64,000 nucleotides of DNA from Aliterella atlantica CENA595 (GTDB taxonomy: Bacteria; Cyanobacteriota; Cyanobacteriia; Cyanobacteriales; Chroococcidiopsidaceae): contig NZ_JYON01000002.1 in NCBI RefSeq assembly GCF_000952155.1, forward strand, positions 248,001-312,000. The letters are read 5' to 3'. The notes below the pieces were generated by a model. The model searched no databases and was not told where the DNA came from. It saw only the letters and a list, made by a program, of their open reading frames with translations. This document shows positions 1-64,000 of this stretch, in pieces. Both the position numbers and the translations under genes were made by a program. How positions within the stretch are numbered: the first letter of the stretch is position 1; the number at the start of each line of letters is the position of its first letter.

Positions 1-637
1 AATTTTTTCGACCAAACTCTCTTATAGCTAAAATGACATCAACATCGCTGTAATCGTGCCAACTATCATGAGTGAGTTTTTTCTGAAATTTTAAGCCTAA
101 AGCATCGAGTTGCTCGTACCAAAAATCCCCGCGAAATTCAGAAACTAAATTGACTTCATTGCCAATAAAAGTGACATTTTCAAAAGTGTCGCCACGTTGA
201 GGGTCGCGAGGAATTAGCGAAGATTGCGCCCAATGAGGAATAAAATGACTTTCCCACAGTTCCAGGAAACGCTTGGGTATTGCTTGGTAGGGATTTTGCA
301 CGACATGAAGTTGTGCGTAAGGATGCCGATCTACATCTGCCCGCAAACAAACAATTAGTGATTTTGGACCTGGCTGGATAGCGTCATCAAGAAAATCGCG
401 ATGGGCTAAAACAATTCCCTCATCTGGCATTGTTTTTACTAATTGACAGGGAAAACCATAATCTTTGAGATAAAGATATGTTTGCAATGTCCAAAAACAG
501 CCACCACTTTGCATGGGGGATATTGCGTGTTGAGAACATTGCCACTGCCAGTAGGAATCAGCATTTTGCGGTAAGTCATCACTAGGCAGTTTGCTATGAG
601 GAATATAAAAATAAATTGGTGGTAGGTTTTTCCACAT
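1..637 (-). CDS. Conserved hypothetical protein, partial (3' end outside window)
   Basis: An uninterrupted minus-strand reading frame runs from an ATG at 637 off the left edge, giving at least 212 residues starting MWKNLPPIYFYIPHSKLP. I do not recognise a named domain. The sequence is soluble, with no signal peptide or membrane segment. It has short aromatic-rich blocks (SGGCFWTLQTYLYLKDYGF) and an alternating hydrophobic pattern, which would fit a glycosyltransferase-type alpha/beta fold. It lies 51 bases downstream of the glycosyltransferase at 689-2320 in the same direction, so it is probably the next gene of the polysaccharide operon. A role in glycan assembly is inferred from context only. 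Confidence 0.75.
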   Translation of the reverse strand, partial: MWKNLPPIYFYIPHSKLPSDDLPQNADSYWQWQCSQHAISPMQSGGCFWTLQTYLYLKDYGFPCQLVKTMPDEGIVLAHRDFLDDAIQPGPKSLIVCLRADVDRHPYAQLHVVQNPYQAIPKRFLELWESHFIPHWAQSSLIPRDPQRGDTFENVTFIGNEVNLVSEFRGDFWYEQLDALGLKFQKKLTHDSWHDYSDVDVILAIREFGRKN

Positions 638-688
638 AGGATTTGTGCAACTAAAAATTTAGCGTTTTAGTAAAGAGAGTATAGGCAA

Positions 689-2320
689 TTAATAGCGCGA
701 TCGCCACTGGTAATAGTGCGATCGCCATTTTTCGGACATTAAGGTATTGAGTGGATTATTACGAAAACCGTATTTTTTGACTAAACTCAGCCATAAGCTT
801 AACCGCTGTGGCAATGGCAGCAACGGCATATGCCAATGCATAACTGTTTTTACATTAGTTTGATTAACACTTGGTAAGAAGACATCCGGCTCACCTACAG
901 ATGTCTCATCAATTATATCTAAAGTCGCAGTCTTTCTGGGTAAAGCCGCAACATGAGCATAAAGCTCGTTCAAAGCACTTTGCCAATTATCTCCCCAATG
1001 AGTTTGGGCAATTTTTATTTTGGTAGCTTCCCCCAGAGATAGACGGAACTGTTCATCTTCAATTAAGCCAGATAGTGCTGCCGTATATTCTTGGATATCG
1101 CGCACCCGAATCAAATTCCCGTCCAAACCAGGCATATCAGAGCCAAGAACTCCACACGCTAGAGAGGAGTACGGGTAGCGGCTCACTGCAGGTACGCCGT
1201 AGCTACCTGCTTCCAATATGGATGTAATGGAAATAAAAGGAAACGAGTCTACATAGATATCGGCAGCCTGATAATAGACAGCAGTATCTTTTGTTTCTTT
1301 TAAAACCATAATCCTTCCTTGTGTCTGCTCAATTGCTGCTGACCAATCTTCGTTACTACTACCTGCACCGATAACAATTAAAATTGCTTGTTTATATTGC
1401 TGCAATAATTCAACATGAGCATCAGCAAAATTAACGCCATCAACTGTTTTATACTTCACCGATCTGGCGATAGACAGCAGCATGACGCTGTTGGAATCAA
1501 TTCCTAGTTGCTGCTTGGCTTGCGATCGCGTCAACTTGCGATAAGCTGGCTCTAAAATAGTTGGTAGCACCAAGTTACGCTTTGCCTCTATACCTCGGCG
1601 CTGCCCAGAAAGCAGCCTTCCAGACTCGCGGAGATTAGCAACTGCATCGCTAATAGTAGCTCCTACCCAAAACCAATGGTCGCCATGATTCGTATAAATA
1701 ATTGGGGGAAATTGTTCTTTGTTGGCAAAGGCAATTGTGGGTACAACATCGTACTCCCAGGTATGTAGCACGACAATATCTGCTGCTGCGGCACATTCAC
1801 GCAGCCTTTTGGCGCGAGAGATAATACCGCCACTGCGATCGCCCAATGCATAAATATTACCTTGGCTGTTGCATACGGCTTCTTTTAAGTTCTCAGGTAC
1901 TTGGTTTAGTGCTTGCCTAGTTAAAGCAACACAGTGCGATCGCGAACTATCTTGTTTAATCCAACGCCACATCAATCTAGATATGCCACCAATATTAGCA
2001 AGATGAGTAGAGACATGGAGGATGTTTCTTGCTGTTTGATGGGACGAGGTATTTTTGCGCGAAACATCGCTGGTTATAGCCTCGCGTCCGATCTTTACCA
2101 AGAGTTGCTCAAGCTCTTGGCTGACGAAAAAACCACAATGATTCAATTGAGCGTAGTTGGCGGCGATCTGTGCGTACACGGCTGCCGCTTCGTAGTTTCC
2201 GCGCTCTTGTAAGTCTTTTGCTTGCAACAGCAGGCGGCGAAACTCCGCAAAATTTTGGGGAATTAGCTGGCGACCTTGTTCTTGCCAAACTCTAAGTGTA
2301 TTGTTAGCTAATGTCTCCAT
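689..2320 (-). CDS. GT-B fold glycosyltransferase (family 1/4-like) with helical N-terminal extension
   Basis: This 543-residue protein has a helical, TPR-like first ~85 residues (repeated Ala/Gln-rich helices) followed by a GT-B glycosyltransferase fold. The acceptor-side start is near ILHVSTHLANIGGISRL (about residue 98). The donor-side half contains AILIVIGAGSSNEDW and the block SITSILEAGSYGVPAVSRYP, which matches the nucleotide-sugar binding Glu region of GT4 enzymes. It has no membrane segment, so it probably acts at the cytoplasmic face of the membrane. It begins 28 bases after the aminotransferase at 2349-3515. It probably transfers the unusual sugar made by the operon to a lipid-linked or protein acceptor. 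Donor and acceptor cannot be read from the sequence. Confidence 0.82.
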   Translation of the reverse strand: METLANNTLRVWQEQGRQLIPQNFAEFRRLLLQAKDLQERGNYEAAAVYAQIAANYAQLNHCGFFVSQELEQLLVKIGREAITSDVSRKNTSSHQTARNILHVSTHLANIGGISRLMWRWIKQDSSRSHCVALTRQALNQVPENLKEAVCNSQGNIYALGDRSGGIISRAKRLRECAAAADIVVLHTWEYDVVPTIAFANKEQFPPIIYTNHGDHWFWVGATISDAVANLRESGRLLSGQRRGIEAKRNLVLPTILEPAYRKLTRSQAKQQLGIDSNSVMLLSIARSVKYKTVDGVNFADAHVELLQQYKQAILIVIGAGSSNEDWSAAIEQTQGRIMVLKETKDTAVYYQAADIYVDSFPFISITSILEAGSYGVPAVSRYPYSSLACGVLGSDMPGLDGNLIRVRDIQEYTAALSGLIEDEQFRLSLGEATKIKIAQTHWGDNWQSALNELYAHVAALPRKTATLDIIDETSVGEPDVFLPSVNQTNVKTVMHWHMPLLPLPQRLSLWLSLVKKYGFRNNPLNTLMSEKWRSHYYQWRSRY

Positions 2321-2348
2321 ACAATCTTCTTTTGCTGTTTAAATCCAC

Positions 2349-3515
2349 TCAAACTTGAGTGGCAGTTTTCAACACTGCGATCGCCCTATCTTGTTCCGCC
2401 TCGGTCATTTGATGGAAAAGCGGTAAAATAATGGCGCGGTCGGTAGCGCCTTCACTTTCTAACAAGCGATCGCTACCGCAAGACCAAGCTTCAATTTGAT
2501 ATGCCTCTTCGCGGTGAGCGCACATGATCCCGCGTCGGGTCGAAATGCCAGCATCGAGCATCGCCTGCATAACTGGCAGTTGGTCGCACCCATCTGGTAA
2601 GCGAACGCAATAGCTCTGCCAGTTACTTTTTGCCCAATTTGGCTCGGTAGGTAATTTCAATCCTGGCACATCTGACAGTTGCTCGTGGTAGCGCTCTTGC
2701 AAGTAGCGGCGGCGCTCTACTATTTCTGGCAGGCGTTTTAGCTGTTCCCGTCCAACCGCTGCTTGAATGTCGGTCATCCGGTAGTTGTAGCCTAACATCG
2801 GATAAGACTCAACAATGACTTGTTTGGCTCCGTGACGAACAGTATCGGGGACGCTCATGCCGTGTTGTCGCCAAAGACGGAACTGCTTGTCCCATTCGAG
2901 ATTATTAGTCGTAAGCATCCCGCCATCGCCTGTCGTGATAACTTTACGGGGATGGAAAGAAAAGCAAGCAATGTCACCGTGTGGTTTGCCAATTTTCTCC
3001 CACTGACCATCCCAAAGAATTTCACTGCCAATGGCACAAGCTGCATCTTCTATGACTGGCAAATTGTAGCGACGAGCAACTGCTAAGATAGCTTTAAGGT
3101 CGCAAGGCATCCCCATCTGGTGGACAACGAGAATGGCACGAGTGCGATCGCTGATTGCCGCTTCAATTAGAGTCGGATTGATGTTGTAAGTGTGCGGCTC
3201 AACATCGACAAATATAGGAATTGCACCGCAATAGCGAATACTATTAGCAGTAGCGATATAAGAATGACTGACAGTAATTACTTCATCGCCAGGTTCTACG
3301 CCTACGGTTAACAGAGCTAGATGTAAAGCAGTGGTGCAATTAGAGACAGCACAAGCGTGCTTTGCTCCGACATAAGTTGCAAATTCCTGCTCGAAAGCGG
3401 CAACTTCTGGTCCTTGCGTTACCCAGCCGGACATAATCGCCCTTCCTGCTGCTGCTGCTTCTGATTCACCTATCCAAGGTTTGGCGATCGGGATATTTTG
3501 CATTTGCTCAGACAT
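2349..3515 (-). CDS. DegT/DnrJ/EryC1/StrS family PLP-dependent sugar aminotransferase
   Basis: The 388-residue protein is of normal length for nucleotide-sugar aminotransferases of the DegT family, which convert a keto-sugar to an amino-sugar with PLP. Visible motifs are the substrate/PLP loop NCTTALHLAL (about 59-68), the PLP-ring Asp157 in VIEDAAC, and the Schiff-base Lys191 in CFSFHPRKVITTGDGG. It overlaps the upstream epimerase gene by 8 bases, so translation is probably coupled. It is the second DegT enzyme in the operon and is clearly different in sequence from the one at 6464-7576, which suggests a separate amination step. Which keto-sugar it uses is not known. Confidence 0.9.
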   Translation of the reverse strand: MSEQMQNIPIAKPWIGESEAAAAGRAIMSGWVTQGPEVAAFEQEFATYVGAKHACAVSNCTTALHLALLTVGVEPGDEVITVSHSYIATANSIRYCGAIPIFVDVEPHTYNINPTLIEAAISDRTRAILVVHQMGMPCDLKAILAVARRYNLPVIEDAACAIGSEILWDGQWEKIGKPHGDIACFSFHPRKVITTGDGGMLTTNNLEWDKQFRLWRQHGMSVPDTVRHGAKQVIVESYPMLGYNYRMTDIQAAVGREQLKRLPEIVERRRYLQERYHEQLSDVPGLKLPTEPNWAKSNWQSYCVRLPDGCDQLPVMQAMLDAGISTRRGIMCAHREEAYQIEAWSCGSDRLLESEGATDRAIILPLFHQMTEAEQDRAIAVLKTATQV

Positions 3516-4482
3516 TACTCGTTTCCTTCGCCTGTTTTTGTTCGCGCCACCATATAACCAACTGATTCAATCCCTCTTCTAGAGATACCTGTGCCTCAAA
3601 ACCTAACAAATCTTTTGCTTTGCGAATATCTGCCAGCCGACGCTGTACGGCGTTAACTTTGCGCTCTGCTCCGTATTGCGGCTGTAGATCCGATCCCATC
3701 ACCTTAGCCAAACTATAAGCAAGGTCGTTTAAACTGCTTTCTACACCGCTAGCAATGTTGAATACTTCATCAGTCACATCAGCTTTAGCAGCTAAGATGT
3801 TGGCTCTAGCAATGTCTTTGATGTAAACAAAATCCATTGTCTGCTTACCATCACCGAAAATCAATGGTGGTTCGCCAGCAACAATTCGCTCCATCCAGCG
3901 GATCAAAACTTCGGTGTAAACGCCGTAAATATCCATGCGAGGACCGTAGACGTTGAAGTAGCGCAGTGCTACATAGTCTAAGCCGTACATATCGTAAAAG
4001 CTGCGTAGTAAGCCTTCATTAAAAACTTTGGCTGCACCGTAGAGCGTGCGATTGTTGTAGGGATGGTGCGATTCTGTGGTGGGGAAATCTTCTGCCATGC
4101 CGTAGACTGAGGCGGAGGAGGCAGCAACTACTTTTTTAACTTTGGCGTTTACTGCTGCTTCCAAGACGTTGAAAGTACCATCTGCCAAAACTTCCATTGC
4201 TAGACGCGGTTCTTGAGCGCACTGAGTGATGCGGATTGCTGCTTGGTGAAAAACGATATCTACACCTTGCATGATATCGGCAAGCAGTTGGCGATCGCGA
4301 ATGTCACCTTCTACAGTTACTAAGGGTCCGCGTTCTTGGGCTTGAGCTAAGTTTGACCTTTGTCCGCGTGTAAAATTGTCTAAAACAATAATCTCAGCGG
4401 CTCCTTCTGCGACTAACAAATCGGCAATGTGGGAACCAACTAAGCCTGCACCACCTGTAATTAATACTCTTTTATTTTGCAT
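3508..4482 (-). CDS. NAD-dependent nucleotide-sugar epimerase/dehydratase (extended SDR)
   Basis: This 324-residue extended short-chain dehydrogenase carries the NAD-binding glycine motif GGAGLVGSHI near residues 10-19, the structural Ser run ASSASVYG (121-128) and the catalytic pair Tyr148/Lys152 in LYGAAK. The overall pattern (RYFNVYGPR, FVYIKDIARA) is that of UDP-glucose 4-epimerase or dTDP-glucose dehydratase relatives. It would make the keto or epimerised nucleotide sugar used by the aminotransferase just downstream, which it overlaps by 8 bases. It also overlaps the formyltransferase upstream by 11 bases. The exact substrate cannot be set from the sequence. Confidence 0.88.
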   Translation of the reverse strand: MQNKRVLITGGAGLVGSHIADLLVAEGAAEIIVLDNFTRGQRSNLAQAQERGPLVTVEGDIRDRQLLADIMQGVDIVFHQAAIRITQCAQEPRLAMEVLADGTFNVLEAAVNAKVKKVVAASSASVYGMAEDFPTTESHHPYNNRTLYGAAKVFNEGLLRSFYDMYGLDYVALRYFNVYGPRMDIYGVYTEVLIRWMERIVAGEPPLIFGDGKQTMDFVYIKDIARANILAAKADVTDEVFNIASGVESSLNDLAYSLAKVMGSDLQPQYGAERKVNAVQRRLADIRKAKDLLGFEAQVSLEEGLNQLVIWWREQKQAKETSNV

Positions 4483-5452
4483 TTGCTTTTAACCTTAAAT
4501 TTTCCTGTTCGAGAGTTTGAATACGATTAAGCAAATCGGATACTCGTAAGCCTAAAGTGCTTTTAACGGACTTAACTATATTTGCTGCTGTTGTCCTTTC
4601 TTTCCCTTCAAGTTGCACCTGAAAAATTCTCAGCACTCCATCTCCTGTAAGGACATCAACATAACCTTCTGTTTTAGCTCTACCAATAATTCGCCCAGGA
4701 ATTCGCCCTACATAATTTGAAGGCTTCTTAACTGTTTTGGCTGACCAGATCAGCAGTTTTTGCCCCTGAAAGTAGGTGTATGCACCTGGAAAAGGAGTAG
4801 CTAAAGCTCGAATCAAACAGTCGATACTTCTAGTAGAAGCTGACCAATCAATTTCACCATCTTCTGGTAAGCGAGTACAGCAATAAGTTGCTTCAGCATT
4901 GTTTTGCGGTACTCCTTTGTAACCATGACAAGCTTTAATAACTGTATCTGCTAAATACTGGCGTTGAATTTCATTTAATCTGTCATATAGATCGGCTACG
5001 TTATCGTCAGAGTGCAATGGGATAAGTTGCTGAAACAGGATATTTCCCGCATCTAGGTCGGGGACAATTTGATGAATAGTTATCCCTACACAAGATTCAT
5101 CATTAATGATCGCCCAGTTGACATTAGCACGACCGCGATAATGAGGCAAAGGAGAATAATGGACGTTGATAAATGTCGACAGTGCTGTTATTTCCGGCGG
5201 CAGAATTTGGTTGTAGGAAGAAACTACAACACAATCTGGATTGAATTTTAGTACGAGCGATTTAATATTTTGCTGGGAGACATCCGAGAAAATTGGAATT
5301 CCTACTTCATTAGCTAGACTAACTATAGGAGCATCTGCATCAGATTCGAGATCGACATTTCTTACAAGTCCTTGCACGTTGCATTTAGCTAGCAAAGACT
5401 CTAAAGCGCTCAAGGTAGTCGAACCTAGACCGATCAGCAGTACGCTAACCAT
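4472..5452 (-). CDS. Formyl-THF-dependent sugar N-formyltransferase (ArnA-N/Fmt-like)
   Basis: The 326-residue protein has the formyltransferase fold shared by Fmt, ArnA N-terminal and sugar N-formyltransferases. The catalytic triad is complete: Asn96 and His98 in FINVHYSPLPHYRGRANVNW and Asp134 in PDLDAGN. The 38-residue gap from Asn to Asp equals that of ArnA (102 to 140). A separate, standard fmt lies at 41752-42756 with typical Fmt features, so this copy is unlikely to serve initiator tRNA. Its place between aminotransferase genes points to N-formylation of an amino-sugar nucleotide. The last ~25 residues form a short coiled coil (LLNRIQTLEQENLRLK). It overlaps its neighbours by 11 and 8 bases. 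Confidence 0.83.
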   Translation of the reverse strand: MVSVLLIGLGSTTLSALESLLAKCNVQGLVRNVDLESDADAPIVSLANEVGIPIFSDVSQQNIKSLVLKFNPDCVVVSSYNQILPPEITALSTFINVHYSPLPHYRGRANVNWAIINDESCVGITIHQIVPDLDAGNILFQQLIPLHSDDNVADLYDRLNEIQRQYLADTVIKACHGYKGVPQNNAEATYCCTRLPEDGEIDWSASTRSIDCLIRALATPFPGAYTYFQGQKLLIWSAKTVKKPSNYVGRIPGRIIGRAKTEGYVDVLTGDGVLRIFQVQLEGKERTTAANIVKSVKSTLGLRVSDLLNRIQTLEQENLRLKANAK

Positions 5453-6467
5453 ATACCAACTCCTGGGACAGCAGTTGCACGAATTCGCGATCGCACTGTA
5501 ACAAAGATTGTCGCCAAATTACTTCTGCGGCTTTAAGTCCCCCTGTTTGCAAGCGGATAATTGGTTCTGCTCCTACTGCTGAGGGTAAAATGCCCATGTG
5601 TCCGGGTTTCGGTTCTATTTCTGGGCATACAGGTATATGATAAGACGCTAAGGCAGAACGCTCAATATCTCCCCAATACTGAGCTACTACCGCCCCTTGC
5701 CAATACTTGGCGATCGCTTGTGCATCTTGGGCAGAGAGTACAGGTTTGTTTTGCGGTTGCAGCGCCACTACAATCGCATCGAATTGTTTGTCTGTAGGCG
5801 CTGCTGCCAAAGTTGTCACAGTATTGACATCTGCACCAGCATTGACCAGACCGCGCTCGATGAATAAACTGAAAGGATTGTCGCACAACAATAAAATTTT
5901 GCTTGTATAAACAGAGATCCCTGCATTTAGTAGTAGCTTGACCGCCATGATGCCTAGAAAAGAAAAGACATCTACACTAGGATGTCGTTCGTTTACGCCT
6001 GCTACTGCAATCCCTCGCTGCTGACAAGCAGCAAGATCCAAATCTTCCGTTCTAAATTCCCATGCTTCGTACATCAACCCAATCGCGGCTGTTGGCTGCA
6101 TCTGTGCGATAGTTTCTGCATCCAAGGGGCGGACGTGACCGCTGTTGGTAATAATGTCTGCTTGAGCAACAAGGTTTGCTGTTTTGCTAGTGGCAAATTC
6201 GATTTGCCCCTCAACTCCGGCAATTTGCGCTAGTTGCTGAGTTTGGACTATAACATCCTCAATCGTCCCGTAACGACTGTTCTGAGTTAGAGCAATTACC
6301 TTTTTGGCTCCTGCCATTGCCGCAATTACAGGTGTAACAGCATAGGCTCCGGTTGCTGCTTCTGTTAATACGGTGGTATTATGCAGTTGCAGGTCGCAGC
6401 GCTCGATCGCTTGCCGCATTAAAGTTACAAGACGGTAGGAGTTCAAGCCAGGACGGCGATCGCTCAT
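5445..6467 (-). CDS. Unknown protein with Rossmann-like NAD-binding segments, polysaccharide operon
   Basis: I cannot assign a named family to this 340-residue protein. Residues about 30-160 look like an NAD(P)-binding Rossmann unit of the dehydrogenase or adenosylhomocysteinase type: EAATGAYAVTPVIAAMAGAKKVIAL, then ADIITNSGHVRPLDAETI and a Gly-rich turn. A second alpha/beta unit follows (about 190-260). Near the C-terminus is a conserved-looking loop, CPEIEPKPGHMGILPS. The gene starts with a 4-base ATGA overlap on the aminotransferase upstream and overlaps the formyltransferase downstream by 8 bases, so it is a tight member of the operon. A redox or isomerising step in sugar-nucleotide synthesis is possible, but this is inference only. 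Confidence 0.8.
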   Translation of the reverse strand: MSDRRPGLNSYRLVTLMRQAIERCDLQLHNTTVLTEAATGAYAVTPVIAAMAGAKKVIALTQNSRYGTIEDVIVQTQQLAQIAGVEGQIEFATSKTANLVAQADIITNSGHVRPLDAETIAQMQPTAAIGLMYEAWEFRTEDLDLAACQQRGIAVAGVNERHPSVDVFSFLGIMAVKLLLNAGISVYTSKILLLCDNPFSLFIERGLVNAGADVNTVTTLAAAPTDKQFDAIVVALQPQNKPVLSAQDAQAIAKYWQGAVVAQYWGDIERSALASYHIPVCPEIEPKPGHMGILPSAVGAEPIIRLQTGGLKAAEVIWRQSLLQCDREFVQLLSQELVYG

Positions 6468-7576
6468 GCTACTTTTACTCCGTCTAACAAGCTAGTAAGA
6501 GTGTTTACAACTGTATCTATCTGTGATGATTGGAGTTCGGCATACATTGGCAAAGAGAAGACTTCTTTGGCTGCTTGTTCGGAGTGAGGAAAATCACCGC
6601 TCTTATAGCCTAAATCTGAGTAAGCTGGTTGGAGGTGGACGGGAATTGGGTAATGGATGCCTGTTTGAATGCCTTGTTCGTTGAGTTGCTGTTGCAGCCA
6701 ATCTCGCTTGGGCGATCGCAATGCATAAATATGATAAACATGATGGCTGTAAGGCATCACAACAGGGGTTTTCACATCCAAGTTTGCCAATAGTTCGTCG
6801 TATAGTGCTGCATTTGCCCTACGTGCCTCTGTCCACCGATCTAGGTAACGCAACTTCACGCGCAAAATAGCACCCTGCATACCTTCCATGCGGTAGTTGT
6901 AGCCTTTAAGAACGTGGTGGTATCTTTGCTCTTGTCCCCAGTCGCGGTACATTTGGATAGTCCGAGCATATTCAGGATTATTGGTGACAACCATGCCGCC
7001 TTCACCATAAGCACCCAAATTCTTCCCAGGGTAAAAACTGAAACATCCTAAGTCACCGATACTACCAACTCTTTGTCCTTTGTACTCGGACCTGTGCGCT
7101 TGCGCGGCATCCTCAATTACGGTTAAATTGTGACGGCGAGCAATTGCCATAATCGGCTCCATGTCAGCAGGTTGTCCGTATAGGTGTACGGGCAAAATTG
7201 CTTTGGTGCGCTCGGTAATGGCTGATTCAATCTGCTTTACATCTATGGTGTATGAAACGGGATCGATATCTACAAATACAGGTGTAGCACCTGTATAACA
7301 AATTGCTGCTGCGGTGGCGACAAATGTAAAAGGTACGGTAATGACTTCATCGCCAAGACCAATACCCGCTGCTAGTAAAGATAGGTGTAGGGCGCTAGTA
7401 CCAGTGTTAACAGCAATACCATAGTCAGCGTTGCAGTAGTTAGCAAACTCCCTTTCAAAAGCTGCTACCTCTTTTCCTAAGACGAATTGGGTTGTTTCTA
7501 ATACTTGAGCCACAGCAGCATCGACTTCATCTTTGACACTGATGTACTGAGCCTTTAAATCTACAAATGGAATCAT
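6464..7576 (-). CDS. DegT/DnrJ/EryC1/StrS aminotransferase (WlbC/WbpE-like)
   Basis: This is a PLP-dependent sugar aminotransferase of 370 residues. The reading frame is open further upstream to 7711, but the family start MIPFVDLKAQY is at 7576. There the ATG overlaps the stop of the dehydrogenase gene as ATGA, which decides the start. Key residues are NTGTSALHLSL (57-67), Asp156 in VIEDAAQAH and Schiff-base Lys185 in FSFYPGKNLGAYGEGG. The order dehydrogenase then aminotransferase is that of wlbA-wlbC or wbpB-wbpE. There they turn a UDP-GlcNAc(A) 3-keto intermediate into the 3-amino sugar. The same role is likely here, though the substrate is inferred from context. Confidence 0.9.
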   Translation of the reverse strand: MIPFVDLKAQYISVKDEVDAAVAQVLETTQFVLGKEVAAFEREFANYCNADYGIAVNTGTSALHLSLLAAGIGLGDEVITVPFTFVATAAAICYTGATPVFVDIDPVSYTIDVKQIESAITERTKAILPVHLYGQPADMEPIMAIARRHNLTVIEDAAQAHRSEYKGQRVGSIGDLGCFSFYPGKNLGAYGEGGMVVTNNPEYARTIQMYRDWGQEQRYHHVLKGYNYRMEGMQGAILRVKLRYLDRWTEARRANAALYDELLANLDVKTPVVMPYSHHVYHIYALRSPKRDWLQQQLNEQGIQTGIHYPIPVHLQPAYSDLGYKSGDFPHSEQAAKEVFSLPMYAELQSSQIDTVVNTLTSLLDGVKVA

Positions 7577-8697
7577 GCTGCTACCTTTGCTTTGTCTAGT
7601 TCTATTAAGGCACCTTGTTTTTTCATCGACTCGGTAGCAGCTTCCAAAATTCTGACTACTCTTAATCCTGCTTCGCCATCGGTAATCGGGCGATCGCCTT
7701 GCTGGATGCATTGAATAAAGTGTACTGCTTCAGTTTGCAGTGCTTCAGTCAGCTCCAACTTTGGCGACCACATATCACCTGTGCGATAACCGACTAGCAT
7801 TTGGTACACGTTCTCAGGACTGCCATTGACTGTAATTCCCTTGTCGTACACCTTGATCTTTTCACTTGGCTCTAAGTCGTCATAGCTGATCATTTTTTGA
7901 CTACCGCCGAGCAGTGTCCGCCGGACTTTTACTGGTGCTAGCCAATTAACGTGCAGGTGAGCAATCAAGTTATTTTCAAAAAACAATGTCAGGTAGGCAA
8001 TGTTTTCTGGTTCGCCAGGAACGTGGCTCATACCCGTAGCGGAGACAGCATAAGGCTTTGATGGCAACACGTAGTCCATAATTGAGAGATCGTGTACTGC
8101 CAAATCCCAAATCACGTTGACATCGTGCTGGAATAAGCCGAGATTGACGCGAACAGAGTCATAGTAATAAATATCACCTACTGCTTTTGTGGCAACGAGT
8201 TCGTGCATCTTCCGCACTGCGCCTGTATAAACAAAGGTGTGGTCTACCATTAACACCAGATTGCGCTGTTTAGCCTCTTCGATCAAGATTTTTGCTTGCT
8301 CCGAAGAGACGGTCATTGGTTTTTCTACTAATACGTGTTTACCAGCTTGCAGCGCTGATAAAGCTAAATCGAAATGAGTAGAGACTGGTGTGGCGATCGC
8401 GATCGCATCAATTTCGGGATCGGCAAATAGGTCTTGAGCATTTGTCGTGACTTTGATGGCTGGATACCGAGATTGCACCTTAGCTAGCCTTTCGATGCTA
8501 AAGTCACTAACAGCTACCACTTGCGATCCTGGCACTTCAGCAAAACTGCGGACTAAATTAGGTCCCCAATAGCCATAACCTACTACGCCTATATTGATGG
8601 TGTTAATTGAGCGCTCTTGCTGAGATCTGGATGTACTTACCGCGATCGGGTTAGGAGTAGCAAGGCTTTGCTTTGTATTGTTGTAAGTATTTGTCAT
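7573..8697 (-). CDS. Gfo/Idh/MocA family sugar-nucleotide dehydrogenase (WlbA/WbpB-like)
   Basis: The 374-residue protein has the family's N-terminal Rossmann domain (INIGVVGYGYWGPNLVRSF after a ~33-residue polar extension), the conserved EKP motif in HVLVEKPMTV, and a C-terminal substrate domain with a WDLAVHDLSIMDYVL segment holding the catalytic His/Asp positions. Family members oxidise sugar hydroxyls with NAD. The WlbA/WbpB branch oxidises C3 of UDP-GlcNAcA before transamination. Its stop overlaps the aminotransferase start (ATGA). A separate acetyltransferase gene at 12610-13131 would complete a WlbA-WlbC-WlbB style 2,3-diamino sugar route. Substrate identity is inferred. Confidence 0.88.
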   Translation of the reverse strand: MTNTYNNTKQSLATPNPIAVSTSRSQQERSINTINIGVVGYGYWGPNLVRSFAEVPGSQVVAVSDFSIERLAKVQSRYPAIKVTTNAQDLFADPEIDAIAIATPVSTHFDLALSALQAGKHVLVEKPMTVSSEQAKILIEEAKQRNLVLMVDHTFVYTGAVRKMHELVATKAVGDIYYYDSVRVNLGLFQHDVNVIWDLAVHDLSIMDYVLPSKPYAVSATGMSHVPGEPENIAYLTLFFENNLIAHLHVNWLAPVKVRRTLLGGSQKMISYDDLEPSEKIKVYDKGITVNGSPENVYQMLVGYRTGDMWSPKLELTEALQTEAVHFIQCIQQGDRPITDGEAGLRVVRILEAATESMKKQGALIELDKAKVAA

Positions 8698-8753
8698 TAG
8701 AACACGACTACATAAATAGTGTTACGCAATTAAATGCAAACAGGTATCAATTT

Positions 8754-9737
8754 TTACGCTTTCTTAAAGGCAATTTTATCCACTGCAAACTTTCTAATGA
8801 ACTTCAGCTCGCCAGTCTGCAAATCGACGGTAAATAGAGAATTTGTACTTTCATACTGGGGATTGGCAAGTGCAAACAATTGATTTGATGGAGAGAAGGC
8901 TAGACTCATCACGTCACTTTTTAAAGAGGTGTTGTTGAAGCTCAATCGCACCAGTTTGTTAATCTTGCCTCTACCAGTGAGTGGCGATCTGTTTTGCAAA
9001 TCTAAATTCACAAGGATCGGCACTCCTTCAGCGTCCATAGTGGTAGCGTAAATTGTGCCATCTGTAGATTGAGCAAGATTGCTAAACCGATGATTCAACG
9101 GTACGTTTGGTAAAGCCAAAGCAGCACCAGAATCTACTTGACCTGATTTAAGATTGATAACTGCTAGCTCAAAGGGGGGTTGACCTTGGTTGAGACTAAC
9201 AACACTAATAAGCTGGTCATTTTGGATTGCTAGCAAGCTTTCAACTGTATTGTGCTTTTTGATTTTTTTAGCTTTTAAGCCTTTTGGTCTGTAGTTCTTT
9301 GTATCTTCACTGAAAAATATGAAGCGACTAAACTCACCCTTTTTAGTTGCAGCTGAAACAGCAGCAATAAATGTGCCATCTGATAGCGCAGTAAAACCAG
9401 TTACCCGTTCGGATGGCTTGCTAATGACAAAAGCTTGACTCGCAGTTTCAGTAGCGTCCTGTTGATTTTGAACAGTTTGTCCAGAAATTTCAGTAGTTGA
9501 TAATTCCTGATTGCTGACCAAATTTACAGATTGCAAGATGATTCCAGGAGTTGTGTTGGCGGATGTTGCATCAGCTAAGTCTGCGGTTATACTGCTGCTA
9601 GCTGGGGTAAGACGCAAGCCATAAATATTTAGTTGCGATTGGGCAACTGTTTTAGTCGATAGGTTGGCAAGTACACTTGTAGCAGCGCTTGCTAGCGCTA
9701 GCTGACCAAATCTCCTGCGTTTTAGTCTGATATGCAT
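8754..9737 (-). CDS. Tat-signal exported protein of unknown function, beta-propeller-like
   Basis: The 327-residue protein starts with a twin-arginine-type leader: KRRRFGQLALASAATSVLA, arginines then a hydrophobic run and an Ala-rich end with likely cleavage after TVAQS. The mature part is beta-rich, with repeated blades of the type GFTALSDGTFIAAVS, SNLAQSTDGTIYATT and SLAFSPSNQLFALAN, as in WD40/SMP-30-like propellers. I do not recognise a specific family. It follows the large DUF4082 protein by 11 bases and precedes the dehydrogenase by 56 bases. It is therefore likely part of the same operon and may act on or bind the exported glycan in the periplasm. Confidence 0.75.
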   Translation of the reverse strand: MHIRLKRRRFGQLALASAATSVLANLSTKTVAQSQLNIYGLRLTPASSSITADLADATSANTTPGIILQSVNLVSNQELSTTEISGQTVQNQQDATETASQAFVISKPSERVTGFTALSDGTFIAAVSAATKKGEFSRFIFFSEDTKNYRPKGLKAKKIKKHNTVESLLAIQNDQLISVVSLNQGQPPFELAVINLKSGQVDSGAALALPNVPLNHRFSNLAQSTDGTIYATTMDAEGVPILVNLDLQNRSPLTGRGKINKLVRLSFNNTSLKSDVMSLAFSPSNQLFALANPQYESTNSLFTVDLQTGELKFIRKFAVDKIAFKKA

Positions 9738-9748
9738 ATAGATATTCC

Positions 9749-12532
9749 TTAAGGCACAATTATGTTGGCATCTGGAGATTGGGGTCTAGCTCCCATGTCT
9801 GCCAGGATATTGACAGTTATTTGCTTAACGCGAGTATCTGCCCGCGCAGGGATGACATCATCGCTGTCTAACCCCCATGCCCATTGAATGGTTCCAGAGG
9901 CAAAGACCTTAGCTCCACTACTAGCTGTGTAGCGGACTGAGTGGGATTTAGTGAAATCTTGGTTAGCAGGCAGACCTTTTTCTCCAGCCGGTTCATCGAA
10001 GGTGGGCAACACGCTAGCAGGTTGGACGGTTGATTGAGATAAGGTGACTAGCCCCGCAGGAGTAGACCCATTATTCACAATGAAATCCCATTCATAACCC
10101 ACTAATAGAGACAGTTGATCCCCATTCTTGAGTCCGGTATTGGCATAGTAAGGATCGGTACTGTTAGTGACAACGTAATTGTAACCACCGTAAATATTAG
10201 ATGTATCGCTACCGTACATCACGCCGAACAAGGCGTTTTCTGGGCGCTGGTTCTGGGTGCTGCGGAATTTATTGGTGGCTGCTGATGGTCCCTGTTGCTG
10301 GGCGACTGGATCTAATGACCAATCTTGTTTGTAGCACGCCATCACTCGGTTGGGTTTCACTTGACCGGATGCGGATGTGGAATTTTCAAACCTCACTCGC
10401 CAATAACAACTATTTGCTGAGAACAATCCCAAATTGACTCTGGCACTGCGAGCAGCCTCGACGTTGTCGCGCATCTCTTTAGACCAATACTCGTCGTGAC
10501 CTACAGACAGGAACACTTTGTGATTGAGCAGCAATTGTCCGTTGGCGTGTACCTGCATATTGTCGGTGTAGGTGACATCGTATCCTTGAGATTCCAGCCA
10601 ACGAATCATATTGTATTCCCAGCGTAGGGGAGTGTCCGCTTCGTAGGATTGTTGAGAGGATGCTTGGGAAAAGGGTCGGTCGTAAGAAACCTTGAAAGCT
10701 CGCTGACCGCCAACGCTATTAAAGCCGTACAAACTGTAACCTCCCCAATTACTATATGCCAGAACAGTTGAAACGCTGCTCTGAAATAGGATATTGGCGG
10801 TGCTGCTATCATCGCGGACGACAAACCACACGTGTGCCACTTTGCCAGTAGCCTGGTCGGTCAGCTTGGCAACATACAGCCCGCTAGTCCAGTTAGTGCT
10901 TACTTGCACGACGTAGGAAGTTGACCAGTTGCATTCGACTAAGCGGGTATTGGGAGCGAGGGTGGCGGCGGGTTGGGTCCTGCCACTAAGTGGACCGCTG
11001 CTTGCCATTAGTCTTCCACCTGTGCCACTGTAATAGCCCAACCGATATACGTCAACAGTAAACTGTCCAGCTTGTCCCAGAGACACTTTAATATCTAGCG
11101 TCCCTCCCTTGTTGACACTGGTTGCGGAGGCATAGCCAGCGATTTCACCGTTGGCGCGGTTAACAAGCTTCCAATTAGTCGTACCAGTATTTTGGTTTTC
11201 TAAATAGATAGGGTTGGGGTTTGCTACAGTACCTCTAGCAGTAAAAGTGACGCTGCCAATACTAGAAGCTGTTGCATCTACAGTGTTTGCTACATTAGCT
11301 GTAGTTCCCAAAGTCAGCGTTGTGCTTGCCTGCCCGCTGGCATTAGTTACTGCACTAGCAGGTGTAACTGTACCACCGCCATTAGTAACTGCAAAGTTGA
11401 CTGTAACTCCCGATTGGGGATTACCAGCACCATCTCTAACTTGAACTACAAATGGGTTAGCTAAGGCTGCCCCTGCTGTACCAGTTTGATTGTCTCCACT
11501 TACCTTAGTTAGGGTAGCAAAATTGCCAGCGGCGAAGACTACATCGCGGAAATAGTTGCTGTTTTGCCAAGAATTTGTTGGCAGGGAACCTACATTACCA
11601 TAGACACCATTACTACCGTCTGCAACTGAACTGAGGTCTCCATTAGCGATTGAAGCTGCCAGTCCACTACTTGTAGTAACGTAATGGCTGCTAATATTGA
11701 CACTCACTACATAAGTTGTATTCGCTTGAATGTTTAAGGGCGTGCTGAGAACTTGCTGTTGCCAGCCTGAAGCTGTCTCGTTTGCGAAAGTCACGCTTGC
11801 TAAAAGAGAACCTGTTGACGACCAGATTTTGCCTACATGGGCGCCAGTATCGCTAGGCGCTTTCCAATAACGGATAGCAGTAATCTGACCAGCCCTTACA
11901 CTCCGAAATTTCATGCCCAGTTCGTAGGGAACCCCATCAGTGCCATTTGAAATTTGCGGCACTTGAGTTGTGAAGATGGTCTGGTTGCCAGTAGGAGAAG
12001 GTGGTGGTGGATTATTGCTAGCAACGAAGGCTACATCGCGAAAGTAGTTAGCGTTTTGCCAAGAACTACTGGGGAAGGAACCAGCACTGGTATTGTAGAC
12101 TCCATTTCTAGTGTCTGCAACTGAACTGAGGTCGCCATTGACTATTGAACTTGTTAATCCATTCTGCGTTAAGGGGTAGTAGCGATTGACATTGACACTA
12201 ACTACATAAATTGTGTTGGCTTGAATATTTAAGGGCGTGCTGAGAACTTGCTGCTGCCAACCCGATGCCGTCTCACTTGTAAAAGTAACGCTTGCCAACA
12301 GCGAACCTGTTGACGACCAGATTCTACCTACATGAGTACCAGTCTCACTAGGTGCTTTCCAATAACGAATTGCGTTAATCTGACCTGCTTTGGTACTTTG
12401 GAACTTCATTCCCAATTCGTAGGGAACGTTGTCAGTCTTGTCTGATATTTGTGGTACTTGGGTTGTAAATAATGTCTGCTCGATTTGAGCTTGAGCTATA
12501 AGTACCTCATTACTGTCAATTAGCCCTGTCAT
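9749..12532 (-). CDS. Large multidomain protein: two DUF4082 domains, Ig-like (Big_1) domain, DMFase-like C-terminal region
   Basis: This 927-residue protein has a clear modular order. Two DUF4082-type modules come first (about 20-173 and 184-340, both with PYELGMKF, HVGRIWSSTGSLLASV or HVGKIWSSTGSLLASV, and GWQQQVLSTPLNIQA). An Ig-like Big_1 domain (about 342-435; GVTVNFAVTNGGGTVTP, TNASGQASTTL) follows. The rest matches the catalytic-type region of the N,N-dimethylformamidase large subunit family (WFVVRDDSSTANILFQSSVS, LSVGHDEYWSKEMRDNVEAA). DUF4082 and Big modules are usual in secreted or surface proteins, yet the first residues MTGLIDSNEVLIAQAQ lack a hydrophobic leader. An in-frame stop (TAG) lies just upstream, so no longer start is available. 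Hydrolase activity is not shown by sequence alone. Confidence 0.8.
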   Translation of the reverse strand: MTGLIDSNEVLIAQAQIEQTLFTTQVPQISDKTDNVPYELGMKFQSTKAGQINAIRYWKAPSETGTHVGRIWSSTGSLLASVTFTSETASGWQQQVLSTPLNIQANTIYVVSVNVNRYYPLTQNGLTSSIVNGDLSSVADTRNGVYNTSAGSFPSSSWQNANYFRDVAFVASNNPPPPSPTGNQTIFTTQVPQISNGTDGVPYELGMKFRSVRAGQITAIRYWKAPSDTGAHVGKIWSSTGSLLASVTFANETASGWQQQVLSTPLNIQANTTYVVSVNISSHYVTTSSGLAASIANGDLSSVADGSNGVYGNVGSLPTNSWQNSNYFRDVVFAAGNFATLTKVSGDNQTGTAGAALANPFVVQVRDGAGNPQSGVTVNFAVTNGGGTVTPASAVTNASGQASTTLTLGTTANVANTVDATASSIGSVTFTARGTVANPNPIYLENQNTGTTNWKLVNRANGEIAGYASATSVNKGGTLDIKVSLGQAGQFTVDVYRLGYYSGTGGRLMASSGPLSGRTQPAATLAPNTRLVECNWSTSYVVQVSTNWTSGLYVAKLTDQATGKVAHVWFVVRDDSSTANILFQSSVSTVLAYSNWGGYSLYGFNSVGGQRAFKVSYDRPFSQASSQQSYEADTPLRWEYNMIRWLESQGYDVTYTDNMQVHANGQLLLNHKVFLSVGHDEYWSKEMRDNVEAARSARVNLGLFSANSCYWRVRFENSTSASGQVKPNRVMACYKQDWSLDPVAQQQGPSAATNKFRSTQNQRPENALFGVMYGSDTSNIYGGYNYVVTNSTDPYYANTGLKNGDQLSLLVGYEWDFIVNNGSTPAGLVTLSQSTVQPASVLPTFDEPAGEKGLPANQDFTKSHSVRYTASSGAKVFASGTIQWAWGLDSDDVIPARADTRVKQITVNILADMGARPQSPDANIIVP
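11530..12475 (-). repeat. Direct duplication encoding the two DUF4082 modules
   Basis: Two similar segments of roughly 460 bases (about 12010-12475 and 11530-11985) lie within the large gene and encode its paired DUF4082 modules. Identical runs such as AAGGGCGTGCTGAGAACTTG occur in both, about 490 bases apart. Silent and coding differences show that the duplication is not recent. Confidence 0.8.
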
Positions 12533-12609
12533 GATGTTTAAATACTCACTTTTCCACTAAAAGAATGTTCGATTTAATGTGTTTGAATTACACTTAAATG
12601 TTTTTTGAA

Positions 12610-13131
12610 TTAATCTAAGGCATTGCCCGAACTTAACAAGCTGCGATTTTCAATGCTTGGACGATCGCTCTTACCGATAATTCGAGCAGGTACTCCTACT
12701 ACTGTGGTGTTGTCAGGAACGTCACGAGTTACCACAGCCCCAGCCCCGACAATAGCATTTTCTCCAATTGTGATTCCTGCTAAAATAGTTGCATTGCTGC
12801 CTATAGAGGCACGGTGCTTGACTAATGTTTTAATTACTGACCAGTTAGCTTCTGTCTGTAAGCTGCCATTTTCATTAGTTGCGCGTGGATAAAGGTCATT
12901 GGTAAACATCACTCCATGACCTACAAATACTTCGTCTTCGATGATGACACCCTCACAGATGAAAGTATGAGAGGATACTTTGCACCTTGCACCAATCGTG
13001 GCATTTTTCTGAATCTCTACAAAAGTCCCAATCTTGGTATCATCTCCAATCGTGCAACCATAAAGGTTGACTAAATCAGGATGAAATATTTTCACGCGAT
13101 CGCCTAATTCTACGTCATCATTAACTGACAT
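12610..13131 (-). CDS. Left-handed beta-helix (hexapeptide repeat) N-acetyltransferase, WlbB/WbpD-like
   Basis: The 173-residue protein is made of hexapeptide repeats ([52 protein letters not shown]) typical of trimeric left-handed beta-helix acyltransferases. The loop block [12 protein letters not shown] and the C-terminal [11 protein letters not shown] are shared with WlbB/WbpD, which acetylate the 3-amino group of UDP-2-acetamido-3-amino sugars using acetyl-CoA. The proposed partner dehydrogenase and aminotransferase lie about 4-6 kb downstream on the same strand. This is probably the first gene of the operon. The substrate is inferred from those partners. Confidence 0.87.
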
Positions 13132-13204
13132 TAATTTACACCTTGCTTACGGCTGCAACTGAATTTTTTTACTATTTATGTCTCAAAATTTTTAAGCTAT
13201 AGAA

Positions 13205-13239
13205 ATTTGGCAGTAGCTCCAGATCGACTATTGCCAAAT
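13205..13239. terminator. Inverted repeat between the hypothetical gene and the acetyltransferase
   Basis: A 12-base stem (arms 13205-13216 and 13228-13239, one G-T wobble) with an 11-base loop sits 34 bases after the stop of the gene at 13273-13698. Only a weak T-run follows on the minus strand, so termination is possible but not certain. It may also be an operator for the polysaccharide operon. Confidence 0.4.
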
Positions 13240-13272
13240 AATTAAGATGTATTAGTTTTAATTAAAAGCAAA

Positions 13273-13698
13273 CTAGCTGATAAACTTGATGTCTTGCACA
13301 GCCTTGTAACTTGCTGCTCTTGCCTGCCGCCGAGTAAACTCTCCTACGGAAGGATTGCCTTCTGCATCTATTGCACCGATCGCTCGTTGCCAAAGTTCTG
13401 GAGGAACTGCTGAAACATAATATGTGGAATCGACTTTACGAATGTGATACCAGTTCGTTTCTTGGCAAGATTCGCACCAAAATGCTTCTAACCATGCGTT
13501 ACTTAAAGTGACTGCTGACTGATTTGCTACCAGCATTAAAGCACTACGTTTTCCTACTCCTTGTTGCTGCAAATGCTCTACTTTATTAGCATAAAGTGGA
13601 TACTTTTGACTGACGCTATATAAATAACAATTATGTAAAGGACAGTAGATACCTCTGCGCTTAGAACGCTTACGATTTTTGTCACACCTTTTCTGCAA
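13273..13698 (-). CDS. Conserved hypothetical protein, Cys-pair containing
   Basis: This 141-residue protein has a very basic start (MQKRCDKNRKRSKRRG) and two Cys/His groups, CPLHNCYL near residue 20 and WCESCQE near residue 79, that could bind a metal. The C-terminal half contains VPPELWQRAIGAIDAEGNP. No known domain is recognised and it has no membrane segment. The first Met may not be the real start, since translation could also begin after the basic stretch. It is monocistronic, with a long spacer upstream. Confidence 0.6.
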   Translation of the reverse strand: MQKRCDKNRKRSKRRGIYCPLHNCYLYSVSQKYPLYANKVEHLQQQGVGKRSALMLVANQSAVTLSNAWLEAFWCESCQETNWYHIRKVDSTYYVSAVPPELWQRAIGAIDAEGNPSVGEFTRRQARAASYKAVQDIKFIS

Positions 13699-15266
13699 TT
13701 TCGACCTCTTTCACATTTACAAGTAAATAAGGTTACGTTTGAGAGGCTGAGATCGAACTGACCGTCGAAGCCCCTCTAATAACTAAATTATTATTGGCAA
13801 TTTAATAGCAAATTTTATACTTGCGCGTGTTGTAAAAAGCATCACCAATTAATGGCAACACTTGGCATTGGCTCGCTAAGGCTAGAATAAATTTCCCCGA
13901 TCTTAGACTGCTGTAAAAAAGCGCTAAATAATTTTTTAGTTAATGCTTAGTTACCTGCAATCTCCTTTGGACAAGTTTTTTATTCTATGTTTAGCAATGA
14001 ATTATTAATTTGTAGCCTTTACCCAACTTTGACTAAAATTGGAAAAGCGTTAGAGAAAAATATCTAGCTTTACACCAAATTAGGTATGTCGCTTCACATT
14101 GCAAAAGTTATATTTGCTAATATGCGTAGGCTTAACAAAGATGCATTTATTACCCTACGTGCAAGTATATACCAAAAATTATAATGTTGCAACTATTTTT
14201 CTATCTTTAGGTAGATGACATATCATAAAAACATCAACTCTAGCTAAGAAGCTGATTTATAAAGAGCTTGCTGTACTAAGCAATTAGTAAAACATGGTAA
14301 CTCTTCTCGAAACAGGCATTACTTCTTAACTTCTAGCACCTACTTTAGGCTGTGTTTAACAATTTTATTGACAATCTGTTTAGAGTGCTTGTAACACTAT
14401 ATACAAATATTGTTTACTTTTATAAAAGTCCCAGACCTCCACTTAAATTAAGTTTTAAATTAAAACCTTTGCAATTGAATATTACATTATAAATACTTCA
14501 ATTATTTAAAAAATTCAATAAGTTCATCTTAACTACACTAAATCTTCACTAATATAAAGATATTAAAAATGTATTAGCAAAGTGACAAAAAATAGCTCGC
14601 CAATCGCTTTGGTTTAGCTAGCCTTGCAATGAACCATGATGATAGCAGTCATAGTTTATACAACTGTTCTTCAATCTTAAAGATTTATTTTATACCTAAT
14701 TTATCTAAAAATTATACTAAAGATATATTAAAATTGTATAAAATTATGTAGTTCTCGAAGAAAAATACTGAGGAAACCACTTTAGACATCGCCTCACTGT
14801 CCAGTATGGACTTGAAGCATTTACAGATACTAGCTTTTACTAATTGCCCAGCTTTCTGCGATCGCCAAGTTTATAGTAAAAAGTCTATGCTAGTAACTTG
14901 AGCAATACATTTAAGTGAATTGCTTGACTGAACTCGATCTTTCACAACTACAACTTGTTTGAGAAATGGCTAGCATAATAGATACTATCTTTGCAATTAA
15001 AAATTATTATCAATAATTTGTGGGGTTTCCAAGCAATTGATGAAATCGAGGCAAAAGCGGTATGTAATATTTGGTACTTCCTTTTATTCTCCAAACTTGC
15101 ACCACGATACTGCTTTGACTATTTATACTGAAAGATTGAATGAGATAACTACTCAACAAATTCAAAAGTAAGTCAGATGTTGGGTAAGCATAAAAATATA
15201 AAGACAAGAATAGCTCTTGTTTTCTAATCAAACTCAAATCGATCCTAATAAGGAAGATCGCTTTTT
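13699..15266. other. Long AT-rich spacer (about 1.57 kb) without a convincing gene
   Basis: No reading frame with protein-like composition is seen on either strand. A 75-codon minus-strand frame at 15010-15237 has no family signal or good start. A TTGACA followed 18 bases later by TAACAC (about 14369-14398, plus strand) could be a promoter for a non-coding RNA, but nothing supports this further. I see no tRNA and no clear repeat. Confidence 0.6.
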
Positions 15267-16622
15267 TTACATTACTGGTAAACCTGCAAGCGCTAAAGCT
15301 ACTTCCTCGGCGCTGTATTCGGTATCGCGCAGCAAGCCAGCTTGATAATCCATATATGCTTGCATATCAAAATGCCCGTGACCGCACAAATTAAACAAAA
15401 TCGTCTTGCTATTTCCTGATTCCTTACAGCGCAGTGCTTCATCGATCGCACCTTTGACAGCATGATTAGCTTCGGGTGCAGGTAAGATCCCTTCTGCACG
15501 AGCAAAAGTTAAACCAGCAGCAAAACAGCCAAGTTGTGGTTCCGCGCGAGTTTCAATCAACCCTAGTTCCACAATATGACTAAGCAACGGAGCCATGCCA
15601 TGATACCGCAATCCGCCAGCATGAAAGCCTTGAGGCACAAACGAGTTACCCAATGTATGCATCTTCACCAGGGGCGTGAGATGGGCTATATCGCCAAAAT
15701 CGTATGTATATTTACCCTTAGTCAAAGTTGGACACGCAGCGGGTTCTATAGCAACAAATTTAAGTTGCTGTTCGCCACGCAGTTTTGCCCCCATAAAGGG
15801 AAAAGTAATTCCAGCAAAATTACTACCGCCACCTGTGCAACCTACTATAATGTCTGGGTAATCGCCTGCTTGTTCTAGTTGTGCTAAAGTTTCTAAACCG
15901 ATTACAGTTTGATGCAGCAAAACATGATTGAGGACGCTACCTAAAGCATATTTAGTGCGATCGCATTGTGCTGCAACTTCCACAGCTTCGCTAATAGCAA
16001 TACCCAAACTACCAGTGCTATCAGGATGCATTTGTAAAATTGCCCGCCCAGCCTCAGTTTCATCGCTAGGACTAGCTACAACCCGCGCCCCGTAACCTTC
16101 CATAAAAGCGCGACGATATGGTTTTTGCTGATAGCTAACCTTAACCATATACACTACTACTTCTAAGTCGAAGAAAGCACCAGCTATAGCAAGCGATGAA
16201 CCCCATTGTCCTGCACCTGTCTCTGTAGTTAGGCGTTTTACGCCTGCTTGCTTGTTGTAGTACGCTTGGGGGATAGCTGTATTCGGCTTATGACTACCAG
16301 CAGGGCTAACACCTTCGTATTTGTAGTAAATTTTGGCAGGAGTATCGAGAGCTTTTTCTAATCGTCTAGCGCGGTAAAGTGGAGTTGGTCGCCATTGACG
16401 GTAGATACTTTGCACTTCATCTGGGATTTCGATCCAGCGCTCCTGACTTACTTCCTGCCTAATCAACTCTGGAGGAAAAAGAGGTTCCAAGTCATGAGGT
16501 GCGATCGCCTTTTTTGTTCCTGGATGTAATACTGGCGGCATGGGGGTAGGTAAATCGGCTTGGATGTTGTACCAAGCTAAGGGCATTTGATCTTCAGACA
16601 GGATGTACTTGATAGTGTCCAT
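15267..16622 (-). CDS. trpB: TrpB2-type tryptophan synthase beta-like PLP enzyme
   Basis: The 451-residue protein belongs to the TrpB2 branch: longer than classical TrpB (about 400), with the PLP-lysine motif [11 protein letters not shown] (Lys112), [26 protein letters not shown] and the phosphate loop TGGGSNFAG. TrpB2 enzymes condense indole or related compounds with serine. They are often encoded away from trpA as here, where they may salvage indole rather than act in the TrpAB complex. No trp gene is adjacent. It is cytoplasmic. A short stem without a T-run follows the stop. Confidence 0.9.
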
Positions 16623-16809
16623 TAGATGAAGTGCTGTATCAAAGACACATTATCGCGGAAATTTTTCTCGCGTAGCATACATATATTTAGGATTTAGTTG
16701 AGATTGCCTAACTAATCCACCTCGGTAATATATTAATAGTGATATAGAAAACCCACCAATTATTGTTGGTAGGCGATAGCGACATTAAAAGTCAAGTACA
16801 AATAATTAC

Positions 16810-17349
16810 TTATGATGAGTGCGTACTATTAGTTGCAGCATTTTTGTCCTCACGTCCGAGTAGAGTCCGAGCAGCAGTAAAAAATTCGGGTGCAGCCAGC
16901 ACTAAAGATGCAAAGGAGCAGACTGTAGCAACTTGGCAATACTCGCAGAACGCTTTGTTTTCGCTCCATTCCTCACGCGCTAACTCGGCGGAGACAACTC
17001 CATCTATCAGAATTTTGACACCCATTGCGATCGGGAGTATTGGATTGCGTCGCGCTCTGTCTAAACCACCAGCCGAAGCTATCCAGGCAGTTAGAGCATA
17101 ATTTAGCACCATAATTGGTCCATCAGGTGAGTTAAATCTACTGTAAGCATAATTGGATGCATCTACTTTATCTGCGTCAAATATTGGTACTGGAGGATCG
17201 GGTAGGTGTTTGACAATCCCAGTTTGGTAGAGAGTAACTACTTGTCCCATCGAACCGCCTAACATTGACAAGCCAATAATTGCTCGTCTGCGGCTCATGT
17301 GAGGATCTTTTCCTTCCCTGAGTTCTTGACTTAGTTGTGTTGGCTCCAT
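16810..17349 (-). CDS. Vitamin K epoxide reductase (VKOR)-like membrane protein
   Basis: The preferred start is the ATG at 17349 (MEPTQLSQEL), with AAGGA nine bases upstream; the frame is open 15 codons further. The ~179-residue protein has hydrophobic segments near RAIIGLSMLGGSMGQVVTLY, PIMVLNYALTAWIASAGG and VCSFASLVLAAPEF. The motif FCEYCQVATVCSF fits the CxxC active site of VKOR, which passes electrons between quinone and thiols in disulfide formation. I see no second (shuttle) Cys pair and no fused thioredoxin domain, which many cyanobacterial VKOR proteins have. It is divergent from the methyltransferase at 17558. The family call is moderate. Confidence 0.6.
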   Translation of the reverse strand: MEPTQLSQELREGKDPHMSRRRAIIGLSMLGGSMGQVVTLYQTGIVKHLPDPPVPIFDADKVDASNYAYSRFNSPDGPIMVLNYALTAWIASAGGLDRARRNPILPIAMGVKILIDGVVSAELAREEWSENKAFCEYCQVATVCSFASLVLAAPEFFTAARTLLGREDKNAATNSTHSS

Positions 17350-17557
17350 AAAGTGCAATCCTTGATAGTAAATATACGAGCGATCGCAGGGCAACTATAC
17401 ATTTGGTGCATATAAGTTATGCCTTGCGCTTGCCGCAAATAGAATAACTACCATTTTCAAAATTGGGCTTGCTGCGTACCACTGGCTTTAGAAAGACTTA
17501 AAACTCGCTATTTTCGGACAAAGTAAAGAATGTAAGTAATATCTGACACAAAATCTT

Positions 17558-18232
17558 ATGACCGTTCAAACGATTGGACTAGAAAAACATTTGTATGAAT
17601 ATTTGCTGTCAGTGTCTTTGCGCGAAGCAGAGATATTAACTCAACTACGTCAAGAAACAGCATTGCAAGCGATGGCACAAATGCAGATTGCACCCGAACA
17701 AGGTCAATTTATGGCATTGCTGGTGCAGTTAATCAGAGCGCAGAAAACATTAGATATTGGCGTATTTACAGGTTATAGTTCTCTAGTAATTGCTTTAGCC
17801 CTGCCAGCAGGTGGAAAAGTAGTAGCTTGTGAAGCTAATGCAGAATATGCAGCGATCGCTCGTTCTTGGTGGCAAAAAGCAGGTATGGTTGATAAGATTA
17901 CCTTGCACGTTGCGCCAGCACGAGAAACACTCAATCGGTTAATTGCAGCAGGGGAAACAGATACATTTGATTTTGCCTTTATTGACGCTGATAAAAGCAA
18001 CTACCAACACTACTACGAACAATGTCTGCAATTAATTTGTCCTGGTGGTGTAATTGCGATCGATAATGTCTTATGGTCGGGGCGAGTTGCCGATCCTCAA
18101 GTGCAAGATAATAGAACTAAGAAAATGCGCTCCTTGAATCAGAAATTGCATCAAGATTCGCGTGTAGACTTAAGTTTAGTCCCAATTGGAGATGGGTTGA
18201 CTTTAGCTAGGAAACGTCCTTATTCTGCCTGA
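17558..18232 (+). CDS. SAM-dependent O-methyltransferase (caffeoyl-CoA OMT-like, methyltransf_3)
   Basis: This 224-residue class I methyltransferase has motif [17 protein letters not shown], the acidic CEANAEY, the metal-site segment [20 protein letters not shown] and [17 protein letters not shown]. These define the cation-dependent O-methyltransferase group (catechol or caffeoyl-CoA OMT-like). It is soluble and of normal length. The last 26 bases overlap the convergent trhO gene, so the two 3' ends are antisense to each other. The substrate is not known. Cyanobacterial members methylate varied catechol-type compounds. Confidence 0.88.
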
Positions 18233-19103
18233 ACTGTTGGATTTTTGCTTGTTGGCGCAATCTTTTTTCTTCAGTCAAGCGATCGTAACAATGAGGGCAA
18301 GAAATTCCTGCTTCGTACTTACTAGATGCTTTATCTTCCTGAGAAATAGGATAACCACAACTGCGACAAAGTTCATAAGTTCCTGGTTCTAAGCCGTGTT
18401 GTACGGCTACTCGCTCATCAAAAACAAAACATTCTCCTTGCCACAAACTTTCATCAGCGGGGACTTCCTCCAAATACTTTAAGATACCGCCTTTGAGGTG
18501 ATAGACTTCAGCAAAACCTTGAGACAGCATTAAAGACGAAGCCTTTTCACAGCGAATTCCCCCAGTACAAAACAAAGCAACTTTTCTATGTTTGGTAGGA
18601 TCTAAATTCTGGTTAATATAGTCAGGAAATTGGTTAAACGATTGAGTTTGAGGGTTTTGCGCTCCTGTAAAAGTACCAATATTTACTTCGTAATCGTTGC
18701 GAGTATCAATAATAGTGACTTCAGGATCGCTAATTAGCGCATTCCATTCTTGAGGACTAACATAAGTACCCACTTGCTCGTTAGGATCGACTTCCGGTAA
18801 TCCTAGCGTGACAATTTCTCGCTTCAATCGCACCTTCATCCGTTCAAAAGGGGGCGATTCAGCATAAGACAATTTATATTCTAAATCTGCCAAACGGGCA
18901 TCAGCGGCAAGAAAAGTTAAGACAGCATCAATACTTTCTTGGCTAGCACCTGCAATTGTGCCATTGATACCTTCTGCTGCCAACAGAATTGTCCCTTTAA
19001 TACCTTGCATTTGGCAGTAAGCCAGCAGAGGTTGCTGCTTCTTATCAAAGTCAGGCAGAGAAACAAATTTATAAAATGTGGCAACAACATGAGTCATCTG
19101 CAC
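18207..19103 (-). CDS. trhO: tRNA uridine(34) hydroxylase TrhO (YceA, rhodanese family)
   Basis: The 298-residue protein is the usual length for TrhO, which makes 5-hydroxyuridine at the tRNA wobble position. It has the N-terminal TrhO domain, a rhodanese domain with [15 protein letters not shown] and the active-site loop CTGGIRCEK (Cys179, Cys185), and a C-terminal region with two Cys pairs ([14 protein letters not shown]) that may bind zinc. The start could also be the third codon ([11 protein letters not shown], 19097), which fits family N-termini better. The gene converges on the O-methyltransferase with a 26-base overlap. Confidence 0.9.
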
Positions 19104-19142
19104 AGTATTTTAGGTAAATTTTGGTGCAAAGCGATCGCTCTA

Positions 19143-19610
19143 TTAGTTTAGACTATGCGGATCTGTACCTGCGAGTTCCTGACACTTAGCTTCTGCTGCT
19201 TGATAAGCCCTTAAATAATCAACACCACCCAACATCAAATCGCCATAATACTCATAAGGAGCAGCACCATAAATAGGTAAAGGGTCATCTTCAGGGTAAT
19301 CTTCTTGAGACTCTTCTATAACTGCTTTAAGCTGCTTTACACTCAAGCTTTGAGCGGGGAAATAGTAAAGTTCCTGAGTATCAAAGTTGAGATGAGGCAA
19401 AGTAGGATCGATAATTTTATCTTCCAACTCCAGCCAACTGTACTCAACAATCGTACAAGCTCCTTTTCCCAGAACTAAAAAGCCTTGTACATAAGTATAT
19501 TCTTCGCTTAGTAGAGCAGCCTGGTAAGCATTATCAAAACATTTAGTAGCTTTACTATGAATGCGCTCGGATATTTCACATGAAAGGTTTACATCTAATA
19601 ATTTACTCAT
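19143..19610 (-). CDS. Conserved hypothetical protein
   Basis: I recognise no named domain in this 155-residue acidic soluble protein. It contains the block EYTYVQGFLVLGKGACTIVEYSWLE, then IDPTLPHLNFDTQELYYFP. This looks like the small proteins that describe a household-type fold with conserved Trp/Glu positions. Codon use and spacing (39 bases upstream of trhO, 51 bases after futC's stop) support a real gene. Function unknown. Confidence 0.7.
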   Translation of the reverse strand: MSKLLDVNLSCEISERIHSKATKCFDNAYQAALLSEEYTYVQGFLVLGKGACTIVEYSWLELEDKIIDPTLPHLNFDTQELYYFPAQSLSVKQLKAVIEESQEDYPEDDPLPIYGAAPYEYYGDLMLGGVDYLRAYQAAEAKCQELAGTDPHSLN

Positions 19611-19661
19611 GCACAGTCATCAGACAAATTTGCAGTTAATTATCAATATCCTAGCTACATA

Positions 19662-20711
19662 TCAATGCATCTCGCGAGCAGGAAACACCTTAACAGCATC
19701 GCTATCGACATTCAACTTTACCTTAGCGCCTACAGGTAGAGCAGTTTGAGCAGTAGTACGGGCGTGTAATTCCTTACCCGATGGAGTTACCAGACAGTAA
19801 CGATACTCTCTACCCAAAAAACGGCGAGTGCGGATTGTAGCCGCCGCATTATTTTCCTCCAGTTCCAAAATCAAATCTTCCTCGCGGAGCATCAAATCGC
19901 CCTTATCGCTATCATCCATTTGATTAGAAACAGCAAAACACCCTACTTCAGTAGCCCACAAATTGCCTTGACGCTGTGCAGGCACAAAATTAGCACCAGT
20001 CACAAACTCAGCCACAAAACGAGAAGCAGGGTGAGTATAAACCTCCTGCGGCGTACCCAACTGCTCCAACTTACCATAGCGCATCACAGCGACCCGATCG
20101 GCGATCGCCAAAGCCTCTTCTTGGTCGTGAGTCACAAAAATCGCCGCAGTTCCCGCCGCCTGCAAAATATCGCGCACCTCCTCCCGCAGCCTTAACCTTA
20201 CCTGCACATCCAAATTACTCAAAGGCTCATCCAGCAAAATCAACTGAGGTTGAGGAGCCAAAGCACGAGCCAAAGCCACCCGTTGCTGCTGTCCGCCAGA
20301 TAACTCGTGAGGATAGCGCTCGTCCAACCCCACCAACCCCACCAACTGCAACAGCCCTGCAACCGTCTCCCCTGCAGCCTTCTTCTTCAACCCAAAACCA
20401 ACATTTTCCGCCACCGTCAAATGAGGAAACAGAGCATAATCTTGAAAAACCATGCCCAAACAGCGCAACTCAGGAGCAACCGAACAACCACCACCCGCAA
20501 CTTGGCGATCGCCAATTTCAATCGAGCCTGCTTCTAGTCCCTCAAACCCAGCAATTAACCGCAGCAAAGTGGTTTTTCCGCAACCAGAAGGACCTAAAAG
20601 CGCCAATACTTCCCCTCGCTGCAACTCCAAACTCACGCCATCAACAGCCCTAGGTCCCATTTCTGCAAACCGCTTACACACACCCTCCAATCGTAAAATT
20701 ACCTCACCCAT
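19662..20711 (-). CDS. futC: Iron(III) ABC transporter ATP-binding protein (FutC/FbpC)
   Basis: The 349-residue ATPase has Walker A GPSGCGKTT (40-48), the Q-loop VFQDYALFPHLTV, signature LSGGQQQRVALARAL (137-151), Walker B LILLDEP (158-163) and the H-loop VTHDQEEALAIADR. A C-terminal TOBE-like region (about 240-349) is typical of iron and polyamine importers. It overlaps futB by 8 bases, and the set substrate-binding protein, fused permease, ATPase is that of cyanobacterial Fe(III) import. It acts at the inner face of the plasma membrane. Confidence 0.9.
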   Translation of the reverse strand: MGEVILRLEGVCKRFAEMGPRAVDGVSLELQRGEVLALLGPSGCGKTTLLRLIAGFEGLEAGSIEIGDRQVAGGGCSVAPELRCLGMVFQDYALFPHLTVAENVGFGLKKKAAGETVAGLLQLVGLVGLDERYPHELSGGQQQRVALARALAPQPQLILLDEPLSNLDVQVRLRLREEVRDILQAAGTAAIFVTHDQEEALAIADRVAVMRYGKLEQLGTPQEVYTHPASRFVAEFVTGANFVPAQRQGNLWATEVGCFAVSNQMDDSDKGDLMLREEDLILELEENNAAATIRTRRFLGREYRYCLVTPSGKELHARTTAQTALPVGAKVKLNVDSDAVKVFPAREMH

Positions 20712-22344
20712 AAACTTTCTCCCTCTCTGTGCCTGTGCGGTTTTTTCCTCGTCTTTCTTGCGCCAACACTAATAAACTAGACCCCATCGAAACTACCAAC
20801 ATAGCCAAAGATCCCACAGCCGCATCGCTAAACGAAACATTCTCCGTAGCCTTCCAAATCTCCGTCGCCAGAGTATCAAACCCAATCGGAGCTAGTAGCA
20901 GCGTCGCTGGTAATTCCTTAATCGCCGTCAAAAATACCAAAACCGCCCCACCCAGAACCCCAGGACTAATCAAAGGCAAAGTAACTTCCCTTAAAGTCTG
21001 CCAAGAATTTCGCCCCAAACACCGCGCCGACTCCTCCAACTGTGGATGCAACTGCAACAGAGAACTGCGTACCGTACCCACCGACTGAGGTAAAAACAAC
21101 ACCAAATAGGCAAACACCAACATCGGCAAAGTTTGATACAACCAAGGCAAATAGCGAGAGCCAAAAAACACCAACGACAAAGCGATCGCAATTCCTGGCA
21201 ACCCAAACCCAATATAACTACACCGCTCAATAGCCGTAGTCAAGCGACTGGGAAACCGCACCGCCAAAATCGCCACAGGCAAAGCGCAAATCGTCGCCAA
21301 AATCGCCGCCAATCCCGCCCCTACAATCGAATTTATAGCAGGCTGGGCGATCGCACTCCAAGAAGCCGTTCCATAAGCAGCACTATCACTTGTAACTCCC
21401 CGCCACAGCCAATACAGAGTCACTCCCACAGGCAAAACCAGACTCAAGCCCACTATAATCGCGCAAAACAGCAGTGCTACATACTTCCAATTTCCAAGCT
21501 TGATTGCCGATTGAGGACGCAATGCCGCCGAAGTCCGACTGTAATAAGCCCCGCGCGATCGCACTTTGTACTCTAGCCACAAAATTACCAGCACCAAAGC
21601 CACCAATATCAAAGCCAAAGCCGCCGCCTGATTGCGATTAAAACTCGATCGATATTGCTGAAAAATCACCCTTGTAAACACATCAAACCGCATCAAAGAA
21701 GGCGTGCCAAAATCCCTCAATGCGTACAAAGCAACTAACAACCCACCAGCTACTACCGAAGGACGCAATTGCGGCAACACTACTCGAAAAAACGTCGAAA
21801 CTTGGCTATAGCCCAAACTTCTCGCTGCTTCTATAGTTGCCGGATCGATTAACAATAACCCCGATCGCACACTTAGCAACAGGTACGGATAAGTAAACAG
21901 CGTAATCGCCAATATTGTCCCAAACCAGCCGTAAATCTCTGGTAGTTCTTCCACGCCCAGAGGAGCTAATAATTGTTGTAACAAGCTACCACGCGGACCA
22001 AAAGCAGCAATTAGGGCAAAACTACCAACATAACTCGGAACTGCCAAGGGCAAAGTTGTGGCGATTAGCCAAAACCGCCGCCAGGGTAAATCTGTTTTGG
22101 CTGTCAAAAAGGCGATCGGTACGGCAATCAACGCACTCAACAGAGTTACAGCGGTTGCCATACCTATACTATTGAACAATACTGTTAAGGTACGCGGGCG
22201 AGACACCAACTTTATTAGTTCTTCTGTGCCTGCACCCGCAGTTCTAATTATTAAATAAGTCAAAGGTACAGCGATCGCGATCGCTGTAATTGCAGCAATA
22301 GCGATCAAAAATAAAGGCGGTCGAGAAGCAGCCCTAAACGTCAC
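20704..22344 (-). CDS. futB: Iron(III) ABC transporter permease, two fused halves (FutB/FbpB)
   Basis: This 546-residue membrane protein has about 12 hydrophobic segments in two homologous halves, each with the permease EAA-like loop (EAARSLGYSQVSTFFRVVLP and ESARCLGRNSWQTLREVTLP). That duplicated architecture is standard for FbpB/FutB iron permeases. The start is a GTG at 22344 that forms a GTGA overlap with the futA stop, so translation is coupled. Downstream, its end overlaps futC by 8 bases. Confidence 0.9.
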   Translation of the reverse strand: MTFRAASRPPLFLIAIAAITAIAIAVPLTYLIIRTAGAGTEELIKLVSRPRTLTVLFNSIGMATAVTLLSALIAVPIAFLTAKTDLPWRRFWLIATTLPLAVPSYVGSFALIAAFGPRGSLLQQLLAPLGVEELPEIYGWFGTILAITLFTYPYLLLSVRSGLLLIDPATIEAARSLGYSQVSTFFRVVLPQLRPSVVAGGLLVALYALRDFGTPSLMRFDVFTRVIFQQYRSSFNRNQAAALALILVALVLVILWLEYKVRSRGAYYSRTSAALRPQSAIKLGNWKYVALLFCAIIVGLSLVLPVGVTLYWLWRGVTSDSAAYGTASWSAIAQPAINSIVGAGLAAILATICALPVAILAVRFPSRLTTAIERCSYIGFGLPGIAIALSLVFFGSRYLPWLYQTLPMLVFAYLVLFLPQSVGTVRSSLLQLHPQLEESARCLGRNSWQTLREVTLPLISPGVLGGAVLVFLTAIKELPATLLLAPIGFDTLATEIWKATENVSFSDAAVGSLAMLVVSMGSSLLVLAQERRGKNRTGTEREKVYG

Positions 22345-23366
22345 AATACGCCTGCTTCCTGGAGTAGATTTATAGTTCCCTGCAAGTCAGACAAATTACT
22401 CAAGTTAATTTTCGGTGGCTGAAGCTGATTGAGAGGAATTTGTTTTTGCGATGGTTGAATGCCTCTAACTAATGGATATTCGTTAGTTTCTTTGACAAAG
22501 TAAGTTTGCGCGGGTGTACCGAGCATATAAGCAACAAACTTCTCAGCATCGCTTTTTTGGTCGGTAGTATTTAGCACTGCTAAACCTGCGACATTTACCA
22601 TACCCCCAGCATCTCTACGAGTATAGTGGTGCGCTACAGGAAAATTGGGATTATCTTTATTAAACCGATACAGGTAGTAGTTATTCAATAGCCCTAAAGA
22701 AATTTCGCCTCTACCCAAAGCCTCTACGATCGCGGCATTTTTGGCATAATCCTTAGCTCCGTTAGCTTTCATTGCTTTCAACCAAGCGAGTGTTTTTTGG
22801 TCGCCTTGGAGCAAGCGCATTGCGGTAATAAATGATTGGAAAGAACCGTTAGAAGGCGCCCAACCTACTTTACCGCGCCATTTAGGATCGGTTAATTGAG
22901 CAACTGATGTCGGTAGTTCGCTAGGCTTGACTAGCTTGGTATTGTAGTCAATTACCCGCGCCCGTCCAGAAATTCCTACCCACTGCCCTGTAGATGAGCG
23001 ATATTGCGGATCTACTTTACCCAGCAACGCAGCAGGAATTGGTAAAGTCCGCTTTTCTTTGGCTACTGCTCCTAAAGCGCCTGCATCTTGAGCAAAAAAT
23101 AGATCGGCGCGGCTATTTTTACCTTCTTCTAATAGAGCGATCGCAAGTTCTGCTGTATCGCCATAGCGTACCTCAATATCCATGCCCAAATCTTTCTCAG
23201 CTTTGGCAATCAGGGGACCAATTAGTTTTTCTTCTCTTCCTGAATAGATAGTCAGCGTCTTTGCCGCCGCTTCGCTACTTAGCCCTACTCCCCAACTTAA
23301 AAGTACAGCCGTAAGTGCTGCTGATAATTTCCTCAATTTTATCGACACCAAGCCCTTATTTTTCAT
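22341..23366 (-). CDS. futA: Iron(III)-binding periplasmic protein (FutA-like)
   Basis: The 341-residue protein has a basic N-terminus and hydrophobic leader (LSAALTAVLLSWGVGLSSEA) with likely cleavage near residue 36. It is followed by the FbpA/FutA fold opening TLTIYSGREEKLIGPLI. The tyrosine-rich iron site LLNNYYLYRF and the early Tyr in IYSGRE fit the Tyr-based Fe(III) ligation of FutA. Upstream is a 358-base spacer shared with a divergent TonB-like gene. Iron-dependent control is likely but I could not confirm a Fur box. Confidence 0.9.
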   Translation of the reverse strand: MKNKGLVSIKLRKLSAALTAVLLSWGVGLSSEAAAKTLTIYSGREEKLIGPLIAKAEKDLGMDIEVRYGDTAELAIALLEEGKNSRADLFFAQDAGALGAVAKEKRTLPIPAALLGKVDPQYRSSTGQWVGISGRARVIDYNTKLVKPSELPTSVAQLTDPKWRGKVGWAPSNGSFQSFITAMRLLQGDQKTLAWLKAMKANGAKDYAKNAAIVEALGRGEISLGLLNNYYLYRFNKDNPNFPVAHHYTRRDAGGMVNVAGLAVLNTTDQKSDAEKFVAYMLGTPAQTYFVKETNEYPLVRGIQPSQKQIPLNQLQPPKINLSNLSDLQGTINLLQEAGVL

Positions 23367-23724
23367 TTGTAAATAAAACTCTTTGTCAAGATGAAAGCTT
23401 TTCTTTTAAAATAAATACCATTAAAGCTATTGCGTATTTAAGAAAAGTTTGCAAATTTTATACATTGTTCGGAGCGCATAAGTACAGTGTATTAGTTGCG
23501 ATAGATAAATTCTACCTGGACCATACCTCAAGTTAATTGAAAATAATTATAGTTAGGCTGTTTAAGAGCGCCAGAACAATTAAGGATATAGAGCGATCGC
23601 TATTAGGAGTATATAGCGTTACTGTGGGCAATAGGTCAACAGAAGTGTAAATATAGCCTAGACAAGCGATATATTTGAGGTCGAAGTAATGTATGTAGAC
23701 TAGGTAGGAGGATAAATTAACCGC
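23367..23724. promoter_or_regulatory. Divergent spacer between futA and the TonB-like gene
   Basis: This AT-rich region must hold both promoters. A/T-rich blocks around 23410-23425 and 23535-23556 loosely resemble Fur boxes, but neither is a convincing 19-base palindrome. A GGAGG-type ribosome site (GTAGGAGGATAAATTAACCGC) precedes the TonB-like ATG. Confidence 0.45.
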
Positions 23725-24591
23725 ATGATTGAGAGCAAAAACTTACCTGCGCCATTACGTCAGGTATGGAAACCAATGTGGTTAGTGTCGTTAGGCGTAC
23801 ATGGAATGCTGTTAGCAATTCCTCTCCCTACCGAGCAAAAGTCCAAGCCTGTCGTAGAAGAAAAGCCAGAAGAGTTAGTGCGTCTAACTCAAATTGAAAC
23901 TTCACCTGGTCCAGTTACAGTTGCGCCCGAAGCCGAGAAAGAGCGACTAGCACCTCGAATTTCTAGGCGATCGCCACGCAAACCTCCTGTAGCAAGCACA
24001 CAACCCACTCCTTTGCCCGCAAAACCCGCAGCTAGCAAGCCAACTCCAGCAGTTGTCTCTCCTCAACAGCAACCAGTAGCGATCGCGCCATTTTCACCGC
24101 CAAGCGCAATAGAAATAGATCCGCAAAAGCAAGAACTACTTCCACCTCCTGAAGAAATAGCCGATCCAACTCCTAGCCTTGACGTAGCTGTAAGTCCTAG
24201 TCCAAACAGTAAACCAATTGCTATTGCAGATATTCAAGGCATACCTATCGATCCAACTTGGCAAGCTGTAGAACAACCAAACCAAGCGATCGCTGCTGCA
24301 GAAATGTTTGTTCAAGCTGACGGTAAGCCCTACCCTGATATTGTCGGGCAAATTGCTCAAGTCCCGAATAAAAACCCTGATGTTGTCTTTGAAGAGTTCT
24401 TTCGCCTTCAGTTAGCAAGCGCTAATTTCCAAGTTGAGCCTTTTGGTACTTATGCGCCTGGTGGCGGACTTTATAAACTAACTCCAAAAGGTAGTAACAC
24501 TACGCCCCTATACCTAACTTTAGCTCCAGATAAGCAAGGTACAGGCACAATAGTGACTATTTGGAAAAAATACCCTAGTTCAGAGGAGTAA
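23725..24591 (+). CDS. TonB-like, proline-rich periplasm-spanning protein
   Basis: The 288-residue protein has a short cytoplasmic start, a single hydrophobic segment (about 18-34) with the pattern WLVSLGVHGMLL, and a Pro/Lys/Glu-rich spacer (about 36-165). It ends in a folded domain of about 100 residues (AAAEMFVQADGKPYPDIVG to TIVTIWKKYP). Ser22 and His26 reproduce the Ser-x3-His pattern of the TonB membrane helix that contacts ExbB/ExbD. The C-terminal domain is not an obvious TonB_C match. It is divergent from futABC, which fits iron acquisition. No exbB or exbD is in the window. It could also be another cell-envelope protein. Confidence 0.7.
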   Translation: MIESKNLPAPLRQVWKPMWLVSLGVHGMLLAIPLPTEQKSKPVVEEKPEELVRLTQIETSPGPVTVAPEAEKERLAPRISRRSPRKPPVASTQPTPLPAKPAASKPTPAVVSPQQQPVAIAPFSPPSAIEIDPQKQELLPPPEEIADPTPSLDVAVSPSPNSKPIAIADIQGIPIDPTWQAVEQPNQAIAAAEMFVQADGKPYPDIVGQIAQVPNKNPDVVFEEFFRLQLASANFQVEPFGTYAPGGGLYKLTPKGSNTTPLYLTLAPDKQGTGTIVTIWKKYPSSEE

Positions 24592-24637
24592 ATGCCTCTA
24601 GACTTGATAAGCTAATAGATAAATTAGCATTGAATAA

Positions 24638-24657
24638 TTAAATATAAAATCATTTAA
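24638..24657. promoter_or_regulatory. Inverted repeat TTAAAT-N8-ATTTAA over the marR start
   Basis: The arms 24638-24643 and 24652-24657 are perfect inverted copies, and the second ends on the A of the marR ATG. The half-site is the same as that of the palindrome ahead of the pirin gene (25166-25178), so this may be an autoregulatory operator. AT-richness makes chance a real alternative. Confidence 0.4.
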
Positions 24658-25103
24658 TGGGAACTCGATATCTAGGGACAAAAGAAGAAATATCAGCTTT
24701 AGACGCTTATATAAAATTAGTTAGAGCAGCAGAATCAGTCTCAACTCGTCTGCACCGCCACTTAGACGCTCATAAATTGACTGTTACTCAATTTGGCGTA
24801 CTGGAAGCTTTGTATCACTTAGGCTCAATGTACCAACGCGAACTAGCGGAAAAACTGCTTAAAAGCGGTGGAAATATTACTTTAGTAATTGACAACTTAG
24901 AAAAGCGGCAGTTAGTAAAACGCGATCGTGAAGTAGGCGATCGCAGGTGCATTTCTGTATCGCTCACAGATACAGGCAAGCAGCTAATAACTGAAGTTTT
25001 CCCTACTCATGTAGCTGCGGTAGTCAAAGAAATGAGCATTCTTACCCTCACCGAACAAGCAGAACTAGGGCGTTTGTGTCGGCGTTTAGGAAAACAGGAA
25101 TAG
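24657..25103 (+). CDS. MarR family transcriptional regulator
   Basis: The 148-residue protein shows the MarR winged helix: helix LTVTQFGVLEALYHLG, recognition region SGGNITLVIDNLEKRQLV and the wing KRDREVGDRRCISVSLTDTGKQL, flanked by dimerisation helices. It is the typical size. MarR proteins bind palindromes as dimers and often respond to small aromatic or oxidative ligands. The gene is 131 bases upstream of the pirin gene in the same direction. A single Cys in the wing (RRCISV) and one near the C-terminus could sense redox, but this is only a possibility. Probable target: its own gene and the pirin gene. Confidence 0.9.
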   Translation: MGTRYLGTKEEISALDAYIKLVRAAESVSTRLHRHLDAHKLTVTQFGVLEALYHLGSMYQRELAEKLLKSGGNITLVIDNLEKRQLVKRDREVGDRRCISVSLTDTGKQLITEVFPTHVAAVVKEMSILTLTEQAELGRLCRRLGKQE

Positions 25104-25165
25104 TAGTAACTGTACCTATTTAGTAGTGAAATCCCACCATACAGAAAGACATATTTAACTAATAC

Positions 25166-25178
25166 TTAAATGATTTAA
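25166..25178. promoter_or_regulatory. Perfect palindrome TTAAATGATTTAA upstream of pirin
   Basis: Arms TTAAAT and ATTTAA surround one central base. It lies 57 bases before the pirin ATG and matches the half-sites at the marR start, inside a wider imperfect symmetry (TTTAAC...GTTAAA, 25153-25186). A MarR operator is the simplest explanation, not proven. Confidence 0.45.
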
Positions 25179-25234
25179 TGTTAAACTAAATATAGAAATA
25201 GCTATCTAAACAAAATTAGCAAAGGCAAAAACAA

Positions 25235-25933
25235 ATGATTACATTAAGACCAGGCAAAGAGCGGGGTCATGCTAATCATGGCTGGCTAGACAGTTACCAT
25301 ACATTTTCATTTGCCAACTATTACGATCCCAAGCACATAAACTTTCGGGCTTTGCGCGTAATTAACGAAGACTGGATACAGCCCAGCGCAGGGTTTGGCG
25401 CACACAGTCATCGCGACATGGAAATTATTACCTATGTCTTGGAAGGAGCGCTAGAACACAAAGATAGCTTAGGAACAGGAGCAGTAATCAAGCCTGGAGA
25501 AGCCCAACGCATGAGTGCGGGTACAGGAATTACACATAGCGAGTTCAACCATTCGGCAACCGATCCAGTTCACTTGCTGCAAATTTGGATAATACCCGAC
25601 ACGCAAGGCATAACACCGAGTTACGAGCAAAAAGCCTTTCCCTTAGAAGAAAAGCTAGGCAAGCTGCGGTTAATTGCAGCCAAAGATGGACGTGAAGGCG
25701 CAGTAAAAATTCATCAAGATGTGGATTTATACACCTCCGTATTAGCAGCAGGCGATCGCATTGTCCACAAGCTCAACCCCAACCGTTACGCTTGGTTGCA
25801 AGTAGCGCAAGGCGAAGCCAAGTTAAACGACTACCACCTGCAAGCAGGAGACGCAGTAGCAGCAAGCCAAGTTAAACTACTAGACATCAGCACAGACAAA
25901 GGCGCGGAGATTCTACTATTCGACCTGGCATGA
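25235..25933 (+). CDS. Pirin family protein (YhhW-like bicupin)
   Basis: The 232-residue bicupin matches pirin/YhhW, some members of which have quercetin 2,3-dioxygenase activity. The N-terminal cupin has the full metal set: His57 and His59 in FGAHSHRDMEI, His101 and Glu103 in GTGITHSEFNHS. The second cupin (from about 130) lacks such a set, as usual. It is cytoplasmic. MarR-pirin pairs are common in bacteria responding to aromatic or oxidative stress, and a shared half-site suggests control by the neighbour. The physiological substrate is unknown. Confidence 0.9.
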   Translation: MITLRPGKERGHANHGWLDSYHTFSFANYYDPKHINFRALRVINEDWIQPSAGFGAHSHRDMEIITYVLEGALEHKDSLGTGAVIKPGEAQRMSAGTGITHSEFNHSATDPVHLLQIWIIPDTQGITPSYEQKAFPLEEKLGKLRLIAAKDGREGAVKIHQDVDLYTSVLAAGDRIVHKLNPNRYAWLQVAQGEAKLNDYHLQAGDAVAASQVKLLDISTDKGAEILLFDLA

Positions 25934-25940
25934 GCAAAAT

Positions 25941-25980
25941 AATTCGTAATTCGTAATTCGTAATTCGTAATTCGTAATTA
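25941..25980. repeat. Short tandem repeat, AATTCGT x5 plus partial unit
   Basis: Five exact heptamers AATTCGT (25941-25975) followed by AATTA lie eight bases after the pirin stop. Heptamer STRR repeats of this kind are typical of cyanobacterial intergenic DNA. Related AATTCGTAATT pieces occur at 34198-34231 and 44511-44545. Confidence 0.9.
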
Positions 25981-26055
25981 CAAGGGGACAAGGAAGATAG
26001 AGTAGGTTAAATCTCCTCACCTTCCCTGCCTCCCCTGCTCCCCCCGCCTTCTCCC

Positions 26056-26105
26056 CAGACGGCAAACCCTCCCCCCCGCATACGGCTCTCACCACTGCTG
26101 AACTA
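26056..26105 (-). mobile_element. Possible group II intron end remnant beside a C-rich tract
   Basis: Read on the minus strand, this piece gives GAGAGCCGTATGCGGG, which resembles the conserved segment near the 5' part of bacterial group II introns that lie with their reverse transcriptase gene. No intron-encoded protein is present, and the adjacent tract (26010-26060) is a low-complexity C-rich run. It is probably a short relic; similarity is from memory only. Confidence 0.35.
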
Positions 26106-26155
26106 AGCTACAGGTAGATACATTAGAGCAAGAAAGTACATAAAAGTTTATTTAT

Positions 26156-26175
26156 AGATGAGTTAAAACTCATCT
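26156..26175. other. Hairpin in the clpC leader
   Basis: Perfect 8-base arms AGATGAGT and ACTCATCT (26156-26163, 26168-26175) with a TAAA loop lie 33 bases before the clpC ATG. The hairpin is followed by GCTTTTATCC. It may be a weak terminator/attenuator or a leader structure. Confidence 0.45.
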
Positions 26176-26207
26176 GCTTTTATCCAGCCACAAGAGGGCA
26201 ACCCACG

Positions 26208-28676
26208 ATGTTTGAACACTTCAACAGAGAAGCCGTAAAAGTCATTATGCTAGCCCAAGAAGAAGCACGTCGCTTGGGACACAATCTCGTGGGGAGCGAG
26301 CAAGTGCTTCTGGGGTTGATTGGCGAAGGTACTAGCATTGCCGCCAAAGTATTAAATGACTTGGGCATTAACATTAAAAATGCACGAGTAGAGGTAGAAA
26401 AAATCATTGGTCGCGGATCTCGCTTCGTCTCCGCTGAGATACCATTTACCCCCAAAATGAAGCGCGTATTTGACAAGTCTTTTGCCGCCGCACGCGAACT
26501 AGGTGACAACTACATCGGTCCCGAACACTTATTATTAGGACTAATTGATGACGGCGAAGGTGTAGCTGTAAAAGTCATAGAAAATCTAGGCGTAGACTCA
26601 GACGAAGTTGGCACTGCTGTGATCCGGGAATTGGAAAAACAACCAGTCTCCGCTAGCAGAAACTCGCAAAGCTCCCCAAGCAAGGGTTTTACAGGTAAAA
26701 CAACTACTTTAGACGAGTTTGGCACAAATTTAACCAAACTTGCAGCCGAAGGCAAGCTCGATCCTGTAGTTGGTAGGGAAAAAGAAATCGAACGCGCCGT
26801 ACAGATATTAGGTCGTAGAACGAAGAATAATCCTGTATTGATTGGCGAACCAGGAGTTGGTAAAACTGCGATCGCTGAAGGATTAGCCCAGCGCATTGTC
26901 GATAACAATATCCCTGATATTTTACAAGACAAGCAGGTAATTAGCCTTGATGTAGGTTCGTTAGTCGCAGGTACTCGCCATCGCGGGGACTTTGAAGAAC
27001 GCATTAAGGCGATTATGGATGAGATTCGCGCCGCCGGAAATATCATCTTAGTCATTGACGAAGTGCATAACTTAGTTGGTGCAGGTTCAATTCAAGGTGG
27101 TATGGATGCAGCAAATATCCTTAAACCAGCACTAGCTAGGGGCGAGTTGCAGTGTTTGGGTGCAACTACCTTAAATGAGTACCGCCAGCACATCGAGCAA
27201 GATGCAGCATTAGAGCGGCGCTTTCAGCCAATTATGGTCGGCGAACCATCAGTAGAAGAAGCTATCGAAATTTTGTATGGCTTGCGTTCTGTTTACGAAC
27301 AGCACCACAGAGTCAAGATTTCTGATGCGGCAATATTTGCTGCTGCTAAACTCTCTGACCGTTATATTAGCGATCGCTTTTTACCCGATAAAGCCATCGA
27401 TCTTATTGACGAAGCAGGTTCTCGCGCTCGTTTAGCCAATTCTCACCAGCCATCGGAAGTTAAAACATTAAATGCCGAACTGCATCAAGTTGTCAAAGAT
27501 AAGGAAACCGCAGTTCAAGCCCAAGACTACGACAAAGCTGGCAAGTTGCGCGATCGCGAAATCGAAATAAACGAGCAACTCAAAGCGCTCAAGACTGACA
27601 ACGCTCAAGAAGCAGCAGTAATTGTTGATGAAGAAGCAATAGCTCATATCGTCTCTTCTTGGACAGGCGTACCAGTCAACAAGTTAACTGAATCTGAGTC
27701 GCAACTACTATTGCACTTAGAAGATACTTTGCACCAGCGCTTAATCGGTCAAGAAGAAGCTGTAACAGCGGTTTCGCGGGCGATTCGTAGAGCTAGAGTA
27801 GGCTTAAAAAATCCCAACAGACCGATTGCTAGTTTCATCTTCTCAGGTCCTACAGGAGTCGGCAAAACCGAACTGACCAAAGCACTTGCGGCTTACTTCT
27901 TTGGTTCGGAAGATGCCATGATTCGTCTAGATATGTCTGAATATATGGAGCGTCATACAGTATCTAAGCTGATTGGTTCGCCTCCAGGATATGTCGGCTA
28001 CGACGAAGGCGGACAGCTAACAGAAGCAGTACGACGCAGACCTTACACAGTGCTATTATTCGACGAAATCGAAAAAGCGCACCCAGATGTATTTAATCTG
28101 CTGCTGCAACTATTAGAGGATGGTAGGCTGACAGATTCTCAAGGTCGAACAGTGGACTTCAAAAATACACTGTTAATTATGACCTCTAATATCGGCTCCA
28201 AAGTAATCGAGAAAGGCGGTGGAGGAATTGGCTTCGAGTTTTCGGACAATGCAGCCGAGACTCAATACAATCGCATTCGCACTCTAGTTAATGAAGAACT
28301 GAAAAATCACTTCCGTCCTGAATTTCTCAACCGTTTAGATGAAATTATTGTCTTCACTCAACTCAAGAAGGCAGAAGTCAAGCAAATTGCCGACATTATG
28401 CTGCAAGAAGTTTCTCATCGGTTAGCAGAACAAGGAATTACTTTGGAGGTAAGCGACTTATTCAAAGAGCTTGTAGTCGAGCAAGGCTACAATCCTAGCT
28501 ACGGCGCTAGACCATTGCGTAGAGCAATTATGAGCTTACTAGAAGACTCATTAGCTGAAGCTATGCTATCAGGTCAACTCAAAGCTGGCGATAATGCGAT
28601 CGTCGATGTTGAAGATGGTGAAGTTAAAGTAATGAAATCTGAGAAACCAGATTTGGTACTTTCAACCGTCGCATAA
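26208..28676 (+). CDS. clpC: ATP-dependent Clp protease ATP-binding subunit ClpC (HSP100)
   Basis: The 822-residue protein is full length for cyanobacterial ClpC. It has two N-terminal Clp repeats (1-145; [16 protein letters not shown] and [16 protein letters not shown]), a first AAA+ module with Walker [10 protein letters not shown] (about 212-220), and a middle domain with a UVR-like segment ([17 protein letters not shown]). The second AAA+ module has Walker [10 protein letters not shown] (about 547-555) and a C-terminal D2 small domain. It unfolds substrates for ClpP. In cyanobacteria ClpC is usually essential. It is monocistronic, with a leader hairpin before it and a strong terminator after it. 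Confidence 0.97.
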
Positions 28677-28684
28677 TAGATTTC

Positions 28685-28712
28685 AACCCTGGTAGCAATG
28701 CCAGGGTTTTTT
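28685..28712 (+). terminator. Rho-independent terminator after clpC
   Basis: A perfect 8-base stem AACCCTGG/CCAGGGTT (28685-28692, 28701-28708) with an 8-base loop, followed by a T-run, lies 8 bases after the clpC stop. Confidence 0.88.
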
Positions 28713-28757
28713 AGTACCTTGGTATATAACATCTGCAACGCCCGCCGCGTGGGTTTT

Positions 28758-28787
28758 CATCTGCGTGCATCTGCGTGTATCTGCGTT
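28758..28787. repeat. Three tandem decamers of the type CATCTGCGTG
   Basis: Units at 28758-28767 and 28768-28777 are identical; the third (28778-28787) differs at both ends. It is a small intergenic tandem repeat of a kind frequent in cyanobacteria and lies between convergent genes. Confidence 0.75.
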
Positions 28788-28812
28788 CGCGCTCAAAGTT
28801 GGTACAAAAACT

Positions 28813-30246
28813 TTAATTTTGTTCAAAACTCCTAAATTGCTCCTCATCAATCCGTCCTGCTGCATACAGCGTTTCAGTAATTTCTGAAATAGTTAAAACT
28901 GAGTGAGCGCGATAACCTTTTTCTTTCAACCGATCTTTAACGCCTTGTTCGTGATCCATAAACACTACAATATCGCGTACATTTAAGCCTACAGATTCAA
29001 TTTTTTCTGCACCTTCGATCGCACTTTTGCCGCTAATCAAAATATCATCAACTACTACAACTGTTTCGCCTGGTTGAAAATTACCTTCAATTACGCGTCT
29101 AGTTCCATGCGCTTTGACTTCTTTGCGCGGAAAAATCATCGGATAATTGAGGCGTAGCGCTAAACCAGTAGCCGTAGGTAAAGAACCGTAAGGAATACCA
29201 GCAATGCGATCGAATTGCAAAGTATTTAAAATGTCTGCATAAGCAGTCAAAATTGTCGAAAAAACTTGCGGGTTAGAGATAATCTTGCGTAAATCGACAT
29301 AATAAGGAAAAGTTGCTCCCGATGCTTGCACAAACTCACCAAACATAATGCAACCTAGATCGTATAGTTGCAAAATCAAGTCTAGATAAGGGTGCTGGTT
29401 GAGCAGACAAACATCTGGTAGCCAAATAGAACAACTAGAAGCTGACTCAATAACTTTATTTCTAGCTGCATTGATTTCCTCGCGCAAAGATGTAATTTCG
29501 CTAGCTGGTTGCGTGCTAGCTAGCATATCTTGAGGAACGGGAATTAGTAAGCCGTCGCCGTTATTATTTAAGCCTGCTGCTAAAATTTTGCCTAAGTCTC
29601 CGCCTTCTGCCCATATACTACGAGCAAGAATAACTCTTTCTGGGGCGATCGCTCGTATCCTCTCCATAACATCAGGCGTAGTCGTCCCCACCTCCAACCC
29701 AAGCTGTTCTAGAGTACCCCAAGTTCGTGCTTCTTTGACTACTTGCACATAAAGCGGTGACTCGTTACTAGGATACTGCTGCAAAGCAATTGCACCTGGA
29801 TTAGAAGTACAACACAGTATAAATACAGCTTTATCTGGATAAACTAAAAACGGTGCTACCCCATCTTGCCCAGCATAAGGGTTGAGAGTGACTGCATCTA
29901 CCCGCCATTGTGTAAATATAGTCTGGGCAAAAATACTGCTGGTATTGAGGTCGCTGTGTTTGGCATCTAAAATAACTGGAATATGAGCAGGAATAGCTTT
30001 TAAAGTCTGATCTAGTAACTCTAATCCTGGAGCGCCCAAAGCCTTGTAAAATCCAAATGTCGGTTTATAGGCGCAGACTAAATCGCTGGTTTGAGCAATT
30101 AAAAATTGCAGCCAATCAGATAAATCAGTAATAATGCTTACTGTATTTCCTCTACTTGGCATCATTTCCAGATTAGGATCGAGTCCGACAAATAGCAAAC
30201 TTTGATTGCGGGCGATCGCTGCATTTAACTTATCAAAAAAATTCAT
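28813..30246 (-). CDS. pyrF: Bifunctional orotidine-5'-phosphate decarboxylase / orotate phosphoribosyltransferase (PyrF-PyrE fusion)
   Basis: I place the start at 30246 (MNFFDKLNAAIARNQSLLFV), the usual N-terminus; the frame is open 19 codons further up to 30303. The ~477-residue protein has an N-terminal OMP decarboxylase of the PyrF type 2 group (LFVGLDPN, then ILDAKHSDLNTS with the Lys/Asp catalytic set). The C-terminal orotate phosphoribosyltransferase carries the PRPP loop VVVVDDILISGKSAIEG. The two domains catalyse the last two steps of UMP synthesis in order. This fusion order is known from cyanobacteria and some other bacteria. No other pyr gene is adjacent. Confidence 0.92.
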   Translation of the reverse strand: MNFFDKLNAAIARNQSLLFVGLDPNLEMMPSRGNTVSIITDLSDWLQFLIAQTSDLVCAYKPTFGFYKALGAPGLELLDQTLKAIPAHIPVILDAKHSDLNTSSIFAQTIFTQWRVDAVTLNPYAGQDGVAPFLVYPDKAVFILCCTSNPGAIALQQYPSNESPLYVQVVKEARTWGTLEQLGLEVGTTTPDVMERIRAIAPERVILARSIWAEGGDLGKILAAGLNNNGDGLLIPVPQDMLASTQPASEITSLREEINAARNKVIESASSCSIWLPDVCLLNQHPYLDLILQLYDLGCIMFGEFVQASGATFPYYVDLRKIISNPQVFSTILTAYADILNTLQFDRIAGIPYGSLPTATGLALRLNYPMIFPRKEVKAHGTRRVIEGNFQPGETVVVVDDILISGKSAIEGAEKIESVGLNVRDIVVFMDHEQGVKDRLKEKGYRAHSVLTISEITETLYAAGRIDEEQFRSFEQN

Positions 30247-30437
30247 AAATTTGGCTCTAGGCAAGTGAATCGACCCTAAGAAAACCTTAATGGCTGATGC
30301 CAATTTCTCTTAATTATTTTATTTTTGCAGTAAATATAGCTGTAATCTTCTACACAGTAAAACATTACATATTTGATAAACAACCACAGCAAGAGATAAT
30401 GCAACTAATACCTCCTCCTCAAGACAGAGAACATTAA

Positions 30438-31949
30438 TTGCTGCGGGTTTTAGAGCGATCGCCACTAAAAAATCGTTTATTAGCACCTTTATACACTAGC
30501 TTTTTGCTGCTAGTGCTGCTGGTAATTGGACAAGAATGCTTGAGTATTTTGCTCAAAGTTCAGCATAGGCAGGTATTTGATGCGATCGCGCATTCTTTGC
30601 TAGTAGAACGCGAAACCGAACATTTACTTAGCACTGCCCTAGACGAACAAACAACCATACGCGGTTATTTATTTACTAGGGACAGAGAATTTTTAGTAGC
30701 TTTTAAAAGGGCGAAAATTGACTTTCAGCAAACTTTCTACCGCTTACGCACGCTCGTTCAAGATAATCCTACTCAACTTCAGCAGCTTGAAGAACTCCAG
30801 AGCATTCATGACATCTGGAACAGCGAGTTTATTCAAAAAGTTCTCAATGGTGATGCTAGCAAAACTACTCTACCAGGGAAAACTTTGTTCGATCCCATGC
30901 GGAAGATCGTCAGCAATATGTTGCTACATGAAGACATCATTCTCACAAGACACAAGCAGAGATTGAGCCAACTTAACCATATTGATAATGTTATTGATGG
31001 CTTAAGCATACTAGCAATCTTATTAGGAATATGTTTTAACCTGTGGCTATTGCGTAAAAAAGTAGAAGTTCCCTTGCGTCATCTAATTGAGGTAGGCGGA
31101 GCTTGGCAAGCTGGTAAAATGGAAACCCCACTTAAATACTCATCTACTGACGAAATTGGGCAATTAGCTCGCAATCTTAACTCAATGGCAACTGAAATCC
31201 GCAAACGCCAAGTAGCAAGTTTAATGCGTACCAAACAGCTTGAGGATTTAATTTCTGCTCTTTCCCACGATCTGCGTACTCCCCTACTTGCTACTCGTAA
31301 TACGCTAAAACCAATGCTAAACGGTGCTTTTGGCACTGTTACTGACACTTGGCAAGAAATTCTCGAAGAATACCGTCAAGCGAATGAAGACTTAATCGAG
31401 CTTGTAGAAGCCCTTGTAGATGTATCGCGTTATGAAGCTACTGGGAGCGAAAACCTGCATTGGGAAGCTTTGGACTGGGAACAGATTTTTGCCCAAGCGA
31501 TCGCTCGCATTAATGCTATTTACCAGCAAAATTGTGCGCTCGCTAGCGCCATTGCCCCATCTTTGCCGATTGTGTACGGCGATCGCTTAGAAATTCAAAG
31601 AGTAATCCAAAATCTACTCGATAATGCCGTTCGAGTAAGCCCGCCCAACACAGAAATTACGCTTGCGGTTGTTCCTTGGCACGATCGCATCAAAGTTTCC
31701 GTATGCGATCGCGGTTCGGGAATTGCACCCAAAGACAAAGAAAGGCTCTTTTACCGCTTTATGCAGGGGCGCGGACGGCGCGGCAGGGCAGGCTTGGGAC
31801 TGTATTTATGCCGTCAGATTGTCGAGGCTCATGGGGGCGTAATTGATGGGGAAAATAATTTTGGTCGAGGTAGCACTTTTTGGTTTACTCTCCCTGTGGC
31901 GCAAAGCTTAAGTTGCAGCACAACTAGAAATGTGCAGGAGTACAAATAA
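30438..31949 (+). CDS. Sensor histidine kinase with CHASE3, HAMP, HisKA and HATPase domains
   Basis: The 503-residue kinase starts with TTG at 30438. It has a first membrane helix (about 18-39), an extracytoplasmic CHASE3-type helical domain (about 45-180; LSTALDEQTTIRGYLFT is typical), and a second helix (about 186-206). HAMP (207-260) follows, then dimerisation/phosphoacceptor helix with His277 in SALSHDLRTP and an ATPase domain with N-box VIQNLLDNAVR and Gly-rich GLGLYLCRQIV. The regulator gene follows after 3 bases, so the two form one signalling operon. The stimulus is unknown; CHASE3 is a generic sensory domain. Confidence 0.92.
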   Translation: MLRVLERSPLKNRLLAPLYTSFLLLVLLVIGQECLSILLKVQHRQVFDAIAHSLLVERETEHLLSTALDEQTTIRGYLFTRDREFLVAFKRAKIDFQQTFYRLRTLVQDNPTQLQQLEELQSIHDIWNSEFIQKVLNGDASKTTLPGKTLFDPMRKIVSNMLLHEDIILTRHKQRLSQLNHIDNVIDGLSILAILLGICFNLWLLRKKVEVPLRHLIEVGGAWQAGKMETPLKYSSTDEIGQLARNLNSMATEIRKRQVASLMRTKQLEDLISALSHDLRTPLLATRNTLKPMLNGAFGTVTDTWQEILEEYRQANEDLIELVEALVDVSRYEATGSENLHWEALDWEQIFAQAIARINAIYQQNCALASAIAPSLPIVYGDRLEIQRVIQNLLDNAVRVSPPNTEITLAVVPWHDRIKVSVCDRGSGIAPKDKERLFYRFMQGRGRRGRAGLGLYLCRQIVEAHGGVIDGENNFGRGSTFWFTLPVAQSLSCSTTRNVQEYK

Positions 31950-31952
31950 GCC

Positions 31953-32624
31953 ATGTCTGAGATCGGGGGCGATCGCCTCGTGCGGCTATTGTTAGTTGAA
32001 GATCACCCTTTGATGCGCCGAGGGATTAAAGGTCAATTTGCCCTAGAACCTGGTTTTGACGTGGTAGGGGAGGCTGCTGATGGTGCTACTGCTGTCAACC
32101 TGGCGGTGCAACTCCAACCAGATGTGATTTTGATGGATATCGATTTGCCAGTGATGGATGGGATTACTGCTACTTGGCAAATCAAAAGCGATCGCTCGGT
32201 AACTAGAGTTTTGGCTTTGAGTGCGTTTGACAACGATACCCAGGTCATGGGGATGCTAGCTGCTGGTGCTGATGGCTACTGCCTCAAAAGCATTGAATGG
32301 GAACAGTTGATTGCTGTAATTCAACTAATTCAAGATGGCGGTGCTTATTTGGCTCCTCAAGTTGCCCGCAAAGTCTCCCGTATGCTCAATCCTGCAGTTA
32401 CTTCTAGCCAGTTGTCCGCTCATAACTCAGTGCCAGAATTAAGCGATCGCGAACGCGAATTGCTCACATTAATTGCTGCTGGACACTCCAATCAAGAAAT
32501 TGCCCAAAAACTCTATCTTTCGCTCGGCACTGTCAAGTCCTACGTCCGAATGATTCTCAATAAACTGAGCGTTGACGATCGCGTTCAAGCCGCCGCTAAA
32601 GCAATCCGTGAAGGCTTGATCTAA
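31953..32624 (+). CDS. NarL/FixJ family response regulator (REC + LuxR-type HTH)
   Basis: The 223-residue protein has a receiver domain with acidic pocket Glu16/Asp17 (VEDHPLMRRGI), phosphoacceptor Asp62 in ILMDIDLPVMDG and the switch residues in RVLALSAFD. A LuxR-type HTH follows (LSDRERELLTLIAAGHSNQEI to VKSYVRMILNKLSV). It is the cognate partner of the CHASE3 kinase three bases upstream. It is a transcriptional regulator; its targets cannot be read here. Its stop overlaps the convergent gene at 32621 by 4 bases. Confidence 0.95.
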   Translation: MSEIGGDRLVRLLLVEDHPLMRRGIKGQFALEPGFDVVGEAADGATAVNLAVQLQPDVILMDIDLPVMDGITATWQIKSDRSVTRVLALSAFDNDTQVMGMLAAGADGYCLKSIEWEQLIAVIQLIQDGGAYLAPQVARKVSRMLNPAVTSSQLSAHNSVPELSDRERELLTLIAAGHSNQEIAQKLYLSLGTVKSYVRMILNKLSVDDRVQAAAKAIREGLI

Positions 32625-32914
32625 TTTTGTAAACTTTGTAACATATTGTAGAGTTCTGTCATGTTAGAAATAACATGGAGATGGCTATTGATTGGTTGTT
32701 CTGACCATACAACGCAAGCACTGTCTATCTGGGGATAGTTACTATTAGGCAGCGAACATAAGATAGTTAAGTGAGGAGAAAACAAACTAATTTCCTCTGG
32801 CGACGGCACTCCATAGTAAGGAAAAACTTCAATTCCTTGCGCCAAGCAGCAACGACTGACGCGCTGCACCTCAAGCACGCTCTCGCCAATAACTACAATT
32901 CGATACCTTGGCAT
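32621..32914 (-). CDS. Small conserved hypothetical protein, receiver-like alpha/beta pattern
   Basis: I prefer the start MPRYRIVVIGESVLEVQR at 32914 (97 residues). The frame is open to 32947. The hydrophobic pattern RIVVIGES, then GIEVFPYYG, HLTILCSLPNS and ACVVWSEQP resembles a shortened or degenerate CheY-like receiver, but it lacks the acidic phosphorylation residues. No domain can be named. It converges with the NarL-type regulator with a 4-base overlap. Confidence 0.6.
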   Translation of the reverse strand: MPRYRIVVIGESVLEVQRVSRCCLAQGIEVFPYYGVPSPEEISLFSPHLTILCSLPNSNYPQIDSACVVWSEQPINSHLHVISNMTELYNMLQSLQN

Positions 32915-33092
32915 ACTGTATTCAAGCGGATAGGATTTATTTGCCAAAGGGCATCAAATACTTATATTCAGTCAACCTATCCAGCATAAAGCTTAAATAT
33001 TCCCAGAACTACAACCGAGTGGATAGTCAACTGGCTAATTTAAACTATCCGCAAACGCGCCTTCATATATCTTTATCTATCCATTTGATAGT

Positions 33093-33139
33093 GTTTGTTG
33101 CTACGTAACAAACAATAATGTGTTGCTGTAGCAAACAAA
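33093..33139. promoter_or_regulatory. Nested inverted repeats with TTTGTT / AACAAA half-sites
   Basis: GTTTGTT (33093-33099) pairs with AACAAAC (33107-33113). A second, longer pairing joins TTTGTTGCTAC (33095-33105) with GTAGCAAACAAA (33128-33139, one insertion). The two can form alternative hairpins. The first possible ATG (33118) lies within them, and the next in-frame ATG (33139) ends them. This could be an operator or a translational switch. Confidence 0.45.
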
Positions 33140-33504
33140 TGCGTGCAGCAACGGGAAAATTTGTGGACGCAACCCAGAAGATATATCAATTAGTTAAGCA
33201 ATGGAGTTCTGAGGTAGACCGACGAGCAAACTTAGCGCTATGCGAAATTGCCCTGCTCGCAGGTTGTATTACTTCAGAAGAAGCGATGGCAGGTCACTTA
33301 AGCGAACATCAATACATAGAGGCGATCGAGTGGTTGCAGAAAACTCACCCTAATGTTTATTTATGGGCTATGGGACAACGTTGCCTTGGACATCCAGCAA
33401 CAATATGGGGAATAAAAACGCCCAAACCGGAATACTTACCAGCATTAGCAAAAATCAAAGGCTCAAAATCACCGAACTTAATTTCCAAAATTCATAGTAG
33501 TTAG
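33118..33504 (+). CDS. Small hypothetical protein
   Basis: The 128-residue frame opens with MCCCSKQM, encoded within an inverted repeat, so the second ATG at 33139 (MRAATGKFVDATQKIY) is an equally good start. The body is helical (VKQWSSEVDRRANLALCEIALLAGCITSEEA, EAIEWLQKTHPNVYLWAMGQRC). I recognise no family. It is 3 bases ahead of the DUF4327 gene, suggesting a two-gene unit. Confidence 0.6.
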   Translation: MCCCSKQMRAATGKFVDATQKIYQLVKQWSSEVDRRANLALCEIALLAGCITSEEAMAGHLSEHQYIEAIEWLQKTHPNVYLWAMGQRCLGHPATIWGIKTPKPEYLPALAKIKGSKSPNLISKIHSS

Positions 33505-33507
33505 GGG

Positions 33508-33756
33508 ATGAAAACTATGTTATTGAATGCAGTGCCATGTCTTCAAACTCAATATTCTCTAAGAGTAGTCCAAGAAGAAGCAAGTCAGTTAGTGCATAAA
33601 GGCATCATTAGCAGGCAGCAGCCAATTAGCGTATTATGCCAGTACATTCCCCCGCGAGATTGGATTTACTTTGCCACCGAGCTAGAAAAGAGCGAATATT
33701 TACTACGCGATCGCATCGGCGATTTATTAACCTGTGAGGAATGGCGTAACGATTAG
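33508..33756 (+). CDS. DUF4327 family protein
   Basis: This 82-residue protein matches the small cyanobacterial DUF4327 family. After a variable start it has YSLRVVQEEASQLVHKGII, SRQQPISVLCQYIPPRDW and the C-terminal LLRDRIGDLLTCEEW. Its function is unknown. It sits directly after the hypothetical gene at 33118 and overlaps the convergent gene at 33753 by 4 bases. Confidence 0.85.
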   Translation: MKTMLLNAVPCLQTQYSLRVVQEEASQLVHKGIISRQQPISVLCQYIPPRDWIYFATELEKSEYLLRDRIGDLLTCEEWRND

Positions 33757-34118
33757 TAGCTAGTAGTTCCATCTGAGTCGGCTTCCATATTGCGATCGGG
33801 TGCAATGGCTTCAGGCGTTACATCTGAATTTTGGTCGTCTGTCCGTGACAGATTGACCAACAATGCTTGCAGCCTCATCCGCTCAATATAGGGCCACCCG
33901 CCCTCAGTCTCAATATCTTTAAGTAGTGAGTCTAGTCCATGACGGTTATCTGGCAAAGAGGCATGAAATAGCCCTTCACGAATCTCTCTGTGAAGTGCCT
34001 CCAAGCGTCGCAGCACAGCCAAAAGAGCTAAACTATCTCCCTGGTAGCTTTGTGCCAAAGCTTCTACATCTGTAGCAATAGCGGCTAGTTTTGATTCAAG
34101 ATCGGTGTTTTTAGCCAT
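33753..34118 (-). CDS. Conserved hypothetical protein, helical
   Basis: The 121-residue acidic protein is mainly helical (SLALLAVLRRLEALHREIREGLF, GGWPYIERMRLQALLVNL) with a disordered Asp/Glu/Thr-rich tail. No domain is recognised. It looks like the small cytoplasmic proteins found across cyanobacteria. It overlaps the 3' end of the DUF4327 gene by 4 bases in convergent orientation. Upstream is a repeat-rich spacer before psbO. Confidence 0.7.
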   Translation of the reverse strand: MAKNTDLESKLAAIATDVEALAQSYQGDSLALLAVLRRLEALHREIREGLFHASLPDNRHGLDSLLKDIETEGGWPYIERMRLQALLVNLSRTDDQNSDVTPEAIAPDRNMEADSDGTTSY

Positions 34119-34259
34119 TGAGTTTCCTTATTCGCTCTCCTGTCACTACTTGACCTCAATAAAATCAAAAACTAGCAAGTCAAGCCGCAAAGCGGCAATT
34201 CGTAATTACCAATTCGTAATTGCAGTCAGTAGGGGCAAGAAAGCGCCACTAACTGCAGA

Positions 34260-34284
34260 CCACTAAAATCTTTAATTTTAGTGG
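34260..34284. repeat. Perfect hairpin CCACTAAAAT / ATTTTAGTGG in an IS- or MITE-like remnant
   Basis: Ten-base perfect arms with a 5-base loop (CTTTA), enclosed by GGGGCAAG (34232-34239) and CTTGCACCC (34289-34297). Such hairpins resemble ends of cyanobacterial IS200/IS605-type elements or MITE-like relics. No transposase gene is nearby. Confidence 0.55.
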
Positions 34285-34301
34285 GGGCTTGCACCCAATT
34301 T

Positions 34302-34329
34302 AATTACGAATGCGCGAATGCGCGAATTA
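34302..34329. repeat. 28-base dispersed repeat, copy 1
   Basis: The segment AATTACGAATGCGCGA... contains two GAATGCGC units and ends in CGAATTA. It is identical over 28 bases to 44511-44538. It is built from the same AATTCGT/ACGAATT motif as the tandem repeat at 25941. Confidence 0.85.
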
Positions 34330-34661
34330 TTTGGTTAAACCAATAGATTAATCTAAACGCCGTTCAAGGTAAAGGTAACATCGCCGTGTAAAATTTTGTA
34401 TTGGGGTCTGAAGCAAACCATGCTGCTAACTACAACGCTTGAGCTAAATTACACAGGTTCAACGGAGAGGTAAAAGTGGTTGCAGAGGATGTAGTTTCAT
34501 CTGCTAGCTAGGCGCACGTCCTTACATTCAAAGACGGGTAACATCAGCAAGCACTGCTATATCCATTGGTAACGAGGCATCCAATATTTGCCCGAATTTT
34601 TCAATTGTATTATTAGGGCTGTTTTTAGGTTAGATATTGAGTTTAAACATTGAGGTTGACC

Positions 34662-35498
34662 ATGAGGTATCGCGCTTTAATTACTGCATTCCTGGCTATT
34701 TGCTTAGGAATATTAACTGCTTGTAGTGATGCTAGTGTGGCATCTGAGACTAGAGACGTACTTACCTACGATCAAATTCGCGGCACAGGGCTTGCTAACA
34801 AATGCCCGCAAATGGCAGAAACAACTCGCGGTTCAATTGCCCTTGACAGCAGTCAAAATTATAGGATCGCTGAACTGTGCTTAGAACCTACTACTTTCTT
34901 CGTTAAAGAAGAACCTGTCAATAAACGCCAAACTGCGGAATTTATTGCCGGAAAATTGTTGACACGCTACACTTCTACCATCGACCAAGTACAAGGACCG
35001 CTCAAACTTAACGAAGATCGCAGTTTAACTTTTGTTGAGGAAGATGGTTTAGATTTCCAAGCTATTACAGTGCAATTACCTGGTGGCGAACGAGTACCTT
35101 TCTTATTTACAATCAAAGGCTTAGTTGCCCAATCTCAACCAGGTTTAACAAGCATTAATACTTCGACAGATTTTGAAGGCACGTTCAAAGTTCCTTCTTA
35201 CCGAGGTTCTGCTTTCCTCGATCCTAAAGGTCGCGGCGTAACAGCGGGCTACGATAATGCGGTAGCTCTTCCTGGTCAAGCTGATGATAAGGAACTTGCC
35301 CGCGCCAATATTAAACAAGCTGATGTCGGTCAAGGCACTATTTCACTGCAAATTGCCAAAGTAGATAGCAACACTGGTGAAATTGCTGGAACTTTCCTGA
35401 GCGAACAGCCTTCCGATACAGATTTGGGAGCAAGCGAGGCTAAAGAAGTCAAGATTCGCGGTCTATTTTACGCTCGCGTCGAACCAACGCAAGCATAA
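34662..35498 (+). CDS. psbO: Photosystem II manganese-stabilising polypeptide PsbO
   Basis: I choose the ATG at 34662 (MRYRALITAFLAICLG) because GAGG lies at suitable spacing; the frame is open 4 codons further at a TTG. The ~278-residue protein has a signal peptide ending at a lipobox-like LTACS. The mature PsbO follows: LTYDQIRGTGLANKCPQ with the first conserved Cys, ELCLEPTTFFVKEEP with the second, and FKVPSYRGSAFLDPKGRG. PsbO stabilises the oxygen-evolving Mn cluster on the lumen side. It is monocistronic with a terminator. This gene marks the host as oxygenic. Confidence 0.97.
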   Translation: MRYRALITAFLAICLGILTACSDASVASETRDVLTYDQIRGTGLANKCPQMAETTRGSIALDSSQNYRIAELCLEPTTFFVKEEPVNKRQTAEFIAGKLLTRYTSTIDQVQGPLKLNEDRSLTFVEEDGLDFQAITVQLPGGERVPFLFTIKGLVAQSQPGLTSINTSTDFEGTFKVPSYRGSAFLDPKGRGVTAGYDNAVALPGQADDKELARANIKQADVGQGTISLQIAKVDSNTGEIAGTFLSEQPSDTDLGASEAKEVKIRGLFYARVEPTQA

Positions 35499-35552
35499 AG
35501 CTGTCTTAGTTAGTTATGTGAGACATCCATTCAATCCAATAAATGCTAGACA

Positions 35553-35577
35553 AAGAGGGCGAAATGCCCTTTTTTTA
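35553..35577 (+). terminator. Rho-independent terminator after psbO
   Basis: AGGGC (35556-35560), a GAAAT loop and GCCCT (35566-35570) are followed by seven T, 55 bases after the psbO stop. Flanking A/T pairs extend the stem. Confidence 0.85.
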
Positions 35578-35897
35578 TTTGTATTAAAATATTTTATGTA
35601 CGTAGGTTCTACTGTGACGATCCTAGTAGTTTTGCGCTAGTACAAAGGTCAGCTTTAATAAAGTTCAGTGGAATTTCGGTAGTAAAGACTATAGAGAATT
35701 TCATACCCTTAAGCATGAAACAGTTGCACCCGCGAAGGAAATACTTCAATTAACTGAAACTAGCTAACACGAAAAACAACTGTTTATCAATACTTTTAGA
35801 AAAATTTAATTTTTACTAGCTGCCGTATAAATTATGCGGTATGCCTTTGTGCCGATCTCCGTAGTAACGCTGCAATATTTACGTAACAAGAAACAAT
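35578..35897. other. Spacer between psbO terminator and sigF
   Basis: The 320-base AT-rich spacer has no gene and presumably contains the sigF promoter and leader. I cannot point to a specific promoter element. Confidence 0.5.
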
Positions 35898-36683
35898 ATG
35901 GTGCTAAGTTATACCGAAACTAAAGTTGAAGTCAAACAAGAGAGCGCAACACTGCTTAGAGAGTATCAGCGATCGCCCTCGGCACGCATCCGTAATGAAA
36001 TTGTCGAACTCAACTACGGGTTAGTTAGGAAAGAGGCTCATTATTGGACGAATCAATGCACCGAAAGCTACGACGATTTATTACAAGTAGGCTGTATTGG
36101 CTTAATTCGAGCGATTGAAAGGTTTGAACTGTCTAAAGGAATTGCTTTTAGTTCCTTTGCTATTCCTTATATTCGCGGCGAAATTCAACACTATCTGCGC
36201 GACAAAGGGGTAATGGTACGGATACCTCGGCGGTGGTTAGCTTTGCAGCAGCAAGCAGTAGGAGTTTCCCGCAATTTACGAGAAAAGTACAACCGCCAAC
36301 CTACCGATGCTGAAGTCGCTGCGGCTTTAGATATTAGCGCTGTTGAATGGCAAGAAATAAAATTAGCCTGGACAAATCGCTCTCCCTTAAGTTTGGATAC
36401 TCCCAATCAAGAAGGCGATGATGATTCTGGTTCGTTAGCGGATACAGTACCCGATCGGCAGTATTCTAGTTTCCAACTAGCGCAAGAAGATCGCATCCGC
36501 TTGCAAGATGCTTTAGTACAGTTAGAACAGCGGACTCATGAAGTATTGAAGTTTGTCTTCTTTTACGATTTGACCCAAAAAGAAGTAGCAGAACATTTGG
36601 GTATTAGTGTTGTTACCGTTTCTCGTCGCCTCAAACAAGGATTAGCTTCGCTCAAACAGTTGATGCTAGTTCCTGAAGAGTAA
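35898..36683 (+). CDS. sigF: Group 3 RNA polymerase sigma factor SigF
   Basis: The 261-residue sigma-28/37-type factor has region 2 (YDDLLQVGCIGLIRAIERFE and GIAFSSFAIPYIRGEIQHYL), region 3 (VRIPRRWLALQQQAV) and region 4 with the HTH EVAEHLGISVVTVSRRLKQG. The length and the RIPRRW block fit cyanobacterial SigF, which in Synechocystis controls type IV pili and motility. The nearby gene at 37092 is a PilP-like lipoprotein, in line with a pilus link. No anti-sigma gene is adjacent. Confidence 0.92.
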   Translation: MVLSYTETKVEVKQESATLLREYQRSPSARIRNEIVELNYGLVRKEAHYWTNQCTESYDDLLQVGCIGLIRAIERFELSKGIAFSSFAIPYIRGEIQHYLRDKGVMVRIPRRWLALQQQAVGVSRNLREKYNRQPTDAEVAAALDISAVEWQEIKLAWTNRSPLSLDTPNQEGDDDSGSLADTVPDRQYSSFQLAQEDRIRLQDALVQLEQRTHEVLKFVFFYDLTQKEVAEHLGISVVTVSRRLKQGLASLKQLMLVPEE

Positions 36684-37091
36684 TGTTTCTCGCAGCGATC
36701 TGGGTAGTTATTAATAGTAAGTAGTGCGATCGCTTAGATAATTTTAGCTAACAATTAACTTGAATTTTGAGGATCTTAACAAAGATTAAGTAACTAAAAT
36801 ATTCAGTGACGTTAGATTAGTTCAAATGAAAGTTTATAACTTCAGTAGTTGCAAGATTGTCAACAAGTTTATAGTTTAAAGGTACGGCAATAACTAAAAT
36901 TTAGGCAGTTGTAATTAAGTTACTAAGTTAGTCGTAAAATAGCAGACAGTTTACAATCGTTGTGATAGCTGTAACAGTTATAATACTAATCTTATGAAGT
37001 AGAAATAAAGCTAGTTCTTGGTTGAAATAAAGTATGCGTAAGTAACGGTTATCTAAATTTGTCAAATTATTTTGAAACTCTTAGTAAATAT
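36684..37091. other. Spacer between sigF and the PilP-like gene
   Basis: About 400 bases without a gene. A TATAAT hexamer at 36979-36984 could be a -10 element, but I find no matching -35 at good spacing. SigF-type elements were not recognised. Confidence 0.45.
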
Positions 37092-38156
37092 ATGCTCAAA
37101 ACCTCAACAACTACACTAATCGGCATTATAGCTTTATCGATAACTGGGTGTGGGTCATCAGACAATCCCCAAAGCGCTAGCCCAGTATCATCTCCACCGC
37201 CAGTAGCAGTAAGTCCATCTCCCGTAAAGCCGCAACCGCCTATAATTGCTCAAAATCCTAGCGGTACTGCGTACTTAGCTCCAAGCTTAATTCAACCGAC
37301 TAATGCCAATCAGCGAGTAAAGCAAGTAGCAAAAGGACGAAGAGATCCTTTTGCAGCGCTGTTTGCACCAGTAACAACACCTATACCAGTTAGTGTCGCT
37401 CCTCCAAATTCCCAGACAGGCGCAGCACCCACAAACTCATCGTCAAACAATAATAGCCAGCAAGCTTCCTCTAATACTTCTACCAATAGAAGTTCAGGTT
37501 CTAGCCGCAGACAACCCAATTCAACAGTTGCAGCCCGTAATTCAGGTTCTGCTAATAATCCGCGAAGCTCAAATCCTAATAGAGTTAGTGTAGGCACTCA
37601 ATCTAGACCAAATCAAACTACCCCTTCAGATACAACCAGCCCACTTAATCCTCCACCGCCTTCAAGTTTGCCAGGCAATAATCTACCGCCAGCCCCACCC
37701 GTACAATTAGCGCCAGAGTTAGCCCAAAATGTCACAGTAATGGGTGTAATTCAAATCGGCGAGTCAACTCAAGCGATTGTTCAAGTTCCTAATGAGCCAA
37801 CCAGCCGCTACGTTCAAGTAGGACAAAGACTATCTAATGGGCAAGTGCTGGTAAAAAGAATAGAAATGAATGAAGGTGCTGAACCTTTGGTTGTTTTAGA
37901 GCAGTTCGGTGTCGAAGTTGCTAAAGCAGTAGGCGAACAACCTGCAAACCAAAACAACGGGCAAACCTCGCCAACAGCGGCTCTACCCTCGTCAGTACCA
38001 GAAAATCCTGTTACGCAAGCAGTAAATCCTTCGCTTATACCGCAAAATATTATTACTACGCAAGCAGTAAATCCTTCGCTTGTACCGCAAAATATTACTA
38101 CAGATGCCCTTTCTGTACCGCCACCACCTAACACGCCTGCCGTAGAAGCTAATTAA
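37092..38156 (+). CDS. Proline-rich lipoprotein with PilP-like C-terminal beta domain
   Basis: The start at 37092 gives a lipoprotein leader (MLKTSTTTLIGIIALSITGCGSS, Cys at the lipobox). A TTG-initiated longer frame from 37059 would spoil it. The middle is a long Pro/Ser/Asn-rich disordered region. GRRDPFAALFAP matches the RDPF motif of PilP pilus-assembly proteins. A later folded block (VTVMGVIQIGESTQAIVQVP, YVQVGQRLSNGQVLVKRIE) fits the PilP beta domain that bridges inner-membrane PilN/PilO to the secretin. A tandem 15-residue repeat lies near the C-terminus. Being just downstream of sigF supports a pilus role. Confidence 0.7.
   Translation: MLKTSTTTLIGIIALSITGCGSSDNPQSASPVSSPPPVAVSPSPVKPQPPIIAQNPSGTAYLAPSLIQPTNANQRVKQVAKGRRDPFAALFAPVTTPIPVSVAPPNSQTGAAPTNSSSNNNSQQASSNTSTNRSSGSSRRQPNSTVAARNSGSANNPRSSNPNRVSVGTQSRPNQTTPSDTTSPLNPPPPSSLPGNNLPPAPPVQLAPELAQNVTVMGVIQIGESTQAIVQVPNEPTSRYVQVGQRLSNGQVLVKRIEMNEGAEPLVVLEQFGVEVAKAVGEQPANQNNGQTSPTAALPSSVPENPVTQAVNPSLIPQNIITTQAVNPSLVPQNITTDALSVPPPPNTPAVEAN
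38013..38102 (+). repeat. Two tandem 45-base units in the PilP-like gene
   Basis: Units starting at 38013 and 38058 encode TQAVNPSLIPQNIIT and TQAVNPSLVPQNITT. They are nearly identical in DNA, so this is a recent in-frame expansion within a disordered tail. Confidence 0.88.
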
Positions 38157-38428
38157 TGATAAAGCATCAAACCAATCAAGCCCAAGACGAAATTCGCTTT
38201 CCTAATTTATCTTTAGCAGTCTATAGGGAAATTGTGGCTCATTTATCTCAAGTAGAGGGAGTAAAAATAAATTTGCTGCCTGCTTCTTCTACTGAGTTTA
38301 ATTACAGCTACAGCCAAGTTGAAAGTTTGCAAATTCAATATTTGTCCGCAGCTAACTTACAAAGTAGTAGAGACAAAATAGAAACGATTTTGCAATACTA
38401 TCAAAACCTTTATGGTACTGACGATTAG
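38156..38428 (+). CDS. Small conserved hypothetical protein
   Basis: This 90-residue protein begins at an ATG overlapping the stop of the PilP-like gene (TAATG), so it is likely translated by coupling. It is alpha/beta in pattern (FPNLSLAVYREIVAHLSQ, GVKINLLPASSTEFNYSYSQ, IETILQYYQNLYG) and soluble. I recognise no domain. Its tight link suggests a role with the lipoprotein. Confidence 0.72.
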   Translation: MIKHQTNQAQDEIRFPNLSLAVYREIVAHLSQVEGVKINLLPASSTEFNYSYSQVESLQIQYLSAANLQSSRDKIETILQYYQNLYGTDD

Positions 38429-38465
38429 AGCTAGTAAAATAGACGCAAATATCTAGGTTTAATAA

Positions 38466-40016
38466 TCATCGATCGCTCCGCTCGATTTCAACTTCTGCAG
38501 GCGATTTTGCTGTTAAAGGTTTAATTACCCGCGCGATCGCTTGTTGGACAAATTCTTGCATAAATTCGTCGCGGCGATTTAACTGAAATTGCCTTTGCAC
38601 TACTTCTGTAATCCCCCCATCGCCCCAATCTTGATTGTGGCGAAAATACTCAATAAAACTTCTGCCAGCAATGCGCGTCAAATAAGCGGCTGTAACTCCT
38701 TGAATTGCCTTGCCCACGACAATAGTCGCCACATTAAATTGCAAGGCTGTTGATAACAGTTGAATTGCACCTTTAACAATGCCCAAACTTGCCAAAGTTT
38801 TGGCTAGAGATAGGGCTAATTCTCTGCCTCGCTCCAAATTTAGCTCGCAGCCGTAAATTTTGCCAATTTCTACAACCATTTGAGCATTTACCGCCGCCGT
38901 TGCTAGCAAATCGACAACAGGTAAAGGAGTCACAGAAACTACACCAGCACCAATCCACTGAAAGCGCTCTACCACCTTTTCCGCTTGACGGCGGCGTTGG
39001 GAATCGATAATTTTTCGGGCTTCATCTCCTAGCCTTTGCGATTGTAAGAGAATATTATCTGCAACTAAGTCTTCTCCCTCAGCCCGCAGTACCGCCGCCA
39101 TACGTCGCAGTAAAGGCATAATTTCCGGTTCTGGCTGAAAAATTTCGCCGTTTTCTAAAGTAGCGCTTTGGGGATTGGCAGAAATTGCCACTACATCATT
39201 TGTACCAATAAAGGCACGCACTCGTTCGCGCAAACGCGCCAAGATAGTTTCTTTGTCTGTTTCAGTGTATAGATCTGTCTTATTGAGGACAATTAGCGAT
39301 CGCTTACCAATTTCTGCTAGCGTCCTTAATGGTTGGTATTCCGAGCGGCGCAGGTCATTATCAACTACAAATAAAAGCAAATCTGCTTCCGTTGCTAGCT
39401 GACGCGCTAATTGTTCGCGTTCGGTTCCAGCTACACCCGCCTCTAAAATTCCTGGCGTGTCGGTAATTAAAATCTCCCGATTCATGCCTTTGAGCTTGAG
39501 GCTATAAGTTTCTCCTACTTCTGTCGTCCCCATCGGTGCATCAACTTTGCCAATCATCCGCCCAATAATGGCATTAACTAGCGATGTTTTGCCCGCAGAA
39601 CCAGTACCAAAAACTACAACTTGCAATTCTCCGCGCGATAATGTCGCTTCAATTTCCCGCGAACGACTCAGCAAGGCTTGTCTTGCTACTTCATCTTGAA
39701 TTTGTCCTACTTGCTGCCTAATCGCTTTGAGAGTCTCTCCTGCGGCTTCAGTTTTAGCTGCCGGAATTTGCGGCGCTGGGCGCTGTTTCCGGCGCGATTT
39801 TTGTTCGCCAGCACGAAATAGCAGAGCATAATAAACAAATGCTGTAACTAAAGCTGCCATCAGGACAACTAGCAGCAACAGCAGCAAATTAGCTAAAAAA
39901 GGCTGAGTAAAAGCAATATAACTGTAGAGCCAGTACAAAGAATTAACTAGCCACAGCATTAACCCCAAAATCAGGGTTATACCAATAATCAGCGTCAGTA
40001 GGCGCGATAGGGGCAT
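38466..40016 (-). CDS. Membrane-anchored dynamin-like/Era-like GTPase with DUF697-type C-terminus
   Basis: I place the start at ATG 40016 (MPLSRLLTLIIGI); a TTG at 40025 is possible. Two N-terminal membrane helices (about 7-27 and 43-67) precede a GTPase domain with P-loop GTGSAGKTS, switch-type TTEVGETYSL, DTPGI and NKTD. The C-terminal part contains the DUF697-like amphipathic helices (VSVTPLPVVDLLATAAVNAQM) and basic IARVIKPL. Such GTPases are common in cyanobacteria with unknown roles, possibly in membrane remodelling or stress. About 516 residues. Confidence 0.85.
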   Translation of the reverse strand: MPLSRLLTLIIGITLILGLMLWLVNSLYWLYSYIAFTQPFLANLLLLLLVVLMAALVTAFVYYALLFRAGEQKSRRKQRPAPQIPAAKTEAAGETLKAIRQQVGQIQDEVARQALLSRSREIEATLSRGELQVVVFGTGSAGKTSLVNAIIGRMIGKVDAPMGTTEVGETYSLKLKGMNREILITDTPGILEAGVAGTEREQLARQLATEADLLLFVVDNDLRRSEYQPLRTLAEIGKRSLIVLNKTDLYTETDKETILARLRERVRAFIGTNDVVAISANPQSATLENGEIFQPEPEIMPLLRRMAAVLRAEGEDLVADNILLQSQRLGDEARKIIDSQRRRQAEKVVERFQWIGAGVVSVTPLPVVDLLATAAVNAQMVVEIGKIYGCELNLERGRELALSLAKTLASLGIVKGAIQLLSTALQFNVATIVVGKAIQGVTAAYLTRIAGRSFIEYFRHNQDWGDGGITEVVQRQFQLNRRDEFMQEFVQQAIARVIKPLTAKSPAEVEIERSDR

Positions 40017-40151
40017 TGACAGCAATCAATAATAAGTACGGCGGATAATGCTAATTCTAATCTTTCTCAACGCAGAACATACTTTTCTGCGCTTGGCTAA
40101 AGGTTGGCGATCGCTGTAATCTAAAAAAGATTCTGTAACACCGTAAACAAG

Positions 40152-40322
40152 ATGGGACTTTTCGACCAAATTATTAATGCCATAGATAGCCAAGACCAGC
40201 AAGGTAGTACAAGTCAGCTAGATAGCAACCTCAATACTATGCAGCAACTTAGTAATAGCTATGGCGCAGATCCTTCCACCATGCAATCGGCGCTGTCAAT
40301 GGGTTTCAATCCCCGCCCTTGA
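40152..40322 (+). pseudogene. 5' fragment of a small cyanobacterial gene (DUF937-like) cut by the TnpB element
   Basis: The ATG at 40152 gives MGLFDQIINAIDSQDQQGST and ends after only 56 codons, within the left-end hairpin of the TnpB element (CCCCGCCCTTGA, stop at 40320-40322). The start resembles a cyanobacterial family that continues past NSYGADPSTMQSALS with a longer helical body. No continuation is found after the element's right end, so the 3' part seems lost. A truncated but expressed 56-residue protein cannot be excluded. Confidence 0.6.
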
Positions 40323-40338
40323 ACGTAGTGGAGGGCGG
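40313..40338 (+). repeat. Left-end hairpin of the TnpB element
   Basis: CCGCCCT (40313-40319) pairs with AGGGCGG (40332-40338) around a 12-base loop, as in subterminal imperfect palindromes of IS200/IS605 ends. Confidence 0.7.
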
Positions 40339-40406
40339 ATTTTCATTTGTCTCCCTCTAACGTGAATAAGTTAAGTGTAATTTATTCAGTACGTTATAAT
40401 ACCGCT

Positions 40407-41624
40407 ATGAGTATAACAGTAAACTACGAGTACAAGCTGAAACCTTCACAGCAGCAAATGCAGACATTTGAGGCATGGTTACTTACCTGCAAGAAAGTCT
40501 ACAACTATGCACTGGGCGAACGCAAGGATTGGGTTAACTCTCGTAGGTGTGCTGTTAATGCTTGTAGTCTAACTTCTGAATACATACTACCTCCAGACTT
40601 AGCTCGTCCAACTTACTACAGTCAGTGCAAGTCGCTCACATCAGCAAAGAAGAACTTTGTCGAACTTACTGAACCACATATTCATGTATTACAGCAAACT
40701 CTCAGGCAGTTAGAGGCAGCGTTTGTAAGTATGTGGGAGCGCGGTCACGGCTTTCCCAGATTCAAAAAGAAAATGCGTTCTTTTGTCTATCCAGACGTAA
40801 AGCAAAACGCAGTTGAAGTGGGTCGAGTCAAGTTGCCAAAGATAGGCTGGGTAAGAATGAGGATGTCTAGACCACTACCTGAAGGCTTTATTTTGAAGCA
40901 GATGAGGGTAGCGAGACGGGTAACTGGTTACTTTGTCATGCTAACTTATCAATTAGGCGTACAAGTGCCAGACGTTCCCGCTCATGGTCATTTTCTAGGG
41001 GTAGATATCGGCTTAGACAAATACTTAGCTACCAGTGATGGGGAATTAGTTTCTAGACCTCGTTTTTTTAATGCACTTCAAGGCAAGTTGAAATTACTGC
41101 AACGAAGATTAAAGCATAAGAAAAAAGGTTCTAGTAATTGGCTAAAACTGACTGGCAAAATAGCTAGAATCCATCAAAAAATCAACGATACCCGCAAGGA
41201 TTGGCATTTCAAGTTAGCCCATCAGTTATGCGACAGTGTCGGAGCAATATTTGTTGAAGATATTAACTTTATTGCTTGGGCTAAGGGACTGTTTGGGAAG
41301 CATACACTTGATGCAGCATACGGACAGTTTTTTAATATTTTGTCTTACGTCTGCTGGAAACGAGATGTGTTTTTTCTCAAAGTAGATAAGAACTACACAA
41401 GTCAAATCTGCCCTAATTGTCAAACGCATACAGGCAAAAAAGACTTGAGGCAAAGAACGCATTACTGCTCTAACTGCGGCTATACAACCAATAGGGATGT
41501 TGCCGCAGCCCAAGTAATTTTGCAACGTGGGATTCTGGCGGTCGGGCAGCCCGTCAGTCAAATTGCTTCTGGAGACGTACTGCTGGGGGTTAGTAGCAAT
41601 ACTAATCTAGGTAAGTGTCCGTGA
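40407..41624 (+). CDS. tnpB: RNA-guided nuclease/transposon protein TnpB (IS605 OrfB)
   Basis: The frame is open from 40347, but MSITVNYEYKLKPSQQQMQ at 40407 is the normal TnpB start (405 residues). It has the N-terminal wedge/helical region (LTCKKVYNYALGERKDW) and a RuvC domain with all three acidic residues (GVDIGLDKY, FVEDINF, NRDVAAAQ). The zinc ribbon CPNC...CSNCG lies inside RuvC. It appears intact and so may be active as an RNA-guided DNA nuclease, as shown for ISDra2 TnpB. No tnpA is present. The tail beyond RuvC (SQIASGDVLLGVSSNTN) overlaps the likely guide-RNA region. Confidence 0.93.
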   Translation: MSITVNYEYKLKPSQQQMQTFEAWLLTCKKVYNYALGERKDWVNSRRCAVNACSLTSEYILPPDLARPTYYSQCKSLTSAKKNFVELTEPHIHVLQQTLRQLEAAFVSMWERGHGFPRFKKKMRSFVYPDVKQNAVEVGRVKLPKIGWVRMRMSRPLPEGFILKQMRVARRVTGYFVMLTYQLGVQVPDVPAHGHFLGVDIGLDKYLATSDGELVSRPRFFNALQGKLKLLQRRLKHKKKGSSNWLKLTGKIARIHQKINDTRKDWHFKLAHQLCDSVGAIFVEDINFIAWAKGLFGKHTLDAAYGQFFNILSYVCWKRDVFFLKVDKNYTSQICPNCQTHTGKKDLRQRTHYCSNCGYTTNRDVAAAQVILQRGILAVGQPVSQIASGDVLLGVSSNTNLGKCP

Positions 41625-41663
41625 AAGAAGAATCCACGCCGTAGAACGGCGTGGGAGTGTCAA
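41500..41663 (+). ncRNA. Candidate omega (reRNA) guide RNA of the TnpB element
   Basis: In characterised TnpB systems the guide RNA scaffold overlaps the tnpB 3' end and runs to the right end, with the guide taken from flanking DNA. The matching region here ends at the hairpin and TCAA (41660-41663). The guide would then begin GCGATGCAGTTAGCTAGC (41664 on). Boundaries are inferred. Confidence 0.4.
41634..41654 (+). repeat. Right-end hairpin of the TnpB element
   Basis: Perfect arms CCACGCCG (41634-41641) and CGGCGTGG (41647-41654) around TAGAA lie 9 bases after the tnpB stop. Confidence 0.85.
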
Positions 41664-41751
41664 GCGATGCAGTTAGCTAGCCGTCATCTTGGCAGATAGG
41701 TTATCAATAAATCTAGGGTCTATTGACTCTAATTCCATAATTTTTTAGTTA

Positions 41752-42756
41752 ATGAAAGTCGTATTTTTCGGTACTCCTCAGTTTGCAGTACCTACCTTAG
41801 AGCGCTTGCTAGAACATTCAGAGTTTGAAGTTTTAGCTGTTGTTAGTCAACCTGATAAACGTCGAGGTAGGGGCAATCAAACTACGCCTTCACCTGTGAA
41901 AACTGTAGCCTTGGCGCACGATCTACCTATTTTTTCACCGCAACGGGTCAAAAAAGATGCTGACACGCTGACAGCACTAAAACAGCTTGGTGCTGATGCA
42001 TTTGTAGTTGTTGCTTACGGACAAATTCTGTCTCAAGAAATTCTCGATATTCCCGCTTTGGGCTGTATTAACGTTCACGGCTCTATTTTGCCTAAGTACC
42101 GAGGTGCAGCGCCAATTCAATGGTGTATTTGCTTGGGCGAGACGCAAACGGGGATTACAACTATGCTAATGGATGCAGGTATGGATACAGGTGCAATGCT
42201 GCTAAAAGCTTATACGCCCATTGCTCTATTAGATAATGCCCAAGATTTAGCAGACAATTTAGCCCCTTTGGGAGCAGATTTACTGATTGAGACGCTGACA
42301 AAGTGGGAGGAAATTAGCCCAATACCGCAAGATGATACTCAAGCAACCTCCGCACCGTTAATTCAAAAGTCAGATTATGTCCTAGATTGGCAGCAAAGCG
42401 CGATCGCACTGCATAACAAAGTAAGAGGTTTTTTCCCCAACTGTACGACAACTTTTCGCGGTCAACCTTTGAAAATTATCTCGACAATTCCCTTAGCTGA
42501 AGACTATTTAAATCAATTGCCCCAAAATATTCAAGCTCTTTACCAGCAATTGGATTTAACTTTATCAACGCCAGGTACAGTTATCAGTATTGTTAAGGGC
42601 ATAGGACCTGTAATTGGGACTGGTGCGGGAATGTTGCTCTTACAACAAGTGCAAATGGCAGGAGCGCGATCGCAATCAGGTTGGGACTTTGCTAATGGTA
42701 ATCGGTTAACTGTAGGTGAAGTATTAGCAGTCAATAGCATTCAAGCTGAAAGTTAA
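41752..42756 (+). CDS. fmt: Methionyl-tRNA formyltransferase
   Basis: The 334-residue enzyme formylates initiator Met-tRNA using 10-formyl-THF. It shows the Fmt start [20 protein letters not shown], the basic loop PDKRRGRGN, and the catalytic set Asn107 and His109 ([20 protein letters not shown]) and Asp145 ([10 protein letters not shown]). A C-terminal OB-type domain (about 205-334; [19 protein letters not shown]) binds tRNA. It abuts the convergent gene at 42757 with no spacing. No def gene lies nearby. Confidence 0.96.
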
Positions 42757-43116
42757 TTATCCTTCACACTTTTCGTAATAATGGCAGGATTCGCATGGTC
42801 CTGGAGGGTTGACAGCACAGCGGATAATTTCGGAACGGGCGTTGAAACGACAGCTAGCATCGCCAATTACCCAACGCCCTTCGATCAAGCTCTTTTCACT
42901 TGGTCTTTGTGCTGCTTGGACGTAGATTGCTACTTTATGCAATCGATAGCGCCCTGACTTTAAATGGTAGCGGTGACGGCGCTCTAAGACAGCGTACGTT
43001 TTGCCTTCAATATCTAAATAATTGCCTGGTTGGGGTGTCCAATCAAGTTGGATAGTTCCCAAACACTGACGCGGATGCGTCAAAACAATCTCCGTTGGTA
43101 GCGAATTTTGCTCCAT
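42757..43116 (-). CDS. DUF6464-type cyanobacterial protein
   Basis: The 119-residue protein has a beta-rich first part (YLDIEGKTYAVLERRHRYHL) and a Cys-rich end (GDASCRFNARSEIIRCAVNP, GPCESCHYYEKC), a pattern I associate with the small cyanobacterial DUF6464 family. Five to six Cys residues could bind a metal or Fe-S centre. Function unknown. It is convergent with fmt and the two stop codons abut. Confidence 0.75.
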   Translation of the reverse strand: MEQNSLPTEIVLTHPRQCLGTIQLDWTPQPGNYLDIEGKTYAVLERRHRYHLKSGRYRLHKVAIYVQAAQRPSEKSLIEGRWVIGDASCRFNARSEIIRCAVNPPGPCESCHYYEKCEG

Positions 43117-43345
43117 AAATTAGCCTAAATAAAGATCCTTAATATCTCTTGATAATATCGCGATCGCTTGTTATGAGTTCTTCAGTTTATCTTAAAGATA
43201 AGTCTCTAGTCTAAGAGATAGGAACGCCGCACTATAGCATATGCCCAAGTATTTGTATTGTTCTAGCTATATTGTGGCTCGGAGATAGTAGCAAATCGCT
43301 ACATTAGAGTAGGTGAAAGTTACTAAATTTACTGAATATAAATTT

Positions 43346-43732
43346 ATGCGAGTAAATTGTTCCTACTGCGATTGTAACTGCAACAAAACAACTGATATTG
43401 GAGTTACAAATGATACATTACAACAGTTGATAATAGACTTTGAGGATGAAATCGAAATATTACGCGAACAGTTATACAGCATCACACAACAATTGCATGA
43501 AGAAATTCAAATTGCCCAAAGTTACCGCGAAGAAATAGATTTAGTCCATCAAGATTTAGTTGCAGCAAACCAAGAATTAACAAATTATCATGCATCTTTG
43601 CCTCGGATCAACATTAATGAAGCAAAGCTAATTGCCCAAACAATCGCAAAAAGTAAAAAAACTAAAAGTGCAGCTTTAGCTGCACTTTTACGACATATAT
43701 ATCAGCATCATGTTAAGGAAATAGATTTATAA
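43346..43732 (+). CDS. Small coiled-coil hypothetical protein with Cys-rich start
   Basis: I prefer the ATG at 43346 (MRVNCSYCDCNCNK); a GTG at 43313 adds 11 residues. After a Cys cluster (four Cys in ten residues), a long coiled coil follows (LIIDFEDEIEILREQLYS to LVAANQELTNYH), then a basic helical end. The Cys cluster could bind metal. No family is recognised. The 3' end of the gene encodes a perfect RNA hairpin (43664-43689). Confidence 0.65.
   Translation: MRVNCSYCDCNCNKTTDIGVTNDTLQQLIIDFEDEIEILREQLYSITQQLHEEIQIAQSYREEIDLVHQDLVAANQELTNYHASLPRININEAKLIAQTIAKSKKTKSAALAALLRHIYQHHVKEIDL
43664..43689. other. Perfect 11-base hairpin inside the coiled-coil gene
   Basis: AAAAGTGCAGC (43664-43674) and GCTGCACTTTT (43679-43689) with a TTTA loop form a strong terminator-like hairpin. 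It lies about 40 bases before the stop codon and is fully in the coding frame. Confidence 0.75.
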
Positions 43733-43832
43733 GCGTAATATGTTCGTAGCCACTGCACGAATATATAAAATAACCGCTAAATAGTTTAAGGTTTACTCTT
43801 ATACTATCTGGCGGCAATAATTATCTAAGTAA

Positions 43833-43862
43833 CATAACAAGCCGCGATCGCAGCTTGTTATG
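43833..43862 (-). terminator. Likely terminator of the Hsp20 gene
   Basis: A perfect 10-base stem CATAACAAGC/GCTTGTTATG (43833-43842, 43853-43862) with a HIP1 octamer in the loop lies 4 bases after the Hsp20 stop. The T-run is weak. Confidence 0.6.
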
Positions 43863-43866
43863 AGAA

Positions 43867-44376
43867 TTATACAGTTGCGGTAGTATTTTCAGCTTGGTTA
43901 ACTGCATCGCTTGCATGAGTTGTAGCTGCAGTTGCAGTATTTGTATCTGCTAAATTAACTTTTACTACCTGACGACGTGCTTCAGTAACTTTAGGTAAAG
44001 TTAAAGTCAAAATTCCATCTTGGAATTGAGCTTTTACTTGGTCATTTTGCACCGCAACAGGTAAAGCAATAACGCGCTGGAACTTACCATAACGGAACTC
44101 AGAGCGGAAGTAACCATTCTTAGAGTCTTTGTCGTAACGACGTTCGCCAGCGATCGCCACTGCGCCTTTAGTGACGTTAATATCTAAATCTTGGGCTGCA
44201 ACACCTGGAATTTGGGCGCGGAGGATAATATTTTCTTCAGTGTCTTGCAATTCTACAGCAGGTCGCCAAGTTACTTGCGCCTCATGCTTGGCTTGTGCTA
44301 CTTCATCAAAAACACGATCCATCTGACGGCGTAGAGCTTCCATTTCTTGCATCGGTTGCCAACGAATTAGTACCAT
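43867..44376 (-). CDS. hspA: Small heat shock protein Hsp20/alpha-crystallin family
   Basis: The 169-residue chaperone has a short N-terminal arm (MVLIRWQPMQEMEALRRQMDRVFDE), an alpha-crystallin domain (about 37-135; WRPAVELQDTEENIILRAQIPG, then DGILTLTLPKV), and a longer than usual Ala/Thr-rich tail (TNTATAATTHASDAVNQ). The C-terminal IxI-type motif is not clear (VVKVNL). It prevents protein aggregation as an oligomer. It is monocistronic with a terminator hairpin. Heat control (HrcA or CIRCE) is not seen in the short upstream region. Confidence 0.92.
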   Translation of the reverse strand: MVLIRWQPMQEMEALRRQMDRVFDEVAQAKHEAQVTWRPAVELQDTEENIILRAQIPGVAAQDLDINVTKGAVAIAGERRYDKDSKNGYFRSEFRYGKFQRVIALPVAVQNDQVKAQFQDGILTLTLPKVTEARRQVVKVNLADTNTATAATTHASDAVNQAENTTATV

Positions 44377-44510
44377 AACTTAACCTATCTCCAAACCTTA
44401 TTAGTTCAATTCATTTGCTTCACACTTCTCTATGATGCCGACTCTATAAGGGTTTAGCAGTGAGGTAAACCAGATCGTGGCAGCAGTATTTACCCCCTAA
44501 TCCCTCTGAT

Positions 44511-44538
44511 AATTACGAATGCGCGAATGCGCGAATTA
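44511..44538. repeat. 28-base dispersed repeat, copy 2, running into a gene end
   Basis: Identical to 34302-34329. It overlaps the TAA stop of the pixJ-like gene, and its AATTCGT-type continuation supplies the receptor's last codons (Asn-Ser-stop). Confidence 0.85.
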
Positions 44539-47379
44539 CGAATTATCAAAATCCTTGCGGACTTTAAATGTGCCTACCGAGGATTGCAATTGTTGGGCTA
44601 CTTCTACGGTGCGTTTTAGGGATTTAGAAACTTGGCGAGAGGAAATTGCTGTTTCTTCTGATGTTTGGGCGATCGCACTCATTAACTGCGTTACTGCTTG
44701 CGATGTCTCTACTTGCGATACTGTCGCTTGAGAAATTGATTGCACTAATTCGTCAATCGTGCGCGATACCTCAAGAATTTCGCCTAAATTCTTCTTGGTA
44801 TCTTCAACTAAATACGTTCCTTCTATTACCTGCGTGCTGCCTAGTTCCATTGCTTTGACAACTTCGCTAGTTTGTTGCTGAATATTTTCTAGCACGTATT
44901 CTATTTCCTTGGTAGCTGCTGCTGCTTTAGTTGCTAGTTCCCCAACTTCTTCTGCTACTACAGCAAAACCTCTGCCCTCTTCTCCAGCACGAGAAGCTTC
45001 AATGCTGGCGTTAATTGCTAGTACGTTCGTCTGCAGGGCGATTTGATCGATCAAAGCCACAACTTTAGATACTTGTTGCGAAGCTTCGCCCAAACGCTTG
45101 ACTTTGTGCGCTGTTTGTGAAACTGTGTCGCGCAAATTTAAGATGCTAAATACAGTGCGATCCATTGCTGCTTCTCCAGCTTGAGCGCTACTAGAAGCAT
45201 TCCGCGCTATTTGGGCGGCGGACTGGGCGCTATCTGCTACAGATTGGATTGATAGCGTCATTTGCTCTACTGAATCTAGAGTCTGAATAATTTCTTCGCT
45301 TTGCTTGGTAGCTTCCTCAGCTAACTGCCGAATTGCGCCTTCGTTTTCATTAATAGATATATTTACCTTGTCAGTAGCTTGTTTTACTGAGGTAACAATT
45401 TCGCGCAAGCTTTCGACGATCGCATTAAAAAAGTCTGCAACTGTACCGATTTCTCCTGTAGTGATTTCAGCGCGAACTGTCAAGTCTCCGCTGGCTGCGC
45501 CTTCTACTTCACTAAGCAACTCTACTAATTGATTTTGCAATAGCTCTTTTTGCTGGCGTTGCTCCTCGGACATGGCTTCTGCCGATTGCCGCGATTTTTC
45601 TACTTGCTCTAACAAATTGGCTTGGTCTAAGGCAAAACCGATTTGTGCGGCTAATTGCGTAAATAAATTGATTTCTGTATTTTGCCAAGTACGCGGTTCC
45701 GAGCAATGATGAGCGATCAATAAGCCGAGCAACTGATTGTCTTTTAATATTGGCGCAACTAAGTTGGCTTTGACTTCAAATCTTTCTAAAGTTTGAATGT
45801 GGCATTCTGTCAACCCTGCTTGATAAATGTCGTTGATTGCCCGTACTCGCCCATTTTTATAACTTTTAATGTGCTTATCTTTAAAACAAGGGTCGTCAAT
45901 AGTGGATGCTAAAGCTTGCGTCCAACCAGGTACTACTGATTCAGCGATCACAGTACCACTCAAATCTGGGTTGAAACTATAGATAACTACTCGCTCGGTA
46001 TGTAGAACTTTGCGAACTTCTCTTACTGATGTTTTGAGGATATCTTCTAAGTTGAGCGAACGGCGGATGCGTAAAGTAATGTCTGTAAATATCTGGGCTG
46101 TTTCGGTGGCAGATTCTTGTCTTCTAATTAGGGTTTGCAGTTGGTCTGCCATTGAATTGATATTGGTTCCCAAAGCTGCTAATTCGTCTTCGCCTTTGAC
46201 CTGCAAGCGTGCATCTAAGTTACCTGCTCCTAATTGGCGTACCGCTTTTGATGCTGCCATTACTGGGCGCAGCGCTCTATTTACCAAAATCGCGGCGATC
46301 GCTGCTACGACTGCGGCGATCGCTAGTGTCACCAATGCTAAAGTCAATAACGGCTCTCTGCGGGCGGCAAATACTTCGTCTGTAGATTGAGTTACCATTG
46401 CATTCCAGTTGAGTTCTGGCAAGCCTGGCACGCCGCCAACAGGCGCGTAAGATACTAAATAGGACTCTCGCTCTAATAAATCGTTGGCAATGGTACTAGC
46501 AACGGTTTTTGTGGTTTTTAATCTCGTTGCTACTGTGGGAAAAATATCTTGAATGTCTTTACCTATATAATCGGTATGCTCTGGGGGCGCAATTACAACT
46601 TTACCGATGTCATTAACAGCAAAATATTCTTCGGAAACGTAGCCGCGAATATTTTGCGCTAGCTTTTTTTCTTCAGTTTGGAGAATGTTATTGAAGTATT
46701 TTAAGGGCGTGCGCGATCGCACGATGGCAACTGTTTCTCCTGTATCTGTATCGACTACTGGTGCGGCGGCAAAAATTGAATATTCTCCGGTTCCCGATGA
46801 CTTTCTCGGCGGGGTAATTACCGGACGGTTGGTTCTGAGAACTTCTTGAAAATAATTGATTTCGCTATAGTTAGGCAGTTTACCACCACCTGATTGCAGG
46901 GTCGTATTCCCTGTCAAGTCGATGACTGCAATACTGTCATATCCTGGATTTTCTTTAATATATCGCTCTAATATTGCTTGCTTGGTCGGATCTGAAGTAG
47001 TTGCGCGGGTGTTGGGATTGTTGAGAATGCTAAGTTGAGCTAACGATTGAATATCGCGATAGCGTTGCAGGGTGAATGCATCTATTTGGCTAGCTAATGC
47101 CAGCGTGCGGACTTTTTGTTGTTGTTCTATATTGTCAACAATCCTGCGGCTAGTTAGATAAGAAGTTGCCAGACCGACTAAAATAATTGGGATGGCGCTA
47201 AGAGCGATCGCGATAAATGTCGCTTTGGCTCTCAAACTCATTCCCCGCTTCGATATAAACTGTGTTTGAGGTACTGAGTAGCTAGTTGGAGCGATTATTT
47301 CGTCTGCATCTTCAAGGATTGGACTTTGAATGTTTTGATCTTTATCTGCTGGCGATTCTGGCTCAAATTTTGTAGTCAT
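44536..47379 (-). CDS. pixJ: Methyl-accepting phototaxis receptor with DXCF-type cyanobacteriochrome GAF (PixJ-like)
   Basis: I prefer the Met at 47379 (MTTKFEP), with GAGG at good spacing; a Met two codons earlier is too close. The ~947-residue protein has a membrane helix (about 52-72), an extracytoplasmic Cache-type domain, a second helix (about 340-365), HAMP, a GAF domain (about 435-595), a second HAMP-like linker, and the MCP signalling domain with its conserved tip ([29 protein letters not shown]). The GAF has DPCF (Cys codon 45886-45888) and CH (Cys codon 45802-45804), 28 residues apart. That is the DXCF cyanobacteriochrome pattern of PixJ. The last codons come from a dispersed repeat. 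Confidence 0.88.
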
Positions 47380-47440
47380 ACCCATGCCTCAAAGTAATAT
47401 TGCTCTGGCAAATTATTTTTTTAGCTTCAGCTAATTTTCA

Positions 47441-47935
47441 TTAGTTTTTCAGATGAGGCGAACGGACAATCGCCTCAGCGTTCAAAACCAGTAATGTTTG
47501 ATTTGGTTGTGAAATACATCCATGCAAATAAGCAGCTAGTTCTGACTCGACGTTGTTTGAGGGCGATTGAATGCTATCTGGGAGAAATCTCGTCACGCCT
47601 TTAACTTCAGCAACAACAAATCCTATACTAATTTGCCCGACACGAACAATTACTATGTGATACTGTCCAGCAATGGGATCGGGCTTTGGTAAATTTAGCA
47701 ACCCAGCAAGACTTACTACCCAGATGACACGGTTGCGCCGATTTAATAGTCCTAGCACGCATTCAGGCATATTAGGCATTAAAGTTAAGCGGCTACTTGG
47801 CACTACTAGCACTTCTTGAGCGTGTGCCATTGATAGTACCGCAGGAGTATCATTGTTTAAATAAAAGTTTAAATAACTGTCTCCCGCAGGTTTATCTGTT
47901 CGATCTGACTGGGGTTCTATTTTAAAAGTATCCAT
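47441..47935 (-). CDS. pixI: CheW-like coupling protein (PixI-like)
   Basis: The 164-residue single CheW domain shows LNNDTPAVLSMAHAQEVLVVP, NMPECVLGLLNRRNRVIWVVSLAGLLNL (the GxxNxR-type block) and VRVGQISIGFVVAEVKGVTRFL. CheW links the receptor to the CheA kinase. The gene lies 2 bases after the CheY-like gene and 61 bases before the receptor, in PixG-H-I-J order. Confidence 0.88.
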   Translation of the reverse strand: MDTFKIEPQSDRTDKPAGDSYLNFYLNNDTPAVLSMAHAQEVLVVPSSRLTLMPNMPECVLGLLNRRNRVIWVVSLAGLLNLPKPDPIAGQYHIVIVRVGQISIGFVVAEVKGVTRFLPDSIQSPSNNVESELAAYLHGCISQPNQTLLVLNAEAIVRSPHLKN

Positions 47936-47937
47936 CG

Positions 47938-48300
47938 CTAACCCACTACAGATTTAACAGCATGAAGTATTTGTTCTTTGGTAAATGGCTTAGTGACATA
48001 AGCTGCTGCACCTTGTTTCATGCCCCACACGCGATCGATTTCTTTGTCTTTCGAGCTACAAATAATAATTGGCACTTGCTCGGTTGCTGGATTTTTTTTC
48101 AGATGACGGCATAACTCAAAGCCGCTCATTCCAGGCATCACGACATCGGTGACGATCGCATCTGGTTGTTTTTGCACTGCTTGAATCAAAGCATCTTTAG
48201 CATTAGTTGCCAGAATTACTGTATAACCGCTATCGCGTAAATACCCGCCCACCAAATCTAGCAGCGATACTGTATCCTCAACTAATAAAACTGTACTCAC
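47938..48300 (-). CDS. pixH: CheY-like response regulator (PixH-like)
   Basis: The 120-residue stand-alone receiver has the acidic pair Glu8/Asp9 (LLVEDTVSLL), phosphoacceptor Asp52 (AIVTDVVMPGMSG), Ser in IICSSKD and Lys in YVTKPFTKEQ. It has no output domain. By gene order it is the PixH-type regulator receiving phosphate from the CheA/PixL kinase and acting on type IV pilus function. It is 2 bases before the CheW gene. Confidence 0.92.
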   Translation of the reverse strand: MSTVLLVEDTVSLLDLVGGYLRDSGYTVILATNAKDALIQAVQKQPDAIVTDVVMPGMSGFELCRHLKKNPATEQVPIIICSSKDKEIDRVWGMKQGAAAYVTKPFTKEQILHAVKSVVG

Positions 48301-48332
48301 AATTTAACTTTCCTTACAGCAGTTTAAGCAAT

Positions 48333-49688
48333 TTAAGATAAGTGTCTAAATACCATTTTTAGTAATTCTGATTGAGTAAAAGGCTTAGTTAAATACCCTG
48401 ATGCCCCTACAACTCTTGCTTTTACTCTATCAATGATGCCTGTATTTCCTGTCACCATAATAATTGGTGTATTTTTGAAAAAAGAATGGTTCCTCAATAA
48501 ACGACATAGCTCATAACCATCGATTCCAGCCATTTTTACATCTAGTAAAATTAGATCGGGTTTTAGTCTGACTATTTGCATTAAGGCTTTAATTGAATCG
48601 CTAATAGTTGAAACAGAAAAACTTTCATCATCAAGAAAATAGCTCAGTTCTCTTAACATCGCTGGACTATCGTCCACGCAGACAATTTTGTAAGTTTTCT
48701 TATCTGGCTCTGAGATGCTGCTTAAAGGCGGGGTTGGGCGATCGCGTTCTAAGCTATGCTTGTTGATTGGCTCTAGGTTGCGCGAGGAATTGCTGGCAAA
48801 TTGCCCTACTCCTGGTACTGGTGTCAAAGAAACGTCTCTCTGCGGGCGATCGCTTGGCAATGGCGGCATCAGCTTGCTATTGGCTGCTGGGGCAACATTT
48901 CTCTCTGCTGACAATGCTTCCCCAATTTTTGGCAAGCTATCAAAGGGCGGTTGAGGTTCGTGTAATAGTATGTTGCCGTTGGCTATGTATGGATGCAAGC
49001 TTTGGGCTAATCTCAACTCGTCTTGGTTGAGTAAAATCGCTAAGTGCCGAAAACTAAATCCTTTTAAAATTGCTGTTAGTTTTTGCCTTAATTCTGGCGA
49101 TAGGTATTGCGTTTTACTGTAAGAATTGGCTAAGTAAGGGCGTTGGTATGGAGAAGTAATTTCTGGTGCTAATGCTTGCCAGGAATGCAGTTGTTTTTGA
49201 GCGTGGTTGAGCAGCACAGATAAATCGAGTTGACAAAACTTTGGCGTTGCTCCGCGATCGCCTGCTAACTCGTAACTGCCTTCTTTAACTAATAAAAATG
49301 ACTCAATTACTTCTCTTACTAAGCCTTCAATTAAGTTTTCTGCTTGCTCGATCGCTAAATATTTGCGTTCGATTAACCAACAAATAGCTTGATAATCAGG
49401 TGCGATCGCCGCGCTATCTTCTGTTTCGTTCTCAAACATCAATCGCAGTTTAGAGCGGGTTTCGCTACCTAACGTGGGAATTTTCTGAGCTAGGCGGCGT
49501 AAGTGACAGTCTAAGCGATCGAAGGGATCTACAGAATGAGATGCGTAAATAATTTTTCCGTTCTCTAAATATATAGACCACGAAACTGATTTGCTCAACA
49601 CTTTCAGATGAGCGCTATCGTAGCAATTAGACAAATGCGCTAACAAACTGAGCGGGCGTAGTTTTTGGAATGTTCCACAGCTAGTCAT
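48333..49688 (-). CDS. pixG: PatA/PixG-like regulator (PATAN/DUF4388 domain plus receiver)
   Basis: The 451-residue protein has the PatA-type N-terminal (PATAN) domain (about 1-240; KSVSWSIYLENGKIIYASHS is typical), a variable Pro/Ser/Arg-rich linker (about 255-330), and a C-terminal receiver. The receiver has VCVDDSPAMLREL, the phosphoacceptor Asp in LILLDVKMAGIDG and YLTKPFTQSELL. PixG-class proteins interact with pilus motors for phototaxis. It is the first gene of the four-gene operon, 32 bases before the CheY gene. A long spacer upstream is shared with the divergent PP2C gene. Confidence 0.88.
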   Translation of the reverse strand: MTSCGTFQKLRPLSLLAHLSNCYDSAHLKVLSKSVSWSIYLENGKIIYASHSVDPFDRLDCHLRRLAQKIPTLGSETRSKLRLMFENETEDSAAIAPDYQAICWLIERKYLAIEQAENLIEGLVREVIESFLLVKEGSYELAGDRGATPKFCQLDLSVLLNHAQKQLHSWQALAPEITSPYQRPYLANSYSKTQYLSPELRQKLTAILKGFSFRHLAILLNQDELRLAQSLHPYIANGNILLHEPQPPFDSLPKIGEALSAERNVAPAANSKLMPPLPSDRPQRDVSLTPVPGVGQFASNSSRNLEPINKHSLERDRPTPPLSSISEPDKKTYKIVCVDDSPAMLRELSYFLDDESFSVSTISDSIKALMQIVRLKPDLILLDVKMAGIDGYELCRLLRNHSFFKNTPIIMVTGNTGIIDRVKARVVGASGYLTKPFTQSELLKMVFRHLS

Positions 49689-50317
49689 TTAGCACTCATC
49701 CCTTTGAGCAGATGTGAGGACTTCAATCATTAAATTAATTTGCCAAGTTTGAGCTTTAAGTTGGGCAAAAATGCTGGACGTTGGCAGTAATTTAGTACAT
49801 ATAATTCTATATCAAGTCTTTTCTATTTTTAAAATGCACAAAATTTTCGATATTTTTTACTGCGCTTTCTGCCTGTACTTAAGGCATTAGTATTACTTTA
49901 CACTTAAATATTGCTGCCTTACTATGGTTCAGCAGATACCAACAGTTGTAGCTTTAAAGCTTGCCAGTCGGTAATTCGCCTGATTTCTTTACAGATGTTA
50001 ACTATATACTTGCCGAAAAATTTCGCTCATCCTCAGTAAAATGCACCAACATTTAGTTATAATTTTAACATAAATTGGCAATAAGCGTTAAATTATAAAC
50101 AATCAAGGTAAATATAGATTTATTAAATATGATATAGAATGAAAAAACTGCGCCAGCACTAAGTGTTCCTCATCGTAGCTGGAGAAAAGGCTAAAATAAA
50201 GACCGCTCGATCGCCAAGCGAGATTGAGGAGGAAGCCAACAGTCAAAACAAATATATGGATGTAAATTGAGCCAAAGGTAGTTTAGATCGAGATGTAGCG
50301 ATCGCCAAAAAAGATAA
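49689..50317. promoter_or_regulatory. Divergent spacer between the phototaxis operon and the PP2C-kinase genes
   Basis: About 630 bases without a gene. It should hold promoters for both directions. A CCAGC...GCTGG inverted pair near 50153-50181 and a purine-rich tract at 50226-50238 are the only structures I noticed; neither is a recognised regulatory element. Confidence 0.5.
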
Positions 50318-51121
50318 ATGCAGATAGAAGACAATATCTCTAAAGAATTAGGTCATTGGCGGGTAGTAGGAGCCTCAGTGTTAGGCACAAGTCACCAGAA
50401 AGTCAAACAACTGTGCCAAGATGCTCATCATTGGGAGATATTGCCAGAAGGTATATTAGTAGCAGCTGTAGCAGATGGAGCGGGATCGGCAAGTTTGGGT
50501 AAAGTAGGGGCAATAGTTGCCTCGCAAACAGCAGTCGAAACAATCCGCGCCAAGTATGGAGCGATAACTGCGCGAGGACAAGCAGCAATAGATGAAAACA
50601 CCTGGCAATCATTGCTCGCAAGTGCCGTAGAGAACGCCAAAACAGCAGTAGAAGAAGAAGCGATCGCCTGCCAAGTTAGATCCAGAGATTTGGCAACAAC
50701 ATTAATTATCGTAGTAGCAACACCAGAATTAATTGCCGCAGTTCAAATAGGTGATGGCGTAGCAGTAGCTGGAGACAAAGCTGGAAACATCGTGGCTTTG
50801 ACAGCACCTCAGCGCGGAGAATACGTCAACGAGACAATTTTCTTAGTTTCGCCTGACGTTTTAGACAATATTCATGTAAATATCTGGCGCGGGACTGTAG
50901 CTAATATTGCTATTCTCTCAGATGGGTTGCAAATGCTAGCTCTAGAAATGAACGGAGGTAAACCCTATGCGCCTTTTTTTTTCCCGATGTTTCAATTTGT
51001 GGCGGGCGTAACTGATGAAAGCGAAGCTAAAGAGCAGCTAGTAGCGTTTCTGCGCTCAGAACGCATCTCCACTAGGACGGATGATGATTTAACCCTTTTA
51101 CTGGCGACTATCGTAAACTAA
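50318..51121 (+). CDS. PP2C family Ser/Thr phosphatase (YegK-like)
   Basis: The 267-residue phosphatase has the PP2C metal-site motifs: GTSHQKVKQLCQDAHHW with the first Asp, VAAVADGAGSASLGKVGA with the DG pair, LIAAVQIGDGVAV, and TDDDLTLLLATI at the end with the second metal Asp. It resembles the compact PP2C_2 group found with atypical kinases and VWA proteins (E. coli YegK-YegI-YegL; TerY-linked sets). The kinase gene follows after 4 bases. No VWA gene is adjacent. It would reverse phosphorylation by that kinase. Confidence 0.88.
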   Translation: MQIEDNISKELGHWRVVGASVLGTSHQKVKQLCQDAHHWEILPEGILVAAVADGAGSASLGKVGAIVASQTAVETIRAKYGAITARGQAAIDENTWQSLLASAVENAKTAVEEEAIACQVRSRDLATTLIIVVATPELIAAVQIGDGVAVAGDKAGNIVALTAPQRGEYVNETIFLVSPDVLDNIHVNIWRGTVANIAILSDGLQMLALEMNGGKPYAPFFFPMFQFVAGVTDESEAKEQLVAFLRSERISTRTDDDLTLLLATIVN

Positions 51122-51125
51122 TGCC

Positions 51126-53246
51126 ATGAGGTTGCAACGTCAATTCGAGACACAGATTATTACCATCGACCCTACCTCGACTTTAGGACATGGGGGCGAG
51201 GCGAGGGTGTATGCAGTGCCGCAAGATGAGTCTTTGGTGGCAAAAGTTTATCACAAGCCTACAGAGGCTCACGCCGATAAACTTTTAACCATGCTGGCTA
51301 ATCCTCCCGACAATCCTGCAGGTAGCAAAGACCATATATCAATAGCTTGGCCCGTAGACGTACTGCGAACGGTAGATAGCAAAAAACAGGTAGTTGGGTT
51401 TTTGATGACGCGAGTCAAAGAAATGCACTCGCTGCTGGACTTTTACAACCCGAAAACTCGGCGGCAAAAGTGTCCCTTTTTTGACTATTTGTATTTGCAT
51501 CGTACAGCCCGTAATTTAGCAGCAGCTTTTGGTGCTTTGCACGCACGCGGCTATTGCATTGGCGATGTCAACGAATCAAACATTTTAGTTAGCAATACAG
51601 CATTAATTACATTAGTTGACACCGACTCGTTTCAAGTCAGAAACGAGCGCAGCGGCAAAATTTACCGCTGCGGCGTGGGCAAACCAGAGTTTACACCTCC
51701 AGAACTCCAAGGATTAAGTTTTGCCCAACTAGACCGCAAACCAGAACACGATTTATTTGGGCTAGCTGTACTGCTATTTCAACTATTGATGGAAGGAACC
51801 CATCCTTTTGCTGGCATCTATCAAGGCGGGGGCGAACCGCCACCTTACGAAGCCCGAATTGCTGCTGGACACTTCATCTACAGCAGGCGGCGCGTGCCTT
51901 ACTTACCTACCCCCATCGCGCCCAAATTTGAAATGCTGCACCCGACGTTGCAGCAATTATTCGTGCGCTGTTTTGAGGACGGACACAAAAATCCCCATAT
52001 GCGCCCCAACGCGCAAACATGGCAAAGTGCCATTAGCGAAGCAGAACAAGATTTAATTGCTTGCAGCACCAACCACCATCATCGTTATGGCAAACATTTA
52101 AGCGCTTGTCCTTGGTGCGAACGCACGATCAAACTAGGAGGACGCGATCCTTTCCCCTCAGTGCAAGCAGTCAAACAGGGTAAGCACCTCCAACCTTTGA
52201 AAAAACCAAAAAGGTACATTCCGCAAACAGTCAAACCAGCACTTGCCTACTATAGTCATAGCCCAAACAAATTAGTGCCGATCGCGGCAATGGGGCAACT
52301 GCACAGAACGACGACAAGACGCAAATACAAACACGCTTCTATCTATGGTTTGGTAGGGGCTGGGGCAGTGGGAATGTTGGGAGTAACGCTACTAATTAAA
52401 GACTTTAAATTGTCAACGAAAATTAGTAACGTGCTGTTCTCTGGTGACGATCGCGTATTAGTAAGCGATCGCGCAGTAGACCTCAACAAAGATTCTAGTA
52501 ACTACTATTACCAAGGCAAAATTTATTCCAAATATGGCGACTACGAAGGCGCGATTGAAAACTTTAACCAAGCTTTGAACATCAACCCTAATGATGCTCA
52601 AGCTTACATCGGACGCGGTAATGCCCTCTATGAGAATGCCCAACACAGCGGCAATCCTGATAACGAGTACAAAATCGCCCTCAAAGACTTCGACCGAGCT
52701 TTAAGGCTCAAACCCGATGAAGCAGAAGCTTATATCAGCCGAGGGATTGTCCGCTACAACATGGCAGAATATAGCAAAAATGCCAGTAGCGATTATAAAG
52801 CTGCGATCGATGATTTTAACCAAGCAATTTTAAGAAACCCTAATAGCGCCAAGGCTTATGTCAAACGCGGGATTGTTTACCACAAGCAAGCCCAACAACG
52901 AGGGGACTTCGGTTTTGGCTATCAAGAAGCACTCAAAGACTTCAATCAAGCCTTAAAAATTAACCCCCAAGAAGCTGAGGCTTATGTAGAGAGAGGAAAC
53001 ATTCTTTATGAATTAGCAAAGCTAACGGGACAACAAGACAAAAAATACTGGGAGGCAATGGCAGATATTCAAACAGCCGCCAAGATATTTTTAGAGCGTA
53101 AAGATATGGAACAATACCAACAAGCTCTGGATAATCTCGGTAACATCTGCGTGGCAGTAGAAACTAACTGTCATTCGTTGATCAAAAATTCTGCAGACAA
53201 GCCACCTAAATTAGACACACCGCCGCGATCGCCCAATAAAAGTTAA
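51126..53246 (+). CDS. Atypical YegI-like Ser/Thr kinase fused to membrane helix and TPR repeats
   Basis: The 706-residue protein has a kinase-fold domain (about 1-310) with degenerate motifs. The glycine loop is GHGGEARVYAV, the lysine is in LVAKVYHKP, and the catalytic-loop equivalent is YCIGDVNESNILV. The metal loop reads DTDSF instead of DFG. A CPWC-type Cys pair follows the kinase (about 330-340), then a single membrane helix (about 400-425) and at least five TPR-like repeats (about 455-670; AIENFNQALNINPNDAQAYI, ALKDFNQALKINPQEAEAYV). It matches the YegI/TerY-associated kinase class. The TPR part would be outside the membrane if the kinase is cytoplasmic. Confidence 0.85.
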   Translation: MRLQRQFETQIITIDPTSTLGHGGEARVYAVPQDESLVAKVYHKPTEAHADKLLTMLANPPDNPAGSKDHISIAWPVDVLRTVDSKKQVVGFLMTRVKEMHSLLDFYNPKTRRQKCPFFDYLYLHRTARNLAAAFGALHARGYCIGDVNESNILVSNTALITLVDTDSFQVRNERSGKIYRCGVGKPEFTPPELQGLSFAQLDRKPEHDLFGLAVLLFQLLMEGTHPFAGIYQGGGEPPPYEARIAAGHFIYSRRRVPYLPTPIAPKFEMLHPTLQQLFVRCFEDGHKNPHMRPNAQTWQSAISEAEQDLIACSTNHHHRYGKHLSACPWCERTIKLGGRDPFPSVQAVKQGKHLQPLKKPKRYIPQTVKPALAYYSHSPNKLVPIAAMGQLHRTTTRRKYKHASIYGLVGAGAVGMLGVTLLIKDFKLSTKISNVLFSGDDRVLVSDRAVDLNKDSSNYYYQGKIYSKYGDYEGAIENFNQALNINPNDAQAYIGRGNALYENAQHSGNPDNEYKIALKDFDRALRLKPDEAEAYISRGIVRYNMAEYSKNASSDYKAAIDDFNQAILRNPNSAKAYVKRGIVYHKQAQQRGDFGFGYQEALKDFNQALKINPQEAEAYVERGNILYELAKLTGQQDKKYWEAMADIQTAAKIFLERKDMEQYQQALDNLGNICVAVETNCHSLIKNSADKPPKLDTPPRSPNKS

Positions 53247-53375
53247 GAATTATTAATTTAAAGGTACATATTTGAGGCAGTGCTACCTATGTAAGACTAG
53301 CAGTAGCTGCACAATTGTCTAGCCTATAAATATCCGATCGATATTCGAGCATTTTTACAGCAAATTGATAATGCT

Positions 53376-56030
53376 ATGTCTGACGACACAGAAAATGAGA
53401 TTAGATTGCAGTTTTTAGAAGAAGCTCAAGAGTATGCCAAGACAATTGAAGCGAAGTTAATAGAATTAGCTAGCAACAAAAGCGATCGCATTGATGCCAT
53501 ATTACGGGCTGCCCATTCTATCAAAGGTGGCGCGGCGATGATGGGTTTCCAAAAGTTGAGCGATTTGGCTCACCGTCTAGAAGACTTTTTTAAGGTATTA
53601 AAAATCCAGCCAGACTTAATCGATCGCGATCTAGAACAATTATTGCTCGCTGCTGTCGATTGCTTGCAGCAAGTTATTAGCTACAATTTGCAGGGGATGA
53701 TAGTTGACGAACAATGGTTAGCAAGTCAAGCTTATCCACTTTTTGACCAACTAGATCGACTAATTGGTTCGCCTCAAGCCGAAGACGAGCGCAACATCGG
53801 CGGGGAAGATGGGCAAGACATGGCGGCGCTGATCTTTGAAACAGAAGTTGAAGATTATTTGCAGCGCTTAGAATCATTGCTGGTGAATCCCCAAGAAAAT
53901 GATTTACTACCAGAAATTTCCTCAATGGCGCAGGATTTGGGCAGTTTTGGCGAAATGCTACAGTTAAATGCCTTTGCCAAGCTGTGCGCGTCTATTTCGC
54001 AGCAATTAGCAGATACTCCAGAGCAAGTAGTAAGTATTGCAGAGCAAGCCTTGCAAGCATGGCGGCGATCGCAAGCGATAATTTTAGTTGGCGAAATCCA
54101 AGCTCTACCTACTTCGCTCAATTTAGATGCAGAAGCCCAAGAACCAGATTCAGAACTGTTTTTAGCAGATTTCGATCTGACAAATCTAGATGCTGAAGTC
54201 GAACAACTAGCATCTTCAGCTAAGACACTTAGCTTACCTGGCGCAAATAACTCAGCAGAAGCTCAAGAATATCAAGAAAGTACCGTACGAGTACCGACAA
54301 AACTACTAGAGCGGTTAAACGATTGGTTTGGCGAACTAACTATTGCTCGTAATGGCATCAACATCTATGTAGAACGCCTGCATAGCCTAAATAAATTGCT
54401 AGAGCGCAGAGTCCAAGCAGTCGAAAAAGAGCGGATTATGCCTGTGGGCGAATTGCCAACTACCCAGAGCGTAGAAGCATCTGAAGCTATGCTGCAAGCT
54501 TTAGTTCAATTGCAAGAAGTTAAAGACGATATCGAACTTACCTTAGAAGAAAGCGATCGCGCAGTTAGCGACTTAAACCGCGTCGCTAAACAATTGCAAA
54601 CTAGCTTAACTCAAGTGAGAATGCGACCTTTTGCCGACTTGGTAGCTAGGTTCCCCCGCTTTATTCGCGAACTGTGTTTAGAGTATGGCAAAAACGCTCA
54701 ATTAAAAGTTATTGGCGAACAAACTTTAATCGAGCGAACTATTTTAGAAGCTTTAAATAACCCTTTGATGCACTTACTGCGTAATGCTTTCGATCATGGC
54801 ATTGAACCAGTGGAAATTCGCCAGGCTAGTGGCAAACCAGAAGTAGGGTTAATTGAAATTAAAGCTGTTTACCAAGGCAATCAAACTTTAATTACGGTTA
54901 AAGATGATGGTGGAGGTATTAATTTAGAGCAAATTCGCACTAAAGCGCAACAATTGGGTATTGACTCCAATATCAGCGATGAAAAGTTGTTAAGTTTAAT
55001 TTTTGAGCCGGGTTTTAGCACCGCAAACCAAGTTACAGCCTTATCTGGTAGAGGTGTAGGGATGGATATCGTGCGGACTAACCTCAGACAAATTCGCGGC
55101 GATATTAAGGTTGATACGCAGTTGGGAGTGGGGACAACCTTTACTTTAAGCGTTCCGTTTACGCTGTCCGTCATGCGCGTAATTGCGATCGAAATTAACT
55201 CTCTGCTGCTGGCTTTTCCTTCTGAAGCTATTCGTGAGGTACTATTATTTAGTGCGTCACAGTTTTGTGAAATTGCTGGTAATGAAGCGATTAGTTGGGA
55301 AGGACGGATCGCTCCGTTAATTCGGCTGGAGGAGTGGTTGAAAGTTCGCCATCTTCCTCAAAAAGCTGCTGAGAGTAAGCTGCTAGCGCCAGAACCAACA
55401 GTATTAACAATCGAACGCGAAAACGAGTGGGTAGGATTGCTAGTCGAGCGTTCTTGGAAAGAACAAGAAGTTGCTATTCGCCAAGTTGAACCAGGAATTG
55501 AGATGCCAACTGGCTTTAGTAGCTGTGCGATTTTAGGTGATGGTAGAGTTGCGCCGCTAGTTGATGTACCTCAACTGCTAGATTGGATTAATAATTTCGG
55601 ACAATCGGGCGATCGCCCACTGGAGACTCCTACACGCGAAACAGAAGGCGAAGCTAAAGATACAATTTTGGTAGTAGATGACTCAATTAATGTTCGGCGC
55701 TTTTTGTCTTTGACTCTAGAAAAAGCTGGCTATCGCGTCGAACAAGCGCAAGATGGGTTATCTGCACTAGAAAAGCTGTCTGCTGAACTACCAATTAAAG
55801 CTGTAATTTGCGATTTGGATATGCCTAATCTGGATGGTTTTGGCTTATTAGCGCGTGTCAAATCTAATCCTGCTTTTGCTAGGCTACCTATAGCGATGCT
55901 AACTTCTCGCAGCGGGCAAAAAGATCGTCAAACAGCGATGCAGTTAGGCGCAACAGCTTATTTTGCTAAACCTTATAACGAACATGAGTTGCTGCAAACT
56001 CTCAAGCAAATGTTGCATAAACGATCGTAA
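53376..56030 (+). CDS. pixL: CheA-like hybrid histidine kinase with C-terminal receiver (PixL-like)
   Basis: The 884-residue protein has an Hpt domain with phosphoacceptor His47 (AAHSIKGGAAMMG), a second degenerate Hpt-like helical region (about 145-240), and a dimer/linker helix region. A CheA ATPase domain follows (about 420-580; NNPLMHLLRNAFDHGIE, GRGVGMDIVRTNL), then a CheW-like regulatory domain (about 590-740) and a receiver (about 755-880; VVDDSINVRRFL, CDLDMPNLDG, FAKPYNEHEL). This is the PixL/HmpE-type architecture of cyanobacterial phototaxis kinases. It lies apart from its PixGHIJ partners, on the opposite strand. Confidence 0.92.
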   Translation: MSDDTENEIRLQFLEEAQEYAKTIEAKLIELASNKSDRIDAILRAAHSIKGGAAMMGFQKLSDLAHRLEDFFKVLKIQPDLIDRDLEQLLLAAVDCLQQVISYNLQGMIVDEQWLASQAYPLFDQLDRLIGSPQAEDERNIGGEDGQDMAALIFETEVEDYLQRLESLLVNPQENDLLPEISSMAQDLGSFGEMLQLNAFAKLCASISQQLADTPEQVVSIAEQALQAWRRSQAIILVGEIQALPTSLNLDAEAQEPDSELFLADFDLTNLDAEVEQLASSAKTLSLPGANNSAEAQEYQESTVRVPTKLLERLNDWFGELTIARNGINIYVERLHSLNKLLERRVQAVEKERIMPVGELPTTQSVEASEAMLQALVQLQEVKDDIELTLEESDRAVSDLNRVAKQLQTSLTQVRMRPFADLVARFPRFIRELCLEYGKNAQLKVIGEQTLIERTILEALNNPLMHLLRNAFDHGIEPVEIRQASGKPEVGLIEIKAVYQGNQTLITVKDDGGGINLEQIRTKAQQLGIDSNISDEKLLSLIFEPGFSTANQVTALSGRGVGMDIVRTNLRQIRGDIKVDTQLGVGTTFTLSVPFTLSVMRVIAIEINSLLLAFPSEAIREVLLFSASQFCEIAGNEAISWEGRIAPLIRLEEWLKVRHLPQKAAESKLLAPEPTVLTIERENEWVGLLVERSWKEQEVAIRQVEPGIEMPTGFSSCAILGDGRVAPLVDVPQLLDWINNFGQSGDRPLETPTRETEGEAKDTILVVDDSINVRRFLSLTLEKAGYRVEQAQDGLSALEKLSAELPIKAVICDLDMPNLDGFGLLARVKSNPAFARLPIAMLTSRSGQKDRQTAMQLGATAYFAKPYNEHELLQTLKQMLHKRS

Positions 56031-56199
56031 ATAAAGTAATCAGAGCGCCATAATTTATAATTTTTGAGTCTTCATTCATGCTTGTAACCTCATGATTATG
56101 AGTAAACTTCTTGCCAAAGTAGGTAACGCTCTGTAAATTGGCAATCCGATCCCCCTGGAGTCCCCCTTGCCTGTTGAATTATGGACTTATGCAAGAGTT

Positions 56200-58512
56200 T
56201 TAGTTTTGTTCGGCTATTGGTAATAGTAAGCTATCTTCAATTTTTTGTCTGACTGCGCGGCTCATGTAACTATTAGATATCAGACAACTTACTAATAACT
56301 GGTTGGCTTCATAATATTGTTTTAACTTCTCTACCTGCTGTGAATTGAATTGCCAAGCGTAGCCAATATCACGGCTAGAGATGACAATACTTCTTATTTT
56401 CTCTAGCCAATCTTTACTATTATTTTTCCACCATATACTAAACTCAGATTTATTACTATTTTCCCTAGGTAGTTGTTGGTAAATTTGTTGAAGCTGTTGT
56501 TCTAACTCACAATCTATAATTTGCGATCGCTCTAAGGTTCTGGTGATAACACTATTAACTACTCGACTAGGTTGTACGGCACAATCAATAATGCGATCTA
56601 GTGCTAAAGTGCGATCTAGTGCTAAATCTAACGCTAAGTTTGGAGTAAGTTTATGTGTAAAACACTCGTCTAGCGCCCTTGATAAATCTAGCGTACCGCC
56701 GATTGAATTAAGTATTCTTGCCAAATCGAGGTCAAAGTAAAAAGCTCTTATTGTTGCTAGTTTATGCTCTGAAGATATTTGACTAGACTTCCTTTTTACC
56801 CAATTTAAAAAAGCTTGTAGTTGTTCGTCATCGGCTAACAAACGATCGATTTTTTGCTTCATCAACATTAAGATATAATCTGCATTTCTCAGCATACCCA
56901 CTGTCAGTAAAAAGATTTCGCGCCAACGTCTTTCAGTAATATGACTAACTAAGTCTTGCAAGCCTTGTTCTAATACTTGTGGATCGGAGCTAGCAATAAT
57001 TTCTTTAGCAGCGAAATACTCGTGAAATGTTAAATGAGAAAATGAGTATATTCCTCTAGCTCTCTCTACTAATAAACCATGTTGAGCCTCAATTGATTTA
57101 AGTACCGCTTCACTGTCTAGCTGAAGAATTTCGGCGCTGGTACTAACACTAGGTAAATTACAAATGTAATCAGCTATTTGCCTTTCTAATTCATTTTGTT
57201 TGAAAAAATAGTCTCCTCTTTGAAATGTTTTTAAGGCAATTTGGCTAAGTAAATCTTCCTTATGCTGTACCGATAATTTTTTATATATTTGTTCTCTTTC
57301 AATATTGCGCTTGGCATCCCACTTTCTTAATAATAAATTTAAGCCTTCTTTGTATAGTTCTGAAGTATTAGCTGGAAAATCCTCCATTTCTTCAAATACT
57401 AAACATAGCATTGTTAGCAATAGTGGGTTTGTTGCTAATTCTTTGATTGGTGGAGTTTGATTGATTTTATGGATAAACTTTTGACTTTTAACTTCCTGTT
57501 TGTCGCTAAACCAGTTTTTAGTAAAAGTAGTAATTTGTTCGCTATCAAAATCAGCTATTTCTACTTCAGTAAATTCTTCAAGCGTATATTCATGCGTAGC
57601 TATCCTACACGCGATCGCAAAATAATTGCGATGAAATTTGCTGCTAAAACTACGAACTTCTTGCAAGACGCGATAGCAGTCTACCTCGCGAATTTCATCA
57701 AGTCCATCTAGCAAAATTAATGCTTTACCTTGACTTAATATCTGTTCTGCTATTTCTGAATCTTCGATACCATAACTTACGAATTGCTCTTTGATATATT
57801 CGAGTAACAACTTAGTTTTATCATTTTCCGCAAAATCTTTAAGTGTGATAAAAATTGGTATTTTATTGTTTTCTAGCTTGCCCAAACTACACTGCATAGC
57901 TAAATACTTTAAAAAGGTAGTTTTGCCTGCACCTGGTTTACCTAAAACAATTAGTTTTGGATATTTGTTAACAGCTTCTAAACCGGATATTCTGTTTTGA
58001 ATAATCTTGCCTAACCCAGGGCGCTCAAAATCGTCAGCAGCGCATACTTTTAGTAACTCTTCAACTCCTAAGCGCCGCCTACCAATAATTTTTTCTAAAA
58101 TATTGACCTTGGTATATATCCCATCCAAACTAATTGGTTGAGACATATCTAAAACGCGAATCATCCCGCATTTTTGTTGAATGCTAGCGTGTTGCTTGTC
58201 TCTTACCTCTTGTACTGCTACATTGATATCGCTATACTGTCGATGTAACTGTAATTTAGCTGTATTATCGTCACTTATATCAGCAACTTCTTGCCAAGGT
58301 AGTTCTAACTTTTCACAAATATGATGAAAGTTTTCTCTACCCACAGGTTTGCCTGCAAAAAATTTTTGCACTGTAGCGCGAGATATCTCTAACTCCGCTG
58401 CTAAGTCTATTTTGGTATGAAAGGCTAGTACAGCTTTTTTAGCACGCTTGATGCCGTCAGGAGATGCTTTTAGACTTCGCCTCGCCCTTTCTGTCATGCT
58501 TGTTAAAGACAC
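56200..58512 (-). CDS. HTH-NACHT STAND ATPase, bacterial NLR-like
   Basis: The 770-residue protein has an N-terminal XRE/Cro-like helix-turn-helix (about 30-78; IDLAAELEISRATVQKFFAG), a linker, and a NACHT ATPase with Walker A GKPGAGKTTF (191-200) and Walker B ALILLDGLDEI (264-274, the DGLDE form typical of NACHT). Helical winged regions follow. The C-terminal stretch RDIGYAWQFNSQQVEKLKQY and ANQLLVSCL resembles the short NACHT-associated C-terminal domain of bacterial bNACHT proteins, some of which block phage. Here the N-terminal module is an HTH rather than a nuclease. A signalling or defence role is inferred. It stands alone with AT-rich spacers. Confidence 0.82.
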   Translation of the reverse strand: MSLTSMTERARRSLKASPDGIKRAKKAVLAFHTKIDLAAELEISRATVQKFFAGKPVGRENFHHICEKLELPWQEVADISDDNTAKLQLHRQYSDINVAVQEVRDKQHASIQQKCGMIRVLDMSQPISLDGIYTKVNILEKIIGRRRLGVEELLKVCAADDFERPGLGKIIQNRISGLEAVNKYPKLIVLGKPGAGKTTFLKYLAMQCSLGKLENNKIPIFITLKDFAENDKTKLLLEYIKEQFVSYGIEDSEIAEQILSQGKALILLDGLDEIREVDCYRVLQEVRSFSSKFHRNYFAIACRIATHEYTLEEFTEVEIADFDSEQITTFTKNWFSDKQEVKSQKFIHKINQTPPIKELATNPLLLTMLCLVFEEMEDFPANTSELYKEGLNLLLRKWDAKRNIEREQIYKKLSVQHKEDLLSQIALKTFQRGDYFFKQNELERQIADYICNLPSVSTSAEILQLDSEAVLKSIEAQHGLLVERARGIYSFSHLTFHEYFAAKEIIASSDPQVLEQGLQDLVSHITERRWREIFLLTVGMLRNADYILMLMKQKIDRLLADDEQLQAFLNWVKRKSSQISSEHKLATIRAFYFDLDLARILNSIGGTLDLSRALDECFTHKLTPNLALDLALDRTLALDRIIDCAVQPSRVVNSVITRTLERSQIIDCELEQQLQQIYQQLPRENSNKSEFSIWWKNNSKDWLEKIRSIVISSRDIGYAWQFNSQQVEKLKQYYEANQLLVSCLISNSYMSRAVRQKIEDSLLLPIAEQN

Positions 58513-59218
58513 TTGTAATTTAGATTGCTTATTTTACTTACAAATCAATAGTTTTTGCTGCGGTGAGCTAGATGCTTAGTTTAGATTACTGCTCAGAAAT
58601 CCTTATTTTATCTGCCTTCAGACAATAATCGTGTTGTTTATATTCCCATCAAGCATTTATACATTAAATTCCATTTATTAAAATTAGCTACAAGTATCAA
58701 TAGTATCGCCTTGCACTTACATAAAAGATATATTCTAATATGTTTTACCTAAAAAAATAATAGACTTTTTTTTACTATTGCACAAGTACAAACAGTTAAT
58801 CGATCTAAGTCTAAAGTCTGACTTGTAGTAACGTCGAATACTAATTTGCCAGCAGATATTTTTAAATGTAGATAATAAAACATACAATATCTAGGCAATT
58901 GCAGGCATTTATAATCGTAAACCTACAAAACACATCAATTGTAGTGGATAACTTGCAATTAAACCATATTTGGCAGGTAAACGAGCAATATTGAGCAATT
59001 AAAATCCTAATTAAGAGGTGGTTAATATTTGCAGTCAGAAGAGCGAATTTTCTAATACTAGCGATTGCCTAAGCACTGCAAGATTGACAAATCACCAGCC
59101 TAGAAATTCCCAGCAGCTTACTTACAGTATTTTTACACGTAGGTTAAAGACGACTGGCAAACACGCTAGCTAAACCTGTGCATAGTTATAATATCGCCTG
59201 TAGTTGGAGTTATCTGTC
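58513..59218. other. AT-rich spacer between NACHT gene and kdpC
   Basis: About 700 bases with no gene. No remnant of kdpA or kdpB coding sequence is seen before kdpC. The strongly AT-rich composition fits transcriptional control regions for the divergent genes. Confidence 0.6.
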
Positions 59219-59821
59219 ATGTCTATCATCCGCGAGACTTCTAGAGCTATTCGTATGACTCTAGTCCTTTGGTTGCTAACAGCACTGATTTATCCTGCAT
59301 TCATGCTGATAATCGGTCAACTTGTCTTTCCCTTTCCAGCCAATGGTAGTTTAGTGCCAAACTTAGAAGGCAAAATTATCGGTTCGGCTTTAATTGGACA
59401 ATCTTTTACTTCTGAAGTATATTTCCATCCTCGTCCTAGTACCGTAGAGTACAGTCAAGGTAAAAACGCTGCTCCTACAGGCGTATCTGGTGCTAGCAAT
59501 TTTGCTCCTAGCAACCCTAAATTAGTTGAACGCATTGAGGCTGAGATCCAACGCTTAGAGGAAAATGATATTCAACCTACAGGAGATTTAATTTATACTT
59601 CGGGGTCGAGCTTAGATCCGCATATTACAATAGACGCTGCGATCGCTCAAATAGAACGAGTAGCCACAGCCCGCAATTTATCTACTCAAGATATTGCTCC
59701 TTTAATTGCCAAACACACTCAAGGCAGATTTTTAGGTATTTTTGGCGAACAGGGAGTTAATGTCTTGAACTTAAACCGCGAACTCGATTTGCTTTCCTTG
59801 TCTCGCCAACAAGGGCAATAA
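59219..59821 (+). CDS. kdpC: K+-transporting ATPase subunit KdpC
   Basis: The start at 59219 (MSIIRETSRAIRMTLVLWL) is supported by GGAG nine bases upstream; a TTG five codons earlier is less likely. The ~200-residue protein has one N-terminal membrane helix (about 14-36) and the periplasmic KdpC domain (IGSALIGQSFTSEVYFHPRPS, TGDLIYTSGSSLDPHITIDAA, RFLGIFGEQGVNVLNLN). KdpC stabilises the KdpA-KdpB potassium pump. Unusually, neither kdpA nor kdpB is adjacent. Confidence 0.93.
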   Translation: MSIIRETSRAIRMTLVLWLLTALIYPAFMLIIGQLVFPFPANGSLVPNLEGKIIGSALIGQSFTSEVYFHPRPSTVEYSQGKNAAPTGVSGASNFAPSNPKLVERIEAEIQRLEENDIQPTGDLIYTSGSSLDPHITIDAAIAQIERVATARNLSTQDIAPLIAKHTQGRFLGIFGEQGVNVLNLNRELDLLSLSRQQGQ

Positions 59822-60156
59822 CATTGTGAGGAGCGATCGCATAACTGATAGAAATGTATTAATTTTTATGCAGTTGAGTAAATAGCTATTGGCTGTAAAA
59901 TAGCGCAAAATCAAATAAGTTTAGAGCCATGCGTCTTGAATGCGAGTTCAAAATATACATAAAGCTAACTTATATACTTATATTTGAGAGCATAAAGATT
60001 ATAAGCTAGCTCCCATAAAGGAAAAGTACATATTTTTGTTTGAACTTATACAAAAATCATAACTTATGTAAACAGATAAAAAAATAGTTAGTTTATAGGA
60101 TTTTTTGGGCAATCTAAAGACTACTAGAAGCTAGCTAAAAGCAATCTGAGTAAGTT
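59822..60156. other. Spacer between kdpC and the second chemoreceptor
   Basis: An AT-rich region of 335 bases without a gene; presumably holds the receptor promoter. Nothing specific recognised. Confidence 0.5.
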
Positions 60157-61662
60157 ATGACACAAGTAATTAAAAAACTAAATATTTTCTCAAGTCCGAC
60201 ATCTATTTTTAAAGACCAAGCTGTTGCAGGTGGCTCTTCGCGCCTGAAGATTCTCTCAGTTCCCTTAGCCCTTACCATCGCCTTATGTACCGGAATGACA
60301 TGGTATGTATGGGATTTTTATAACTCTTTTAAGAAGATTCAAACCCAAGATATCCGCATTCAACAGTTGAGTAACGACATTACCTATTTAGATGAAGTTT
60401 TGACTTCTAGCGCCCGTCTATCTGCGACAACAGGGAATAAGCGTTGGGAAGACCGTTATAACACCTACGTGCCAAAATTGGATGCAGCACTAGCCGAAGC
60501 GCAGAAATTATTGCCAGATGTCTTTAAGAGTGAAGCATTCGTGAAAACCAACGCCGCTAATGAAAGATTAATCGCAATGGAAACACGAGCATTTAATTTG
60601 GTGAATCAAGGCAATCCTAAAGCTGCTACTAACTTGCTTCTAAGTGCAGATTACGAACAGCAAAAAGAAATTTATTCCCAAGGATTAGAAGAAGCTATAG
60701 CAGGCTTGCAAAAGTATGTAGAGTCAAGCGTTCAAGCCAAATCTCAGCAAGCATTTACAGCCATAGCGATCGCGATTATATCGATGATTATTCTCTTATT
60801 TGCTTGGCTAGCTGTATGGCGGACGATGCAAAACTATTATTGGGCGCTCAGTGATGCTGGTACGGCAATTTCCACAACTTCTCAAGAAATTGCGGCGACA
60901 GTACAACAACAAGAACGAGCGATCGCCGAGCAAGCCGGATCTGTAAACGAAACTACAACCACAATGGATGAATTAGGCGCATCATCGCGCCAATCAGCCG
61001 AACAAGCACAAGCTTCAGCAGCCGGAGCGCGTCAGGCACTAAATTTAGCTGAAGAAGGCACAAAAGCAGTGCATGAAACTATGCAAGGGATGGGTACATT
61101 ACGGGAAAAAGTAGGAGCGATCGCCGAGCAAATCATCCATCTTTCCGAGCAAACAGGGCAAATTGGCGGTATTTCCGGCTTAGTTGCCGATTTAGCCAAC
61201 CAAACAAATATGCTAGCCTTAAACGCCGCTGTAGAAGCCGCTCGTGCTGGCGAACATGGCAAAGGTTTCGGTGTAGTTGCTAGTGAAATTCGCAAACTTG
61301 CCGATCAAAGCAAGAAATCTGCCGAGAAAATTAACGGCTTAGTTGTCGATATCCAAGCAGCAATCAATACTACCGTAATGGTTACAGATGAAGGCACAAA
61401 AACAGTAGATAGAAGCATGAGTTTGACGAACTCAACAGCCGAAACGTTTACAGGTTTTGCCGATTCAATTAATAACGTTTTCCTCAACAGCCAACAAATT
61501 GCTTTAAGCGCTCAACAACAAGCTGTAGCAGTACAACAAGTAGTAGCAGCCATGAATTCGCTTAACTTAGGTGCAAGAGAATCGGCTACTGGTATCAGTC
61601 AAGTAAAAATTAGCACTCAGCAACTCAACGAAGCCGCTCAGAGACTCAAAACTGTACTATAG
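60157..61662 (+). CDS. Methyl-accepting chemotaxis protein without recognisable HAMP domain
   Basis: The 501-residue receptor has two membrane helices (about 32-52 and 198-220), a helical periplasmic domain between them (about 55-195, four-helix-bundle-like), and a cytoplasmic MCP signalling domain. The conserved tip is [28 protein letters not shown]. The segment after the second helix goes straight to the signalling coiled coil ([24 protein letters not shown]), with no clear HAMP. It is an orphan, with no che gene within 4 kb, and may feed into the phototaxis CheA about 5 kb upstream or another system. Confidence 0.88.
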
Positions 61663-61718
61663 TGCGCGATCGCAGCCTCGATCGCTTACTTCAAATCGTC
61701 AATCTAAAGCTGTAAAGG

Positions 61719-61747
61719 TAGGGTGCGTTGCAAGTCAACGCACCCTA
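61719..61747. repeat. Perfect 12-base hairpin after the chemoreceptor gene
   Basis: TAGGGTGCGTTG (61719-61730) and CAACGCACCCTA (61736-61747) form a perfect stem with loop CAAGT, 57 bases after the stop. Hairpins of the type GGGTGCGTT...AACGCACCC are dispersed in many cyanobacterial genomes. It may end transcription, though there is no T-run. Confidence 0.7.
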
Positions 61748-61802
61748 TTAGCTAATTGGACGCGCTCAGTTATACCCTGATAGGAAAGCTATTTTTTGGC
61801 GT

Positions 61803-62954
61803 ATGACTCGTGTAATTGGTTTAATTAGTGGCACTTCCGTCGATGGAATTGATGCAGTATTAGTAAATATCAGTGGTACAGAGCTAGATTTACAAATTGA
61901 ACTATTAAAAGGAGCAACTTACCCTTACTCCGAAGCATTGTCCGAGCAAATTATGGCTGTATGCCAAGGTGCTGCAATATCGATGGCAGAACTTGCTAGG
62001 CTAGATGATGCGATCGCTCAAGTTTTCGCTCAAGCTGCCTTAAATATTCAAGCTAGCTACCCTAGCGCTCAATTAATCGGCTCTCACGGTCAAAATATTT
62101 ACCACCGCCCAGCAGGAGAGATGGAGGGACAAGGGGGGTATACTTTGCAAATTGGTCGGGGCGATTTAATTGCTCGATTGACTGGTATTCCTACTATTAG
62201 CAACTTCCGCGTTGCTGATGTAGCTGCTGGAGGTCAAGGTGCGCCTTTGGTTCCCAAGGTGGATGCGTATCTGCTCAGTCACCTGGAAAAATCTCGCTGC
62301 GTTCAGAATTTGGGCGGTATTGGCAATGTAGCTTATTTACCCGCCCGCAGTAACCCCCACTGGCTTGAGGAGATTCGCGGCTGGGATACTGGACCTGCTA
62401 ATACATTAATCGATTTAGCCGTACAGCACTACTCTAACGGCGCTCAAAGTTACGACGAGGGCGGGGAGTGGGCAGCTAGCGGTACGCCCTGCCAAAATCT
62501 GGTAGATGAGTGGTTGCGACAAGACTTTTTTCACCAAGCGCCGCCAAAATCTACAGGTCGTGAGTTGTTTGGCTCCCAATATCTGGCTCGATGTCTGTTA
62601 GCAGCAGAAGCTTATCGCCTTAGTCCTGCTGATATGTTGGCGACTCTTACAGAATTAACTGTTGCCTCCATCGTACATAGCTACCAAACTTTTTTACCCC
62701 AGCTACCCGAACAAGTGCTACTTTGCGGCGGCGGTAGTAAAAATATATACTTAAAAGAGCGACTGCAAGCTCGATTACAACCAACAGTGGTGTCAACTAC
62801 CGACGACGTAGGATTAAGTGCTGACTTTAAAGAAGCGATCGCTTTTGCTGTACTGGCATACTGGCGCAATCTAGAAATTCCTGGCAATTTACCTCAAGTT
62901 ACAGGGGCAAAGCAGCAGGTATTACTAGGACATATTCATCCAGTATATTTTTAG
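61803..62954 (+). CDS. anmK: Anhydro-N-acetylmuramic acid kinase AnmK
   Basis: The 383-residue kinase opens and phosphorylates 1,6-anhydro-MurNAc during peptidoglycan recycling. Motifs are the phosphate loop [30 protein letters not shown], the [20 protein letters not shown] catalytic region with the base Asp, [13 protein letters not shown], and [14 protein letters not shown]. It is the expected length and cytoplasmic. No murQ or ampG gene is adjacent. A kinase gene follows 115 bases downstream. Confidence 0.95.
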
Positions 62955-63069
62955 CGATCGCGGTAGTAGTGGCAAAAATCTGGGTATCCTAAGTTCGTCA
63001 CCCCAATATCAGTCCTGCGCTTGCGGGTTGCTACTATAAACGCTCTTTCCCGATTGAATTTAGCTTCCT

Positions 63070-64000
63070 ATGACAGATCCCAACATTGGTAGATTATTAG
63101 CCAAGCGCTATCAGCTTCAGAAATTAATTGGTACTGGAGCAATGGGGCAAGTTTATTGTGCAAATGACATCTTGTTGGGTGGCGTACCTGTAGCTGTCAA
63201 ATTTCTTGCTCTGTCTATTCAAAATAAGAAAATTCGCGTCAAGGAACGCTTTGAAACTGAAGCTAAAACTTGCGCTCAATTGGGGCAAAAGAGCATTCAC
63301 ATTGTCCGAGTCATGGACTATGGTGTAGACGAATTTGGGACTCCCTTTTATGTCATGGAATATTTGCCAGGGGAAAACCTCAACGATGCTATCCACCTCC
63401 AACCACTGACTTTACCAAGATTCTATAGTTTAGCGCGGCAAATTAGCTTGGGCTTGCAGTGCGCTCATCAGGGCATTTTAGTTGATGGCGTAATTTGTCC
63501 GATTATTCACCGTGATGTCAAACCCAGCAACATCCTTGTAGTTCAAGATTCCAGCTTGGGTGAATTAGTCAAGGTGCTAGATTTTGGAATCGCTAAACTC
63601 ATCCAAGGCGATAGCAATCAAACTAAGTATTATTTAGGGACGCTAGCTTATTCTTCTCCCGAACAAATGGAGGGCAATGACATTGATGCGCGTTCTGACA
63701 TCTACAGTCTAGGCGTGATGATGTTTGAAATGCTCACAGGAAGTATGCCTTTTCAAGCTAATACTGACTCTTTTGGCGGCTGGTACAAAGCCCATCACTT
63801 CCAATTACCACGCTCTTTTAGTTCTACCAATTCTAAGTTAATAGTCCCGAAAGAACTCGAAGATTTGATTATGAGTTGTCTGGCAAAATCGCCAGACGAT
63901 CGCCCTCAAACAGCTAGCGAGATTGTGAAAACTATTCTATCTCTAGAGCAGAGCCAGAATATTGCCTTACCTGTAATTGCACCACCGCCACCGCCGCCCC
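63070..64000 (+). CDS. Hanks-type Ser/Thr protein kinase, partial (3' end outside window)
   Basis: From the ATG at 63070 (MTDPNIGRLLAKRYQL) the frame runs off the right edge, giving 310 residues. The kinase domain is complete and canonical: glycine loop IGTGAMGQVY, VAVKFL with the ATP Lys, catalytic loop IIHRDVKPSNIL, metal loop VLDFGIAK and YSSPEQMEG. It ends in a Pro-rich stretch (APPPPPP) that begins a linker to an unseen C-terminal part, often sensory repeats in cyanobacterial kinases. Unlike the YegI-like kinase at 51126, all motifs are intact. Confidence 0.93.
   Translation, partial: MTDPNIGRLLAKRYQLQKLIGTGAMGQVYCANDILLGGVPVAVKFLALSIQNKKIRVKERFETEAKTCAQLGQKSIHIVRVMDYGVDEFGTPFYVMEYLPGENLNDAIHLQPLTLPRFYSLARQISLGLQCAHQGILVDGVICPIIHRDVKPSNILVVQDSSLGELVKVLDFGIAKLIQGDSNQTKYYLGTLAYSSPEQMEGNDIDARSDIYSLGVMMFEMLTGSMPFQANTDSFGGWYKAHHFQLPRSFSSTNSKLIVPKELEDLIMSCLAKSPDDRPQTASEIVKTILSLEQSQNIALPVIAPPPPPP

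Follow-up and report, generated by a model that had tools for sequence, protein, structure and literature searches.

The window, by which we mean the whole 64,000-nucleotide stretch of the Aliterella atlantica CENA595 genome analyzed here, carries a gene for a PixJ-type receptor together with the other components of a pix locus (Table 1). The predicted product is a membrane-spanning receptor whose HAMP, GAF and MCP domains were identified by Pfam, the GAF being of the cyanobacteriochrome type and the MCP domain serving as the output. Its first ATG is at 47385; a preliminary description of this DNA had placed the start at 47379, which is the second methionine of the N-terminal MGM and makes the gene six bases shorter, a trivial slip. 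Two hydrophobic stretches (residues ~53-75 and ~346-368, by inspection of the sequence) lie on either side of the dCache domain, which is therefore expected on the periplasmic side, and this domain may bring in a chemical input besides light. A dCache domain is not peculiar to this PixJ, as the receptor at a Thermosynechococcus-like locus (L055) carries one too, in the same dCache-HAMP-GAF-MCP order and with an output domain and PixL that fall in the same clades as those of the window. A literature search turned up no paper on Cache domains in PixJ.

Table 1 Features of the pix locus in the window (positions are those of the window)
Feature	Position	Strand	Evidence or remark
pixJ	44536-47385	-	949-aa open frame; dCache 81-318, HAMP 367-417, GAF 445-586, MCP signal 725-907 (Pfam)
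MCP signalling domain of PixJ	44665-45213	-	Pfam MCPsignal E 1.5e-37; groups with pix-locus receptors
Cyanobacteriochrome GAF domain of PixJ	45628-46053	-	Pfam GAF; TePixJ 3VV4 E 4e-43; AF2 pLDDT 89; best match TePixJ in Foldseek and VIA
Cys528, canonical bilin cysteine of the CH motif	45802-45804	-	Codon TGC; aligned with TePixJ C522
Cys500, DXCF (second) cysteine	45886-45888	-	Codon TGT; aligned with TePixJ C494
dCache_1 domain of PixJ, periplasmic (expected)	46432-47145	-	Pfam dCache_1 E 5.9e-21
pixI, CheW-like	47441-47935	-	Pfam CheW E 3e-26
pixH, CheY-like	47938-48300	-	Pfam Response_reg E 4.6e-27
pixG, PATAN (DUF4388)-receiver response regulator	48333-49688	-	DUF4388 E 2.6e-17; Response_reg E 2.5e-27
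PP2C-type phosphatase	50318-51121	+	Pfam PP2C_2 E 3e-51; first gene of the divergent set carrying pixL
Protein kinase-like protein with TPR repeats	51126-53246	+	Pkinase 30.4 bits, just below the 31.7 cut-off; TPR_11 E 8.9e-28
pixL, CheA-type kinase (Hpt, HATPase, CheW, receiver)	53376-56030	+	Pfam; PixL clade with 39 others, support 100

Upstream of pixJ on the same strand are pixI, pixH and pixG, so that the window shares the set of PATAN-CheY, CheY, CheW, MCP-cyanobacteriochrome and CheA proteins with the tax1/pix cluster of Synechocystis PCC 6803, which includes PixJ1 (TaxD1) (PMC5812497). The Synechocystis receptor differs in having two GAF domains, with the bilin on the second, whereas the PixJ in the window has one. 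The two loci also differ in the position of the kinase gene. In this case, the downstream neighbor of pixJ is an Hsp20 gene, in the place where pixL normally sits, and pixL is found about 6 kb from pixJ on the opposite strand, after the PP2C and kinase-TPR genes. Adjacency of pixJ and pixL is usual for such loci, although not strictly defining.

Both cysteines of a DXCF cyanobacteriochrome are present in the GAF domain. On the minus strand GAC CCT TGT TTT encodes DPCF, which places Cys500 in an Asp-Xaa-Cys-Phe motif, and GAA TGC CAC ATT encodes ECHI, which contains the canonical cysteine of the CH motif, Cys528. Translation confirmed the cysteine codons that had been reported earlier as well as the distance between them, exactly 28 residues. 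As had also been pointed out, C494 and C522 of TePixJ from Thermosynechococcus elongatus (PDB 3VV4, 4GLQ, 4FOF, 6PRU), its two thioether, bilin-linking cysteines (PMC6955287), are the same distance apart in the 3VV4 sequence. This spacing carries no independent weight, because it is general to DXCF GAF domains and was seen in most of our alignment. A phmmer search against the PDB returned solely cyanobacteriochromes in its top ranks, with TePixJ chains at E 4e-43 and below and the motif region ungapped, which argues that the cysteine pair is not a product of chance.

Over its length the GAF domain aligned with that of TePixJ without gaps, with 70 of 149 residues identical (47%), and each of the two receptors has a single GAF domain. 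Residues named for the TePixJ pocket are D492, C494, H498, W499, R507, C522, H523, Q526 and N535 (PMC6955287). Equivalents of D492, C494, F495, Y503, R507, C522, H523 and N535 are kept in the window's GAF, while H498, W499 and Q526 are replaced by K, H and T, respectively. These are ordinary alternatives, since among the 206 dual-Cys GAF domains in the comparison set R or K predominates at position 498 and Y or H at position 499, and T ranks second in frequency at 526. Alignment to characterized cyanobacteriochromes, which the preliminary description had proposed as a check, thus bore out the DXCF, CH and pocket residues, with three contact positions differing by common substitutions. Membership in the extended red/green (XRG) cyanobacteriochromes, which are defined by a WXDXXL motif and the lack of a DXCF cysteine (PMC11284453), was ruled out, as the cysteine is present and WXDXXL is absent from the translated domain.

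The predicted structure was in agreement with the alignment. An AlphaFold model of the domain (AF2, 39 sequences) had a pLDDT of 89, and its best Foldseek match was TePixJ 4fof (E 5.6e-20). By VIA, 4glq, also TePixJ, shared first place with other cyanobacteriochromes (Z 24.2, rmsd 2.0, 149 residues). The model, the alignment and both searches point to a cyanobacteriochrome GAF fold with its pocket residues. One heme oxygenase and one PcyA, as needed for bilin supply, are encoded in the genome. A bilin-binding cyanobacteriochrome with two cysteines, as first predicted, is thus well supported by sequence, model and genome, but the blue/green color pair that came with the comparison to TePixJ does not carry over with certainty. 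We consider the PixJ GAF domain a well-supported candidate for a bilin-binding, dual-Cys DXCF cyanobacteriochrome whose colors are predicted.

The reason for this caution lies in the phylogeny of the domain. In the GAF tree, TePixJ grouped with ptx-type GAF domains (support 99/98) and the window's domain grouped with those of its own family. A tree that joined the window-type and TePixJ domains was rejected by the AU test (p 0.004), a value weakened by the fact that the group was chosen after the first tree had been seen. The earlier emphasis on TePixJ therefore overstated the relationship, in that the likeness holds at the level of the subfamily and the two domains are not orthologs, and it is for this reason that the photocycle of one is not a sure guide to that of the other. 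A further difference is that pixL is not adjacent to pixJ in the window. No spectrum or bilin-binding report was identified for this domain or any member of its DXCF lineage.

The output domain and the kinase gave a different picture from the GAF domain. Forty syntenic PixL proteins, including those of the window and of the Thermosynechococcus-like locus, formed one clade with support of 100, apart from all other CheA proteins from this and other genomes, and the MCP output of the receptor fell in the pix-locus clade (58 rows, support 99). By this placement, the MCP output and CheA kinase in the window are true Pix orthologs. Domain exchange, or differential loss among tandem GAF domains, would explain the conflict between the GAF and output trees, and PixJ proteins with one to five GAF domains have been reported (PMC13383048). 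As judged from its locus and output domain, the receptor is classed as a PixJ whose DXCF GAF is not the direct counterpart of that in TePixJ. The ptx-type loci, such as that of Nostoc PtxD and one in the window's own genome (C27, L058), resemble the window in encoding MCP receptors with DXCF GAF domains, CheW, CheY and CheA. They differ in having several GAF domains or receptors and a CheA that reaches no more than about 42% identity in its best stretch, and their proteins fall in separate clades.

Within the family of the window, the receptor was present in 18 of 19 genomes. Both the DXCF and the canonical cysteine were kept in every PixJ found (18/18, the window plus 17 further genes in 17 genomes). 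The GAF domains were 77-88% identical within the genus and the closest genera and ~65% identical in more distant ones. Retention of both residues even in the distant genera argues against chance. Gloeocapsopsis crepidinum LEGE 06123 (L038/L081) and other Chroococcidiopsidaceae have a PixJ that is 62% identical with the same cysteines, and the PP2C and kinase genes are divergent upstream.

Outside the family the pattern was more varied. Among the 20 best full-length homologs from other genomes (L038-L057), both cysteines were found in five, the canonical one only in nine with a "DP-L...CHC" GAF, the DXCF position only in two, and neither in four. The "DP-L...CHC" domains of filamentous relatives were considered as decayed DXCF domains, which was ruled out: four two-GAF receptors (L137, L144, L145, L151) carry a CHC-type GAF1 before a DXCF GAF2, which sets the CHC type apart as a GAF lineage of its own. 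Three homologs from the same order (L043, L049, L050) branch within the DXCF clade, and both of their cysteines have been lost, with DPYF or DPGF in the first motif and no canonical cysteine. These receptors are encoded within an intact pixGHIJL gene order and may represent a switch from photoreceptor to chemoreceptor. The identity of a locus as pix does not by itself predict the presence of two cysteines, and the pix loci of the same order with one or both of them lost make clear that a gene called "pixJ" by synteny need not encode a photoreceptor.

The PixJ in the window belongs to a known family and is well preserved; what is unusual is the position of the kinase gene, which lies outside the operon throughout the genus as far as this can be tested. 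In the comparison set, pixL directly followed pixJ in 36 distinct genomes (37 loci, as one genome contributed two) and was displaced in three, namely the window, Chroococcus sp. CMT-3BRIN-NPC107 (L076) and Chlorogloea sp. CCALA 695 (L077). Across the family, with gene order read in detail for L160-L162, the displaced arrangement was found in all four genomes of the genus that had both genes on one contig and in none of 12 genomes of other genera. Gloeocapsopsis crepidinum LEGE 06123, unlike the window, has pixL directly after pixJ with a gap of 33 bp. In sister genera, the PP2C-kinase pair is divergent from pixG and lacks pixL. Since displacement is limited to this genus and the gene pair occurs without pixL in its sisters, the most likely history is a single move of pixL, at the root of the genus, to the end of the PP2C-kinase pair.

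A tblastn search for pixL remnants beside pixJ (41601-44700) found none above chance, and promoter and terminator scans of 43700-53500 gave no excess over shuffled sequences. A TnpB gene of the IS200/IS605 type (40347-41624) and a gene for a NACHT-NCH2 protein (56200-58512) flank the region, neither of them tied to the move of pixL. A second MCP-signal protein of 501 residues, with no GAF or cache domain, is encoded at 60157-61662, 4 kb past pixL. In the displaced PixL all four domains (Hpt, ATPase, CheW and receiver) are still present, and its sequence shows AAHSIKGG as the Hpt motif and GRGVGMDIV as that of the ATPase, so the kinase is probably active. In the Chroococcidiopsidaceae MAG YX2bin18 (L080:11709-14573), pixL is split into several open frames, either a pseudogene or an assembly error.

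In the established model for the tax1/pix system, light alters the receptor and the receptor alters PixL, which phosphorylates PixH and PixG, and these work on type IV pili (PMC5812497). In the receptor of the window, phycocyanobilin would be bound by Cys528 at ring A, and Cys500 would add reversibly to C10 to give a dark state absorbing in the blue or violet, most likely with isomerization to phycoviolobilin. Photoisomerization between 15Z and 15E would break the Cys500 bond and yield a green-, teal- or orange-absorbing state. The state of the GAF domain would then alter MCP and PixL activity, with PixL phosphorylating PixH and PixG, the latter of which would work on the pili via its PATAN domain. 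Among the pilus genes of the genome are a pilB-pilT-pilC cluster and one more for PilT.

We put the probability at roughly 85% that the receptor is a photoreceptor of the PixJ type and controls motility by type IV pili in response to light, whereby the cell may read light direction or only light quality and intensity. The motif and its spacing, the TePixJ alignment, the AF2 model, conservation in the family, the orthology of PixL and the MCP output, and the genes for PcyA, heme oxygenase and Pil proteins together make this the best explanation. Counted against it are the GAF lineage, which differs from that of TePixJ, the position of pixL outside the pixJ operon, and the coccoid form of the named relatives (Chroococcus, Chlorogloea, Gloeocapsopsis). 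The stronger claim first made, of a light-direction system and not ordinary chemotaxis, is plausible and goes beyond the evidence, as the receptor also has its dCache domain and direction sensing by PixJ itself has been left open (PMC5812497, PMC13383048). It is nearly an even bet that the bilin-binding DXCF photoreceptor instead tunes the light quality or sensitivity of motility, or serves a different role of the type IV pili, for instance aggregation or DNA uptake, and does not sense light direction. PixJ of Phormidium lacuna negatively modulates photophobotaxis in a light-dependent manner (PMC13383048), and in Synechocystis PixJ cannot be the sole direction sensor (PMC5812497). Against this reading, phototaxis is reversed in pixJ or pix-cluster mutants of Synechocystis, and TePixJ has a polar location in the cell (both PMC5812497).

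The photocycle itself may differ from that of TePixJ, for example as a blue/teal or violet/orange pair or through incomplete formation of phycoviolobilin. We regard this as a serious minority possibility, given the separate DXCF lineage of the domain, the three replaced contact residues, and the range from blue/green to red/green among PixJ homologs (PMC7690835), whereas the retained DPCF, CH and pocket Asp, Arg and Asn leave no missing tuning residue that would exclude blue/green. It is very improbable that the GAF domain is degenerate, with cysteines retained by chance in what is purely a dCache chemoreceptor. Degeneration at the pix locus does occur, as in the three cysteine-less receptors of the same order, but it is hard to reconcile with the unbroken conservation of both cysteines across 18 family genomes, the high GAF identity among near relatives and the kept bilin pocket. 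The PixJ-type photoreceptor remains the preferred reading, and the new position of the kinase gene in a PP2C/protein-kinase set raises the rather speculative and, in our view, unlikely idea that the amount or activity of PixL is set apart from the receptor, possibly by Ser/Thr phosphorylation, for a receptor whose GAF belongs to a DXCF lineage in which no measured photocycle was located.

By these results, a pix photoreceptor system that looks intact is present in a family of coccoid cyanobacteria. Our searches found no study of light-controlled movement in this family, and no useful papers on Chroococcidiopsis phototaxis and pix genes. The locus offers a natural comparison, in which a shared output and kinase lineage is joined to a different photosensory GAF lineage, along with a genus-wide relocation of pixL.

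The same genome carries other chemotaxis-type loci whose receptors contain DXCF GAF domains, one with two adjacent receptors of two GAF domains each (L058, on C27) and one with a receptor of three (L060, on C38), and judging by these genes, light may be sensed by the cell through several receptors. This PixJ also occurs in a record named "Tatlockia sp." (Legionellaceae; L078), a title that looks wrong; contamination was rejected as an explanation, as the same gene is found in a genome placed in the window's own cyanobacterial genus (G293). Another record, titled "Myxococcota bacterium" (L085), encodes a two-GAF MCP receptor of cyanobacterial type together with a CheA and is likely a mis-binned contig.
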